Assembly (NCBI GenBank): GCA_030272155.1
Contig: CP126203.1
Location: 4,284,501-4,348,500 of the forward strand
Reading direction: 5' to 3'
Source: Tetradesmus obliquus
Taxonomy: Eukaryota; Chlorophyta; Chlorophyceae; Sphaeropleales; Scenedesmaceae
Length of the DNA: 64,000 bases
Shown: positions 1 through 64,000 of the stretch, one piece after another
Layout: each line of letters opens with the position of its first letter
Numbering within the stretch: position 1 is the first letter of the stretch
Position numbers and translations under genes: made by a program
The notes under the pieces: model-generated
Databases searched by the model: none
What the model was told of the DNA's origin: nothing
What the model saw: the letters and a program-made list of their open reading frames with translations, nothing else

Positions 1-3000
1 CGCATGGGCGGCAGCAAAGGGCGCCGTGGAGGGTGAGTTTTCTCATTGTATGTTTACAGTTGCAGTTAGAATTGGTCAGTGATGCCGTGGTGCACTACAG
101 CATGAAGAGGCACGAGGCTCGAGCGGCAGCTAAGGGCGCGGTTAACGGAGAGTTGTAGTTTGCTTTTTGTGTTTGCTGCTGTGTTTAGTGGTTTGGCGCT
201 GCCGGCGTGGTGCATTGCGGCATCAAGAACAATGCAAACAAACCTCTTTGTAATCACCTCCGCCACAGGGTGCAGGGTGGTTTTGAAGTGGTTCTTTTGC
301 GTTGACTGCTTTTGCTGGTTGTGTATGGGCGCTGCTGCCATGGTGCATTAAGGCATGAAAATCAATGCAAAAAACCACTTTGTAACCACCCTCCGCCGCA
401 GGGTGCAGGGTGTGTTTGAAGTGGTTCTTTTGTGTTGACTGCTGCTGCTTTGTATGTGGTCGCTGCCGCGGCGCATTACGGCATGACAAAAGCACAAGGC
501 ATGCGCAGCTGCCAAGGGCGCTGTGGAGGGTGAGCTAAGCGTTGTGAAAGATTGGGGCTCAACTTACAGTGGAATTGTTGCGACGCAACAGAATCACTTC
601 AAAGTGAACGCTCATCTGCCGCAGGTTGACTGCTGTTGTTTAGTGTTTGGGCGCAGGTTGACTGCTGTTGTTTTGTATTTGGGCGCAGGTTGACTGCTGT
701 TGTTTTGTGTTTGAGGCATGGGCGGCAGCAAAAGACGCTATGGAGGGTGAGCTACACCTCACTAGTTGTGAACGGGACTGTTGGCCTCAAAGTGGCTTTT
801 GATTTGAATCCCCGCTCTTTGTTTGAGCGGAGTGTTATCAGGCTAACACCTCGGGAATGTGCACTGAGGATGGCGTTTTCCTAACACAGTCGCAAAATGA
901 CAACATCCATCATCACAAGGCTGTCGCATTAACTGTAGCTTTTCTGTAGCTTTGTTTTGTACTCCCACAACCCTCCTGAGCACGGCTAGTTGACTGAGTA
1001 CAAGGCAAAGCTTCAGAAACACATGGACATGCATCCATCCTCCCTCTCAATTGTATACAGCACTCATCCTACTGGTGCACTGCCTGCAACACACGCTACG
1101 TGCCAGTCTAGAGCAGCAGATCTGCAGCTGCTGCTGGCTGTGCTCCTTGCGGTCGTCCAGTGCTGTCACCCGAGCTGCAATCGACAAAATTTTGCTGCTA
1201 CATGTTGCTGCTGCTGCTGCTGCTGCTGTTGCATTGTTGTTGCTGCTTGCTTACCTGCAGCCACGCACCACAGCGCTGCCGCCACATGGTTTTTTGTCAG
1301 CACACAGATTGATGACCACATGTCACTCTTTTGCTGCTGCCTGCTTGATCTCCTGCAGCCATGCACCGCAGCGCTGCCGCCACGTATGCAGCCAGCAACG
1401 TGCGCATCAACTGCGTGGCTGCTGGCCTGGTGGAATCTCCTCCAAGCAGTGAGGTGTCTAGGGACCCAGAGCTGGGCAAGGCCAGCGCTGAGGTGAGGGT
1501 TCAAACTAGGGTTGAGGGCTAGGGATTAGTATAAGGGTTTAGTACTAGGTCTCCAGCAGGGTTTAGGTTTGGGGCTTAGCCGGTGGTAGCTGCTGGCTTG
1601 GTGGAGGCGTTCGCAAGCAGCAAGGTTTAAAAGGACCCAGAGCTGGGCAAGGCCAGCGCAGAGGTAAGCCCTAGGGTTCAGTGTTTGACCGCCAGGTAGG
1701 GGGCCTCCTACTGGAAACGTCAAAAAAATGAACCCTAGGGCTTACCCTTGCAGTATGGGGTGAAAGGTGCTGGCTGCAGCTGGGGCTTGTGGAGGCCCTT
1801 GCAAGCAGCGAGGCCTCAGAGGACTCAGAGCTGGGCAAGGCCAGTGCTGAGGTGAGGGTCTAAACTAGGGTTCAGCACTTTGTCTCCAGCAGGGCTTGGG
1901 GATAGGGGTTAGCAGGTGAGATCTGCTGGCCTGTTGGAGGCGCCTGCCACCAGCGAAGTATCAAATGGCCCTGAGCTGGGCAAAGCCTGCGCGGAGGTAA
2001 GCCCTAGGGTTCAATGTTTAGCTTCTTCCAGATAGGGGTCTTACTGGAGAAGTCAAACCAGTGAACCCTAGGGCTTACCCATGCAGTATGGGGTTTAAGG
2101 TGCTGGCTGCAGCTGGGGCCTGTGAGTCCCCCGCAAGCAGCGAGGTCTCAAAGGAACCAGAGCTAGGCAAGGCCAGCGCTGAGGTGAGGGTTTGAACTAG
2201 GGTTTAGCACTTTGTTATCAGCAGGGTTTTGGGGTTGGGACTTGGCAAGTGGTAGCTGCTGGCCTGGTGGAGCCCCTGCCAGCAGTGAGGTGTCCAAGGA
2301 CCCAGAGCTGGGCAAGGCCAGCGCCGAGGTAAGAGGCTGAAACCTGACGCCAAAGGGTCTAGTGCTTGAATTCACCAATAGGGTTGAGCTGTTAGGGCTT
2401 AGCATGTGACTGTAGCCATGGCTGGAGGATGCCCCCCGCAAGCAGCGAGGTGTCAAAGGACCCAGAGCTGGGCATGGCCAGCGCTGGGGTGAAGGGTTGG
2501 GCCCACCACATGGCTAGGAGTTTGTGTTGTGGGGCTTGGGGTTGAGTTTAAATTGGCTGCTAGCAGCAAGGTGTCACAGCCATTGCAATTGGCAAGGCCG
2601 CTGCTGATAATTTTTCCATGTAGGGGCGAGGTTACGGTGAGCTTCTGCAGAGCAGCCGAACCTCCACCACAACCCCGCCTGTACTTGGCGTTCGTCTTTG
2701 CAGCACCTGTACTCTAATGAGGGGTGTTTGTAGGTTGAGAGGTCATTCTGGTGAAACTTTGTGCCCCCTGAGCTCATGGTTGTCTTGGTGTCCTGCCAAG
2801 CATCATACTTGCAGGTACCTTCCACGCGTATGTGACGGGAAACTTGCAGCAAAGTGCATCACAATCGCGGTCAACTGTGATCTGAGGTTTTGATTCCGTT
2901 TCAGAACAAATTTATTTTATGTTTCATGGTGCGGCGCATAGCTGTACACCCCCCAAGCACCTGGCTGGACATAGTCCGTCCGGCCGCTTGGCTGGTACAC

Positions 3001-3631
3001 CTGGATCAAAAGACCCCCCCCCCCCCTTGCTGTCAGCTCAACATTGCGTTCGGCTTGCTGTACGTGCTGTTGATATGCCCTGAAGCGCCACCCAGGATGA
3101 GAACACTTCCTGGTGCTGCACATTTGATTTCCACAACGGATATAAATACTTAGCCAACTTCTGTTTGCCCATTTGCTGTGCCCAGCTGTACCCACTGAAG
3201 CGCCTGACTACCCCAGAGGACATTGCCTGTGCGGCTGCTTGGCTGATACAAAACCATTGAGTATATTTCTCAACTTTTCACTGCTTGTTCACTGAATGTC
3301 ACTCACTTGCTACTTCTTATGCGCAGCTGTACCCCCTGAAGCGCCTCGCCACCCCAGAGGACATCGCCTGGGCTTGTGCCTGGCTGGTGCCACCAGAAAC
3401 ATGTGAACATCCTACTTTTCCTCATCCAAGCCATTGTGTGTTTGAATATGCTGTCTGCAGCTGTACCCTTTGAAGCGCCTGGCTACCCCTGAAGACATCG
3501 CCTGGGCGTCCGCCTGGCTGGTGCACCCCAAGACCACCTTCACCACCGGCTGCGCTCTGCCAGTGGATGGCGGCCTCACCACCTGCCAGGCTGTGGGGCT
3601 GGCCAAGCCTGCGGCTGCTGCAGCAAAGTGA
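1..3631 (+). CDS. Short-chain dehydrogenase/reductase, C-terminal part (5' end outside window)
   Basis: NAD(P)-dependent oxidoreductase of the SDR superfamily; substrate not predictable. The best exon chain is <1..32 (or an equivalent tail ending at 529), 1359..1492 and 3461..3631; the phases agree. The first piece ends in AAAKGAVE, which follows the catalytic YxxxK helix. The second reads AMHRSAAATYAASNVRINC then VAAGLVE, the usual SDR 'NxVxPG' strand. The last reads LYPLKRLATPEDIAWASAWL, then TGCALPVDGGLT, the family's C-terminal signature, and stops at TGA 3629-3631. The exact YxxxK residue is unclear: a YGMTK appears near 476 but the copy at 1-32 has Trp at the Tyr position. Several exons exist as tandem partial copies (listed separately), so which copy is spliced cannot be decided here. 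SDR membership is secure; the gene model is not. Confidence 0.75.
605..752 (+). repeat. Short tandem repeat and decayed SDR exon tail
   Basis: Three units of about 36-38 bp sharing 'caggttgactgctgttgtt' lie at 622-715. They are followed by another copy of the SDR exon tail (716-747, AWAAAKDAME) ending in a gtgag donor. That copy has lost the conserved KGAVE and looks decayed. Similar tails end at 32 and 529. Confidence 0.7.
1405..2490 (+). repeat. Seven tandem copies of an SDR exon tail with its splice donor
   Basis: The end of the SDR exon (GLVESPPSSEVS... to ...ELGKASAE) followed by gtgagg or gtaag recurs with copy ends near 1492, 1663, 1851, 1996, 2183, 2328 and 2488. Each copy carries 'cagagctgggcaaggcc' or a close variant, then a donor and a stretch of similar intron ('agggtt...tagg'). 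Only the first copy keeps a complete exon with a good acceptor (1358/1359). The others start inside the exon without one and diverge, so they are probably intronic remnants. Confidence 0.8.
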
Positions 3632-4063
3632 AGGTCAGGATTACTGTAAGGAAGTGTGCCGGCACTGCTGCTGTGCACAGACAGATGGATGTGGGTCGAT
3701 GGCTGGTAATCAAAAGTGGAAGGAATTTGGCTTTGGGGTTGTGGCTGTCGCCGCCCGGCTGGTGCACCCCAAGACCACCTTCACCACCGACTGTGCACTG
3801 CCAGTGGATGGTGGCCTCACTACCTGCCAGGCCGTGGGGCTGGCCAAGCCTGCGGCTGCTGCAGCAAAGTCACTTTGCTGTCCTTCGGAAGGACATAATC
3901 ACTGTGAAGTGAGTGTGCGGCGCTGCTGCTGTGCACTGATAGGTGGATGTGGGTGGGTGGCTGTTGACAGGATGGATGAGGTGGTGGTCCAAAGCTGCAG
4001 TGCGGCGTCGCCACCTGCCAGGCTGTGGAGCTGGCCAAGCCTGCGGCTGCCGCTGCAAAGTGA
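3183..4063 (+). pseudogene. Tandem copies of the SDR terminal exon
   Basis: Partial copies of the acceptor side of the last exon (ctgtaccc.ctgaagcgcct) occur at about 3186-3250 and 3327-3400, before the intact exon at 3461-3631. Copies of its second half (TTDCALPVDGGLTTCQAV, ending GLAKPAAAAAK) follow at about 3740-3870, with a further remnant at about 3990-4062. The region therefore holds about five overlapping versions of one exon. Only 3461-3631 combines an acceptor, a full reading frame and a stop. Confidence 0.7.
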
Positions 4064-5155
4064 AGGCATCAGCAGCAGCGGCCACAGCCCTGCAGCCTGC
4101 CAGGAACACAGCACACAGCCTGGTGTACACTGGGCCGTCCAAATGCATTGCATTTTTGCTTCATCAAAGTGCAAGCCAGTGCCAGTGCCAGTGCTTTGGC
4201 TTGGTTGGTGTTGAACCTTGGATGCAAGATGCATTGCTTGGTGTGCATGTTGTCACAGGATGCACGAGCTTCGAGCATGCGCGCTTGTGAACGTTGCAAG
4301 CATGAGGTGTTGCTGGTTTCAAATATGTAACAATTGTAACAAGCCTGCTGGGCAATGGAAAGTTGTCTGTGGCTTTGCAACAAGCATTCTGGGACGGGAG
4401 CAGAACGGCGTGGCTCAAAGCAGCAAGAAAATATATTACCATCAGCTGCTGTTGCTCTTGGCACAAAACCTGACCCTGATGCACAGCACGAACACTTGCA
4501 ATCTTGCAAGCGCCAGGTCCCCTATTTCAAAAAGCGCAGCCAATCGCAAGGCCAGATCTACTGGAACCAACAGACAGGGTGCAATCAGATCATGCCGACA
4601 AAGTGCATGCTGCTGCTGGTCACATCCGGCCATGATGCACATGTACTGAGTTCACTGTTGGCGGAGGGTGTATACCAGCAACCGGCAGGGTCGCCACGCG
4701 ACACCTGCTGAGCAATGATCACCTCCTATGTGCAGCTGCCTTCATAGCATCCATAGGATACCGTAGCATCCATATATAGCATAGCTAGCATAGCATCCAT
4801 AGCCCAGCGCGACACGGCTCATCAACGCAACGGCAACAGGCTATGACTTGACAGCACAACATGCGAAACCCTTGTCAACAGCCCTGTACAGCCTCACGAA
4901 GGCAGCACAGACTTGAGCGTCAGCGCATCACCCTCAGAAGTCGCCATCAAGCTCATCTCCATTCTTTCTAACACAAGTATATGACACTGATGTGCAGCAA
5001 GAACACTTGCAATGTTGCAAGCACCAGCTCCACTCTTCAAAACAGCGCAGTCAGCCACGGCACCAGATCCACAGACCCCAAACAAGGTGCAACCAAAGCA
5101 TGCCTGTACATGTACCGCGTTTACATCAACCACACAACAAGCAAGTCAAATGTGA
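4064..5155. other. No gene seen
   Basis: Flank between the SDR gene and the Nudix repeats. Open frames here are short and lack family resemblance. The only structure noted is a small 'catagcatccata' repeat at about 4745-4800. Confidence 0.5.
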
Positions 5156-5835
5156 ACAGCCTCACGAGGGCAGCACAGACTTGAGCTCCAAAGCGTCTGA
5201 CTCAGCAATCGCCTTCCAACATAAAGCCCCACCCTCCAAGCTAGCAGCCCGCCCCAGCAGCTCCCCGCTTTTCAGCGCATTGTGCGTCCACAGCAGCCCA
5301 AACCTGAGCCCGGTGCTGTGCTAGCCTCACCAAAGCAGCAAAGATAAAAAAAGCAACCATCACGCCTTGCGCGGAAGCACATGTGTACAGCACTTGACTG
5401 TAGCCGCTCACGAGGGCAGCACAGACTTCAGCTCCAAAGCGTCTGACTCAGCAGTCGCCTTCAAACATAAAGCCCCACCCTCCAAGCTAGCAGCCCGCCC
5501 CAGCAGCTCCCCGCTTTTCAGCGCATTGTGCGTCCACAGCAGCCCAAACCTGAGCCCGGTGCTGTGCTAGCCTCACCAAAGCAGCAAAGATAAAAAAGCA
5601 ACCATCACGCCTTGCGCGGAAGCACATGTGTACAGCACTTGACTGTAGCCGCTCACGAGGGCAGCACAGACTTCAGCTCCAAAGCGTCTGACTCAGCAGT
5701 CGCCTTCAAACATAAAGCCCCACCCTCCAAGCTAGCAGCCCGCCCCGGCAACTCCCCACTTTTCAGACCATTGTGCGCCCACAGCAGCCCAAACATGAGC
5801 CCGGTGCTCTTGGGGATGGATATGTCCAGCACAAA
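5155..5835 (-). repeat. Three tandem copies (about 245 bp) of the Nudix terminal exon
   Basis: Copies begin near 5161, 5407 and 5652 (spacings 246 and 245). Each encodes on the minus strand a tail ending ALELKSVLPS then TGA. The two downstream copies are almost identical to each other and are preceded by a stop-containing sequence instead of an exon. They therefore lie beyond the functional stop at 5653-5655 and are 3' flanking or UTR duplications. Confidence 0.85.
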
Positions 5836-7887
5836 CTGTGGTACAGCTGCGAAAGGCAGCGCCAGCACTTCAATGGCCTCGCCAGTGTGCTCCAGGCCGC
5901 CGCCGGCGTTCACGCGCTTGCTGTTGTCGACCTGCATTTGTAAGTGAAGGAAAGCAACAAGCACAGCGGATCTATGTTGGATGCATGGCAGCGGGGTGTG
6001 AGGCAGCTGCGGCGTCCACACGCTTGCTGTGTTTTCAACCTGCGTGTGAATGTTTGGAAGGCACGCAGTACATTGAAGAAAGGCAGCGCCAGCACTTCGA
6101 TTGCTTCGCCGGTGTGCGCCAGGACCCCGCCGGCGTTAACACGCTTGCTGTTGTTGACCTACGCATGTGAAATTGAGAAGGCAGAATAGCAGGGATGAGG
6201 TTGTTGAAGGGCGGTTGGCATGATGCAGCACTTCAATTGCTTCGCCGGTGTGCTCCAGGCCGCCCGCCGGCGTCCACGCGCTTGCTGTTGTCGACCTGCA
6301 TTTAGTTGGCATACAACAAGAAGGGCAGGCACAAACAAGGGTCATGATCTTCAGGCATGCCGGTTGCCCACTTCCATCATGCTGGCCTAGGCTGTAGAAC
6401 CCAAGTGCACAACCTGCAGTTGCCGCCTGACGCATGACATCAAGGCGGGCATGCTGCACTGCCTGCCACCCTTCCGTTCCAGCAGTACTGCTGTGGCACC
6501 TGCAGCAGCTGCTGCTGCTGCAACAACACACTATGCTAGCCTAGTCAGCGTGCCGCACCTGTGCATAGAACATGGGCCCGGTGCTCTTGGGGATGGTTAT
6601 GTCCAGCACAAAGTGTGCTCCATGGCGCCTGCCAGGCCGCCACCAACCTACACCCTGAGCAGTTACTTTTTCCTACGTGACTGCACGACAAGCCAGCCTG
6701 GCCGCAACTGTGCGTAGAACATGGAAGTGATGGCGCCGTTGTTGCCTGCTGCAGCCAGCATGCTAGGTGCTGTAAACCCTGTCTAAATCATAAACCCCTG
6801 CCCATACACCCTGCGCACCTGTGCGTAGAACATGGAGCTGATGGCGCCGTTGTTGCCTGCTGCAGCCACTGCTGCTGACACCTGGCGCACATCCTCCACT
6901 GACACGTCATAGCCCACCTGCAGCACGGCCACATTTGCGTAAGAATAAACATAATTACACTTTCAACTACCTGAACAGACGTAAAGCAGACTTTGCAAGT
7001 CGATCCGGTAATGCTGCCTCACACCAAGTGATCAGACTTGGCGGGCGAAGTAGTTCATGCACTGGTGCCACAATCTGTGGCAGCCTGCTGCTTGCATGTC
7101 CTGCCTGACTGTACTGCCCGACTGTACTGTCAGTACATGTACTGCCTGACTGTACTGCCTGACTATACCGTCAGTACATGTACTGCCTGCCTGTACTGCC
7201 TAACTGTACTGCCAACTTGTACTGCCTGGTTGTACTGCCCTCACCTCCTCATGTATCTCCTCCACCACTATCTGTGGCAGGCTCTTGGCCTTGTCCACAA
7301 GCCCGGCACATAGCTCAATGGTGAAGCCTGCAGCAGCAGCAGCAGCAGCAGCGGCAGCGGCAGCGGCAGCAGTGCTCAGCACCAGTGCTGGATGTACGCT
7401 ACATAACCTGCATGCATTTCGCTGCTGCCAGAAATGCTGAGACATAGCCCCTCCCACAGCTACACAGTCACCAGCGGTGAACAAGCATCAGCTGCAGATC
7501 ATGCGCAGCAAGCTTGGCGTAGTGACTGTTGCCTGTTGCTGTGCATTTGAAGCAGAAGCCCACCTGCCGTCCTGTCTGGTGCTGGCTTGCCATCTGCTGC
7601 TGCTTCCCTCAGCCTGTGCGCGTACACTGCAGGCCGGAACTGCCTCACCTGCAGCAGCAGCAGTACCGGCAGCAGCAGCCAGTAAGGGTGAAGGGATGCA
7701 ACAGCATTAGAAGGAGCAGCAGGCTGGGCCTAAGCCTCAAAATTACACCATGATCAGACAGCAAGCATGCAGTAGTTTACACAACTGCTGCTCACCACTA
7801 GGAACGCGTCCATGTCTGCATGGTACAGCACGCATGCCACGCTGGAGTGCGCCTGGATGATGTCCCAGCGCCGCTGCTTGCCTGCGA

Positions 7888-7923
<36 letters not shown>

Positions 7924-8408
7924 CTGGTTGTCACAGGTTTACAGTCGTATGAATGCTTATGCAGAGCCTAGAACCTGCTGCTGCTTCTGCTGCTCCCAGG
8001 TGTCAACCCAGAAACATGCAGCGCCACTGTGCTCCATTGCATGCACTGCTGACTGCCTCGGTCTGCTAAGCAAGAATGCCAGCATAGATCCTAAGTGGCA
8101 GCCTTGCACTGCAAGAGCAGTTTTGCTGGATAACAGGCTGTTGTTGAACGCTGTCAGCAAGTTGTCTAAGTGTCGCCAGCAAGCTCTGCATACGCTGCTG
8201 GTCCCCAGTGCTGCTGACTGGTCTGGATGGCTGGAAACCAGCAGGCCAGCAACTGCAACCCAGCTGCTCACCGTCCAGCTCGTACATGATGGATGCTGGC
8301 CGCACAAAGGCAGAGTCACCGGGCAGAGGCACGACCTCAAAGCTGGTACCTAGCCGCTGCAGTGTCTTCTCCACGGTAGTGGCTGCAGATGTTATGCCGG
8401 GATATACG

Positions 8409-8443
<35 letters not shown>

Positions 8444-8667
8444 ACAGCAGCAAAGAAGTGTGCTAAGCTGACAGCATAGATATACATGATGTGTGCATGT
8501 GCCACAGGCTACACACTGCACCATGGCTGACGGTGCCCCTGTCTATGCTGATGGAAACATGCATACTGCCATGCAACGCAACTCAGCTGCCAGTTGCTGT
8601 TATCGCCTTGCTCTACCCAACATGTCCTCTGCTGCTGCTGCTGGTGGTGGTGGTGGTGCTGCTGCTG

Positions 8668-8703
<36 letters not shown>

Positions 8704-8904
8704 TATCCATGCAATCACGCACACAGCGTATGTACTGCATGTCACACCTGGGCTTAAGCTTTTCAAGCCATGCGGATAAAGGTCTCCGGCTGCGTTTGCC
8801 ATGGCTCTCACTATTTGATCGGCTGAACGTGAGCTGGCGTGTCTAGCGTGGATCGCTGAGCTGTTTCCGCTGAGCCTGCTGCTCAACGCAAAAGAAGCAC
8901 GCAT
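5653..8904 (-). CDS. Nudix hydrolase, NUDT14-like (UDP-sugar/ADP-sugar pyrophosphatase)
   Basis: Predicted to hydrolyse nucleoside-diphosphate sugars to a sugar phosphate and NMP. Exons in coding order: 8748..8904, 8272..8382, 7796..7881, 7564..7648, 7245..7327, 6819..6917, 5653..5931. All seven junctions keep frame and use GT-AG, giving 900 nt (299 aa). Landmarks: MYELDG; QRRWDIIQAHSSVACVLYH; VRQFRPAVYAHRLRE; FTIELCAGLVDKAKSLPQI running into the Nudix helix EEIHEEVGYD; NNGAISSMFYAQ; LEHTGEAIEVL; DISIPKSTGLMFGLLW. These follow NUDT14 in order along the whole protein. The REUXEE helix has Glu where the consensus has Arg. The first exon (MRASFALSSRLSG...) is Ser/Arg/Ala-rich and could be an organelle transit peptide, which is inference. 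The ATG at 8904 is the first in frame with that exon. Several introns hold decayed exon copies and an intron has a 30-G run. Confidence 0.88.
6085..6765 (-). pseudogene. Decayed copies of Nudix exon parts inside an intron
   Basis: Within the intron between 5931 and 6819 lie copies of VDNSKRVNAGGGLEHTGEAI at about 6085-6165 and 6230-6305. A copy of the DI(S/T)IPKSTG(L/P)MF segment lies near 6565-6620, and copies of the NNGAI(T/S)SMFYAQ exon end at about 6715-6755. They match the real exons closely but are partial. In one (6085-6165) the Asp after the acceptor is changed. Confidence 0.75.
7093..7240. repeat. Degenerate tandem repeat of 'ctgtactgcctga'
   Basis: A run of about 10-13 nt units with core 'tgtactgc' lies directly downstream of the donor of a Nudix exon (7245). 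It includes two copies of a longer piece 'gtcagtacatgtactgcctg'. It is intronic and looks like simple-sequence expansion. Confidence 0.7.
8410..8439 (+). repeat. Uninterrupted run of 30 G
   Basis: Homopolymer in the first intron of the Nudix gene. On the minus (coding) strand it is a C run ending 27 nt before the acceptor of exon 2, so it may serve as a polypyrimidine tract. Its length could also be a sequencing or assembly artefact. Confidence 0.9.
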
Positions 8905-10656
8905 TCAACCAAAAGTAAGTACGACGGAGGCCAAGAGACGCACGTGTTCAGAATGCGATGGTCTTGCTGCTGCTGTTGTGCTAGGAGCAGCAAGTTGCGT
9001 GTGGCTGGGTTAGCCTCGTACAGGTCAGTTGGAAACTTGACAACAACAGTTCAGCCTGAATTTTAATGTTCTTGAGAAGTCAAGGAGTTGTCAAGCTTAC
9101 AAAGCCATTGCAAATGGCATGCAGTGTTTAGGGCTTTTTACTGCTTCGCCAACGAACACAGGTGTATCCGTGCACGTGACTTGACCAGCCACCCCATGTG
9201 CTGCCACCAGTGGCAGCAGCACATCAGCAAGCGTGAAAACGACGTAAGCAGTGTTGCAGAACTTGTACCAACCACATGTGCTGTCAACAACGTTGGAAGG
9301 ACAGGGCTACAACTTGTCATCCTGAGGATGGTGTGGTGGAACACCAGGCAACAGGGCCGTGTCAGGTATATGCCTGAGGCTGTGATACGCAAAGGGAGGG
9401 AACGTGCCACTGAAACCGCCCAATCGTTGCAGCACATAGGCCGCCTATGTGTTGTTGGGCCAACAACTCCAGACGCACTGCTGAAGCAGCTTGCAAGATG
9501 ATGCCTTGCTTGCTTTTGACCAAGGGAATACACACAGGTTACTACGCTCTGCTGACACATACACTGCTGCCAGCGTTCAAGCCGGATAACCCTGCACATT
9601 ATCCAACATGATACGTGAAACACAGGAGCAATCGTCCCTGCTCCTTCCTCTCCAAAGGGTGCAGGACAGCCAGCATCATTGCAGTGAGCTTGACGGAGTA
9701 GCATGCTGACAGTGACCTCACTGTCCTTTTCGGAAGGAGGCAGGGTGCCAGCAACAAACCAAGCCCTGGACACACAAGCACAGCCAAGGCACATGCCACG
9801 ACATACTACAGACGTTTGACCAACAGCCTACCATTATCCGCAGGTGGCTTGCAAACAAGGGCTTGCAAACACCCACCAGAGGCACACACACCAAGTACCA
9901 CCAGAGCAGCATTACGCCATGTTATAACAGCATACTGCCTGCCAAGCTCCCACCACTGCAAGTGCTGTCTCAATTACTACCACGCAAGGTTGTGCATTTA
10001 GTACATTTGCTGCAAGCCATGTGCCAGCAGGCTTGCTTCCTGCCTGCCAAGTTGAGTTTTGCGCACAACAACAACAGCAGCAGCTGCTGCCGCAGCCCAA
10101 CTGCCTGATGGGCAGCCACAGTACTCTTGAGAAACCCTGCCACAACGGCGACACCAGGCGTAGTAGCTCGCACACATTGATGATTATTAACACGCATCAG
10201 CTGAGCACCCTGGTGGGCAGGCACAACACTACCTCAAAACCCAAATCCCTCACAAAACCACCAATACTAGACGTAGAAGCTATGCCTAATAGCTAGGCAT
10301 AGTAGCAGGTACGGCTCGTGGCGCATCAGTGTAGCAACCATGACACAAATCCATCATACCACACCAACCGCGTGCAGTGGAAGTGACAACTTCTCAGTAA
10401 CAAGCAACCACTGCTTGCCAACCGCTGCACGCCATACGCTGCAGGATTGCTGTGGGTTGTTGAATGCACGCCAGTATGTGTTTTATGCGCCCGCAGGGGC
10501 AGCTGCGCTGCTGCTGACGCCGCCCTGCTGCTGCCATGCCTGCTGCAGTGCCTGCTGCCGCATGGCTGGTCGTGTTATGCGCCCGCAGGTGCAGCTGCGC
10601 TGCTGCTAGTGCCGCCCTGCTGCTGCCGGGCCTGCTGCCGCATGGCTGCTTGTAAA
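8905..10656. other. No gene recognised
   Basis: Upstream of the Nudix start and downstream of the DUF1517-like stop. An open frame of 218 codons on the minus strand (9138-9794) shows no family motif and no convincing splice structure. Part of this stretch must contain the Nudix promoter. At 10480-10650 there are repeats of the last DUF1517-like exon (gcgcccgcaggtgcagctgcgctg), lying past its stop. Confidence 0.45.
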
Positions 10657-10777
10657 TCAAGCGCCCGCAGGTGCAGCTGCGCTGCTGCTCGCACCGCCCT
10701 GCTGCGGTGCCTGCTGCCGCAGTGCATCCAGCCGCTTGCCTGTCTGCAGATCGGTGAAAAAGGGGTAGTCCTGCAAG

Positions 10778-10811
<34 letters not shown>

Positions 10812-10877
10812 CCACACCACAAAGAGCAGATCAAACCAGATCCCGCTCCAAGCATGCCAACATTGACAACTTCAGCG

Positions 10878-10910
<33 letters not shown>

Positions 10911-12030
10911 ACAAAATCCTGCCTCACCGCCTGCAGTTGCGCTCAGACAGGAAATTTGCAGGGCCTTCAGCCACCATAATTGCGCAAGCAAGCCCCATAT
11001 CAACACTCAATGGCAACTACTTTCAGTAATGCTGCCTCACCTCCTGCAGCTGCGCCTCAGAGAGAAAGTCAGCTGGATCGTCTGGCGTCATCAGCAGCTC
11101 CACTGCCAGCAGCTGACCAGAGCGCAGCCCACCACACAGCTGCAGACATGGCACAGGTAGAAAGACACAGCAGCGCAGGATTTGGTGCTTGCAATGGCCA
11201 CGTAGTAAGCTAGCAGCAGCTCCACTGCCAGCAGCTGCCTGCTGCACAGGCCCACGCACAGCTGGAGACTGGCACAGGCAAGCAGGCATGTGCGTGTAAA
11301 AGGGCATGCTCATGCTGCGAAAACATTGACAACCATACATATCGTCATCCGGCAGCCATGGCATCCGCAAAACGTCCACACACCTGCTTCATGGCGTTCT
11401 TGAAGGTCTGCACGTCCCTGATGATATCATTTGGCATGCTGACCGTGCCCTGAGCCAGCATCACCAGCGTCACCACCACGCAGCTGGTGCTCTCCTCAAC
11501 GTCCTGCGTCTCAGCGGCTGCAGAGGCAGCAGCAGCAGCAGCAGCAGCAGCATGCGGATGACATTACGACCACGCAGCTGGTGCTCTCCTCAACGTCTTG
11601 CGTCTCAGCAGCTGCAGGAACAGCAGCAGCAGTAGCAGCAGCGGCAGCAACAGCATAAGGATGACAACTAACTACTCATAGACAGCAGAAAGACAGAACC
11701 CTGGTATGACAGCCGTCATCTATGCTGCAGCAACATATCTGTCTGCGAACACATGCTGCCTGAAGTATATGGGAGATGCTACCAGCACGCAGCAACATGA
11801 ACACAACATGCGCGCACAGCCAGCCTTCCTGTTGTTGCAGCGCAACTCAAGTGCTGCACACATAAACATCCGCTGTGCAGCAACAGCCAGGCCGCACCTC
11901 CCATCAGGCGCTGCAGCGTGTTCCTATGCTGTGGAGCTGCGGGCCTGCTGCCGTGCTGCACATGGCTGGCCTCCTCCGCGATGGCAGTCTCCTGCTCAGC
12001 AGCAGCGTACTTCTTGAACAGGTCGTAGCT

Positions 12031-12072
<42 letters not shown>

Positions 12073-14405
12073 AGCACAACGTTGGGCCGCAGCAGCAGCA
12101 ACAGCCGCTAGCATGTCACTTGCTGCACCGTCACAACACTGGCTGCTGAGCTGCACACCATGCACAGCACGTGAGACGCGAACATATAAGCTCTGCGTCT
12201 GACACCCTCATTTGCAGAATCACCCAGCAACACAGGTCACCACATGTCTGTGGTTGCTCCAGAACACTTACCCATCCAGCTTGAAGCTGAGGGGTTTGAC
12301 TGCTAGGTCAGCATATGCCAGCTGGAATCAGTCACTTTTGCCGACCACCAGCAAGCCTTAGCTGGTTCAAAATGCAGCGGCACGCGGGCATCTTAGGAGC
12401 AAAACACACCATACGCTGCACATACAGCATGCAGACTGCAAACGGCACGAGTGTTTGCTCCGACTCCCTCGTCTGCAGGTCCATTCAGCAACATGCTGCA
12501 GAGCGACATGTGCTGCTGCTCACCCGTCCAGCTTGAAGCTGAGGGGTTTGACTGCCAGGTCAGCATACGCCAGCTGGAATCAGTCACGTTCCCTACCACC
12601 AGCACGACGTAGCTGATTCAAATTGCAGGCATCTGGTGGCACGCTGGCATCAAAGGAGCATAACACGGCATATGCTGCACTTTGAGCGTGTAGACTGCAA
12701 ACGGCATGAGTTGTTGCTCCGACTCCCACTTGTGCGGGTTCACCCAGCAACATGCTGCAGAGCAACATGTGCTATGGCTCACCCGTCCAACTTGGAGCTG
12801 AGGGGTTTGACTGCCAGGTCAGCATATGCCAGCTGGGTGCCGCGTGGCGGGTTGCAGAGCAGCTGGATGGCCTCTGCACAATCATTACAGCAGCATTCCG
12901 CGAGGCAAGCAGTCAGCCAAGCTCTGAAGGTGTTGAGCAACAGGAAACGCAGCACGTCCCAACCGAAGCTTGCAGCAGTGCCGCTGTAATGCTGCTGGCA
13001 TGCACCCCAGTTCACTTCCATACCAAGCGCGCCATTGTGCGATGTATTTGTAGCAGAAACGTTTGAGACAATCTCAGCTCACCTTCTAACAAGAAAAACA
13101 TGCCGTGCTCCACGGACAGCATGCCTTGCATGAAGTGCAGGCTAATCGGGAGCAAACCAAAAAGCCAGCCAGCATCCCAGACAACCTGCAGCTCACCTTC
13201 CAGCAACAACAAACCATGCCGCGCTCCAAGTAGCATGCCTTTAACCCAGCCCCAAATCCTGGTTATGTGCAGGCATGATGATACTTGCATCTAACACAAT
13301 TGCAGCCCACCTTCAAGCGAGAAAAACATGCTGTGCTCCACAGGCAGCATGCCCTGCAGGAAGTGCAGCCTAAAGGCGATAACAACAACAAAAAAACAAG
13401 CACCCCATAGTACCTTCTACTCACCCTCCAGCAAGAAGAACATTTCGTGCTCCACAACCAGCATGCCTTGCTGGAATCGCAGCCGAAGCATAGCATTAAC
13501 ATGTGTGTATTGAAGCAAAACTTTAGCCCACCTTCAAGCGAGAAGAACATGCCGTGCTCCACGGGCAGCATGCCCTGCAGGAAGTGCAGCCGCTCCTGCA
13601 GCTGCTGCCCCTCCACACGCAGCCCCGCATGCAGCCGCAGCACCGTCACAGGCGTGCTCGCTGCGCAGGAGCAAAGGCAGATGCATGTACAGATGAGGCA
13701 CAGCAACATGGCACATCAGCAAGCACAGGGTAAGAGCTGTGGCAGGGAAGCAGAGTGAAGGTGTCAACTACCTTTGCTGCGTAACCAATACCAGTTGCTA
13801 GTACTACAGAAACATTGCAACACTCCACACCAGCCCACGGTGGACAGCTGCACTTGGATACATGCTTCCGCTGCTGTGCTCTGTGCAGCAGGCCATGGTG
13901 CTTCCCTCTATCTATCCAGCGCTTCCAGAAACTGCCGCACTGTCCTTCCAAAACTACCCACAGCCCAGGATGTTGACCACATCGATGCCCAGCACTTGCA
14001 GGAGCCAATGCGGGTGCTGCAAGCATCCCGCATCCATCCACACAAAAGCCCACCACGCACAGCTGCGCTTGCATACCTAACTACAGCTGCTGCAAGCCCT
14101 GCAAGGCATGCTGCTGTGCTGCACTGCTGCAATGCTAGCCTGAACAGCCATGGTCTATGAGGAACTGCCACTCACTGTCCTTGCTGATCTGCAGGACCTT
14201 GAGCACTGCCCATAGCCCCAGGATGTTGACCACGCCTATGCCCAGCACTTGCAGGAGCCAGTGCGTGCGGCCCTCGCCCACTTGAACCAGCTCCTGCGCC
14301 TGCTGCTGCTTGCAGGAAAGCTGCTGCTGGGGCTCTGACGTCAGCTGTGGAGCGCCTGGCAGCTGCTGCATGATGCGCTCCTGCTGCAGTGCTGCAGGTG
14401 CTTGG
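10657..14405 (-). CDS. DUF1517-like membrane protein (5' part unresolved)
   Basis: Exons I can support in coding order: 14176..14405, 13532..13660, about 13005..12783, 11898..12028, 11384..11517, 11041..11139, 10657..10770 (stop TGA). Phases agree for the last four junctions and between the first two. The first exon holds a hydrophobic helix (HWLLQVLGIGVVNILGLWAV). Then come VTVLRLHAGLRVEGQQLQER, YDLFKKYAAAEQETAIAEE, TSCVVVTLVMLAQGTVSMP, LRSGQLLAVELLMTPDD, FLSEAQLQE and DYPFFTDL. This order (a KLQVGLL-like helix, then '(V)VT(L/I)LV...', '(L)AVE(V)LWTP...LSE.EL...YP.L..L') resembles DUF1517 (PF07466) proteins of plastids and cyanobacteria, whose biochemical role I do not know. The exon between 13532 and 13005 cannot be phased cleanly, because several near-identical exon tails compete there. 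The N-terminus probably extends to about 14800. Confidence 0.6.
12265..12840 (-). repeat. Three copies of a DUF1517-like exon tail with donor
   Basis: The segment LAYADLAVKPLSSKLDG (with small changes) followed by a GT donor occurs at about 12271-12325, 12523-12580 and 12783-12840. Each copy is followed by similar intron sequence. Only the 12783 copy is joined to a long upstream frame (to about 13005). Confidence 0.8.
13075..13605 (-). repeat. About five copies of the exon tail 'QGMLPVEHGMFFSLEG' plus donor
   Basis: Copies of the tail (variants MQGMLSVEHGMFFLLEG, FQQGMLVVEHEMFFLLEG and others) lie at about 13082-13140, 13190-13230, 13310-13365, 13425-13480 and 13532-13600. Each ends in a GT donor on the minus strand. 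The copy at 13532 continues into the complete exon. A partial copy of the upstream transmembrane exon also lies near 13960-14030. Confidence 0.8.
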
Positions 14406-14799
14406 CTGCAGCAAAGGAAGCAGCAGGTGTGTGGGTTGTAGCAATATATGGTACATGGGCCATGCAGCCATATACGCATCAGCAATTGCTGCCAAATGCA
14501 ATAGATCTCATTTGACAGATCTTGGTGTGGTTGCGGCCCAGCAGTTTTCCAAGCAACTGATGGGGCACACACACCTGCTGGCGGTTGACAGCAGCTCAAT
14601 ACTAGCCCATGCTGGGGCTGCATGTGCTGCTGTAAGCAAGGCTCCCTGCAGCATAATAAACGAATGAGTACAACAGGCAGAGCTTTGCCATGACGATCCT
14701 GCAGTGCTGGCTGTTTGCCCTCACCGCAAGCAACGGAACTGCCCATGGCGCAGCAGAAGCAGCAGTGCTCTGCTGCTCCGTCATGGCCCCTCGGCACTT

Positions 14800-15831
14800 G
14801 TCATAGCACCGTCTTGCCCTATTCTGAGCGAGGTGTGCTGCTGCTACGCATGGTCGAGCTGTTGTACACGACAGCAGCGCACATGGGTGTCGTGCGGAGC
14901 CTCTGCGAGCAGCCAGCTGCTGCTGTCGAGCAAACATGATTCAAATGAGGTTAGTAATGTATATACAGAAGATCAGTCCAGATGGTGCGACACTGCTTGC
15001 TCGACACTTCTGCAGTGGATGTTGCACCAGCAGCCCAAATCAAGTGTTCGGTACATCAAGCAGAACGTACACCACAGTCGCGTGTTGGAGGCTGAACAGA
15101 ACGATACACTGCCGCACGTCCTTCGCACCCCTGCACCCAAACCCTAGCAAGTGGTTGATAACACCATCCAGCTAGATGACACCAGTGAGCGCAGGAGCCT
15201 CACTGCCACTGGCAGCGCATTGGCAGCGTCCTCGTGGACAGATTGAACTGCCCTGACGCATATTTACCCAATTTGCATCTCCTAGCTTCACAAGCACGCA
15301 CAAGCATAAGCAGCTTCATTCGCACAATGCTTACAACTGCCGTCCACCCAACCTTGCCAGGGTCCCAGGTACTACCTGCAGCTTCGTAAGCTGCACACGC
15401 CTCACGGCGGCTTGTCCACCAGGAGCCACCGCTACATGCCTATGCTGCTGTCCTTTTCATACCAAAATTTGACAGGAAACTTGTCGCTGTGTGTCCCGCA
15501 CACCTGCCGTAAATAGCTGTCACGCAGGATGCATCTTCAGCATCACCCCAGGATAGCACATTTGTGTGGATGCATCTTCAGCATCACCCCAGGATAGCAC
15601 ATTTGTGTGGATGCATCTTCAGCATCACCCCAGGATAGCACATTTGTGTGGATGCATCCCCTACTACACATCAGAGTGGCTCCGCCAATGAACACGCATC
15701 TGCCATCAGGGTCTGCTATGCTGCTTAGCAGCTACAAGCAGCCTACCAAGCTTTCTAGAACCAGCAGAGTAACAAGCACGCTGTCAACACAGCGATGCCA
15801 CACAACGGTAGCATCTGCACGTATGGCAACC
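14800..15831. other. No gene recognised; contains a 41-bp tandem repeat
   Basis: Gap between the presumed 5' end of the DUF1517-like gene and the stop of the MYND gene. At 15527-15655 a 41-bp unit ('ggatgcatcttcagcatcac...') is repeated three times with no visible change, followed by a partial fourth. No coding signal is evident. Confidence 0.6.
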
Positions 15832-16260
15832 TTATACGCATGTAGCTCCAGCAGTAGCCATGCCCTTGCACGCATGCTTGTGCCGTGTCCAGTCAGCCGC
15901 CTGGCAAGCTGCACTGCCGTAGTGACCCCTGCAGCGAGCACAGCGCTTGCTGGCAGCCGCAGCCTCGCTCACTCGCTCCAGGTTCTGACACCCGGGGTTG
16001 TTGCACACCAGCGGCAGCGGTGCAGCAGCTGCCAGTGCCCTGCACAGCTCCAGGGCATCTGTGTACTGCTGCTCAGTGTGCTGCATGGCCTCTTTGCTTC
16101 TGGCTTCACCTGTAGCAGGGAACGCTGGAGTCACCCCATCAAGCCAGCCGGGCCACTTGGCATCCAACGCTGCCACTGCTGCTGCCCAGCGTGGGCTGCA
16201 CTGCTGCAGGCGCAGCAGGTAGCTCCAGCTGACCTGCTGGGTGCAGCCTAGGTGGTCGAG

Positions 16261-16293
<33 letters not shown>

Positions 16294-16865
16294 TGCATTG
16301 GCGCCACCAGCAGCAGAAGGACCTGCTGCTGCTGCTGGTGCCGCAGCAACCCCTGCTGATGCTGCGTCTGCTGTTGCTGGTGCAGTGCCAGTCTGCATGA
16401 AAGCACGCGCCATCCGCAGCATGGGGTGGCCAGGCCTGCTGCTGCTGCTGCTGCTGCTGGCACCACCAGCAGCTGAGGGGTGTATTGTTGTAGCTGTAGG
16501 TGTTGTGGTGGAGACAGCCCGTGCTGGTGCGTCTTCTGCTGCTGGTGGCGCAGCAACCCCTGCTGCTGGTGCAGTGCCAGTCCTTTTGAAAGCACGCACC
16601 ACCTGCAGCATGGCATGCAGCATCTGCGCCTGCCACAGGTGCCACTGGCCGGCTGCATTGTGCATTGCACTGCTGCCGATGAGTTCATATGCGACGGCAG
16701 TGGTGAAGACGCCACCCTGCCGTGATTTCCACTTGCCCTTGTACTGCGGCCATGCCTTGATGCACCTGAATAGCAGCTGCGGCCCTGCTGCCTGCATCGC
16801 ATCCGCCAGCTGCACCAGGCTTCGTGCAGCAACGACAGAAAGCAGGGCAGTGCTGGCAGCAACCT

Positions 16866-16904
<39 letters not shown>

Positions 16905-17974
16905 TGGTGCCAGTTGTGGTGCCATGCTGTGAAGTACTCGTAAGGCTGTCAGCTAAGATGCCATCCAACACAGGAGCTATGAATAAGGTTGCAGCCGGGA
17001 AGTTTGCTGCTGTTGCTGCAGGCCCAACATGTTGCGTTGCTGCCGTCGCTGCACGGCCTTGCAGCGTGATTGCCTTCAACAGCTGTACTGCGCGTTTCAC
17101 AAAGCTCGTGACAGCAGAAGCCAAGCCTGCCACTGCTGCTGTGTCGTGTAGTGCTCCAAGCGGCATAGCAGCAGAGCCCAGCACTGCAACTGCTGCGTGC
17201 GCAAGCACCTCAGTTGCTGCAAGCATGTCTGCTGCCTGCAGCACTGGTGAGCGCAGGTAGCAGTCGATGAGGGCTGTGAAGGCCTGTGGGTGTGCTGCTG
17301 CCAGGCTGAGCATCGGTGATGTGTCTGAGCCTACAAAGCATGATCGACAGAGGAGCAGGATGTTGTCAGACTCTCCATGGTGTCCGATTTGATCCCAACA
17401 CAGTGCTGCAACGAAGTGGGAGGGCATGCACATGGGCTCACTTGCAACAAACAAAACAGACATGGCAGACGGCCCGCCCAAACAGCGAGCTAGGCAGCGA
17501 TGCAGGGACACTATGCCGCGCCGCAAATGTGGCAGCACAAGCACACAGCTAGCTAGCTAACCAGCGAAATGGGTACGACACATGTGACAAAAATGTACGA
17601 CACAGAAGAGCCAGAGAGTCTTCAGCAGCTGCAACTCCTCACCGGATGTTGTTGCCAGCCCAAGTTTTGACAATGGCAAGCCAGGGCAGCGGCTTTTAGG
17701 GCCAGCAGTTGCTGGCCGAAGGCGCCGTGCTCCGCGCCTGCAGCCACATCCACTGCAAAGGTCTTCCAGTTTTCATCATCTGCAGTCAGCTGCAACTGCT
17801 GCAGCGGTGCTGCCAGCGCCTGCAGCAGCTGCAGCCCAGCCTGCTGCAGCAGCTCAGACGGCAGGCCATTTGTTGCTGATGTGCAGGAATGCTTTCAGCT
17901 GGCTGTGCAGCAGTGCCGTGCTAGATTCCAGCACTGTCCATGGGTGACCTGCTGCTTCTCCAGGCTGTGATGGC

Positions 17975-18005
<31 letters not shown>

Positions 18006-18013
18006 TCTGCTGC

Positions 18014-18064
<51 letters not shown>

Positions 18065-18365
18065 AATGCGCTTGCAGCTAGCAGCTGCAGCTGCAGAACT
18101 AGCCGCACAGCAGCTGCTGACAGCACAGGGGCGTCAACACTTCTGCTCCGGCTGCCCTGCTGCTGCACATAGTGCCTGTCCAAGCATGTCAGCATGTGTA
18201 ATGCAGACATGCTTTATCACACCACATGTAGTAGTCACCACAAGAGCTGCTGTATCTAAATAGGCCTGGCCACCTGGCAGCAGCAGCAGCATGTCAGGAT
18301 GCTGGTGGAAGGCAGGGATGGGCAGCAAGTCTGCACGCAGCTGCTTCTTGTTAGACACCCTCACG

Positions 18366-18397
<32 letters not shown>

Positions 18398-19693
18398 ACT
18401 GTGCTCGTTGTGCAGCAGCATGTTGTATACTGGCAGCAGCTGCAGCAGCAGCTGTGTCACTGCAGGCTCAAGCAGCAAGCTGGCAACCAGAGTTGCTGCT
18501 GCTGCTGTGTCAGCCAGAGCACACAGCTGAAAGACAAGGACTCCACATACCAACTGCAGTTTGTTGTAAGTCCCCCACACATTTGAATCCGGCCGCTGGC
18601 ATCTGCTGTCATTGCGGCTGTTACTGCACCTGTTGTCAAGATCCTGCCATAGCATTGCAGCTGCGGCAGCAGCAGCTGTGCTGCTTGCACTAAAGTGGCG
18701 ACCTGTGACGGCACATGAGGCATCGCCGCAATCCACATGCTGGGCAGCAGATACATGAACTCAAATGTCTCAAGCAGCGCTGGACAGTCGCCTTCACACC
18801 CATTTGACAGTTGCTGCTGCCGTTGCTGCAGCAGCAACTGCATGAGCGATGGCCAGCTTGCAAGCACACCCATGCAGCAAGCAGCAGTCAGGATTTGCCC
18901 TCAGGAGTTGCTTGCTAAATGCTTGAAGGAAAGAAACCAAAAAGGGCAGTGTGTTGGCTGACGTGATGCTACGCTGCCAGAAGAGACTTGACTTGTGTGG
19001 CATTCTGTATGCAGTTTGTTCCTTGCTCATTCTTCCCTCCACTAATTGAGTGCGCAACATAACGCTCAGTGTGCTAAGCACTATCAGAAATGGGGATTAC
19101 CTTTCTTGCAGTTTCAAAGTCATGCATAAGCCAACCAGGGAAGTGTGCCGGAACCATGATCCTCAGCAGCACCCACCTGACTGCAGCAGCTGCTGCGTCA
19201 TGTCGACTATGAGCTGAGATGCAGTCGCTTCATGGCTGCTTCCGCTCGTGTCTGCAAAGCTGCCGCAGCTGTGGCACAGCACCTGAGCAACCCTGTATAT
19301 TAATTGTAGACCAGCATGCCAGAGTCCTGCGATGGAGCTAGCTTGCATGCTGCTGCCAGGAACACTCTGCAGCGCTGCAGCCAACTGCTGCAGCTGCTGC
19401 TGCTGCAGGGATACCAGCAGTAAACCTGCACTGTAGACTGGCTGGCGACGCAGCACACATTGTAGCAGCTGGGGTGCTGCTGCCCAGCGTGATTCGCTGT
19501 TGGACACTTCAGGCAGGGCTGAGCACAGCTGCTGCAGGCTGCTGCTGCAGCTGGCCAGCACTGCCTGCTGTGCTGCTGTTGGTTGATCAGGCAGGGGTCG
19601 CTGGAGCAGCTGCTTTACTTGGAGACTGTTCACCACGCTTCTCAACTTGCCTGCTGCATTTTCTGCTTGCCTCGCACGCTCGGCAGGCCGCAT
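15832..19693 (-). CDS. MYND-type zinc-finger protein with polyGln and polySer tracts
   Basis: A multi-exon gene whose last exon (15832..17330, stop TAA) ends in a MYND finger: CNNPGC, then CARC, then GSAAC and WTRHKHAC, matching the CxxC-CxxC-C-HxxxC zinc pattern. MYND fingers usually bind proline-rich partners; the role here is unknown. Earlier exons: 19177..19693 (ATG at 19693, MRPAERARQAENAAG), about 18590..18899 (FEFMYLLPSMWIAAMP), about 18270..18520 (LCALADTAAAATLVASLLL) and about 17643..18210, which holds a Gln-rich run of roughly 30 residues. The first donor, the last acceptor and the acceptor at 18899/18900 agree in phase; the middle junctions are not settled. Most of the protein is Ala/Leu/Gln-rich helix. 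Low-complexity MYND proteins of this kind are numerous in some green algae, which is recollection rather than a search. Confidence 0.65.
17973..18064 (-). repeat. CTG/CAG triplet tract encoding polyGln
   Basis: About 30 codons of CAG (minus strand), interrupted by AAG (Lys) triplets toward the C-terminal side. It sits inside the MYND gene's reading frame. Confidence 0.9.
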
Positions 19694-20997
19694 GGTGACC
19701 GAGCGCGCCTGCAGCACACCTGCTTATTATGTTTGTTTACTGCAGACTCGGAATTTGTTGCCAGCAAGTACTAAATGATTATAATCAAAAGAGCTGTTAT
19801 CGACGGGTACTAAGCAGATACCTGTGCGGGCCGACGACGCGCAAGTGGCGCGTGTCCAAGGTGTCACCAGGCAGGCCACGAGCGTATGAATGATGCTGTC
19901 GCTCAGCTCTTCCTTTCACAGCAAACAAATGTTGGTGGAACATGCTCTGAACTGAAGGGCAGCATATGACAGCACGACTGCCTCGAAACTTGCAACTGGA
20001 CACTGACTGTCTTGGACTCATGAGCAGTGCACTGATCACGTGATCACTGCTTGGACTCGACAAACCACTGCTCCTTGCACAGCAGTGACGTGGTACTACC
20101 GTCAACATGAAACGCGACCTGAACTGATCGAAGTTGATTTATTCGACAAGCTGTTGGCGGTTGGGGCAAAAAATGACAGCAGAATCTAGTGATGCATTCA
20201 GCTGGCACCAGATGTACATGTCGATCATCATGATGCCGTATCCGCGACACTGTTGCTAAGTGGCAGATTTATGTAGTGCTACCACATTTCTCTGTGTATG
20301 TTCAGCAATGCTCACCTGCCTTGACACCAAATAGCAGCCTGGTGGTTATACCGCCAACAGCCAGCCAGCACTGCTAGCACTGCATGGCATGCGGCAGTTG
20401 AACTGCCGCGGGGAAATTTCCCCGCAGGCTCAACATGTAGCATGCAGACGAGTCATCGCCTGTGCAGTCTATACAGCCATCTTCACATGCTCAACTTCAC
20501 GCACATCCACCATCACATCCAGTGTGTGTACAGTGGCAACCGTGCGTGGCCCATAAGGGCATGCGCATGCAGGCAGCCTGCTGCTGCACCTGCAATGTCA
20601 GCTGACAATCAGCCTCACAAGCCCTAGCCCACCTGCAAAACGGCACTGAATACCCCGAGTGTACTGCAACAAACACAGGGACCCGCAGTGTGCTTGCTCA
20701 GCAAGCAGTGCTGCAGTGCCTGGGAACATGGCGCTGAGTGCCAGTGGCACTTGACTTCAAATAAAGAACCCTAGTGTAGTGACAGTACCGGTGCCGAACG
20801 CGGTTGGTTTGTCAAAAGGCCCTGTGTGCAGCATTTCAGCGTTTGAGCATACGTGAATTGCGTTCTGGGCGGTCTTGGGCCCTCCCCCAAACCACACTTG
20901 CCCCGCATTTCAAAGATTCGGTTGCATATACTCGCTCGGCCAATCTCAATTGCATCGACTGAAACCAGATCGAACGTCTGGTGCTGCTCGGTCAGCC
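19694..20997. promoter_or_regulatory. Divergent intergenic region between MYND and phosphatase genes
   Basis: The MYND gene starts at 19693 on the minus strand and the acid phosphatase at 20998 on the plus strand, so this 1.3 kb must hold both promoters. I see no clear TATA box or long open frame. A small inverted repeat 'gcggggaaatttccccgc' lies at 20408-20425. Confidence 0.5.
20408..20425. repeat. Perfect 18-bp palindrome
   Basis: The sequence 'gcggggaaatttccccgc' reads the same on both strands. It sits about 570 bp upstream of the phosphatase start. It could be a protein-binding site or chance; nothing else supports a function. Confidence 0.5.
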
Positions 20998-23900
20998 ATG
21001 CAACCCAAGATGGCTTGGATGCAGACGCTGCTGCTGCTTGTCTGTGCCTTGGGCATCAGCTGCATGCGGGTCAGCGCATCGCAGCAGGACACACACAACC
21101 CGTTGGAACGCATAAAGCTCCACGCGGCGTCGCATGCGCCGGAAAGCAGCATCGTGTTGCGCTTGAACAGCACAGTGCTGGAGGCAGGCCACTCTCATCA
21201 GTGGTTTGAGCTGAGCTGGAGCGGTGTACAGCAGCCATCATATGCAGACTGGCTAGGATTGATAGTGCCTGCAGGAGCAGACATAATCAAGACTGCTCCT
21301 GCAAAGTACCAGATTGCAGCGATGGACAAGAACCACGTAAAGATAGGCGAAGGCCGCCTCAAGTAAGCCTGCAGATGGTTATTTGTGCAGAGTTAGGCAG
21401 CTGAATCGTCCTTGCAGTTGCACAGTGGTCGGGCACATGCGGCAGCAGGTTGCTGTGCAGCTGTGGGTTGATGCAATTGGAGATGGTCTCTTCGCAGCAG
21501 CTCCTGGCTGCCAGCTGCATTGTACCTCAGGCATGCACCTACTGCTGCCCTGAACCGCAACAGCAAAAACAGGTGCAGGCACTTGGTACGGCCTGACGCA
21601 GCGCACAACAGCAGCCTGGGCAGCTGCAGCTGTGCATCAGGTGTCGTGGCTATGCGCACCGTTCAGCCGCTCAGCTGCTGCGCTGTTGCAGACACCTGCA
21701 GTGCGGCATGCTCTCTGCCGCGTCAGCAGCGTGCTGCTGCCTGGCCTGCGCCACACTCACATGCCTGCCTGCTTGCCAACTTTGGTGCAGGTTCCGCCTC
21801 ATCAACTACCGGTCCGACATGCAATTTGCCTTCTTCAGGGGCGGCATGATGGTGCCGCAGCTGGCTGCGCTGTCCCCAATCATCCGAGTGCAGAACCCCA
21901 ACGAGCCCCTGCAGCGCCATTTGGCACTCACAGGAGATAACACGTGAGGGTTATCAGCACCTAAAACACGCAAGTACACAAATTACAGCTGCTTTGCTGC
22001 GCAGCCGCGCTGCTTGCTGCTGATGTGTGACCTGTATCCTTGCACTCGGGACTCACTGGCAATAACATGTGAGGGGCCAGGAGGGGTAGTAGTAGGCACC
22101 CTGCAGCTGCATACTGCGCTGCCGCGCTGCTTGCTGCACAAGAGTGCACTACTGCTGACGTGTAGCCTGTATCCTTGCACCGACGAGCGCGACAATAATG
22201 ACAGCCATCAACATAGCAGCAGCCATCTGCCATCATTGTAGCAACTCCTTGGCTGAAACCCATAACCAAGTATTCTGTGCCTGCAACCTTTCACAGGCAA
22301 ATGATGGTGCAGTGGGTCACCAAGAACAGCAGCAACCCTACAGTCAAGTGGGGCACATCTCCAGGAGCCTACAACCACAGCGCTGCAGCTGTCAGCAGCA
22401 CATACTGCAGGCAGGAGCTCTGCGGGCCTCCAGCTAATGATGCTGGGTTTGTTGACCCTGGCCTGTTCCATGCTGCTCTTGTGGAAGGTTTGACCCCTGG
22501 TCAACGCTACTACTACGTTGTGGGGGATGAGGTGAGGGGGAAAGCACAACAGACTGCTTTCATGGCAGCTCAAAGGCCTGTTTCATGCTGCTCTGGTGGA
22601 GGGGTTGACCCCTGGTCAGCGCGACTACTACATTCAACGTAGTACACAAGTAGTACTCAAGTTGTGGGAGATGAGGTGAGAGGGTTAGCACACTAGGCAG
22701 GCCAAGTGGCTTGTTTCCTGCTGCCTCTTGTGGAGGGCTTGATGCCTGGTCAACGCTACTATGACGTTTTGGGCGATGAGGTCGGTCTGGGACCAGCTGG
22801 CTGTACCGTACTGTACAGTGCTTGTTACATGTACACTTGGTCGTGAGTTGGTACAGTATGTGCTGTGCAGGGGTAACTAATGATCCAGCGAAGGTGTGTG
22901 CGGCAAAAGTATGCGCCTGTTTCCCAGCATAGCACTAAACAGCGGTCATGTCTGACGTGCTGCTTGCAGGAGTGGGGGTTCTCGCCTGAGGCCTCTTTTG
23001 TTGCTGCTCCTCCAGCGGGCCCACAAACACGTGTGAAGGTGCTGGCAGTTGCTGACCTGGGGCAGGGGGAGGTTGATGGCTCCATGGAGCAGAGCGAGAT
23101 GCTGGTCAGCCTCAACACCACAGCAAGGTGAGGCTTTAATGATAAGACTCCAGCTTGATCAGACCTGAGGCTATAACATAGTTTGGTAAGGCCATGAAAA
23201 AGCGGGTGATGACAGCATCTTGTGGTGTGTGGCAGTCAGTCAGTCAGGGCAGCAGCAACAGCAGCAGCACAACCTGCACAGTAGCGAGCTTCAGTGGTTT
23301 TTGAAGGTTCTGGGCAGGGACCTGGGGCAGGGCGAGGTTGATGGCTCCATGGAGCAGAGTGAGATGCTGGTCAGCCTCAACACAACGACAAGGTAAGGCT
23401 GCTTGATGCCAGCTTGACACGTTGGGCCTGCCGGCGTGAGAGTGATACGCAGTGGATGGTGGCAGCACCTGGCAGTGTGTTGTGGGCTGTCAGCCAGGGC
23501 AGCAGCAGCAGCAGCAGCAGCACATGCACAAAAGCCAGCTGCGGTTGCCTTGTGTAATGCACACGAATTACGGCAGACCTGGGCAAGGGGAGGGGGGCGG
23601 CTCCATGGAGCAGAGCGAGATGCTGGTCAGCCTCAACACCACACCATCCGGACAAAACTTTGCAGCAGAAGCCAGTCGAGTACAGGTACTGCAAGTCAAC
23701 ATCAGTGGTTTGCTAGTGCGTGCATGCTATCATCAGAGTGTCTGCTTTGGCTGCGTCAAGATGCTGCGCCTCGGCTGCTAACTAGCTGCGGCTGCTGCCG
23801 CAGGATGCTGCAGGACATCCAGCAGCATGACTTTCAGCTGCTGGTGCACAACGGGGACATCAGCTATGCACGCGGCTACGTCACACAGGTGTGCACAGGT

Positions 23901-24824
23901 TACACTTGATGGCAGCGCAGCCTATCACTAAAAGGAATGCCGTAGGATTGTGTGGACCGTGGCTGCTGTCCTGCACTGAACTGCAGCGACCTGTAGTTGT
24001 AATCTGGGTTGCCAGCAATGCTGATCGAGTTTATTGTTACGGACGGGTATAGCTCGCGCAGTCTGATTTCTAGCTGCCTCCAGCTGCTTGTGCACAATGG
24101 GGACATCAGCTACGCACGCGGCTACGTCACACAGGTGTGCACAGGTTACACTTGATGGCAGCGCAGCCTATCACTAAAAGGAATGCCGTAGGATTGTGTG
24201 GACCGTGGCTGCTGTCCTGCACTGAACTGCAGCGACCTGTAGTTGTAATCTGGGTTGCCAGCAATGCTGATCGAGTTTATTGTTTCGGACGGGTATAGCT
24301 CGCGCAGTCTGATTTCTAGCTGCCTCCAGCTGCTTGTGCACAATGGGGACATCAGCTACGCACGCGGCTACGTCACACAGGTGTGCACGGGCTAGACCTG
24401 ATGGCAGCGCACCCTATCACTGAAGGAATGCCAAATGGATGTGTCAATCGTGGCTGTTGTCCTGCATGGAACTGCAGCGACCAGTGGTTGTAATCTGGGT
24501 CGCCAGCTATGCTGTTTGGGTTTTTTTGTGGGATGTGTATGGCTGGCGCACTCCAGCTGCCAGCTGCTTCCAGCTGCTGCTGCACAACAGGGACATCAGC
24601 TACGCGCGCGGCTGCGTCTCACAGGTGTGCACAGGTTACAGTCGACGACAGCACTCATAAGACAATAGAATGTGTGCATTGAGGCGCTGTCCTGCACTGA
24701 ACTGCAGCGACTGCTGCTGCTCCTCTTGGTGCTACTGCTGCTGCTGCTGCTGCTGCCGTGAGACAATGTCATGCACGGGATGGTGTCTGCTGTACTTGTC
24801 AATTGCTGTAATCACAGCTGCTTG

Positions 24825-24872
<48 letters not shown>

Positions 24873-26882
24873 TGCCGCAGTGGGACAACTTCATGCACCA
24901 GATGGAGCCGCTGGTGTCATATGTGCCTTACATGACCACGCACGGCAACCACGAGCGCGACTGGCCCAACAGCGGGGACAGGTTCATTGAGGCATACGAC
25001 TCAGGTACGCGGTGTGTTGTGTGACATACTGCAATTCACCTTGCAAGATTCCTGCATCCGCAAACTGGTGTGTTTCTCGCAATGCAGTGCTGCCATGAGA
25101 CGCTATCGTGTTGCAAAGGCTCCCGTACAATGCCCCAGCTGCACCGATACTGGCAGACAAGCTCTGGCACGCATTCAACTGCATTGAACACTGTGATATG
25201 AAGACAAGTGCATTTCGTTGCTGTCGTGTAGGTGGTGAGTGTGGCATCCCATTGGAACGCCGCATGGTGATGCCCCAGGCTGGGCGCGATAAGCCGTGGT
25301 ACAGCTTTGACTTTGGGCCCATCCACTTCACACAGTACTCCACAGAGCACCCCTTCCATCCAGGTGCGGCACAAGCAACACCTCTGCCTTTTAGCGTTTT
25401 GTATGCCGCCCTGCTATGTCAGTGACGGCACTCTCTAATTGACAAACTACATTAAAGAGCGTCCATTCTCCTTTGGTGTGGCATTGCAGCGCTACGGCTT
25501 AAGGAAGTGTGTCATTTGTAAAGATAGTGCTGTGTACTGCTTGAAACTTTGTTGGTGTTGGTGCTCAGCTCAGCGCAACACTTCCCAATGACATGGGCTG
25601 ACATTGCTCACGCAGTTGTGGCTGTGGCATGTACGCAGCGCAGCATGTAATACACGCCACACAGTATGGTGCGCCTGTGGCGGCAGCTGTTCACACAAGG
25701 CAGAACATTGTACTGTTGCTCAGACCATCCCTGTCACAGGAGCTCTTTCCGGGCATTCGGAGTTCATTTAGTGACTTCTTCTATGTGTGGTGCTTGCTAT
25801 TTGCAGGCAGCGAGCAGCACGCCTGGCTGTTGGCAGACCTTGCAGCAGTGGACAGGTCTGTCACCCCTTGGGTGATTGTGGGCGGCCACAGGCCCATATA
25901 CATCGCCAGCACCTTCAACATGCCTGACCAAGGAGACCAGCCTGTTGCCATCGCCCTGCGGGCGGCTTTTGAGGAAGCTTTCGTTGAGCACAGGGTGAGC
26001 AAAAAGATGCAGCTGAATGAATGTTGGAAAGGTATTTGAGTTGGTACTTTGTGCTGCGGTTCAGGCGCCATGTTGTGTTGCGCTTCCATGCATACTCAGA
26101 TGCTGCCTGGCTGACTGCAGGTGGACCTCACTCTGCATGGCCACCACCACAGCTACCAGCGCACCTGCCCAGTCAACGACAACCGCTGCCAGGACACGCC
26201 GCAGCAGGAACCAGCACCCACACACTCCAGCAGCAGCAGCAGCTGGCATGATGCCAGGCGCTTCAGCAGCAGGAGGCGCCAGGGTGGGCCCCCCAGAGTC
26301 ATTCATGACGCGCCAGCGCCTGTGCATCTGGTAATTGGACATGCAGGCGCTGATCTGTCGCTGAATGTGGACCTGAACCCACCAGACATCTGGGAGGTGA
26401 GCGGCAGAGCAGGCCACAGCACAATGCAGACTGGCAAGGTATCGCAGCAAAGGTTTCCTATGCACTGACGTCAGCATTGTTGCTGAGGAACCGAGCCTGA
26501 GAGTGCAATGCAGCAACACAGCAGAGTGCAACGTGTGCTGCTATGGCGGTGCTGTGAAAAATACACAGGAGGTGCCAAGTGCTGCCTATGCTGCTGATTG
26601 ATGGTTATGTTGCCTGCAGCCGCAGCAGTGTGCCTCTTTGCAGAAGCGCTGCATCAACGCGCCCACGCGCCATTGCCCTCGCGCCGCTGCTGCTGCTGCT
26701 GTTGCTAATCTTGCTGCTGCTGCCAGGTCATCAAGCTGTGGTGGGGCTACCTGCGCATTGAGGCCAGCGCCACTGAGCTCAAGTGTGAGGTGGTCAGTGA
26801 CATGGACAGCAGCCTCATGGATGCCTTTGTGCTGACTAAGCCCCAGGGCTGGGGTGCAGCGCACATGCAGCAGCGCAGCGCT

Positions 26883-26932
<50 letters not shown>

Positions 26933-26996
26933 GCATGCAGGGGAGGGCGTGCCAGGTGGTGTGCAAGCAGGGGATGTGAGGGTAGCTGAACATTAA
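20998..26996 (+). CDS. Secreted purple acid phosphatase
   Basis: Metallophosphatase that releases phosphate from organic esters, probably in the periplasm or vacuole. Ten exons: 20998..21362, 21791..21943, 22297..22531, 22970..23127, 23804..23888, 24881..25004, 25232..25363, 25807..25994, 26121..26396, 26727..26996. All junctions are GT-AG and in phase, giving 1986 nt (661 aa). An N-terminal hydrophobic stretch (WMQTLLLLVCALGISC) is a signal peptide. Exons 1-3 form the fibronectin-like domain (WFELSWSG, DWLGLIVP, MMVQWVT, YYYVVGDE). All five metal-ligand blocks are present: ADLGQG, NGDISYARGY, THGNHERDWP, VGGHRPIY and HGHHHSYQRTCP. STEH and the late IGHAGADLS are also typical. Oddities are a Ser/Gln-rich insert after the last ligand block and a polyGln run near the C-terminus (15 CAG). 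A second Met at 21010 is possible. Three exons have tandem partial copies in the following introns. Phosphate-starvation induction is usual for the family but not shown here. Confidence 0.92.
22461..22785 (+). repeat. Three copies of the phosphatase exon-3 tail
   Basis: The exon end encoding LFHAALVEGLTPGQRYYYVVGDE plus a GT donor (22461-22531) recurs at about 22577-22675 and 22710-22781. The second copy contains an insertion of about 25 bp with a direct repeat ('tacattcaacgtagtacacaag'-like). The third has Asp for Tyr. Neither copy has an upstream acceptor in a suitable place. Confidence 0.8.
23030..23665 (+). repeat. Three copies of the phosphatase exon-4 tail (metal-ligand block)
   Basis: The segment (A)DLGQGEVDGSMEQSEMLVSLNTT with donor occurs in the true exon (to 23127), at about 23318-23394 (GRDLGQGE, still followed by a gtaag donor) and at about 23573-23650 (ADLGKGRGGGSMEQSE, donor lost). 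The second copy is preceded by 'gggcag', which might act as an acceptor and would yield an alternative exon. Confidence 0.8.
23827..24640 (+). repeat. Four copies of the phosphatase exon-5 tail, including a 246-bp tandem duplication
   Basis: The block LLVHNGDISYARGYVTQ with its gtgtgcac donor occurs at about 23835-23888, 24083-24134, 24329-24380 and 24570-24625. The interval 23888-24134 and the next 246 bp are nearly identical. The last copy is more diverged (HNRDISYARGCVSQ). Each unit carries the same intron piece ('tatcactaaaaggaatgcc'). Confidence 0.85.
24830..24868 (+). repeat. CTG triplet tract in a phosphatase intron
   Basis: Thirteen CTG units directly upstream of the acceptor for phosphatase exon 6 (24881). 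The tract forms the polypyrimidine-like run of the intron. Confidence 0.9.
26886..26930 (+). repeat. CAG15 coding tract
   Basis: Fifteen uninterrupted CAG codons encode polyGln near the C-terminus of the purple acid phosphatase. Confidence 0.92.
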
Positions 26997-29753
26997 GGCG
27001 GCTGGCTGCCGTTGTATCTGTGGGATGCCATTCTAGCAGGCCACCTGTATGTTGTGATGGATGCAGCGCACTGGTATCATCATGTCGCCCGTGTTGCCTA
27101 CATGTTGTGTATTATACACGTGTTGTTGAGTGTTTTGTGTGCTACCAGTTTACATGCCACCTGTGCAGCCCATTGCCGCCAGCCATGGCCAGAGCTGCAG
27201 TTGCTTATATGAGAGTATCCTGTCCTGCAAGCATTGTTTCAGGCAGACATTGCTGCACAGTACTTCACCCTTCTGTGCTATTGTATAAGTTGTCCCTCTG
27301 TTCCTGCATGCCGGTGAGGAGTTGAATTTGCCAGGAGCACTAGCATTGTTGTTGGTGAGTGGCACCTTGAGGGCTCCCGCATGTTGAGGCTGGCAAGCAC
27401 CCTTGCACAGTTGTTGATTTGTTGGGTATATGTTTTGGGTGCTGTATTGTGTTCTACTGCAGCTGTCTCATGGCTGCTCAAGTTGAAAGACTTAAGTGAT
27501 CATTACTGCCGCACATGCATGTATATGCCGCAGTCATGTAACATACCTTGCTCTGGTGAATCTTCCGCCAACGGCACTTGCGCGACTCCAGCAGTCCAAT
27601 CATCCCAGCGCTACACTGGCAGCAGCCTAACCCTTCTCCCACTGCAGAGGTGTACAGAGAAGGGAACCTTGGTTTACATTTGCATGCAGAGCAACAATCC
27701 TACCGACGCCAGGCTGTGTTTATCCCACAGGATAATCGATTACCTGGTGAATATCTCAAGGATAAACTGAATATCCCTCATGGCATGGCGGATATCCGGC
27801 ATTATGTGCTTATCCTGTAATTGCACTGGATAATCATCTGGATATCCTGACAGCATAGAGATTATCCACAGCGTAGTACAGGATCTCATACAGGGCATTG
27901 TGCAACGCTGCTGTTGGAGTTGGGTTGGCAGGAACTTCTGAGCAGGGTCCCTGGCAGTCATTGCTGCCATGCCAAGGCTGGCAGCAGGCCTGCAGCACCC
28001 TGCAGCACAGGTTCTGACCGGGTAGTACGTACAAACATTTCCAGGACTCTTGTAATTGCGTTGGAAACGTCTTATTGCCCAGATTCTGCAACACCTATGA
28101 GCAATTGCCTTTCCCACTTATCATTGGCAAGCATTGCGGAGCTTCTAAGTGCAGCAGTGGTGTGTGAGTGGTGCCTGTATCATTCCTTTTCCAAGCAGAG
28201 CACAAAAGACGCCATGTCTCATATACAGTAGGCGAGCAGTGCACATAGGATCGCGGGAATAAGCTTGGGGGGCACTTGCTTGTCACTGTGTTACAGCACA
28301 AAATGCCACCGACAGCTATTCGCAGCTTCATCTCACAGCATGCTCTGAAGCCGAAGATAGTACATACGTTCAGCTTACCCATATCATAGCCTGGCTAGAT
28401 GCGTGCAATATGGACACGCGAGCGCAGCAGCTGATCGGCCGTTACCCCGCTTGATTCTGACCGTGCGCTGCCGGTCATAGTGCGTCTGATGACGCGTTCC
28501 TTGTATAAACGAAGCATCGGTCTAGATCAGGGCTAGCCATGCAGTGTGGGGGTTGCAGGAGCTGCCAACAGTTGAGGTCGCTGGCAGCGACTTGCTGCTG
28601 CTCGGCACAAGAGCCAATGCACTGAACTGGACGGTGGATAACGTATGAAGCAATACTTATGGCATATGAGCAGGTGCGTCCGTGATCTGGGGCTCTGCCC
28701 TACGTCAGAAAGCAAGTAGGTAAAGTGCAGCAGCGCCACTGGAACATACAGCAGCAGGTGACTCCATCTAGGCCTTACCAGATCTGGCAGCTGATCTGCT
28801 GGAAATCTGTTCTTCAGCTCGATATATTGCTCAGCGTCCTGATTCACAGCACTCATGCCCTGCCGTGTGCTGCTGCTGCTGGTGTGCTGCGCCTTACCCC
28901 ATACCAGGTGGGCCACAACAACGGTGTTACCGGATGGGGTTGTCTTGTGACCTTCAAGCCAACTGGATTGATGTCGCTGCTGCCATTGGGTCTGGTCAAC
29001 ACGGCTGAGGGCACGAAGCAGCGACGCAGCTGGTGGTTTGGGCTGGTGTTGTGCAGGGTTGGTCAGATCTGCTGCAGCACCAGTGGTTGTTGCGGGATGC
29101 AGTGATGATGTTTGTGTTGCCAGAAAGCAGGTACACAGCAGCATGCATGCTGTCTACAGCTGCATAGTCAGCTGGATGACGCTCTTGTATGCGGTGGGTG
29201 GCTGCCATCAGCATCACGCATCACGGCGTGCGGCACATAGCTGACGTTGTTTGGTTAACTAGGCAGGTGATCAGGTGCTGGCCTAGCCAGGTGCCCTTGC
29301 AAAGTCGTCAGTTTGTATAGCAGGACATGTTCTGCCAACAGCAGCTGCTAGTAGCGCTGATAAGAAGTCATCAGTGAGAGTTGTAGTCAGATATATTTTG
29401 CTATGGTGACTGCCTTGTGCGCCATGCACAGCAGCACGGGCTGCGCGCACAGCGCACTGAGCATGTGCAGCAGCTAGTGTATGCTCACATGCAGTACGAT
29501 ATTATGTGCTGTTGCCAAATGAATACAGCAGTATTGGAGTGGCTGTCATGTTTGTTGCTGCATCAGCTGCAGGTGAAGCTTGGATCCTGCAGCAATCAAT
29601 GGATGTTTTCTGGCCGACCGTAGCAGACAGACAGCAAAAGGTCCACGCCATGCAGGCAGACTCGGAGCTTTGAGCTAGAGCAGGAACATTTATTTGTGCT
29701 TTTACATTTGTGTTGTGGTGTTGGGTTGTGTGGCAGACCAGCTGGCCTGCAGG
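26997..29753. other. Gene-poor stretch 5' of the retrotransposon
   Basis: Phosphatase 3' flank and unannotated DNA. Open frames here (for example 28533-29144 on the minus strand) lack motifs and splice structure. The only pattern noticed is the GGATAATC cluster at 27725-27870. Confidence 0.5.
27725..27870. repeat. Cluster of GGATAATC/GATTATCC-type motifs (5' side)
   Basis: Within about 145 bp there are many copies of 'ggataatc', 'ggatatc', 'gaatatcc' and 'ttatcc' in both orientations, including 'ggataatcgatta'. A similar cluster lies 3' of the retrotransposon at 43341-43505. The function is unknown. Confidence 0.65.
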
Positions 29754-29757
29754 CGAT
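29754..29757 (+). other. Target-site duplication, 5' copy (CGAT)
   Basis: CGAT immediately precedes the TG that begins the element. The same four bases follow the terminal CA at 42965-42968. The inferred empty site is 'ctgcagg-CGAT-tgcttggg'. Confidence 0.7.
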
Positions 29758-30362
29758 TGACGCTAGATCTGGCCTCGTATGCGAATTCTCTCGACTAGCA
29801 GTGTTGCCAGCAGAGCATACTGTGCTGTTCCTGGGACTGTAGCCAGGCCACCTGGCTGGTTGTCACCAGAGCAGGGTCAATGATGTTGCATTCACCTACG
29901 ATAGCGAGCGTTCATGCCATTTCAGCATGCCTACATGCATTTGACGTCGACGATCGATTGGCATTTGCTTGTCAATTGGCATGGCATGGCGAGTTCGCAG
30001 CGAGCGAGTCTTAGGGCTTAAGCCCAAATGGCATGGAAGGCTGTCGGAAGGCAGGATTTACCCGGGGCACCGGGGTCAGCCCGTTGTCCTTGGTATGATC
30101 TCAAGAGTCGGGAGAGGTATGGCAAGTATGCTACAGCAGCCCTTGTCGTAATCATTCCAAGCCTCGACATTTCCGTCTCTTGTCCCACGAACACAGATAC
30201 ACTGTTGTTTCAGGGAGCTCAATCAATGAGTAAGATGAAACCAAGTGATGCAAGCCCTAGCTAAGCTTAGCGAACTGGCGTAGACACTGTCTACTAGACA
30301 GGCCATGGCGCCCAGACAAGCAGTCCGAGCAGCCATCATAGGCCGCCTAGATCAGCTTTCTT
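29758..30362 (+). repeat. Terminal repeat A1 (605 bp)
   Basis: Identical by eye to 42189-42793. It begins TGACGCTAGATCTGG. It does not end in CA: after 'agatcagctttctt' it passes directly into the leader ('ataccaagg'), whereas A2 passes into B2. It must contain or adjoin the element's promoter. No tRNA primer-binding site starting with TGG is evident just after it. Confidence 0.93.
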
Positions 30363-30545
30363 ATACCAAGGACCACCTTTCCTCCTCGCTTGCCGACTTG
30401 GAGCAGACCGGTCAGGCGAGCGGGCAGGGACGACGTGGCCAAGCATAGCTTAAAAGTACTTGCAGCGCTCGGTGTTTCAGCTGTTTATTTTTCAGTTGCC
30501 GTCTGAGCATCAGCCTTCAGTGGCTGTGCCAGTAGGCAGCGACGC
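30363..30545 (+). other. Retrotransposon 5' leader
   Basis: Non-coding sequence between A1 and the open Gag frame. An in-frame stop lies at 30504-30506, so the Gag frame is open from there, but no ATG occurs before 30846. Confidence 0.6.
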
Positions 30546-31390
30546 GTGGGTGTAACTCTGGACCGTCAGCACCAGTACGGTACTCGTTCGCAACATGCTC
30601 TGCCAGCCGTGGCAGGCCCGTTAGAAGATCAATATCAGTATATACAGCAGCACGCTGCACAACTAGCACATGCATCCAGGCAACAGTCTGGTCAGTTGGA
30701 CAGTGTCAGCAGTGACACCAGCAGTCCAGGGCTCAGCACGCCCCTGACACAAGACTCCTACTACAGTGCAGTTGCAGCAAGCGATATAGAGTTTAGCAAT
30801 CCCTTGTTCAAGCAGCACGTATCAGCGGCAGCTTACCACAGCAGCATGGCTTACGTTGCAGCAGGCAAGGGCAGCAGCAGTACGGGAGCAGACTTGTACA
30901 CGGGTGACAGGGGTGAGCCATACTTGCTGTACAAGCAGGTAGCTAAAACACAGCTGCATGGTCTGGAGCGCAAGCTGCGGCCAGAAAATGTAACACCTGA
31001 GATGCTAATTAACCTGCTGGCAGATCTCTGCAAGACTGGTTCAGATGCGCATGTTGTGCTGCAGCAGATATGGGCATGCCTCGGCAGTGAAGGGGAGGAG
31101 GCAGCAAAGGGCTACATTCCTGGCGCGCAGTTCAGTGCCGCGCTGCTTGCACGCTTACAGAAGCGGCACTCACAGCAGCGTGATATGATGGCGCTGATCA
31201 GGTCGCAGGATGACTACAAGATCCTGCTGCAGCTGGAGCAGGGTACCCCTGCACAGCGCCTGGCGAGCCCGCCAGACCAGCCGCCTCATACACAGCCATA
31301 CAGGCCGCCAGTTGCAGCGCTACCCGCTGCAGTGCCGCACGCTGTCAACCCAGCATCTGAGGCAACAGACAGGCTACTAGAGCAGCTGCT

Positions 31391-31424
<34 letters not shown>

Positions 31425-34400
31425 GTGCTGGACGTGGAGCAGGGACAGGTTGCACAGCCGCAGCAGCAGCCTCAGCTGCTGCAGCAGATCACAGCAGCAA
31501 TACGGGCTGAGCGTGCAGCAGATGCCGTACTGCTGGCACAGCAGCAGCTTCAGCCAGCAGTGCAGGCGCACAGCGGGCCCATCACAGTGCAGGGTCACTC
31601 CTACTACCCTGTGCAGGTGCTGGCACTCAAGCTCTGGCTGGCCCTGGACATTGTGTTCGGGCTAGCTGGGCCTGAGGAGACGCGGCAGTATGCAAGGCTG
31701 GGAGTGAAAGGTGCGCAGGGCAACCTGAGCTTCATAGCCTTTGCTAACCAGGTCAGCAAGTACCGGCAGATGTTTGCGCATCTGGAGACAGTGAGCCTGC
31801 TGCCAGCCACAGAGGTGTTCATTAGGGGCCTCAAGGACAGTGGCATGCAGGAGTGCGCACGCAGCTGGCTGCGCATGCAGGGTCCGATGAACCCTCTGCA
31901 GCTGGCGGAGCAGCTGGAGACTGAGTACGCCAATCAGGTGGCGTCAGCAACAGCAGGTACTGTCGTGCAGGTCTTCGCGCAGCAGCCAGCAGCACCCGGC
32001 AGCAGCTCAGCTGCTGCTGGCAGCAGCACAGCTGCTGCAGTTGGAGAGGGCAGCCCCATTCTGAACATCAAGACATGTACAGCAGCAGACGCAGAAGCCG
32101 CTTTTGCTAAGCACAGCAACTGCAAGCAACTGGTGGCTGCAGTGATGCTGGCGCAGACTAACGCCAAAGACCCACATGCTTTTTGTCACCTGCCTGAGCA
32201 TGCTCCTGGCAAGCTGGGCACCTATCACACCAATGCCCAGTGCAGGAAGCAGCGCACGCAGCAGAAACAGCAGGAAGAGCAGCAGGCGGGTCAGCAGCAG
32301 ACAAACCAGCAGCTGCTCAGCATGCTGCAGGGTTTCAAGCTGGGCGCAGCAGCGCAGCAGGCAAGCAGCAACGCTGGCTATCCAGCTGCTGTGAGCAGCA
32401 GCGGTGGCTATGGCTATCCAGCTGCTGCAAGCAGCAGCGGTGGCTACGGCTATCCAGCTGCTGCAAGCAGCAGCGGTGGCTACGGCTATCCAGCTGCTGC
32501 AAGCAGCAGCGGTGGCTACGGCTATCCTATAGCTACGTCCATGCTGCTTCCAGCAATGGGGCTGGCAGGGCAGGCACCTGGCAACCCGCCCAAGCCGCCA
32601 AGAGACGGCAGGAAGCAGGTAGGGCAAGGTGGAGGACAGCAGTGCGATATTTGTGGTTGGAAGCAGGGCCACGCTGGCAAGCCGTGCTATTACGATGACC
32701 CACAGTTTGCCAACAGCAAGGATTGGCCAGGCCCTGGACCTATGGTTCCACAGGAGCGACTGCAGCGTTATCTCTGGCGCTGCATTCAGCAGGGAGTGGC
32801 GCCAAGGCTGGGCCGCTGCAGCGAGGCCTACGTGCGGCTGCAGCAGGCAGGCCGATGGTCACAGCAGCAGGCGCAAGCGGTGCAGCAGCTGCAGCAGCAG
32901 CAGCAACAGCCACCAGTAGCTGCAGCAGGCAGCTACATGCAGCGCCCGCAGCCGCTGTATGCAGCCACACCACATACGCTGTTCCTGCCACCTGCAGGCC
33001 AGGATATGGCAGCAGCATATGCTGCTGTTCCAGCAATAGCAAGCACACAGTACCAGGCAGCAGCTGGTATGCAAGGGCAGCCGTTCATCAGCTTCCCTGC
33101 GACACCCACTGCTGCTCAGCAGCAGCAGGCCAACAGCAGTGGACAGCAGCAGCCACCCTCAAGCTACGGATTCTACACAGGCGCAGCCGGGACAGCAGTC
33201 TACATGCTTGGAGCAGCGCAGTGTGAGGCCAGCAAGCAGCAGCCAGTCTCACCAGGAGCTCTGGCAGCAGCAGCAGAGGGGGCTGTTACACGCAGCCGCT
33301 CTAAGGTCAAGCCGCATGAGCTCAAATCCTTCATAGTAGCAGCACCTGTGGAGGCAGATCCTAACACGCAGGAAGGAGGCAGGCCAGCGCCAGGCAGCGC
33401 GCCAGCAGTGGAGCCGCAGCAGCCAACAAGTGCTGCTGCAGCATTGCGCCGAATCCTGGTTCATGGTTTTGCTAGCATGCTGGAGGAGCTGAAGCAGCCA
33501 GAGCTGGTTGCAGCAGCGGCCCAACAGCAGGCTTGCGCCAGCACCGCTGCTGCAGCAGCAGCAGCAACACACTTAGATGTACAGCACACTGCTGCGTGCA
33601 GCAGCAGCAGCAGCAGCAACAGTGCAAGCTATGAGCAGCAGCAAAGCTGCAGCACTCAGGTGCAGGGCAGCCTTGAGTCAGGCAGCAGCGCATGCAGTCC
33701 CATGCAGGCAGCCTTGGCGGCCAAGCCGCTGTTCAAGCTGCCGCGCTTTGACTACGGCAGCGATCTGCGCAGCTTGACCCGTCTCGCCCGCATCAGCAGC
33801 CCAGCAGCAGGACAGCGACCGTTTGTCAGCCTGCAGCTGCAGAATGGCAAGGTGGTGACGCCTGAGATCACTGCAGCAGACAATGGCTGCAACTTACTGC
33901 TCATCACACTGCTCTGCTGTGAAGTGCTGGGCATTCCTTGGAACAGGGTGTCAGTGCCTGAGCTGCAGGCAATTGACGGCCAGGTGCGGCCTTCAATCAT
34001 AGGCCGCACAATGCCCTTCATGCTGCGCCTGACGCCAGAGGAAGGGCCGCAGCTGGAAATCCCAGTAACAATGGGTGCTTGTGTCATGGAGGGCGACGCA
34101 GGTGGGCTGTTTGACCTGTGCCTCGACACAGAGACACTCAAGCCCTACTATGCATTTGTCCACCCACTGGTGAAGCACTTAGTGTGGTACCCAGGAGCGC
34201 CGCAGGGTGACTGCAGCGTCGTGGCAGGCGTGCCTGTTGAGACCTGTTATGCAGGCACCGGCAGCGCAGCAGTGCAGCTCGCGCGCCACGGCATCGCAGC
34301 CCATGCAGTGCCACCAGGCATGGCAGCCACACTGAGCAGCAGCAGTGGCAGCGCCAACTACAGCACTGGGGTGCAAGCTGTTGAGAGCGACGGCAACGGC

Positions 34401-35897
34401 ATCACTGCTGCCAAAGGCACAGGCAGCAGCAGCGTGGCTGTTGCCACAAGCAATGCACACCCAACGCTGCAGCACATTGGGCCGCCAGGGCCCAGTCGCT
34501 GGTATGGCATCGACAGCCGCAGCAATGGCTTGCGAACTGCTGAGAGCAGCAGCTACGGCTACGCTGCTGCCACTGGCAGCAGCAGCCAGGCTGCTGCTAC
34601 AAGCAGGAGGCAGCCACTGCTGCACTGCTGTGGGCCGCCGACTCCAGCATTTGTCACCTGCACAATGCAGCCTGTGCAGCGTGCAACAGCAGAGGTTATC
34701 AGCAACGGCAGCAGCAATGGCTGGCAAGCTGCTGAGAGCGGCAGCTATGGCTTAGCTGCTGTCACAGGCAGCAGCAGCCTAGCTGCAGCTACAAGCAGCA
34801 CGCAGCCACTGCTGCACTTCTGCCAGCAGTCACAGCAGGTGTTTGTGACTGGCACCATGCCGCCTGTGCAGATGGCAACAGCTGAGTTTGTCACCTGCAG
34901 CAACGCAGAGGCATGTCGTGATTCAGCCCCCAAGAGCGCAGCTGCAGGCGCAACGGTTGCACCAGCAGCAGCCAACAATCACAGCAGCAGCGACAGTGGG
35001 GTATCAACCCTTGCAGCGCAGCAGCACGCTCAGAGCCGTGCCAAGCGCCGCGCTAGGCGCCACGCCAAACGCCGCGCCAGGCGCCGCCACGCGCCTGCCA
35101 GCAAACGAGCAGGGAGCAGGGCAAGCAGGACCAGGAGACTACGCAGCAGCAAGCAGCAGCTGCAGGAGCCACCACAGCCACCACCAGTCCAGGGCAGGCT
35201 GCATCAGGCTTCGCAGTACACACTGCAGCAGGTGTACGGTGATGCCACACATCGGTGTGGTGACTGTGGCAAGCCACAGTGGCTCACACAGCATGAACCC
35301 ATGGCTAGCTGTGGGTGCAGCACCAAGGTGGCACCAGTGCCACCGCTGCACTACTGCAGCGCAGTGCTAGGGCTGGTGCTGGCATTGCTGGTGGGGCTGT
35401 GTTATTGGTTGCTGCAGGTGCCCAGCATGGGCTTCAGCAGCTGGTGTGGCCGCAAGCTGCTGGCAGTAGCCAGCAAGCCTATCGTGGTGGAGAAGCCAGC
35501 TAAGCCGCCAGACACGCCACTGTCTGATGGTCAACAGCAGCACGGCACCTGTCGCAGCAGCAAGCGCAGGCGTGGCCAAACCCGGCGTCAACCAGTGACA
35601 CCAGAGCAGCCAGCACGTGTTTCTGTCAGCATCAGCAGTGTGCTGGCTAGGACAGTGCTGTTTGTTTGGCTGTGCATTCTGAGCAGCTGCAGTTTCGTGA
35701 CAGCCATGCAGATGGGCAGCAGTGTCATAGGTCACTTGGCAGCTGGAGTGCAGCAGGTGCAGCTGCAGCCACCAACAATACTGCCTGCGTACCTCAGCAG
35801 GCAGCAGGCAATGCAGCTGCTGGGGTGGGAGCTTGGCAATCTATCAGGCCGTAGGTTTCGCAGCCGTAAGCCAACAGTGCGGTTCCGACGAGCATGA
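30507..35897 (+). CDS. Retrotransposon Gag-protease polyprotein (ORF1)
   Basis: Forms the particle and processes the polyprotein. The frame is open from 30507, but the first ATG is at 30846 (MAYVAAGKG), giving 1683 aa; residues encoded before it look similar, so an unseen upstream start or splice is possible. A capsid-like helical domain lies at about 31620-31960 (FIRGLKDSGMQECARSWLR). A variant zinc knuckle, CDICGWKQGHAGKPC (CX2CX5HX4C), lies near 32640-32690. Four 36-bp repeats (SSSGGYGYPAAA) lie at 32376-32520. A retropepsin-like segment near 33830-34130 has DNG in place of the usual D(T/S)G (ITAADNGCNLLLI). After it come about three 70-80-residue repeats, a very Arg-rich stretch (35030-35160) and two hydrophobic helices (about 35355-35420 and 35640-35700) that could span a membrane. 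The last 65 nt overlap ORF2 in another frame. Confidence 0.82.
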
Positions 35898-38800
35898 GAT
35901 CCGCTGGTATCATGCTGATCCAGCAGCGCTGGACCAGCTTAGCCCTGATGGTGATGCCGAGGAGCCTCATGACACCCGGTGGAGTGTGCACCCAACAGGC
36001 CAGTGGATTATAGGTAATCACCCTGAGGCGTCAGCACAGCAGATGCAGCAACTGCAGCAAATGCTTGAACGCAACAAGGCCAGCTTTGCGTACAGCATGG
36101 CTGACTTGCCTGGGTACAGTGGGCCATTAGGACCAGTACATATAGAGTTGAAGGATCCACAGCAACGTATGTATCACTCCCCTCGCAGCTATACAGAGGA
36201 GGAGTTGGCTATCGGAGATGCAAAGGTGACTGAGATGCTGGAGGCAGATGTTATCTATGAGGCTCCCAGCACTAACCCGTATGCATTTGCAATCACGCTG
36301 CCTATGAAGCGTGCGCCAGATGGCAGCTGGTCGGATAAGCGTTTTTGTGTGGACCTCAGGCCTTTGAATGCTAATAGTGTTATCGATCATTATGGTATGC
36401 CTCTGCCTGAGGATCTTTTCAGGCGCATGCGAGGCGCCAAGTTCATGTCTAAAATTGATTGCAGGGCTGGGTTTTTCCAGATTATGCTGGATGAGCCCTC
36501 ACAGCGTATGTGTGCCTTCCACTGGCGCGGCAAGATATACTGTTACAAGCGGCTTTGCTTTGGCTTTCTCAATGCCACTGCTGAGTTCAGCAAGCGGCTT
36601 GAGCTGGTGGTGCAGCAAGCTGGACTGTCCCACTGCACATGTGTGTTTGTTGATGACATATGTGTTTTCTCCAACAGCATGGAGGAGCACATAGCCCAGC
36701 TGGACCAGTTGTTGCAGGCAATGGTAGGAGTTGGTTTTCGTGCACACCCTGCAAAGACAATTGTGGCCACAGATTGTATCCCTTTCCTGGGGCATCTTGT
36801 TACGGCGTCACAGCTGCAGCCTGAGCCAGCCAAGGTGTCAGCAATGTGTGCACTACAGCCACCTACCAGCGTCAAGCGTCTGCAGGCCCATTTGGGGCTT
36901 TTCAACTATTACCGCTGCTATATACCATCATTCAGCCGTATTGCGCAGCCGCTGTACAGCTTGCTGCGCAAGGGAGCAGCATTTATCTGGGGAGAGGAGC
37001 AGCAGGCAGCGTATGATCACCTGAAGGCGCAGCTGTCACAGCCTGGTACAGCACTGCGTCAGCCAGACGCCAACCTGCCGTTCCGTCTGTACACAGACTG
37101 GAGCAGCAACGGCATAGCGGCAGTGCTCAACCAGGTACAGCCCGATGGCAGCGAGACCATGGTTGCATGCAGCTCCCGCAGCCTGTCGCCAGCCGAGAAG
37201 AACTACGCAGCCTGGAAAGGTGAGATGCTGGCAGCAGTGTACGGCATTCGTGCCTTTCGCCCCTACTTGCTGTCTAGGGAGTTCCAGCTGGTGACAGACC
37301 ACCGTGCCTTACTCTGGCTGCTTACGCACAAAGCGCCAGTGGGGCAGCAGGCACGCTGGGTGCTGTCAATTTCAGAATATCAGTTCAGCCTAGTGCACAG
37401 GGCAGGCACAGAGAACCCAGCAGATTTGTTCAGCAGGGAGCCGTGTGCCAGTGCCGCAGATTGGACTGGTAGCCAGCTTGACAAGGCAGCAGAGGAGGTC
37501 AGGCTTCCTGCAGTGTATCTTGCAGACGGCAGTCCTGATCCTGTATCTTACAGCCATGATCAGCTTGCAGCAGAGCTTGGCATCAACAGCAGCCATGGCA
37601 GCGCAACCAGCTGCTCTGCACGGCTGCGTAGCACATCAGCAGCAGATGCTGCTGCAGGCAATGCTGCAGCATCACTGGCCACAGCGCGTCCATCAGCTTG
37701 CTTAGCACAGCTGGCGGATACAGTGCCAGTTACTATCAGTCAGATTCAACATAGCACATTGCAGGCCCTTGCAGCCATCAGCTCAGCCAGTTTCAGCGTT
37801 GATGCTTATGACCTTCCACCGGCTTCGCTGCTGGGGGGGGGTACCGGGCCTTTTTCGCAGCTATTGGCAGAGCCACCAGATGATGGCTGCAGCCAGCACA
37901 TGGCATGGCAGCAGCAGCAGCTCCGTTCAGAGGCAGCTCGCTGCGTCAATCAGGCTAGCTACTGCAGCAGCAGCAGTAGCAGCAGCAGCGGCAGTCCTCT
38001 GCCAGCACAGCAGCACCTACCTGGGAGCTACACGGGCCCGGCAGACAGCAGCGGAGTGCAAGCAACAGCGCAGCTGAATACAGCAAGCGTCAGTAGCAGC
38101 TTCTTCCCTGCAGCGCTCGCAGACGGCATTACGCTGTACGAGCCCTTTGGTGGGTTGTGTGCCGGCTTGGAGATGGTGTTGCGAGCAGGCATTAGAGTCA
38201 GGCAGTACCATTATAGTGATATTGATCCTGCAGCGCATCGCATAGCCCAGCACAGGGTGCGCCTACTGCAGACGCAGTACCCGTCACTGCTGGAGCCTGA
38301 AGCTTTGGCAGGTGCCTTCACAGCAGTGCCAGCAGACGTCCGACATGTCAGCTCCCAGCATTTGCGACAGGCAGTGCTGAACGCCCCAGCTAAGCAGTGG
38401 CTGGTGGTTGCGGGGTGGCCATGTCAGGACTTATCCACAGCAGGTAGATCACGCGGTATGGCAGGCAGTCGAGCTCAGCTCTTACACGACGCCGTGCGTA
38501 TCATTGGCGCCCTTCAGCAGCTGCAGCCTCACTTGCCCCCAGCCTATCTGCTGGAGAATGTTGCTTTTCAGCATCATCATAGCCAGCAGATAGCAACCGC
38601 AGATTATTCACAGGTGTGTGCTATCATCGGCCAGCCCTTCGCCTTCGATGCAGCTCAGGCAGGGAGCCTAGCACACCGGCTGCGCAACTACTGGTGCAAC
38701 CTATGTCCACCAGGCAAGTTGCAGCAGTCCCTCAGCCTCATAGAGCGGCCAGCTCGCCGCAACGTCCAGCAAGCATTGCAGCAAGGGCGCGTTGCTATGC

Positions 38801-39747
38801 CAGTGCACCGCCCAGATCAGTCACCACAGCACATCAGCAACCAGCCGGGAGAGCCCCGCGCAGCGTGGCCAACACTCATGGGTAAGCAGGGCTCATATGC
38901 CTTTCGCCCTGGTCAGCCAGGCAGCATCCTGGACCTGACCAACCCAGCAGCAGCAGTCTGGGATGAGCCAACAGCTATAGAAAGGGAGATAGCACTAGGT
39001 TATGCACCTGGCAGCACCTCTGCAGAGGGACTGTCAGAGCGTGAGCGTTGTGCAGTATTGGGGCAGTGCATGGATGCCAATGCTTTGCAGGCCATCATGG
39101 CGAGTTGCTACGCCTGGTGGTTTCGCGAGCATGGTGCTGGCACAGCCATAGCTGCAGCTGCTGCATCACAACCACAGCAGCAGCGGCAGCAGCAGCACAC
39201 ACCAGTGCATTCAGCGGCAGCAGCAGTGGCAGCAGCAACAGCCACTGCTGCGCCCTACATTAACAGCAGCTATCCTTGGCAGCATGCAGTCTACACCGCA
39301 GCAGCAGCACAGGAGACCATAGCAGCCGGCGGCAGCAGCAATGACATCTGGACTGATCACCCAGCTTTGTCAGCACTGCAGCAAGGGCAGCTTCCAGCTG
39401 GTCTCAGCGCCAAGGAGCGCGATCGCATTCAGCAAAGGCTGAAGTACTTCAGGTGGGATCAGCAGCAGCAGCAGCTATTCAGGTTGATGCCTGATGGTGG
39501 GGTGCGCCTCGTGCCACCACCGCAGCAGCGGCGGGATCTTGTCTGGCAGCATCATCAGCAGTGTGGCCATTTTGGCGTGCGTCGCACAGCAGCGCTGTTA
39601 CATAACAAGTACTGGTGGCATGGAATGGTATCAGACACAGCATACTGCATCAGGCAGTGTGAGCATTGCGGTTGGGTCAGGGCCAGCTTCAGCAGCAAGC
39701 AGGAGCAGCTGCAGTCAATACCCATTAGCAGCCAGGGCTTCCGCTAG
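35833..39747 (+). CDS. Retrotransposon Pol part 1: reverse transcriptase, RNase H, C5 DNA methyltransferase, HHCC module
   Basis: The frame is +1 relative to ORF1 and opens with a TTG, not an ATG, so it is probably made by frameshifting within the 35833-35897 overlap. RT occupies about residues 100-330 (SDKRFCVDLRPLN, DCRAGFFQI, FVDDICVFSN near 36646, LGHLV). RNase H is at about 400-540 (LYTDWSSNG, TDHRALLWL, NPADLFSREP). A low-complexity linker follows. A DNA (cytosine-5) methyltransferase spans about 760-1100: motif I/II YEPFGGLCAGLEM and YSDIDP, motif IV AGWPCQDLS with the catalytic Cys codon at 38422, motif VI LLENV, motif VIII LAHRLRNYW, and the final motif LGQCMDANALQAI. The order is that of active, unpermuted enzymes. 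An HHCC zinc module (GHFGVRRTAALLH, CIRQCEHC) ends the ORF. It stops at TAG 39745-39747, six bases before the integrase's first catalytic Asp codon. Confidence 0.92.
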   Translation: MAIYQAVGFAAVSQQCGSDEHEIRWYHADPAALDQLSPDGDAEEPHDTRWSVHPTGQWIIGNHPEASAQQMQQLQQMLERNKASFAYSMADLPGYSGPLGPVHIELKDPQQRMYHSPRSYTEEELAIGDAKVTEMLEADVIYEAPSTNPYAFAITLPMKRAPDGSWSDKRFCVDLRPLNANSVIDHYGMPLPEDLFRRMRGAKFMSKIDCRAGFFQIMLDEPSQRMCAFHWRGKIYCYKRLCFGFLNATAEFSKRLELVVQQAGLSHCTCVFVDDICVFSNSMEEHIAQLDQLLQAMVGVGFRAHPAKTIVATDCIPFLGHLVTASQLQPEPAKVSAMCALQPPTSVKRLQAHLGLFNYYRCYIPSFSRIAQPLYSLLRKGAAFIWGEEQQAAYDHLKAQLSQPGTALRQPDANLPFRLYTDWSSNGIAAVLNQVQPDGSETMVACSSRSLSPAEKNYAAWKGEMLAAVYGIRAFRPYLLSREFQLVTDHRALLWLLTHKAPVGQQARWVLSISEYQFSLVHRAGTENPADLFSREPCASAADWTGSQLDKAAEEVRLPAVYLADGSPDPVSYSHDQLAAELGINSSHGSATSCSARLRSTSAADAAAGNAAASLATARPSACLAQLADTVPVTISQIQHSTLQALAAISSASFSVDAYDLPPASLLGGGTGPFSQLLAEPPDDGCSQHMAWQQQQLRSEAARCVNQASYCSSSSSSSSGSPLPAQQHLPGSYTGPADSSGVQATAQLNTASVSSSFFPAALADGITLYEPFGGLCAGLEMVLRAGIRVRQYHYSDIDPAAHRIAQHRVRLLQTQYPSLLEPEALAGAFTAVPADVRHVSSQHLRQAVLNAPAKQWLVVAGWPCQDLSTAGRSRGMAGSRAQLLHDAVRIIGALQQLQPHLPPAYLLENVAFQHHHSQQIATADYSQVCAIIGQPFAFDAAQAGSLAHRLRNYWCNLCPPGKLQQSLSLIERPARRNVQQALQQGRVAMPVHRPDQSPQHISNQPGEPRAAWPTLMGKQGSYAFRPGQPGSILDLTNPAAAVWDEPTAIEREIALGYAPGSTSAEGLSERERCAVLGQCMDANALQAIMASCYAWWFREHGAGTAIAAAAASQPQQQRQQQHTPVHSAAAAVAAATATAAPYINSSYPWQHAVYTAAAAQETIAAGGSSNDIWTDHPALSALQQGQLPAGLSAKERDRIQQRLKYFRWDQQQQQLFRLMPDGGVRLVPPPQQRRDLVWQHHQQCGHFGVRRTAALLHNKYWWHGMVSDTAYCIRQCEHCGWVRASFSSKQEQLQSIPISSQGFR

Positions 39748-41682
39748 CATGTGGATCTAGCCGGACCTTTCCCAGCCAGCAAGCGTGGTTCCAAGTACAT
39801 CATGCTGGCAGTTGAAGCTTTCAGTAAGTACTTGGTAGCTGTGCCACTGCCCAGCAAGGAGCCGGAGGCAGTAGCATTTGCTTTCCTGCACCATGTGCTG
39901 TCCAGATTTGCAGCACCTGGTCAGGTAGTCACAGATAACGGTGTGGAATTCACAGAAGGCGCATTTGCTCAGCTGCTGCTTGACTGCCTGATTGACCATG
40001 GCACAACATCCTTGCAGCACCCACGTGCAAATGGTCAGGCAGAAAAAGCAGTAGACACAGTGAAGCAGGCGCTGCGAAAAATGTGTTTAGATAAGTACAG
40101 GCTGGATGAGTGGGACACAGACGTAGCGTGGCTGTGCCTTGGCTACAACTGCAGCCCTCACAGCAGTCACAGCTTCACGCCGTACGAGCTAATGTACGCG
40201 CGGCCGCCTGTCGTACCTCCAGCAGTGCGTAGCAGCGTCAGTCAGCCATTAGATTTGGATGACCCAGCAGCTGCAGCAGCAGATCTGCTGGCCAGGAAGC
40301 AGCTAGTGCAGCAGCGCTGTCCAGCAGCAATGGCTAACTTACGCATTGCTCAGCACAGGGATCAGCGCAGGTATGAGGTGGTGCGCTCAGGACAAAATCG
40401 GCCTCGCATATACAGATTTATGCCAGGCGATTATGTCTACACGCAGCAGCACCAGCGCCACACAACGCTGCAGCCGCACGCCAGGCCAGCTATTCTGCGT
40501 GTCAGCGAGGTCAAACCGTCAGGCGTGCTAGTGCTGGAGGGCAAGTGCGGGCGCACAGCAGAGATCAGGGCGGAGCATTGCGCGCCCTGTCACCTGCCCA
40601 ACCTCGATGGTGAGATTGATCCGCTTCTAGCAGGTGTTGATGCTTCCACCTGCTGTGAGGTGTGTACCTTTCCGCATCACGAGGCGCAGATGCTGTTGTG
40701 TGACATCTGCAATGCGGGTTACCACACCTACTGCTTAAAACCAGCACTCAGCAGCATTCCTGAAGGGTATTGGCTGTGCCCTCAGTGTGTGGAAGCAGGC
40801 ATGACAGTGGCAGCTGCAGAGCAGAGGGAGCAGCAACGTAGTGAGTTGCTGGCGCACGAGGGTAGACCCAACATCTACCCCAGTGCCGCAATGAGACGAC
40901 GCGACGCAGCAGCAGAGCAGCTGCATGGGCGTTACATCGTGCGCAGGTTCACAGACCCCAGCACTGGTCGCATACGGCGTTACTGGGGCCGTTTGCAGTA
41001 CCGCGGGCCGCTGGCTAGGCCTGTCTATTTTACAGCAATCTATGAAGACGGTGACAGCCAGGGCTTGTCAGTCAGGCAGGTCCGCCCATTGCTACAGCCA
41101 GCAGGGCAGCAGCCGCCAGTAGGTGTCAGCATACCTGATGTGCCAACGGAGCCAGTTGCAACAGCAGCAGTGGCTTCAGCCGCAGGTGATAGCATGAGGC
41201 AGTGGCTGCAGCAACATGTCGCAGCAGCAGCCAGCAGTTCAGTGACTGCAACAGCAGTGCCAGTTTCTGCTGCAGACGTGCAGCAGCTGGTCAATGCAGT
41301 TGATTTCAGCAGGGTGGAAACGGTGGTAGGCTCAGCTGGTTCAAGGCAGCAGCAGTTAGCACAGCAGCTGCAACCACTAATCAGCAGGCCTTGGCAGTAC
41401 AATGTGCCGGCGCACGCGGCATATGCGCTGGTATTGGCGCCAGCACCAGAGACTCTCCTTGATGCGTTGGTAGCGGCTATCAGCCAGCAGCCACCAATAC
41501 TGCTGTGCTATGCAGCTACAGCAGCACTACCTATCAGCATTGGGCAGTTGCTTCAGCAGCAGCGGCTGCTGGGTAGAGCAGCAGCAATCAGGGGTACAGA
41601 AGGTCTTTGGATAGTTTTGGCATGTGGCATCCAACCTCTTGCAGCATGGCTGCACCCGAGCTACCAGCACATTTTGCACTAA
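39748..41682 (+). CDS. Retrotransposon Pol part 2: DDE integrase, PHD finger, Tudor-like domain
   Basis: Same frame as the preceding ORF, separated only by UAG. There is no ATG before the first catalytic Asp (HVDLAGPF). The next ATG, at 39801, would remove that Asp, so translation must pass through the stop or the copy carries a nonsense mutation. The integrase core shows D (VDLAGPF), D (VVTDNGVEF) and E (HPRANGQAEKAVDT). A linker follows (RFMPGDYVYTQQ). Then comes a canonical PHD finger at 40651-40791: CCEVC, MLLCDICNAGYHTYC, GYWLCPQC (Cys4-His-Cys3). Next, at about 40920-41095, is a Tudor/Agenet-like stretch (RYWGRLQYRG, AIYEDGDSQGLS, VRPLLQ). PHD and Tudor folds read histone tails, so this tail may steer integration as chromodomains do in chromoviruses (inference). 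The ORF ends at TAA 41680-41682. Confidence 0.88.
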   Translation, partial: HVDLAGPFPASKRGSKYIMLAVEAFSKYLVAVPLPSKEPEAVAFAFLHHVLSRFAAPGQVVTDNGVEFTEGAFAQLLLDCLIDHGTTSLQHPRANGQAEKAVDTVKQALRKMCLDKYRLDEWDTDVAWLCLGYNCSPHSSHSFTPYELMYARPPVVPPAVRSSVSQPLDLDDPAAAAADLLARKQLVQQRCPAAMANLRIAQHRDQRRYEVVRSGQNRPRIYRFMPGDYVYTQQHQRHTTLQPHARPAILRVSEVKPSGVLVLEGKCGRTAEIRAEHCAPCHLPNLDGEIDPLLAGVDASTCCEVCTFPHHEAQMLLCDICNAGYHTYCLKPALSSIPEGYWLCPQCVEAGMTVAAAEQREQQRSELLAHEGRPNIYPSAAMRRRDAAAEQLHGRYIVRRFTDPSTGRIRRYWGRLQYRGPLARPVYFTAIYEDGDSQGLSVRQVRPLLQPAGQQPPVGVSIPDVPTEPVATAAVASAAGDSMRQWLQQHVAAAASSSVTATAVPVSAADVQQLVNAVDFSRVETVVGSAGSRQQQLAQQLQPLISRPWQYNVPAHAAYALVLAPAPETLLDALVAAISQQPPILLCYAATAALPISIGQLLQQQRLLGRAAAIRGTEGLWIVLACGIQPLAAWLHPSYQHILH

Positions 41683-42017
41683 GGTGTGGTGCTAGCTTCA
41701 TCACATTCATTTGCGCACCTCAATGAGAGGTGCAAGGCAGCGATGCAGCAGTATCATGCAGCAGCGATCGCTCTTAGCAGTTGTGTGTCTGCGAGTCAAC
41801 GTTTTAGCAACGGCGTTGGTGAGCCATGCACAGCAGCTTTGGCAAAAGAGTACAACAGTTGCTACCACCTAATAAAGGCATATTTTGTGCCATGGGCTGT
41901 TACATGGGTGGCGCGCTTTCCAATGTGCATGCCCAGGTGGTGTTTTGCGTTTCTCGCAGAGTCCATATGTCCGTCATTACTGCTGTCTCAGGGCTCACTT
42001 CCCCAGCAGTGGGGGGG
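41683..42017 (+). other. Retrotransposon 3' internal region with G-run next to B1
   Basis: Non-coding by inspection. It ends with 'agtggggggg' (42008-42017), which directly abuts the B1 repeat starting TGTAAAG. It could serve as a polypurine tract. That would mean minus/plus-strand priming is organised around B1-A2 as if it were a conventional LTR. Confidence 0.6.
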
Positions 42018-42186
42018 TGTAAAGTGTGCTTCAATGTGCATCAGGCACATCATGTTATGCAGCCTTTTCAAAACTTGTTGTAGCAGCATGTATGCTGTTT
42101 GGCAAGATGAAGCCAACAGCAGTGGCCAGGTGGCTCAAAGCCAGACTGTGCGATGCGATCTGCCGCCGATCTTATGTGTCACGTCA
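42018..42186 (+). repeat. Internal repeat B1 (169 bp)
   Basis: Identical by eye to 42796-42964. It starts TGTAAAGTGTGC and ends CACGTCA. It is separated from A2 by two bases, 'gc' (42187-42188). Confidence 0.93.
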
Positions 42187-42188
42187 GC

Positions 42189-42793
42189 TGACGCTAGATC
42201 TGGCCTCGTATGCGAATTCTCTCGACTAGCAGTGTTGCCAGCAGAGCATACTGTGCTGTTCCTGGGACTGTAGCCAGGCCACCTGGCTGGTTGTCACCAG
42301 AGCAGGGTCAATGATGTTGCATTCACCTACGATAGCGAGCGTTCATGCCATTTCAGCATGCCTACATGCATTTGACGTCGACGATCGATTGGCATTTGCT
42401 TGTCAATTGGCATGGCATGGCGAGTTCGCAGCGAGCGAGTCTTAGGGCTTAAGCCCAAATGGCATGGAAGGCTGTCGGAAGGCAGGATTTACCCGGGGCA
42501 CCGGGGTCAGCCCGTTGTCCTTGGTATGATCTCAAGAGTCGGGAGAGGTATGGCAAGTATGCTACAGCAGCCCTTGTCGTAATCATTCCAAGCCTCGACA
42601 TTTCCGTCTCTTGTCCCACGAACACAGATACACTGTTGTTTCAGGGAGCTCAATCAATGAGTAAGATGAAACCAAGTGATGCAAGCCCTAGCTAAGCTTA
42701 GCGAACTGGCGTAGACACTGTCTACTAGACAGGCCATGGCGCCCAGACAAGCAGTCCGAGCAGCCATCATAGGCCGCCTAGATCAGCTTTCTT
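42189..42793 (+). repeat. Repeat A2 (605 bp)
   Basis: Identical by eye to A1 (offset 12,431). It is joined to B2 through two extra T (42794-42795). Confidence 0.93.
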
Positions 42794-42795
42794 TT

Positions 42796-42964
42796 TGTAA
42801 AGTGTGCTTCAATGTGCATCAGGCACATCATGTTATGCAGCCTTTTCAAAACTTGTTGTAGCAGCATGTATGCTGTTTGGCAAGATGAAGCCAACAGCAG
42901 TGGCCAGGTGGCTCAAAGCCAGACTGTGCGATGCGATCTGCCGCCGATCTTATGTGTCACGTCA
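42796..42964 (+). repeat. Terminal repeat B2 (169 bp)
   Basis: Identical by eye to B1 (offset 778). Its last two bases, CA, form the right end of the element and are followed by CGAT. Confidence 0.93.
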
Positions 42965-42968
42965 CGAT
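42965..42968 (+). other. Target-site duplication, 3' copy (CGAT)
   Basis: Matches the four bases preceding the element at 29754-29757. Confidence 0.7.
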
Positions 42969-44292
42969 TGCTTGGGTGCTGGTTCAGTTGCTTTCTTGCA
43001 GTCTGTCTTGATGGTGTTGCTGCAGGACAGCAACTGCTGTTTGTGATGGTGGTACATTGTCATTGCTCTGAGTCACGCATACGGTGTGCTGTTTAGCCGC
43101 TGGTGTGTGCAATTGTGGGCATATGAGTGACCATAGCACGGTCGTGACGTCAGCATCTTGCTGCATCTCAGCTGACTGACTGCTACAACAGCTAGCTGCG
43201 GTGCACGTGGCGCCATTTACTGGAGCACAGCTGCATCTGTGAGGCTGACCAGCTTATTGCAGTAATCATGAATGGTGTAACAAAGCATGTGGCGTACTGC
43301 TGGCTGTGCCCAGAGAGTGCTGGGGTACTCTGGTACGAAGTGATAATCCGATGGATTATCCACGGCGACTATCCATCGATTATCCTGGCGATAATCCTGA
43401 GGCGAACTGAATATCCGGCAGATAATCGATTATCCGTCAGTGCAGCCTGGGATAATCACTGGGGCGATTATCCCACCGTCCCACTGACTTTTCACTGGAT
43501 AATCACAGCCTGGCGTCTGTAGGGCAAGCAGGGAGCCAAGCTGCCCAATAAGCAGGGCCACAGGGAGGCCTGCTTGGCAATGCATCAAAGATGCAGCAGC
43601 CGTTCCAAACTCGTTGAGACATGGCTGTTGCCATCATCTTCACATTACAGTTGTGGTGCTTACAACCACCTGCAACCCTTACACAGCAAAGGTAAATTGC
43701 AGCATTATGCCCTCAACAGACTGGCTCTTGCACCGCATTGCCTTGCTGAACAACATACGCAGGGCTGTTTGCCCACATCACACTCTGCTGACCATGCATG
43801 CTGATGGCAGGCAGCATGGTTAGACATTGTATGGCAGCTGTGGCTGCCCAGTGTCTTGAGCAGTGTGTCAGCAACCACTGATGATACACCTGCAAAAGGC
43901 TGCTTGTTGCAGTGCAGGCCACTACAAGATTCAGCCCTAGGCACAGCATCAATAAAGAGTACACACAGCAGCCCAACACAGGCTGCTGTTGTGGCCTGCA
44001 GGAGGCCCACCCCAAGCCCCTGCTGCTAGATTCCGTTGCTAGACCAAAAATGACAGAAGTTGAAAGAGCCTCCCAACTGGCATCGGCAGTTGCCGCCGCC
44101 ATTGCCCGCGGCACCTGCTGCCAGCTATTCCATGCACGTGAAGCGAAAAAGAAAATACAATTGTAGCAAATGATGCTATGAACATGTCAGCCAAACACTG
44201 GTTGGCCGGCATGTTGCTTGCAGGAAGCACGCTAACACAGAGCACGCAGCCCAGTGCAGAACAGCAGCTTCAGGACAGCAAGCAGCGGCTGC
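42969..44292. other. No gene recognised (3' flank of element, 3' flank of centrin)
   Basis: Contains the GGATAATC cluster at 43341-43505 and the centrin 3' UTR toward the right edge. Short open frames have no recognisable content. Confidence 0.5.
43341..43505. repeat. Cluster of GGATAATC/GATTATCC motifs (3' side)
   Basis: About ten copies of 'gataatc' or 'gattatc' in both orientations within 165 bp, including 'ggattatcc' and two 'cgattatcc' next to 'gataatc'. The two orientations could pair into several hairpins. It resembles the cluster at 27725-27870. Confidence 0.7.
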
Positions 44293-46160
<1,868 letters not shown>

Positions 46161-47148
46161 CTAGCGCTGCGAACCACGCGTCCCCATGAGAGCCCTCATC
46201 TCCGCCTCTGCTGCCTCCCTCCTGCTGCGTTCAGCTGCCAGCTCAGACTCCAAGCGAGCAAGGCGGGACATCACCTGGCAAGTCAACATTCAAGCAGGGT
46301 ATTTTGCAAAGCACTCAGTAAGCCAATTGTTCAATGGTGCTGACCTCTCCTGCAACAGGCAACATCAGCATGAGCACGTCGCCCTGCCTGCAATGCTTGC
46401 TGCACAATATGGGCTCGACTCTGTTGTCAAACATGCCACCTGATACGCCATGTATGTTTGGTGGGCAGCCATGGTGAGGTGCTAGCGTGTGCTGTCACTG
46501 CTGCAGCCACTCACGCCAGCACTGCTGTTGGCAACGTGCCTGCCTGGCATACACACCCACCTCTGATGTTGCAACAGATGAGCCAACCTCGCTGAAGTTT
46601 GGTGTGCAGGGGTAGGATACAGCGCTGCCAGCAACAGAGGCGCCTCTGTTCGCACCGGCACCCACAGCGCTGCTACGCTGCACCCTGCTGCCTGCTTCGC
46701 TGCCAGGAGCTGCAGCTGTGAGGCGGGTGCTGGCTCTGCTGACTGTGCTGCGGGCTGTGCCAGTGCTGCTGCGAGCGACTGACACATGTGACGCCGGCGC
46801 AGCAGGTATCTGTGCAGGTGCTTTGGCAGCTACAGAGCCTGTTGCAGCTGCTGATACTACGCTGCCTGCTCTGCTGCCAGCCTTTGCAGCTGCTGGTAGT
46901 GAGCTGCTGTTGCTTGCTGCGCTCGCTTGCTTGTGTGCAGCTGCGCTGTTTGCCGTGCCTAATCGCGCCTGGCTTGCGCTGTGTGCTGGCTGCGCTGTGT
47001 CACATGTTTTGGCTGCCAGGCTTGGGTTTATGAGCTGCGCTGCACCGATTGTGTTGAGTCGTAAGCGCTGCTGCTGCTGCTGACTGCTGCTGCTCTGCTG
47101 CCAGTTGTTCTGGATGTGGGTGGCATAGTCCACCTCCTCCTTCTGGAT
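46161..47148 (-). CDS. Ser/Ala-rich protein with C-terminal coiled coil (5' part unresolved)
   Basis: Two exons are supported: 46561..47148 (196 codons) and 46161..46274 (38 codons including stop TAG). Acceptors at 47149-47150 and 46275-46276 and the donor after 46561 are GT-AG and in phase. The long exon starts IQKEEVDYATHIQNNW and then becomes Ser/Ala/Gly low complexity. The last exon is a strong heptad pattern: RLARLESELAAERSRREAAE, then AEMRALMGTRGSQR. The acceptor before IQKEE shows that more exons lie upstream (above 47150), which I cannot identify. Not recognised as a known family; a cytoskeletal or basal-body role next to centrin would be speculation. Confidence 0.6.
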
Positions 47149-48245
47149 CTGCACACAAGCAAGCATGTGTGTAAAAGATGGAGCAAAGCTGCGTGATCAC
47201 CATGCTATGGCTGCAAGTTCAGAATGTATGCGGCTGCATGTGAGGCACAGGTGCGAATTCATATGGCTGTGTAAATGGCTGTGTACAGCTGCAAAGCCAT
47301 CAACGGACGCAATTGCCATGAAGAGCGTGGTTTATTGCACCACGGCTTCAAAATTGCATTCTTTGTTGGCTGCATGATGTGCTCGCGCTTCTACTGCTGT
47401 CAATGTGACCCCAGCAATGGCGCGTCTGCTTGCAACATGTTGACTGGACTGTACAGTCTCTGTGCCTTGGTGCAGAGCATCCTGCTTACTCTAGCTCGCC
47501 ACCATTGGTCATAAGCTGCTGGATTCATATATCCCGTGTTTATTAGCTGGTGTTGGCTTCACGTTGGCAGCAGAGTTGTGCCTTGGCAGCTGCACTGCTG
47601 TGCAGCAATGCAGCTGTAGCTGCACCAGTCCACACAGCGTCTATACGGGAAGCAGTAGAGACTTAGAAAAGCAAATGAAGGATATCGTTTTATCTTGATG
47701 TTCGTGACTGTAGGTGTGGCGGAAGTCACCGTGACAGGCCCGTTGTGCAAATGGCTATCATATTCAGGAGTGCTGCGAAATATTGGAATGATTGTCAAGT
47801 TTCTAAAGAGTATGTGGCATTAAGTTGGACGTGCCGTGTCCAGGCTCACAATGGGCCCACGTGAGGCGGGAAACCCTTGTCACAGTGCAAACTTCGCGCG
47901 ATTTCATGCATGACTGCCACTGACGAATACGTCCAGCATTTTTGGGAGGTTGGCTGCAGTCATAGCTCGTGCGCAATGTCAAAGAGACTGACAGCAGCCA
48001 CGCATTTAGCTCTGCCGCTTTAAAGATGGCACAAGTCATGCATGCACCAGCTTGAGCTGCTCTGGCACCAAACTGACCTCGACCAGTCCTTGCCGCAAGC
48101 CTTCACAACCAGTTTGTTACATCAAGCGGGATTATCACAGCCCAACATGAGAGGTCAGCACGTCTCAGTGCCGAAGCATCTTTGCGCTAGATGTTGTGTT
48201 GAGTGCACATGACACATGCCCTCCATGCTCTGAGTGCAGTACTTG
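47149..48245. other. No coding sequence recognised
   Basis: Upstream intron(s) or 5' region of the coiled-coil gene and 3' flank of the SAM-domain gene. No motif, repeat or convincing exon was noticed. Confidence 0.5.
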
Positions 48246-48643
48246 TCAAACAGCCAAACGACTTGTGATGTACTCAACTGCCTTGCTAATCTTCACTGCT
48301 GCACCGAGTGGTAGCCCCATTATCCTCACCATGTCTTCTTTTGTGACTGCACACAATGTGACCAGGCTATCAATCTCGTGCTGCTGAAACAACGGTGCAT
48401 ATCGCTCCATGCCTATCCGCTGTAGCAGCCAGCTTACACTCTGCTTTGACGTGAACTGCTGCTGCTGCAGCTGCTTTACGTTGGCAGCATGCTGCAGCTG
48501 CTGCTGCTGTGACACTAGCTGCTGCTGCAGCTGCTGCTGCGGTGACACCAGCTGCTGCTGCAGCTGCTGTGTTGGGTTTGCAGCAAGCTGCACCTGCTAC
48601 ACCTTCTGAATCCAGCTGTGATACCCAGCTTGCTGCTGTGGCA

Positions 48644-48702
<59 letters not shown>

Positions 48703-50233
48703 AGTGACAGTTGTGTAGTGATAACCGGCCGCACATGCAACTCTTGCTCAGCCGTGCGCTGCACTTGCAGCTGCGCCTGCTGCTGCTGCTGCTGCTGCCA
48801 GGCAACGCCTGCTGCTGTGCTGCAGTTCTCCACACGAGTGCCGGCCTGCTGCTGCTGCTGCTGATGCTGTCGCTGCTGAATGTCCTGCTGGTTGAACTGA
48901 GGCCTGCCAGGCTGGCCTTTTGCCCCATGGTGAGCTGGCACTGCTTGCTGCTGCTCTGCTGCTGCACCTCCAAGTTGCTGCCGCGCATACATTGGCAGGC
49001 CATACGGCTGAGCTGCAGTGGTGCTGTTTCTGGGTTGGATAGCCGCCGCTGCTGGTGCTGCCACCTCGGCAACCACCACACAGTCTGCAGGGCATGCCAG
49101 ACAGGGCGTTCATGGCATGTCACAAGGGGAGTTAGCGAAGCTTGCATTGTAGGTATGATGGCGTGCATCATGCTAGCACAGGTTTTGGAGCTGCTCCGTT
49201 ACATGGAACAGCTGAAATAACAGCAATAGCCCACTGGCTACTGCAAAGTGCAGCAACCTAAGCAAGTTTGCCGAGGCAGCAAGCACTTGCTACGCTGTCA
49301 CGCAACAGACCTTGCCAGCAGGCAAATTCTGCTAGGCACACAGTGGGTGATGCTGCAAAATGCATAGTATACAACAATGTAATTGCAGATGTTGCAGCTT
49401 CGGCAGGTCACTGAACCAGGCACTGTTGCATACCTGAGTCACTGTCATCGGCAGCGGCTGCTGCTGCTACCCCCTGCTGCTGCTGAGCAGCTGCCCTTGG
49501 CTCGCATGCTGCTGCAGCTGCTGCTGCCCTTGGCTCGCATGCTGCTGCAGCTGCTGCTGCTGTTGCCGCAGCTGCTGCTGCTTCCTGCTGAGCTACAGCT
49601 GCTGCCTGCTTTGCGGCCCGCTCTCTCCTTTGGGCCCTCATCTGCTCCAGCATCTGCACCACCTGCGCCTCTGACTGAGTTCCAACATACGCTGCAGTGA
49701 TCGCAAGCCAGGACAGAAGCACAGGTCAGTGTCGAGTGAAGGGCAGGCATTGTTGAGCCACACAGAACATAACCGCCAGCCAAAGAAGCAGATGGGTCAC
49801 AGCGGCAAGCCGTCATTATGTCCTGCAAGCTGTGCGTTTGTTCGCCCACATTCCTGCAACTGACCTGCCATCCCTGCAGCGTCGGTGATGCCATGCACCT
49901 TGACAGCATTCCTCAGCTTCAGCCGCTCCTTGGCAGACCAGCGCTCGAGCAGGCTTGGTGGGCTGGGTTCCTGCAAGGCAAAGAAGCAGCATGCCGGCGT
50001 GTGAGTATGCGATGGATGCCAGCAGTACTGCACTGCGGAGAGCTTTGCGGCTGCAGACAATGTGACTCTTGTCGCAGGTGCACAAAGGCTGCACCAGACT
50101 TTGTGATACTGATGTTTTCCAAATTCAAGCACACCTTGGACGCGATTAGTGGAATTTCAAGGTGCATGGCCTCTGCAGGAGCCGCCTGCGGTGCCGCCTC
50201 CTGTGCCTGCGGCTGCTCCTGCTGCAGCTCAGA

Positions 50234-50267
<34 letters not shown>

Positions 50268-50938
50268 ACACAGTATTGCTGGCTGCTGTGCTGCTCATCT
50301 GCCTGTGCTTTCTCCTCTGGCTGGCGTGCTGGCAGCTGCTCACTCTTGCAGCAGCTGCATGCAAATGTGCATTGATGGCAAACATTAAGGGTGTGGGGTG
50401 TGTGTGGCTCAGCAGATGCTGCGCCAACACCGACCTCGGGCTTGAGCACAGCAGCTGCATGATCCAACAGCACACTGGCATCTGGATCAGCCTTGAAGTG
50501 CTGTTGCTGCTGCTGCTGCTGCGTGTTGTGTTGCTGCTGTTGCTGCTCTTCAGCCTTCACCCCAGCAGCATTGCAAATGCGAGCTCGCAGCTCACAAGAT
50601 GCAATCAACTGCAATTGCTGCTGCTCCAGCTGCTTCAAGCGGTCTTGTGTGCTCGCAACATGTTCTGCTATCAGCAGCTGTGCTTCCTTTGCAGGAAGTG
50701 CAGCACCACAGGGTGCACACACACAGCGATTGGTGGTGTGTTTCGCATCCAGCTGCTGCTCCGGCTGTGCATGCGGCTGCCTCAACTCGACAATCAAGTG
50801 GCCGGCAAGCACACCAGCAGATTGTGGTATTGTAATGTTGCACCAGCACTCTTTGGCATCAACTTTGCGCTGCACAGTGAGCAGCACCTGCAGCTGCTGT
50901 TGTGTCAGGTTGTGCCGCTGCGCCAGCAATTCGACTAG
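48246..50938 (-). CDS. Gln-rich protein with Myb/SANT-like and C-terminal SAM domain (exon chain incomplete)
   Basis: The last exon (48246 to about 48593) ends in a SAM domain: SVSWLLQRIGMERYAPLFQQ, EIDSLVTLCAVTKEDMVRIM and LPLGAAVKISKAVEYI, a protein- or RNA-interaction fold. It is preceded by a long polyGln region (48600-49080). Upstream, exons at about 49841-49975 (ERWSAKERLKLRNAVKVHG, ITDAAGMA) and about 49590-49690 (YVGTQSEAQVVQMLEQMRAQ) join into one Myb/SANT-like helix set. A long exon at about 50146-50938 carries CxxC clusters and polyGln. The frames are clear, but several junctions are not, and it may be two genes. SAM plus SANT would suggest a chromatin or transcription role (inference). 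Confidence 0.55.
48645..48701 (-). repeat. (CTG)19 tract encoding polyGln
   Basis: Nineteen uninterrupted CTG triplets, read as CAG (Gln) on the minus strand in the SAM-domain gene. One of the longest pure triplet runs in the window. Confidence 0.92.
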
Positions 50939-50944
50939 TGTCAC

Positions 50945-51461
50945 AGGTGTCGCTCAACCATGTGCAAGCAAGCTGCGGCTGCGTTGCCTCTGCTGCTGCT
51001 GCTGCGATCGGGCAACTCTTCTCATAGAACAGCCGCTACATACCCCTCATGCCCAGCCAATTGGCAGCTGCAGCACAAATTTGCTTGCACTGCAGCAGCA
51101 GCAATCAAGCAGCAGCAATGCCTGCTTGATGGCATACACCTCATCAGGTCCTTGTAGATTCCCAGATAGTGAGCTAGGTGACTTGTGAACCATCAAACCA
51201 GACAGTAAGCGGGTGCTTGCACAGCCAGGGGCCAGTCAGCGTGCACGGGCCAGCACATTCATCAAGGTCAGACGCCCAAACCGCACATGGCATGCTGCAT
51301 CTGAGCTAGCAGGACCTCGTGTAGCCAGACCTTGATGCTGGCAATGCCAGGATGACACTTTGTGTGTAACCGGCCACCATACCATCAGCATCATCGCATC
51401 ACCCGTGACGATTTATGTGTTACACGATGGGAACACAGTTATGTCACCACAGTGACAGGCG
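50945..51461. other. No gene recognised
   Basis: Between the SANT/SAM gene and the OPR-like gene's stop. It contains a short Leu-coding CTG run near 50990 but no identifiable exon. Confidence 0.45.
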
Positions 51462-52390
51462 TCATGACGAGCCACTGCTCTCAAACACCTCATGCGCCCA
51501 GCGCAGCGTGGCAATGTTGGACATGCTCACGCCCTTGCCGCTGCTGCCCCCGTCTGCTGCTGCTGCCGCTCCTGCCGCTGCTGCTTCAGCGCTTGCTGCT
51601 GTCACCATTGTCACGAGCTGGTGTGTTACCGCCCTACACAAAAGCAAAGTGCAGCAGGACAGCAGGTTGAGGCACCATAATAGAGTGTGTGGTTGATGCT
51701 GGCTATATCACTTCAAACTCAACACCAATGGTACAACCCCAAATACAGGAGACGACCAAACAAGACGTGCGGATCACTGCAATGATGGACGCCAGGCAGC
51801 AGTACGTGGTGCCCCACTCCAGCTTCACCAGTAAAGCGCATACCACTGACCAATTAGTGCCTGCTGTGTCGCGGGAAGGTAACATTGCTACAAGGGCAAC
51901 ACCAACTGTGCAGCACTTCCCCCACCCACCTCAGCACCTCCCCTGCCTCTTCCCTGGTCACCCCAGGCACAGCCCCCTTGCCAGCTTCTGCTGCTGTCGC
52001 CAGCGCCAGCGCAACGTTAGCAAGCTCCTGCCCATCAGCGGCACTGCACAGCCCCGGCACTGCCCTTAAGGTCCCGCCCCAGAGCTGCGCATCACTATAG
52101 CCAAGCTTTGACCAGCAAAGTAGTGCGGTTGAAATGTCTTGTATGCTTGCTGCTGGAAGAGCAGCTGCCCAGGCGGGTGCCAGCAGCTGCAGCACAGGCG
52201 CTGCTGCTGCTGGCTGCTTGCCTGCTAGCCTCGTGGCTGCGGCATATGCTGCTGCTGTGTCTGCAGCGCTCAAGCTGCTGCTGCTGCTGCTGGGGGTGGT
52301 GTCTTGCAGGGCTTGCTGTACTAGCTCCTGCAGCTGCTGCAGGTCGCCTGCTTGCAGGAACTGCACAGCAACAACATCAGCAAGAGCCAT
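51462..52390 (-). CDS. OPR-like helical-repeat protein
   Basis: The first exon begins with ATG at 52390 (MALADVVAVQFLQAGDLQQL) and runs to about 51930. It contains IQDISTALLCWSKLGYSDAQ and then GQELANVALALATAAEAGKG, which resemble octotricopeptide (OPR) repeats. Those are the chlorophyte helical repeats typical of organelle RNA maturation and translation factors. A final exon at 51462 to about 51620 encodes SMSNIATLRWAHEVFESSGS and a stop (TGA 51462-51464). Only one or two repeat units are visible, so this is a small or partial member. Upstream exons may exist. No clear transit peptide is seen. Confidence 0.55.
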
Positions 52391-53802
52391 GCAAGCATGA
52401 GACTTCAGCCCTCAGTGCACATGTCAAGGGCAGCACGAATTGCACGTTCATGTCCAGCAAAGAATACAGCATTGTTGGAGCACTGCAGGCAGTGGTAAGT
52501 TCTGAGTGGGTTGCAGCTCTGCTGTGCGGCGGAAGTTTATGTGAATGACAATTACATGGACGATTTGAACGCCCACCATCCAGCCCATTGATGCTGCAGA
52601 CTGGCAGCCTCGCCTGCTTACCTTACTAGCTGTGTCAGCTGCAGCAGCAGCAGCAGCTGATGTCGCGATGCACCTACTGCTTGTCATTGAAGGCACGGCC
52701 GGCTGCAATCTGCTGCTCCTGCTGCTGCTGCTGTGCCAAACAGTCCTCAACCTTTCACTTGGGCTGGTGTTGCTGTATGCTGCGGTTTGTTGCAGGGAAC
52801 GCGTGTGCGGATACTGGGTGACCTGTTGCTGTATTGAACAACTCCAATGCGAAGGCAGCAGGAGCGGAATCACGCGCGAGGCTGCTTCAATAGCTGAAGT
52901 TGCGAACAAAGAATTGATCGACGATCGTAGCATTCTGGCAAATGCGTGCTGCTGACGTTGCTGGGTTGGAGATGTTCGGGAACTGGCAGTGATGCGCAGC
53001 ACTGCACTGATAGCACATTAGAGACGCTTTAATTGACTTGATCAAATACTCTGGCCTGCTGCATTGAATGCGTTCCTCTAGCCTGTGTTTCAACCACGGC
53101 ACCAGTGACATGACAGGACATGCATGTCGCTGTCACAGTCGTGACCAGCGTGCAATCTTCAAGCCTGCCTGAGCTGCTGAAGGCATCCTTAGATACAACT
53201 GTGACCCAGCTATTCACCAGCAATCAGCCGCAGAGTCATTTTCACATAAAACCCTAGACCTGACCAGGCTGGCATGCCAGCCTGAGCCCACCTGCCAGGC
53301 TGGCCAAGTGCAGGCCGCCTGCCAGCAAAACCTTGCAGCAATGCTGCCATGCAGAGGACACAAGTCAGATGCCTATTTGGCCTGCGAGGAGGGTGTTCGC
53401 TGTACGCTACTGCAACAGTCAGCTGCCATAAACAACTTGAACAGACACCCGTGGCTGCTGGTCCACAGGTGACCTTTTTTCCCAGGGGGCGGAATCCTAC
53501 TGATCCACAGGTGGCCTTTGGGCATAACAGCACTGCTGCTTCAAGTGCATTAACTAAATGCTGCACCAGAACAAACTAAAACAATGCAGCCTTGCATGGG
53601 ACTAATCAAGGTTGCCTTGGGTTACGGCAACCACGCCCACTGCATTTCTGTAACCCTCCTCCAACCACCCAGCCTGTGCAGTGCAGCTGCTGCCGCAACA
53701 GCTAAACACCGTAGCAACCACTGCCAAGTCCAAGTCCACGGAGCATGCTTCTGGCAGAGACACTGGCTACCACTGCTGCATGCTGATTGCCAGCAAGGGC
53801 TG
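52391..53802. other. No gene recognised
   Basis: Several 100-180-codon open frames on both strands overlap here without motifs. A direct repeat of 'gatccacaggtg(a/g)cctt' occurs near 53461 and 53503. I cannot support an exon. Confidence 0.45.
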
Positions 53803-55171
53803 CTAGAGATCATACCGCAGAGCATCTATCATCATCAGCCAGTACTGCGCTATGTTGCCTGCGCGGGCCAAATCCTGGACGTGCACCTGCTGCTGCTCAT
53901 CGTGCACCTGCTGCCGCAGCAGCGGCACCTCACGCTGCAGCTGCAGCAGCTGCTGCTTGCTGCAGGCGCCCGCATAACGCTGCAGTGCGTTGCGCCGGTC
54001 TGCTGCAGTGGCCAGCGAAAGCTCGCAACCCAAGCCAGGCCACCTGCAGTCAACTTTGAGCCAGCCCAAGGTCTGCAGCGCTTTCCAGGTAGCACTGACA
54101 ACCTCGCAGCCAGCCCATGGCTGCGGCCAGCAGCGCTCCAGCGGGATTGCCCGCAGCAGCTGCGGCGCTACGCTGCTGGGCTGCTGCAGGCCGAACGCTT
54201 GCAGGATGTTGACCACGAGCTCCGCCTTGCTGCTGCTGACCGTTACCCCAACCTGCCATGCTGCCTGCTTGAGCTGGGCCACCTTGTACTGCAGCGGGTC
54301 TTGCAGGAAGGTAGCCCACTGCTCCCAGGTCCAGCCATCTTCTTCTGGCAGCTATGCAAGCTGAATCAGTGATGTGAGCGAGCTTTCACGTTGCACGCTT
54401 GCTGGGTTGCTGTAGTAGGATGTGTCATGCACAAACACTTGAAGCTGGGCTGCCTGCGCCTCTAAGGCTGCAAAGCCGTGCTTGGCAGCGTTGTAGAAGT
54501 CCCAGCTCGCCTGCGCACCACATAGCATTGGGTGAATGGCAATCAGCCAGTAGGCTGAAGACAAGTAGCTTACATACTTTGCTGCATGTGCATGTGCTGC
54601 AGCAGCACACCAAGTTTGATGCAGATCATGCTTTTGAGGAAGGGACTCCGCAGCGCGCCAAGCAACGGCATCTCTGCTGTCTGTGCACTGCATGCGTTGC
54701 CGTGCTCGCCTCCAGTGAGGGCTGCTGCACAACAGTGCAATGATGGCTGGCCTAGCCATGCATGCATGTATTTCCTTGTCATCCTGCAGGCCTCACCAAT
54801 GCCGCGTTTGCCAGGTCGCTTACTGCCATTGAGGGGCCCCGCACTCCATCAGCTTCAATGCGCGCCAGGAAGCTGATCACCTTCTGCAGCACTGCCGGGG
54901 CCAGTGCGACCTCGCCATACTTCTCACCACTGCAGAAGCGCTTGCTGCTGTGGGCTTCGATGGTCTGCAGCTTGTCCCTGGCTGCTGCTGCGGCGGCCTT
55001 GCGCGCCACGCGCTTGGCCTCCTGACGCTGCAGCTTGCGCTCCTGCTTGCAGGAAACGATATCTGGGCCCTGAAGCATCAGCACCACCGCCCGCAGACCC
55101 ACAAACACACTGTCAGCAACGAGTGGGACTGTCCTGTTGCATGCTTTCAGCCGGCAATCAGCATCTGTCAT
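53803..55171 (-). CDS. SAP-motif protein with basic coiled-coil segments (partial model)
   Basis: Coding stretches in order: about 54790-55100 (QERKLQRQEAKRVARKAAAA, then IEAHSSKRFCSGEKYGEVAL), about 54630-54700 (MPLLGALRSPFLKSMICIK), about 54360-54560 (AYWLIAIHPMLCGAQASWDF and VFVHDTSYYSNPAS), and 54351 downward (EEDGWTWEQWATFLQDPLQY followed by KVAQLKQAAWQVGV, SSSKAELVVNILQAFGL). The last matches the two-helix SAP motif (LK..c...G...sG.KaeLv.Ril...) that binds DNA or chromatin. A Gln-rich coiled coil follows (QLLQLQREVPLLRQQVHDEQ). The acceptor at 54352-54353 is clear; other junctions are not. The overall family was not recognised. Confidence 0.5.
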
Positions 55172-57267
55172 GCATGTTGCAATGGCAGGTCACCCCAAGT
55201 TGCAGGGCTGGCCTAAGGTATGCAACGTGACGGGGCAGGCTGCTCCTGCAAACGTCGACTTCATGACTTGATGGGCCAGCAAGGTGCCAAAAAGCTGCAT
55301 GTAGGGCATTTATTGTAGTCATGCTGCACATGGCGTAGTACGCATGGCTGTACTGCTGCCGTCATTTCTGCTGCTGTGCAGGATTCTTGCAGGAAGCTGC
55401 AGCATCAACTCTCTGAGACTCTTCCAGCCAAACTGCAGGTCACAAGCATGTACCAGGCCACCAACCTCGCAGGCAACGTTGAAGTGACCGTACATGTTCC
55501 CGGCCATGTCGTTTGAATTATCGGGATCCTGACGGGAGCCACACAGCTTTCCAGACGCCAAAAGCAAGATTAAGCGCCTGTTAGTTCGATTTAAAAAGTA
55601 GCTGGGAGAGTACATGCCGCTTCAGGGGCTGCTTTGCGTGGTGCTGTTGCTGGTGGTGTTGCCACGACCAATGCTGAAAGCAGCACGTCTGGGCCCCAAA
55701 CTCCGTCGGAACAGCTTATAAAGCCTATCATAAGAGACTTGAAGCACTTATGTGCACGGTATGGCTAAGGCAGTGGGCATGGACAAGTCGCCCAAGTTCA
55801 AATTAAACCCTATGTAACACGCTGACAAGCTTAGCTGATACTCGCGAGGGTAAGAGGAAAGGCTTGTTGCCTGCCACCAGGGTCCAACAATGTTTCAGAT
55901 ATACGGCTGCCGACAAGCTACGCTGTTCAACCACTGGATGTTAGTGCCGCCACTGCGCCTCACAGCAGTTGTTCCACAGCAGCGGTTGCTCAGCGCAAAA
56001 GATGTCCGAGACAAGGGTGTTCACACCACGCCGCACATGTAAGCCTGTTTACACACAGCTACATTTCCGCACCGCAACCCACCAATCACATCAAACACTA
56101 AGCGTGTATGCTGCTGCATCACACAGCTCTGAACAAGACATGCGTTGGCCCATTCAATGGGAGAGCAAGTTGCTCTCCGTCTCTGTTCAGAAAACAACAT
56201 ACCCCTCAACAACGACAAGCAATTACAGCCTTTTTGCTAAATACCACAGGCACCCCACCCAACGCTGCACACTCAGCTCAGACAAGGGGCAGCCTCAATG
56301 GTTGTCTAGGCGCAGCTGAGAGCTGCAAAAGAAGCGCAGTGCTGGCAGTAGAAAAAGCAACATGCTAGGCCTCTTGAAAGGCTCCAAATCCACGCACAAT
56401 TGAAGCACACATGCGCATGCACTTGCCTGTGCCATCCAAAGCAATGTACAAAGCAAACCCATTCAATAACGCTCTGCAGACTTGCACACACGCGACACAA
56501 TCGCCCCAGAGGCAGGTGGGCACAACCCGACATGCGGCATGCAGCTTGCAACTGCCATGGGTCTACTGCTGCAGCGCAGTGCTCCAGAGGCAGGTGCTAC
56601 GCACACGTGCAGTAGCACATACGCCATACACAGCTGCGCAGCGCATCTGTCACCCCGCCTGCCAGGCAGGCAAGCTGCCTTTCTCATCAGACTTCCACAC
56701 CCTTCATTTTTGCGCACACAAATCTAAACCGCATGGTTTGCTGCCCAAGCCCCTCGTACGACACACAAGACAAACCACATGATACGCAAGGCCCTCGCTG
56801 GGCACCCTCAACCGCACATCCAGACATCTCAAAGCAAAGAACCTCACCACAAAACCCCTGCGATACCTGATACAGGGCTAGCATGCCAACAGCAATCAGG
56901 CAGAAGCCTTCATCAGAGCGATTAGCAAAGCTTCACCCACAGCTACGCACCGCAGCAGATCATATGACACATGTGTCAGACATGCGCACGAGGCCTAAAT
57001 CATCATCCACACAGCAACGAGATCAGCTTGCTGGGTGTGCGGCAAACACCAACATACACGACCCAGCTACAAAAGAAATACTGCAAGCAACGCACGCGCT
57101 CAAAGGAAAGCACACCCTCTCTACGGCAAGGCTACCGCTGTTCTACAAGCACACGCAGCATACGCGCATGCAGTTCAGTTCTGCCTTCTGCCACCCGCAG
57201 TTCTGCAACTGCTCTACAACGAAAGCATTTTTTGTCGACCATGCTGCAAGGCCCTGCTGCAGCAGCA

Positions 57268-57299
<32 letters not shown>

Positions 57300-57420
57300 C
57301 AATCATAACCCCCAGGCCCTGCTGCTGTCTCGGCGTGTCCAGCGCAACTACAATGCCGTCCATCGCCTCATCTGGCTGCTCTGCTGCTGCTGCTGCTGCT
57401 GTTGTGTTCCGCAACCGACA
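55172..57420. other. No gene recognised
   Basis: About 2.2 kb with a slightly lower triplet-repeat content than its surroundings. No exon could be supported; it probably contains the promoter of the SAP-motif gene (left) and the 3' flank of the next minus-strand gene (right). A CTG tract lies at 57268-57298. Confidence 0.45.
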
Positions 57421-57539
57421 CTAAGCTGCAAGGCCCTGCTGCTCACGCGGCCTGTCCAGTGCAGCCACAAGGCCGTCCATGGCCTCATCTGGCTGTGTGA
57501 CCAGGTAGCGCTTGCGCTGGCCCTGCATCCAGTACCTGG

Positions 57540-57570
<31 letters not shown>

Positions 57571-60500
57571 GCAGCGGTGGCGGCAGCGGCGGCAGCAGTG
57601 ATGGCAGCAGAGCGTCAACAGCTGGGTTGTTGCACAATGCATTGATGCTGTGCGTGCGGCGCACTCCGCAGGCGGCTGAAGCAGGCACATGAGGATGTGA
57701 CTTGACTCGAGACGCGGGTGAATGCTTTGCAGGTGCAAGTGTGTCGATACAGGTGCCAAAGACATGCACCACATATGATGCCTCTGCCTCAACGAAAGGA
57801 CATGCACAGTTGTGCTTGCAGATAACATCTGCAAAAAGGCGGAACAGCATGTGCAGCCGCCGCAACAGCAAGTGCGTTTGGCAAAGCGGCATGTGCAGCA
57901 CCCGAACGCACCCAGACGCGTGCTGCAGCTATGGCAACAATAGCAGCCATCACATATGCAATAGCAGCAACAGCATCTGCAGCATGGCAGGCGCAGCAGC
58001 ATCTGCAGCACTGCTGGCCGCACCTGTATGCTGGCTGCAGCTCAGGTGGCAGTGGCCAGGGTGCAGACGCGCCCCGGGCCTCCCTGCGGCTGCCAGTGGC
58101 TGCCTGCCAGGCAGGCAGCACAGCAGCCACCCAGTGCTCACGGCACACCTGGCGGCGGTGGCAGCAGCAGTAGTGATCACAGACGCCTGTGAGCCACAGT
58201 CAGGCACATTGCAAGGACCGGGAAGTAGATCCCAGTCTAGCGCACCAAGTTCATAGTGCGGCATGGCACGTAAACTTCATAGGAACCGTCAATGACGAGC
58301 ATGGTGCGGCAAGGGACGTGTCTAACAGCCATCCCAGTGCTTGCGGTGCGCTTGCGACGATGCAGAAGCAGAAGCAGTAAGGCAGCACAGGCACTCCAAT
58401 ACAGAGGCACACGCCAAGGTAACACGGCAACCACACACCTGATGCACCTCACACCTGCAGTCAACATACAAAAAACTGCAAGCAAAACACACACAGCAAT
58501 ATCACAACAGCTACGCTGCCAATACCACTAGCAGCGAAACTCACCTTGGACATTTGCCGCAGAGGAATGGCCACGTGTGGGTTGTCTGTGAGGAAGCAGG
58601 CTGTGAGGAAGCAGGCTGTGAGGAAGCAGCAGCTATGTCACTAACAACAGTAGCAGTGGCAGCAGCACACAGCGACCCACCTTGGACATTTGCCGCAGGG
58701 GAATGGCCACGTGCGGGTTGTCTGTGAGGAAGCAGGCTGGCAGCAGCCCGCAGGCCGGCTGCCGCCCCCGCAGCACCAGGCAGGGGCCCACGCCAGCATA
58801 GCCGGGCAGCTGCGCTGACAAGTCCTGCAGCCACACACCCTCCACCTGCACGCAGTACACATGCAGCGGTCGCTGATCAATTGGTGCTGGGCCTGCAAGA
58901 GAATTGTGGACTGCCCAATTGCACGCAGAGTAAACACAGCAAGCAGGACGTAGCATGCAGCAGCAGCACAACAAGCAGCAGCGCACCTCCATCAACGACA
59001 TGTCACATGTTGAATTAACAAAGTAACAAGTAACGGTGGATGTAACACCATTCGAACCCACCTGGTCCATGAGCAGCAGGTGCACCTTGGAGGGGCGTGA
59101 CACAAAGGCCAGGCCGCCTTGGTGGGGGTACAGCGGGCCATCCATCACCGCACACTTGCCGGCACCTGCACAGCACCAAACAACCCAATTCATTGTAAGG
59201 TTGTGATGTACCATGTCAATTTACAACTTGATTTTTTGTGTCAGATCATAAGGCCAGGCCGCCCTTGTGGGGGTACAGCGGCCCTACTGCACACTTGCCA
59301 GCGCCTGCGCAGCACCAGCATTAACATTATGCGCAGCAGCAGCGTGCAGTCCAGTGGCATGGCATGTTTCACATAACTCAGGCACACATGTCAGCTTGTG
59401 TTTGACATACAGCCTCACCACCCACCTGTCAGCACCAGCCCCAGCTTCCGAGGCACCTCAGACTCATGCAAAGCATCAGCATTCAGCAGCAGGAGCTGAA
59501 AGTCACTCCCCACGCATCATCTGTACTTTCTTCTTATTTATATTGCTGTTTAGCTATTGGAAACAGTACCCACCTGTCAGCACCAACCCCACCTCCCTGG
59601 GCATCTCCCCACTGGGCAGCAGCAGGAGCTGAGATCCGCCTGTCGCATGTCACTTGTCACGTTTCCAATATTTCAAAGGCACTGATTAAAATATCTCATT
59701 GTTATTTATATGGTTGAAAGAGGGCACCCACCTGTGAGCACCAGCCCCACCTCCCCGGGCATCTCCCCACTGGGCAGCAGCAGCCCACCCAGCCGCTGCA
59801 GCTGCACCACACACTCAGCCGCCACGCTGCCGCTGCTGCTGCTGCTGCCCGCGCCGCCGCCTGTTGCTGCTGCTGCTGCCGCCTGCTTGTGCGGTGATGC
59901 AGCAGCCAGCGCAGTCACACCAGCACCCACAGCCCCTGGGGGTGGAGTGGTGGCAGCAGAACGAGTTGGGGAGGCAAGTGCCCATGATAGCCCGGGCGGT
60001 GGGCTAGCAGCACCACCACCAGCAGCAGCAGCAGCAGCAGCAGCAGTGTTCTGGGAGCAGCAGCTGCGCTTGACAGGCTGGCTGCTGTTGCCAGCAGAGC
60101 TGGGTTTTAGCCCTGTCATGCCTGCTGCTGCTAACTCGGCCAGATTCTGAGCAGCTGCAGCACCCTGGCTCAGTGCGTGCTTGCTGGGCATCTGCTGCTG
60201 CTGCTGTTGAGATCTAGCACCAGCCGCCTGCTGCTGCTGCTGCTGCTGCAGCTGCTGCAGCTGCTGGAGCTGCTGTTGCTGCTGCAGCTGTATCAGCAGC
60301 TGCTGCTGGAACAGCGCCTGCTGCTTGCGTGCTGCAGCAGCAGCTGCTGAGGCCTGCTGCTGTGTGCTGCCACCTGTGGCTGCTAGCTGCTGCAGCAGGG
60401 CCTGTGCCTGGACTGCCTGCTGTTGCTGCTGCTGCTGCAGCATCAGCAGCTGCTGATCCTGAGGAAGAGACAACCTGCGCAGTGAGGCCTTGTCCCCTCC

Positions 60501-60970
60501 TTGCTGCGTTTGCTGCTGCTGCTGCTGGAGTTGCTGCTGCTGCAGCAGCATCAGCTGCTGCTGCTGTGGCATGGATGCCCTGCGCTGCGGCTTCTTTTTC
60601 TTCTGCTTTGCATTTGCAGCAGCAGCACTAGGCACCAACGGAGACGGCGGACTGCTGCTGGCACCGCCTGTACTCGCTGCTGCTGCTGCTGCTGCTGCAC
60701 CATCACCGTCATTCCCAGCCCCCACTGGATTATCAATGGACCTCCGCCGCGCCTGGGCCTGCACTTGCGCTTGAATGGCCTGTGCCAGCTGCGCCTGCGC
60801 TGCCGCCTGCAGCTGCTGCTGCAGCTGGTGCTGCAGGTGCCGCCTGAATGATGCTACCAGCTGAGTGGCCTCTGCAGCCTCAGCACCCCAGAAGTTGAAG
60901 GTGTTGATGGGGCAGTGTGTGGCAGTCAGGTTGATGAGCTGCGAAGGGCTACCATGCAGCGCGGGCACCT

Positions 60971-61004
<34 letters not shown>

Positions 61005-63840
61005 CAGCAGCAATTGCAGTGTGTGGCGGTGAGGTTGATGAGCTGAGCAGGGCTGCCGTGCAGCGTCGGCACCTGCAGCAGCAACAGCAGCAGCAGCAGC
61101 AGCCTCAGCACCCCAGAAGTTGAAGGTGTTGATGGGACAGTGTGTGGCAGTGAGGTTGATGAGCTGCACAGGGCTGCCGTGCAGCGCCGGCACCTGCAGC
61201 AGCAGCAGTTGCAGCAGCAGCAGCAGCAGTTGCAGCATGTAGACAGCCAGTGATGAGAAGACTGCCGGAGATGGTTTGGCTGTGCTGTTAAAGAGCAGCG
61301 GACCCGGCTGCACCTTTATGCCCTTGCTGCAGCACAACAGAAGGTGGCACGGTGTTGACACATGGCAGCAGCAAACACCCCATACACCACACTCACATCT
61401 ACGCAGGTGTTGCTGTACAGCAGAGAGGCCCTCCAATTGAAACAATGTGTTACATGGCCAACTCACGTCAAGAAAGGTGTCACTGTACAACACAGAGCCC
61501 AGCAGTAGGCCGCAGTGGCTGCTGCTCCTGCTGCGTATGCCAGCCACAGCCACCCGCAGCATCTTGAACCGCATGTTGTGCTGCAGCAGGTGCTGCTGCT
61601 GCTGCAGCGGCATCGGCCGCGGCCCGCCGGTCCAGCTCAGCAGCTGCAAGCTGAGATGCGGCGGCTGCTCTGCTGCTGCTGCTGCTGCTGCTGCTGGGCT
61701 GGGTGGCTGACCAATGGCTGGTGCTGGCAGCTGTGCTGCTGCTGCTGCTGCTTGGAAGGCAGTAGCAGCAATAGCCTGGGCAGACTCCCAGGTGGCTCCA
61801 GGCTGCACGCAGTTCAAACGGCCAAGGCATGCATGTTATTTGTTATTGTTATAATTTTACACGTTACATACACTCGCAGCTGTTGCATGGCAGTGCAAGT
61901 GCAGCAGCTCGCCGAGTGCGAGGTAAGTCAGCCGTGGTTAAATTGCATAGTGCACTTCAACTAGCCAGGTGCACCACGTGGTGAAGCAGTATGGCTGTAC
62001 AACTCCAGCTAATGGTGTTACAACTAACAAGGTATGCAGCCGGTTGTGAAGCACTCACCTGTGACGCAAAGTGCTGCATGCAGGCCCACGCAGCATCCAC
62101 CGCGCAGCAGTACCAGGCCATCAGGTCAAACAGGTCAACCTGGTCAACCTCAAAGTCAACGCCCGACGTTGACCTGGCCAGACCAGACGTTTGACCAGCT
62201 GCTGCTGACGTTTGACCAGTGTGCTGCTCAAGCTGCAGCTGCGCACGGGCTCGGTCAATGCCTTGACCAAAGAAGATGGTGCGAGCAACACGCAGCGCTG
62301 AGCATGCATCGGAGGCTTCTACTGTTGCATGCAGCGCTGCGCTGCCTGTTTGGTTGCTCAAGGAGCGCAGTGTGACGTTGCTGCTGGACAGTGCATCCAT
62401 GCGGCAGGTGCGGGGCCCAAACAGCACTCGAGGCGGCAGCGCAAGCGGCTGCGGCAGCAGCAGCAACAGCAATAGGAGCAGAAGATGACAAAACACAACT
62501 GTGTGAAGAAGCTCGACAAACGGCGCGTGTCAAAATGATGTCACTATTCAACTTAGCTGCAGGATGCACTGCTTTATTCTCTATGCTGATGCAGCCCATG
62601 CAGACCGAACAACAGCATCACCATGCAGCTCGCACCGCAAGCAAGCATCCTGCAGTGCAAGCAGTCCATCACACGGAATGTACAGAACAGCCCGCTGCTG
62701 CTGACAGCGCCCCCCTCACCTGGTACTGCCCAGGCTTGAGCCTGCAGCCACACCGCAACATATGCACTGCTGCTGACGCCGCAACAAATGCACTGCTGCT
62801 GACGCCGCAACATATGCACTGCTGCTGACGCCGCAACAAATGCACTGCTGCTGACGCCTCAATATATGCACTGCTGCTGACGCCTCCTGACGAGCACCAC
62901 TCACCTGGTACTGCCCAGGCTTGAGCCTGCAGCCGCAGCCCGACACAAACTCTGTGAGCGGCGCTGCCACTGCTGCCTCACTCAAGTCTAGCTTGGGCCC
63001 GCTGCTGCGGCGCCAGCAGGCACCCATGGCATCACTCCTGCAAGCAGCACCGCAAACAATCAACAACAACAGGTGAGGCAAAGCTTGTGTTTGATCAGGG
63101 ACCAAATGCAGTGTGCACAGACCTTGCTAGTTGCAGGCTTGAAGGGCTGCCCTAATCAATATATGAGGACAAGCGCCTGCTGCAGAGGCAAATTCAAACA
63201 CATTTTGCCATGCCCGGCCTTGACAGAGCAGCAAGCGGTCCTGTCGTGCAAGCTGCATCCTCAACAAAAGATCAGCCAGCCCACTCACCAGGCCCTGTGC
63301 AGCAGCGGCCGCCGCACACGCAGCACATTGTGCAGCTGCGTGCCATCAGCCACGCCCAGCAGCAGCGGCATGGCAGGGCTGATGTCCACCACTTCCTGCA
63401 AGCAGCAGGATCAGGAGCAGCAGCAGCAGCAGCAGCAGCAGCGGACACTGTCACAGCCAGGCGTCAAGGCAGCCATGCAGTCCATGAAAGCCAAAACGCT
63501 GCTGCAAACCTTGAAGTAGTTGACACGCCCCACCAGCCAGCCAAGGCGTTGCCAGCGGCTGCGCAGTGCTGTACAGCAGCGATTACACCTCAATCTGCCA
63601 CACCGGCTGCCCAGTGCGCTGCTGCATCACAACTGCACCAGTAGCACTGATGGGAACCATGGCCGCAGAACAATGCCTGAAGCACTACGCTGCTGCTTTG
63701 AAGCAGGTTCAGTGGCGCAGGTTGAGGTTATATATAGGACGCCAGGTTTCACAACCCAGCCGCACCTGGAACAGCTGCTCGGGCTGGATGCCTGCCAGCT
63801 CCGCAAGTGCCATCAGCAGCGGCCACCTGCAGCAGCACCA
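57421..63840 (-). CDS. Long multi-exon gene of unknown function (possibly more than one gene)
   Basis: Coding islands on the minus strand, each ending in a GT donor, run in this order: near 63780-63830 (LMALAELAGIQPEQLFQ), 63590-63690 (SATGAVVMQQRTGQPVWQIE), 63290-63400 (DISPAMPLLLGVADGTQLHN), 62905-63040 (PLTEFVSGCGCRLKPGQYQ), 62060-62430 (FGPRTCRMDALSSSNVTLRS, DLFDLMAWYCCAVDAAWACM), 61480-61800 (MRFKMLRVAVAGIRSRS, GSVLYSDTFLD), 61230-61330 (KVQPGPLLFNSTAKPSPAVF), 60850-61200 (HGSPVQLINLTATHCPINTF), a Gln/Ala-rich exon 59740-60850, 59063-59165 (CAVMDGPLYPHQGGLAFVS), 58690-58890 (VWLQDLSAQLPGYAGVGPCL) and 57421-57540 (RYLVTQPDEAMDGLVAALDR). N-glycosylation-type sequons and Cys suggest a luminal or extracellular protein (inference). 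I do not recognise the family. Confidence 0.5.
58545..59790 (-). repeat. Duplicated exon tails in the unknown gene (3' half)
   Basis: The tail TDNPHVAIPLRQMSK with donor occurs at about 58540-58590 and 58680-58730. The tail encoding AVMDGPLYPHQGGLA occurs at 59080-59165 and, degraded, at 59250-59310. The tail LLLPSGEMPGEVGLVLTG occurs near 59735-59790 with copies near 59570-59630 and 59425-59465. All carry the GT donor side of the exon. Confidence 0.75.
60870..61200 (-). repeat. Three copies of the exon 'VPALHGSPVQLINLTATHC...'
   Basis: Copies lie at about 60880-60970, 61015-61075 and 61115-61195. Each is preceded (coding strand) by a CTG/CAG run and 'gtgcc(g)cgctgcac'. The first and third include PINTFNFWGAEA; the middle one is truncated. 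The reading frame stays open through most of the array, so some copies might be translated. Confidence 0.75.
62762..62890. repeat. 26-bp tandem repeat, five units
   Basis: Unit 'atgcactgctgctgacgcc' plus 'gcaacaa' or 'gcaacat', starting at 62762, 62788, 62814, 62840 and 62866. It separates two copies (62720-62760 and 62903-62945) of an exon tail encoding GCRLKPGQYQ. Confidence 0.85.
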
Positions 63841-64000
63841 AGACAGTGGTCAAACCTGGTCAAACCTGGTCAACGGTATAGTCAATACTGTTCAGATAAC
63901 ACACAGATACCAGGCACCATGCTGCCCTGACTCGTGTATGCCTTCAGCGCCCGGGCAAGTGGCTACGCTGCTGCTGGGGCAAACTACCCTGAGCAAGCTG

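Follow-up and report, generated by a model that had tools for sequence, protein, structure and literature searches.

A Ty3/gypsy-type retrotransposon with split direct repeats in a green alga and its possible integration from joined circles

The window (the whole 64,000-nt stretch of DNA that was analyzed) contains a retrotransposon that combines split direct repeats with a DDE integrase and a 4-bp target duplication. Several families in this one green alga are arranged as if inserted from a DNA ring cut at a built-in junction. With a probability of about 0.7, we read the element as a self-priming Ty3/gypsy-type retrotransposon. Its true LTR would be B-GC-A, its integrase attachment sites would lie inside that LTR, and its cycle would pass through joined circles.

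Layout and coding content

Pairwise repeat comparison gave the order A1-ORFs-B1-GC-A2-TT-B2, with CGAT on both flanks. The two copies of A (29758-30362 and 42189-42793) are 605 bp long, and those of B (42018-42186 and 42796-42964) are 169 bp long. Neither pair contains a mismatch, as had been noted by eye, and the placement of CGAT at the outer ends only (29754-29757 and 42965-42968) was also confirmed. Exact repeats of such length are not due to chance. A second repeat search recovered both pairs, with A listed as a 300-bp reference copy. The window contains no further direct repeat of at least 100 bp (E 1e-20) with copies more than 0.8 kb apart. The features are as follows.

29754..29757, no strand: target duplication, left copy, CGAT
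29758..30362, +: repeat A1, 605 bp, identical to A2, begins TGACGCTAG
30086..30096, +: putative self-primer GTCCTTGGTAT, inside A1 at position 329 of A, complementary to the primer-binding site
30363..30373, +: putative primer-binding site ATACCAAGGAC, immediately 3' of A1
30507..35894, +: ORF1, gag position, 1,796 aa stop to stop; the only Pfam match is a sub-threshold one to DUF3005
35731..39744, +: ORF2, pol part 1, 1,338 aa, with RVT_1, RNase H, a partial C5 methylase match and an integrase zinc domain
36385..36795, +: reverse transcriptase domain match, PF00078 (Pfam)
38401..38586, +: C5 cytosine DNA methylase match, PF00145, partial, profile positions 64-119 of 324 (Pfam)
39748..41679, +: ORF3, pol part 2, 644 aa, with DDE integrase core (rve) and PHD finger
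42011..42017, +: G-tract GGGGGGG immediately 5' of B1, putative polypurine tract
42018..42186, +: repeat B1, 169 bp, 3' end CACGTCA
42187..42188, +: GC spacer in the palindromic B1-GC-A2 junction, CACGTCA-GC-TGACG
42189..42793, +: repeat A2
42794..42795, +: TT between A2 and B2, where two LTR ends are proposed to have been joined (joints of other copies are compared below)
42796..42964, +: repeat B2, whose 3'-terminal CA is the right end of the element
42965..42968, no strand: target duplication, right copy, CGAT

The ORF list contained 19 ORFs. The 16 that lie inside the element (all ≥120 aa) were scanned with Pfam, and the other three lie outside it. None of the 16 gave a match to a tyrosine recombinase. 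ORF2 of the window copy terminates at an in-frame TAG, and ORF3 continues in the same frame. The Pfam domains of Pol are ordered RVT_1, RT_RNaseH, methylase match, H2C2 and rve. This is the RT-RNase H-integrase order of Ty3/gypsy elements, in an element whose integrated copy has A at its left end and B at its right end and not the equal terminal LTRs of that class.

Protein relatives were found for both parts of Pol. The integrase ORF had at least 99 matches (best 8,000 candidates scored), and none came from a search of viral contigs. The reverse transcriptase part had 210 matches, and the 120 of these that were listed include one named after transposon 17.6/Gypsy. The name Klebsormidium is absent among the matches listed (99 for the integrase ORF and 120 of 210 for the reverse transcriptase part), of which the named ones are a minority.

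Priming signals and copies in the genome

In the usual LTR scheme, a primer site after A1 and a G-tract before B1 give a cDNA that begins with the start of B and finishes with the end of A. B-GC-A therefore appears to be the true LTR, because A1 is followed directly by the primer-binding site and B1 is preceded by the G-tract. Three other families likewise have a G-tract in this position. The complementarity between the primer site and the inside of A is 11, 11, 11 and 14 nt in the four families. The complementary stretch starts at the boundary between A and leader, or one base earlier in family 2. Equal complementarity was found at 1 of 11,595 downstream control positions in family 1 and at 0/66, 0/139 and 0/3,356 in families 2 to 4. 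In the control inside A, 11 nt was reached at 4 of 575 positions in family 1, where the matches are two 12-bp palindromes, and at 2 of 630 in family 2. No TGG, as in a tRNA-type primer site, directly follows A1 in any of the four families, and the 64,000-nt window contains no tRNA gene. Reverse transcription looks to be of the ordinary LTR type and self-primed.

At least four families with the split-repeat order were found in the same genome. Four DNA searches gave at least 25, 14, 19 and 56 matches, and the copies classed from them are the 17 with both ends read. All 17 begin with the start of A and finish with the end of B, and 16 have a perfect 4-bp duplication. The duplications all differ, except for ACCA, which is common to two solo copies. 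Eight split copies have a perfect 4-bp duplication of their own. Such copies, with the same order, are what the original prediction looked for in a true family, and they occur in all four families. It had named copies with two equal LTRs as evidence against itself; none of the 17 is bordered by two equal repeats, whether B-A or A-B. A...B copies with target duplications also exist. In five copies A1 was compared with A2, and the two proved identical or almost identical.

Six one-ended or truncated copies stand outside the 17 (C14:1654361, L043, L044, L045, L058 and L009). Among 11 further stretches, L059, L060 and L061 gave no usable end. Only L016 of the 13 loci L016 to L028 entered the 17. 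The right ends of the C4 and C14 copies consist of only the last 7 to 8 nt of B and were recognized through the duplication. The 3' regions of eight relatives were read, and those of L029 and L034 showed neither a B pair nor a B end. Among five B-only matches, no A start was found for four. The fifth, L024, is a very short A-B copy flanked on each side by CTGC and is also outside the 17.

A search without a fixed spacer found GC at the B1-A2 junction in all 12 copies read, and 11 of the 12 have CA-GC-TG. The integration termini TG...CA lie within the inferred LTR, at this palindromic junction.

The joint between A2 and B2 is variable. Family 2 has two forms in three copies. Family 4 has six forms in seven copies, and its eighth copy is ambiguous. 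In C7 (family 4), A2 is about 330 nt short and the G-tract is kept at the joint; the A1 of this copy has a complete 3' end and is interrupted by about 2.7 kb. L057 (family 4) retains primer-binding sequence at the joint, and B is trimmed there by about 9 nt in L049 and about 25 nt in L056 (both family 4). These counts include L049 and L057, which are solo A-B copies, and the extra C of L058, whose own A1 lies beyond the stretch read. In these sequences, the A2|B2 joint varies like an end-joined LTR-LTR joint.

Proposed cycle and other explanations

The best reading is that cDNA circles joined head to tail would be cut by the integrase at B|GC|A. The RNA would start inside A1 near the self-primer and end in or beyond A2. 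The self-primer of 11 to 14 nt would then anneal to the primer-binding site that adjoins A1. The plus strand would be primed from the G-tract before B1, and the product would be an ordinary linear cDNA, B-GC-A | body | B-GC-A. Head-to-tail joining of its ends would produce a 2-LTR circle, with A2|B2 as the joint. The integrase would cut the palindromic CA^GC-TG inside one LTR, with loss of GC, and TG...CA would be inserted with a 4-bp duplication. The product would be A-ORFs-B-GC-A-joint-B.

The A...B form would result from a 1-LTR circle or from a linear cDNA in which both junctions are cut. Only the 2-LTR product retains two copies of A, and therefore only this product could replicate again. 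Alternatively, deletions that followed insertion could account for both short forms, B1 x B2 for the A...B copies and A1 x A2 for the solo copies. For the whole DDE-integrase lineage, we consider it somewhat probable that joined circles are the obligate precursor, that the palindrome cut is preformed in the LTR, and that replicating offspring come from 2-LTR circles only. The suggestion that a Ty3-like lineage regenerates its ends through a circle or a junction thus gains support from four families; reverse transcription itself appears ordinary, and it is the integration sites that would lie inside the LTR.

The joint might instead be copied. A read-through RNA from A1 to B2 would carry A2|B2, and template switches would rebuild a linear cDNA with an A start and a B end, which would integrate in the usual way. 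The TG...CA termini and the 4-bp duplication are those of ordinary LTR elements. L043 and L044 (family 2) have the same joint form and L046 and L047 (family 4) have the same type, and their joints could therefore have been inherited through read-through RNA. However, the forms differ within families, including the short A2 of C7, whose A1 is complete at its end, and G-tract or primer-site sequence is kept at some joints. The usual LTR scheme also predicts a cDNA with a B start and an A end, not the reverse. We regard copying of the joint as unlikely. The substrate might also be a concatemer of linear cDNA, or linear cDNA cleaved at the junctions within it, in place of monomer circles. A linear cDNA cut twice fits the A...B copies. 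On C14, one insertion of family 4 has the order A1...B1-GC-A2-leader-body fragment and terminates at CATGACA|ATTT; its target duplication is ATTT. A trimmed dimer would look like this. The other eight of the nine two-ended insertions with a B1-GC-A2 junction contain no second leader or body, as would be simplest for insertion of a monomer 2-LTR circle, and concatemers or doubly cut linear cDNA are quite improbable as the general substrate.

A tyrosine-recombinase element of the DIRS/PAT/TOC type, moving by circle recombination, would have the same A-ORFs-B-A-B order. The element encodes a DDE integrase core, its 16 ORFs of at least 120 aa gave no tyrosine recombinase match, and its identity as such an element is contradicted by the 4-bp target duplications, which DIRS integration is described as not making (PMC3266345; PMC4157794). 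This identity is very doubtful. Beyond the odd layout, nothing favors an assembly error, a nested insertion or a one-off recombination product. Independent copies of four families lie on several contigs with separate target duplications. They contradict all three, including the assembly error that had been listed as an alternative, and the probability left is negligible.

Known systems

The split-repeat layout has been noted once before in a Gypsy-type element, as far as the open-access literature shows. This is KnitGypsy-Dnmt3 from Klebsormidium nitens, whose repeats are stated in a figure legend to be structured as in DIRS (PMC5890265, de Mendoza et al. 2018). The rule that split repeats belong only to tyrosine-recombinase elements, on which the original prediction relied, was therefore already broken by that report. 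In both elements the Pol is of Gypsy type, its ORF includes a cytosine methyltransferase (the match here is partial), and the repeats are DIRS-like, A-coding-B-A-B in that paper's DIRS wording (PMC5890265). The two are compared by description alone, and the description of KnitGypsy-Dnmt3 consulted here contains no target duplications, priming, junction or mechanism (PMC5890265).

Like the self-priming LTR retrotransposons of the Tf1/Tj1 type, whose complementary sequence is in the 5' LTR (PMC4600332), the element has a primer-binding site that is complementary to part of the LTR. It differs from them in that the inferred LTR is split between the ends of the insert, with the integration termini inside it. 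It shares split direct repeats in the order A1-B1-A2-B2 (PAT, Ngaro and VIPER) with the DIRS/PAT/TOC/Ngaro group, and DIRS1 is described as holding the circle junction inside the element. Those elements have a tyrosine recombinase and make no duplication, whereas the alga element has a DDE integrase and 4-bp duplications (PMC3266345; PMC4157794; PMC6681497). The alga elements would provide a route by which split repeats can arise, through an integrase site inside the LTR, independently of tyrosine-recombinase elements.

The 2-LTR circle of retroviruses is usually regarded as a dead end (PMC5314604), and it has been argued that unintegrated HIV-1 DNA can still integrate (PMC4372172). The integrases of foamy virus and HIV-1, also DDE enzymes, cut the palindromic junction between LTR ends in vitro, and the foamy-virus cut leaves a 2-nt 5' overhang (PMC1180852; PMC1905944). 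If the alga elements integrate from joined circles, this in vitro reaction would be part of their normal life cycle. The retroviral junction is the LTR-LTR joint itself (PMC1180852; PMC1905944), whereas the alga element has a preformed junction within its inferred LTR, and cutting would normally occur there.

Repeat order, coding content and copies in the genome

The element occupies window positions 29758 to 42964 in the order A1-ORFs-B1-GC-A2-TT-B2. Repeat comparison bore out the original prediction that its repeats are exact: A1 and A2 (605 bp) and B1 and B2 (169 bp) were identical, with 0 mismatches. CGAT adjoins the outer ends alone, as had also been claimed. GC separates B1 from A2, and TT separates A2 from B2. 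CACGTCA closes B1 and TGACG opens A2, and the B1-GC-A2 junction is therefore a palindrome. The element contains these three reading frames:

30507-35894, + strand: ORF1, sub-threshold match only (DUF3005)
35731-39744, + strand: ORF2, reverse transcriptase, RNase H, partial C5 cytosine methylase match and integrase zinc domain
39748-41679, + strand: ORF3, integrase core and PHD finger matches

ORF2 and ORF3 share one frame and are divided in the window copy by an in-frame TAG (39745-39747), which lies between ORF2 and the integrase core; this copy may be dead or may be read through. In a close copy on contig C4, the ORF3 match is stop-free within an open frame of 880 aa. No tyrosine recombinase match was found in ORF1 to ORF3 or in 13 further element ORFs of at least 120 aa. 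CAG repeats (runs of glutamine) abound in ORF1, which also contains a 36-bp tandem repeat near 32376-32519. The window also contains near-tandem arrays with a unit spacing of ~225-252 bp (3510-3870, 5161-5808, 12267-12836, 13068-13591, 23835-24711 and 60874-61237).

The genome searched contained 104.66 Mb in 17 contigs and, judged by its protein relatives, was assigned to a green alga. Additional copies of the element were retrieved by DNA search. The C4 copy is 99% identical and retains A1 and the B1-GC-A2 junction. Its 3' half is inverted, it has an internal deletion, and AATT lies on both sides. A search with ORF3 retrieved eight integrase relatives with 46-50% identity, and ~4.1 kb downstream was read for each. 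A B1...B2 pair was present in three (loci L030, L032 and L035) and a single terminal B in three (L031, L033 and L036); neither was found within this distance in L029 and L034. Searches with each family's B1-A2-B2 located A1 upstream in all three further families, and the ends were then read. The families were numbered 1 (window), 2 (L032), 3 (L030) and 4 (L035). The split-repeat order is a family trait that extends beyond the window copy. An in-frame TGA lies inside the integrase-PHD match in four of the eight relatives, one of which also has a TAA.

Both ends were readable in 17 copies. All start with TG and end with CA, the right end of the C4 and C14 copies being merely the last 7-8 nt of B. 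A perfect 4-bp duplication flanks 16 of them; in the exception, a short old solo copy (A-B alone), it matches at 3/4 positions. The genome search proposed with the original prediction found copies of the same order, giving eight split copies, each with a perfect 4-bp duplication: the window, C4, C12 (family 2), C7 (family 3) and C7, C10, C1 and C6 (family 4). The others are one dimer-like copy (C14), five A...B copies without A2 and three solo copies. One A...B copy is from family 1 (C10, internally rearranged) and four are from family 2; three of these contain an integrase match (C16, C12 and C3), and the fourth (C1) is 1.7 kb long.

The dimer-like insertion (C14:827491-834654; L052-L054 and L063) belongs to family 4. 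It reads A1...B1-GC-A2-leader-body fragment with an ATTT duplication, as if derived from a trimmed dimer. At L017, L018, L023 and L026, B copies 86-98% identical lack a recognisable A start, and in two the match begins almost exactly where B does. These could represent solo copies in which A has diverged, or have another origin. L024 (C6:1251017-1251140) spans just ~124 bp, a miniature A-B copy flanked by CTGC on either side.

Constant junction and variable joint

With the spacer left open in the search, the B1-GC-A2 spacer was GC in all 12 copies read. The junction reads CA-GC-TG in 11, and the twelfth has one A2 base changed. Unlike this junction, the A2|B2 joint is variable. Of three family-2 copies, one has CTCTCTTA-A-TGTTTGG at this position and two have CTCTT-TGTTTGG. 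Eight joints were read in family 4, two of them in solo copies, and seven copies have six forms. L046 and L047 join the A end to AGTCC. An additional C is present in L058, a form assigned without the A1 of that copy. B is short by ~9 nt in L049 and by ~25 nt in L056. L035 has lost ~330 nt of A2 and keeps the G-tract before B2; its A1 (L051) has a complete end and a ~2.7 kb interruption in the middle. In L057, the primer-binding sequence CATCAACGCG(AG) remains between A and B. The remaining joint, in L009, has an ambiguity of a few bases. Such variation resembles the end-joined LTR-LTR joints of retroviruses.

A1 and A2 had 0 differences over 605 bp (family 1), 660 bp (family 2) and 563 bp (family 3) in single copies and differed at 1/1683 and 2/1756 bp in two family-4 copies. 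These insertions look recent. A1 and A2 look like products of one replication round, as with LTRs.

Reverse-transcription signals and a possible route of integration

A G-tract lies directly 5' of B1 in all four families. Over 11, 11, 11 and 14 nt in families 1 to 4, respectively, the A1 end is a perfect complement of a site within A. Complementarity begins at the A1 boundary, or in family 2 one base before it, and drops to 3-4 nt one step outside. The same length was reached at 1/11595, 0/66, 0/139 and 0/3356 downstream control positions and at 4/575, 2/630, 0/533 and 0/1653 positions inside A; the four in family 1 represent two 12-bp palindromes. Self-priming elements such as Tf1 and Tj1 have the same primer-site arrangement (PMC4600332).

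The primer site and G-tract set the very boundaries that abut each other in the A2|B2 joint. From these boundaries, an ordinary LTR cDNA of the form B-GC-A | body | B-GC-A is expected. Its ends would be joined head to tail in a 2-LTR circle or a head-to-tail concatemer. Opening of one inner B|GC|A palindrome with loss of GC would then give A-body-B-GC-A-joint-B. A 1-LTR circle cut likewise would give A-body-B, and five A...B forms carry duplications; deletion between B1 and B2 would leave a product of identical appearance. Foamy-virus integrase cuts its LTR-LTR palindrome in vitro with a 2-nt 5' overhang, and HIV-1 integrase likewise cuts its own (PMC1180852 and PMC1905944, respectively). We infer the RNA ends, the circle and the integrase cut. 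The layout, duplications, constant junction, variable joint and primer complementarity are observed directly; they support and sharpen the main line of the original prediction, a Ty3-like lineage with a junction- or circle-based way of regenerating its ends.

Earlier account and related proteins

KnitGypsy-Dnmt3, a charophyte element, has repeats structured as in DIRS and domains typical of Gypsy and also carries a methyltransferase (De Mendoza et al., PMC5890265). The combination has therefore been seen once already, and the layout has this one precedent. In the parts of that text consulted, nothing is said of target duplications or priming, nor of the junction or any mechanism. Among the papers listed in searches of an open-access library, no other report of a split-repeat Gypsy layout appeared, and as far as that library was searched, the proposed mechanism is new.

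Relatives in other organisms were compared as proteins. Among the matches listed, reverse transcriptase-methylase-integrase-PHD proteins occur in EukProt sets and many jgi, lgn and ena entries. Pleodorina and Tetrabaena proteins in the same matches have the reverse transcriptase-integrase-PHD set without a methylase match, and the integrase matches listed include relatives from Volvox.
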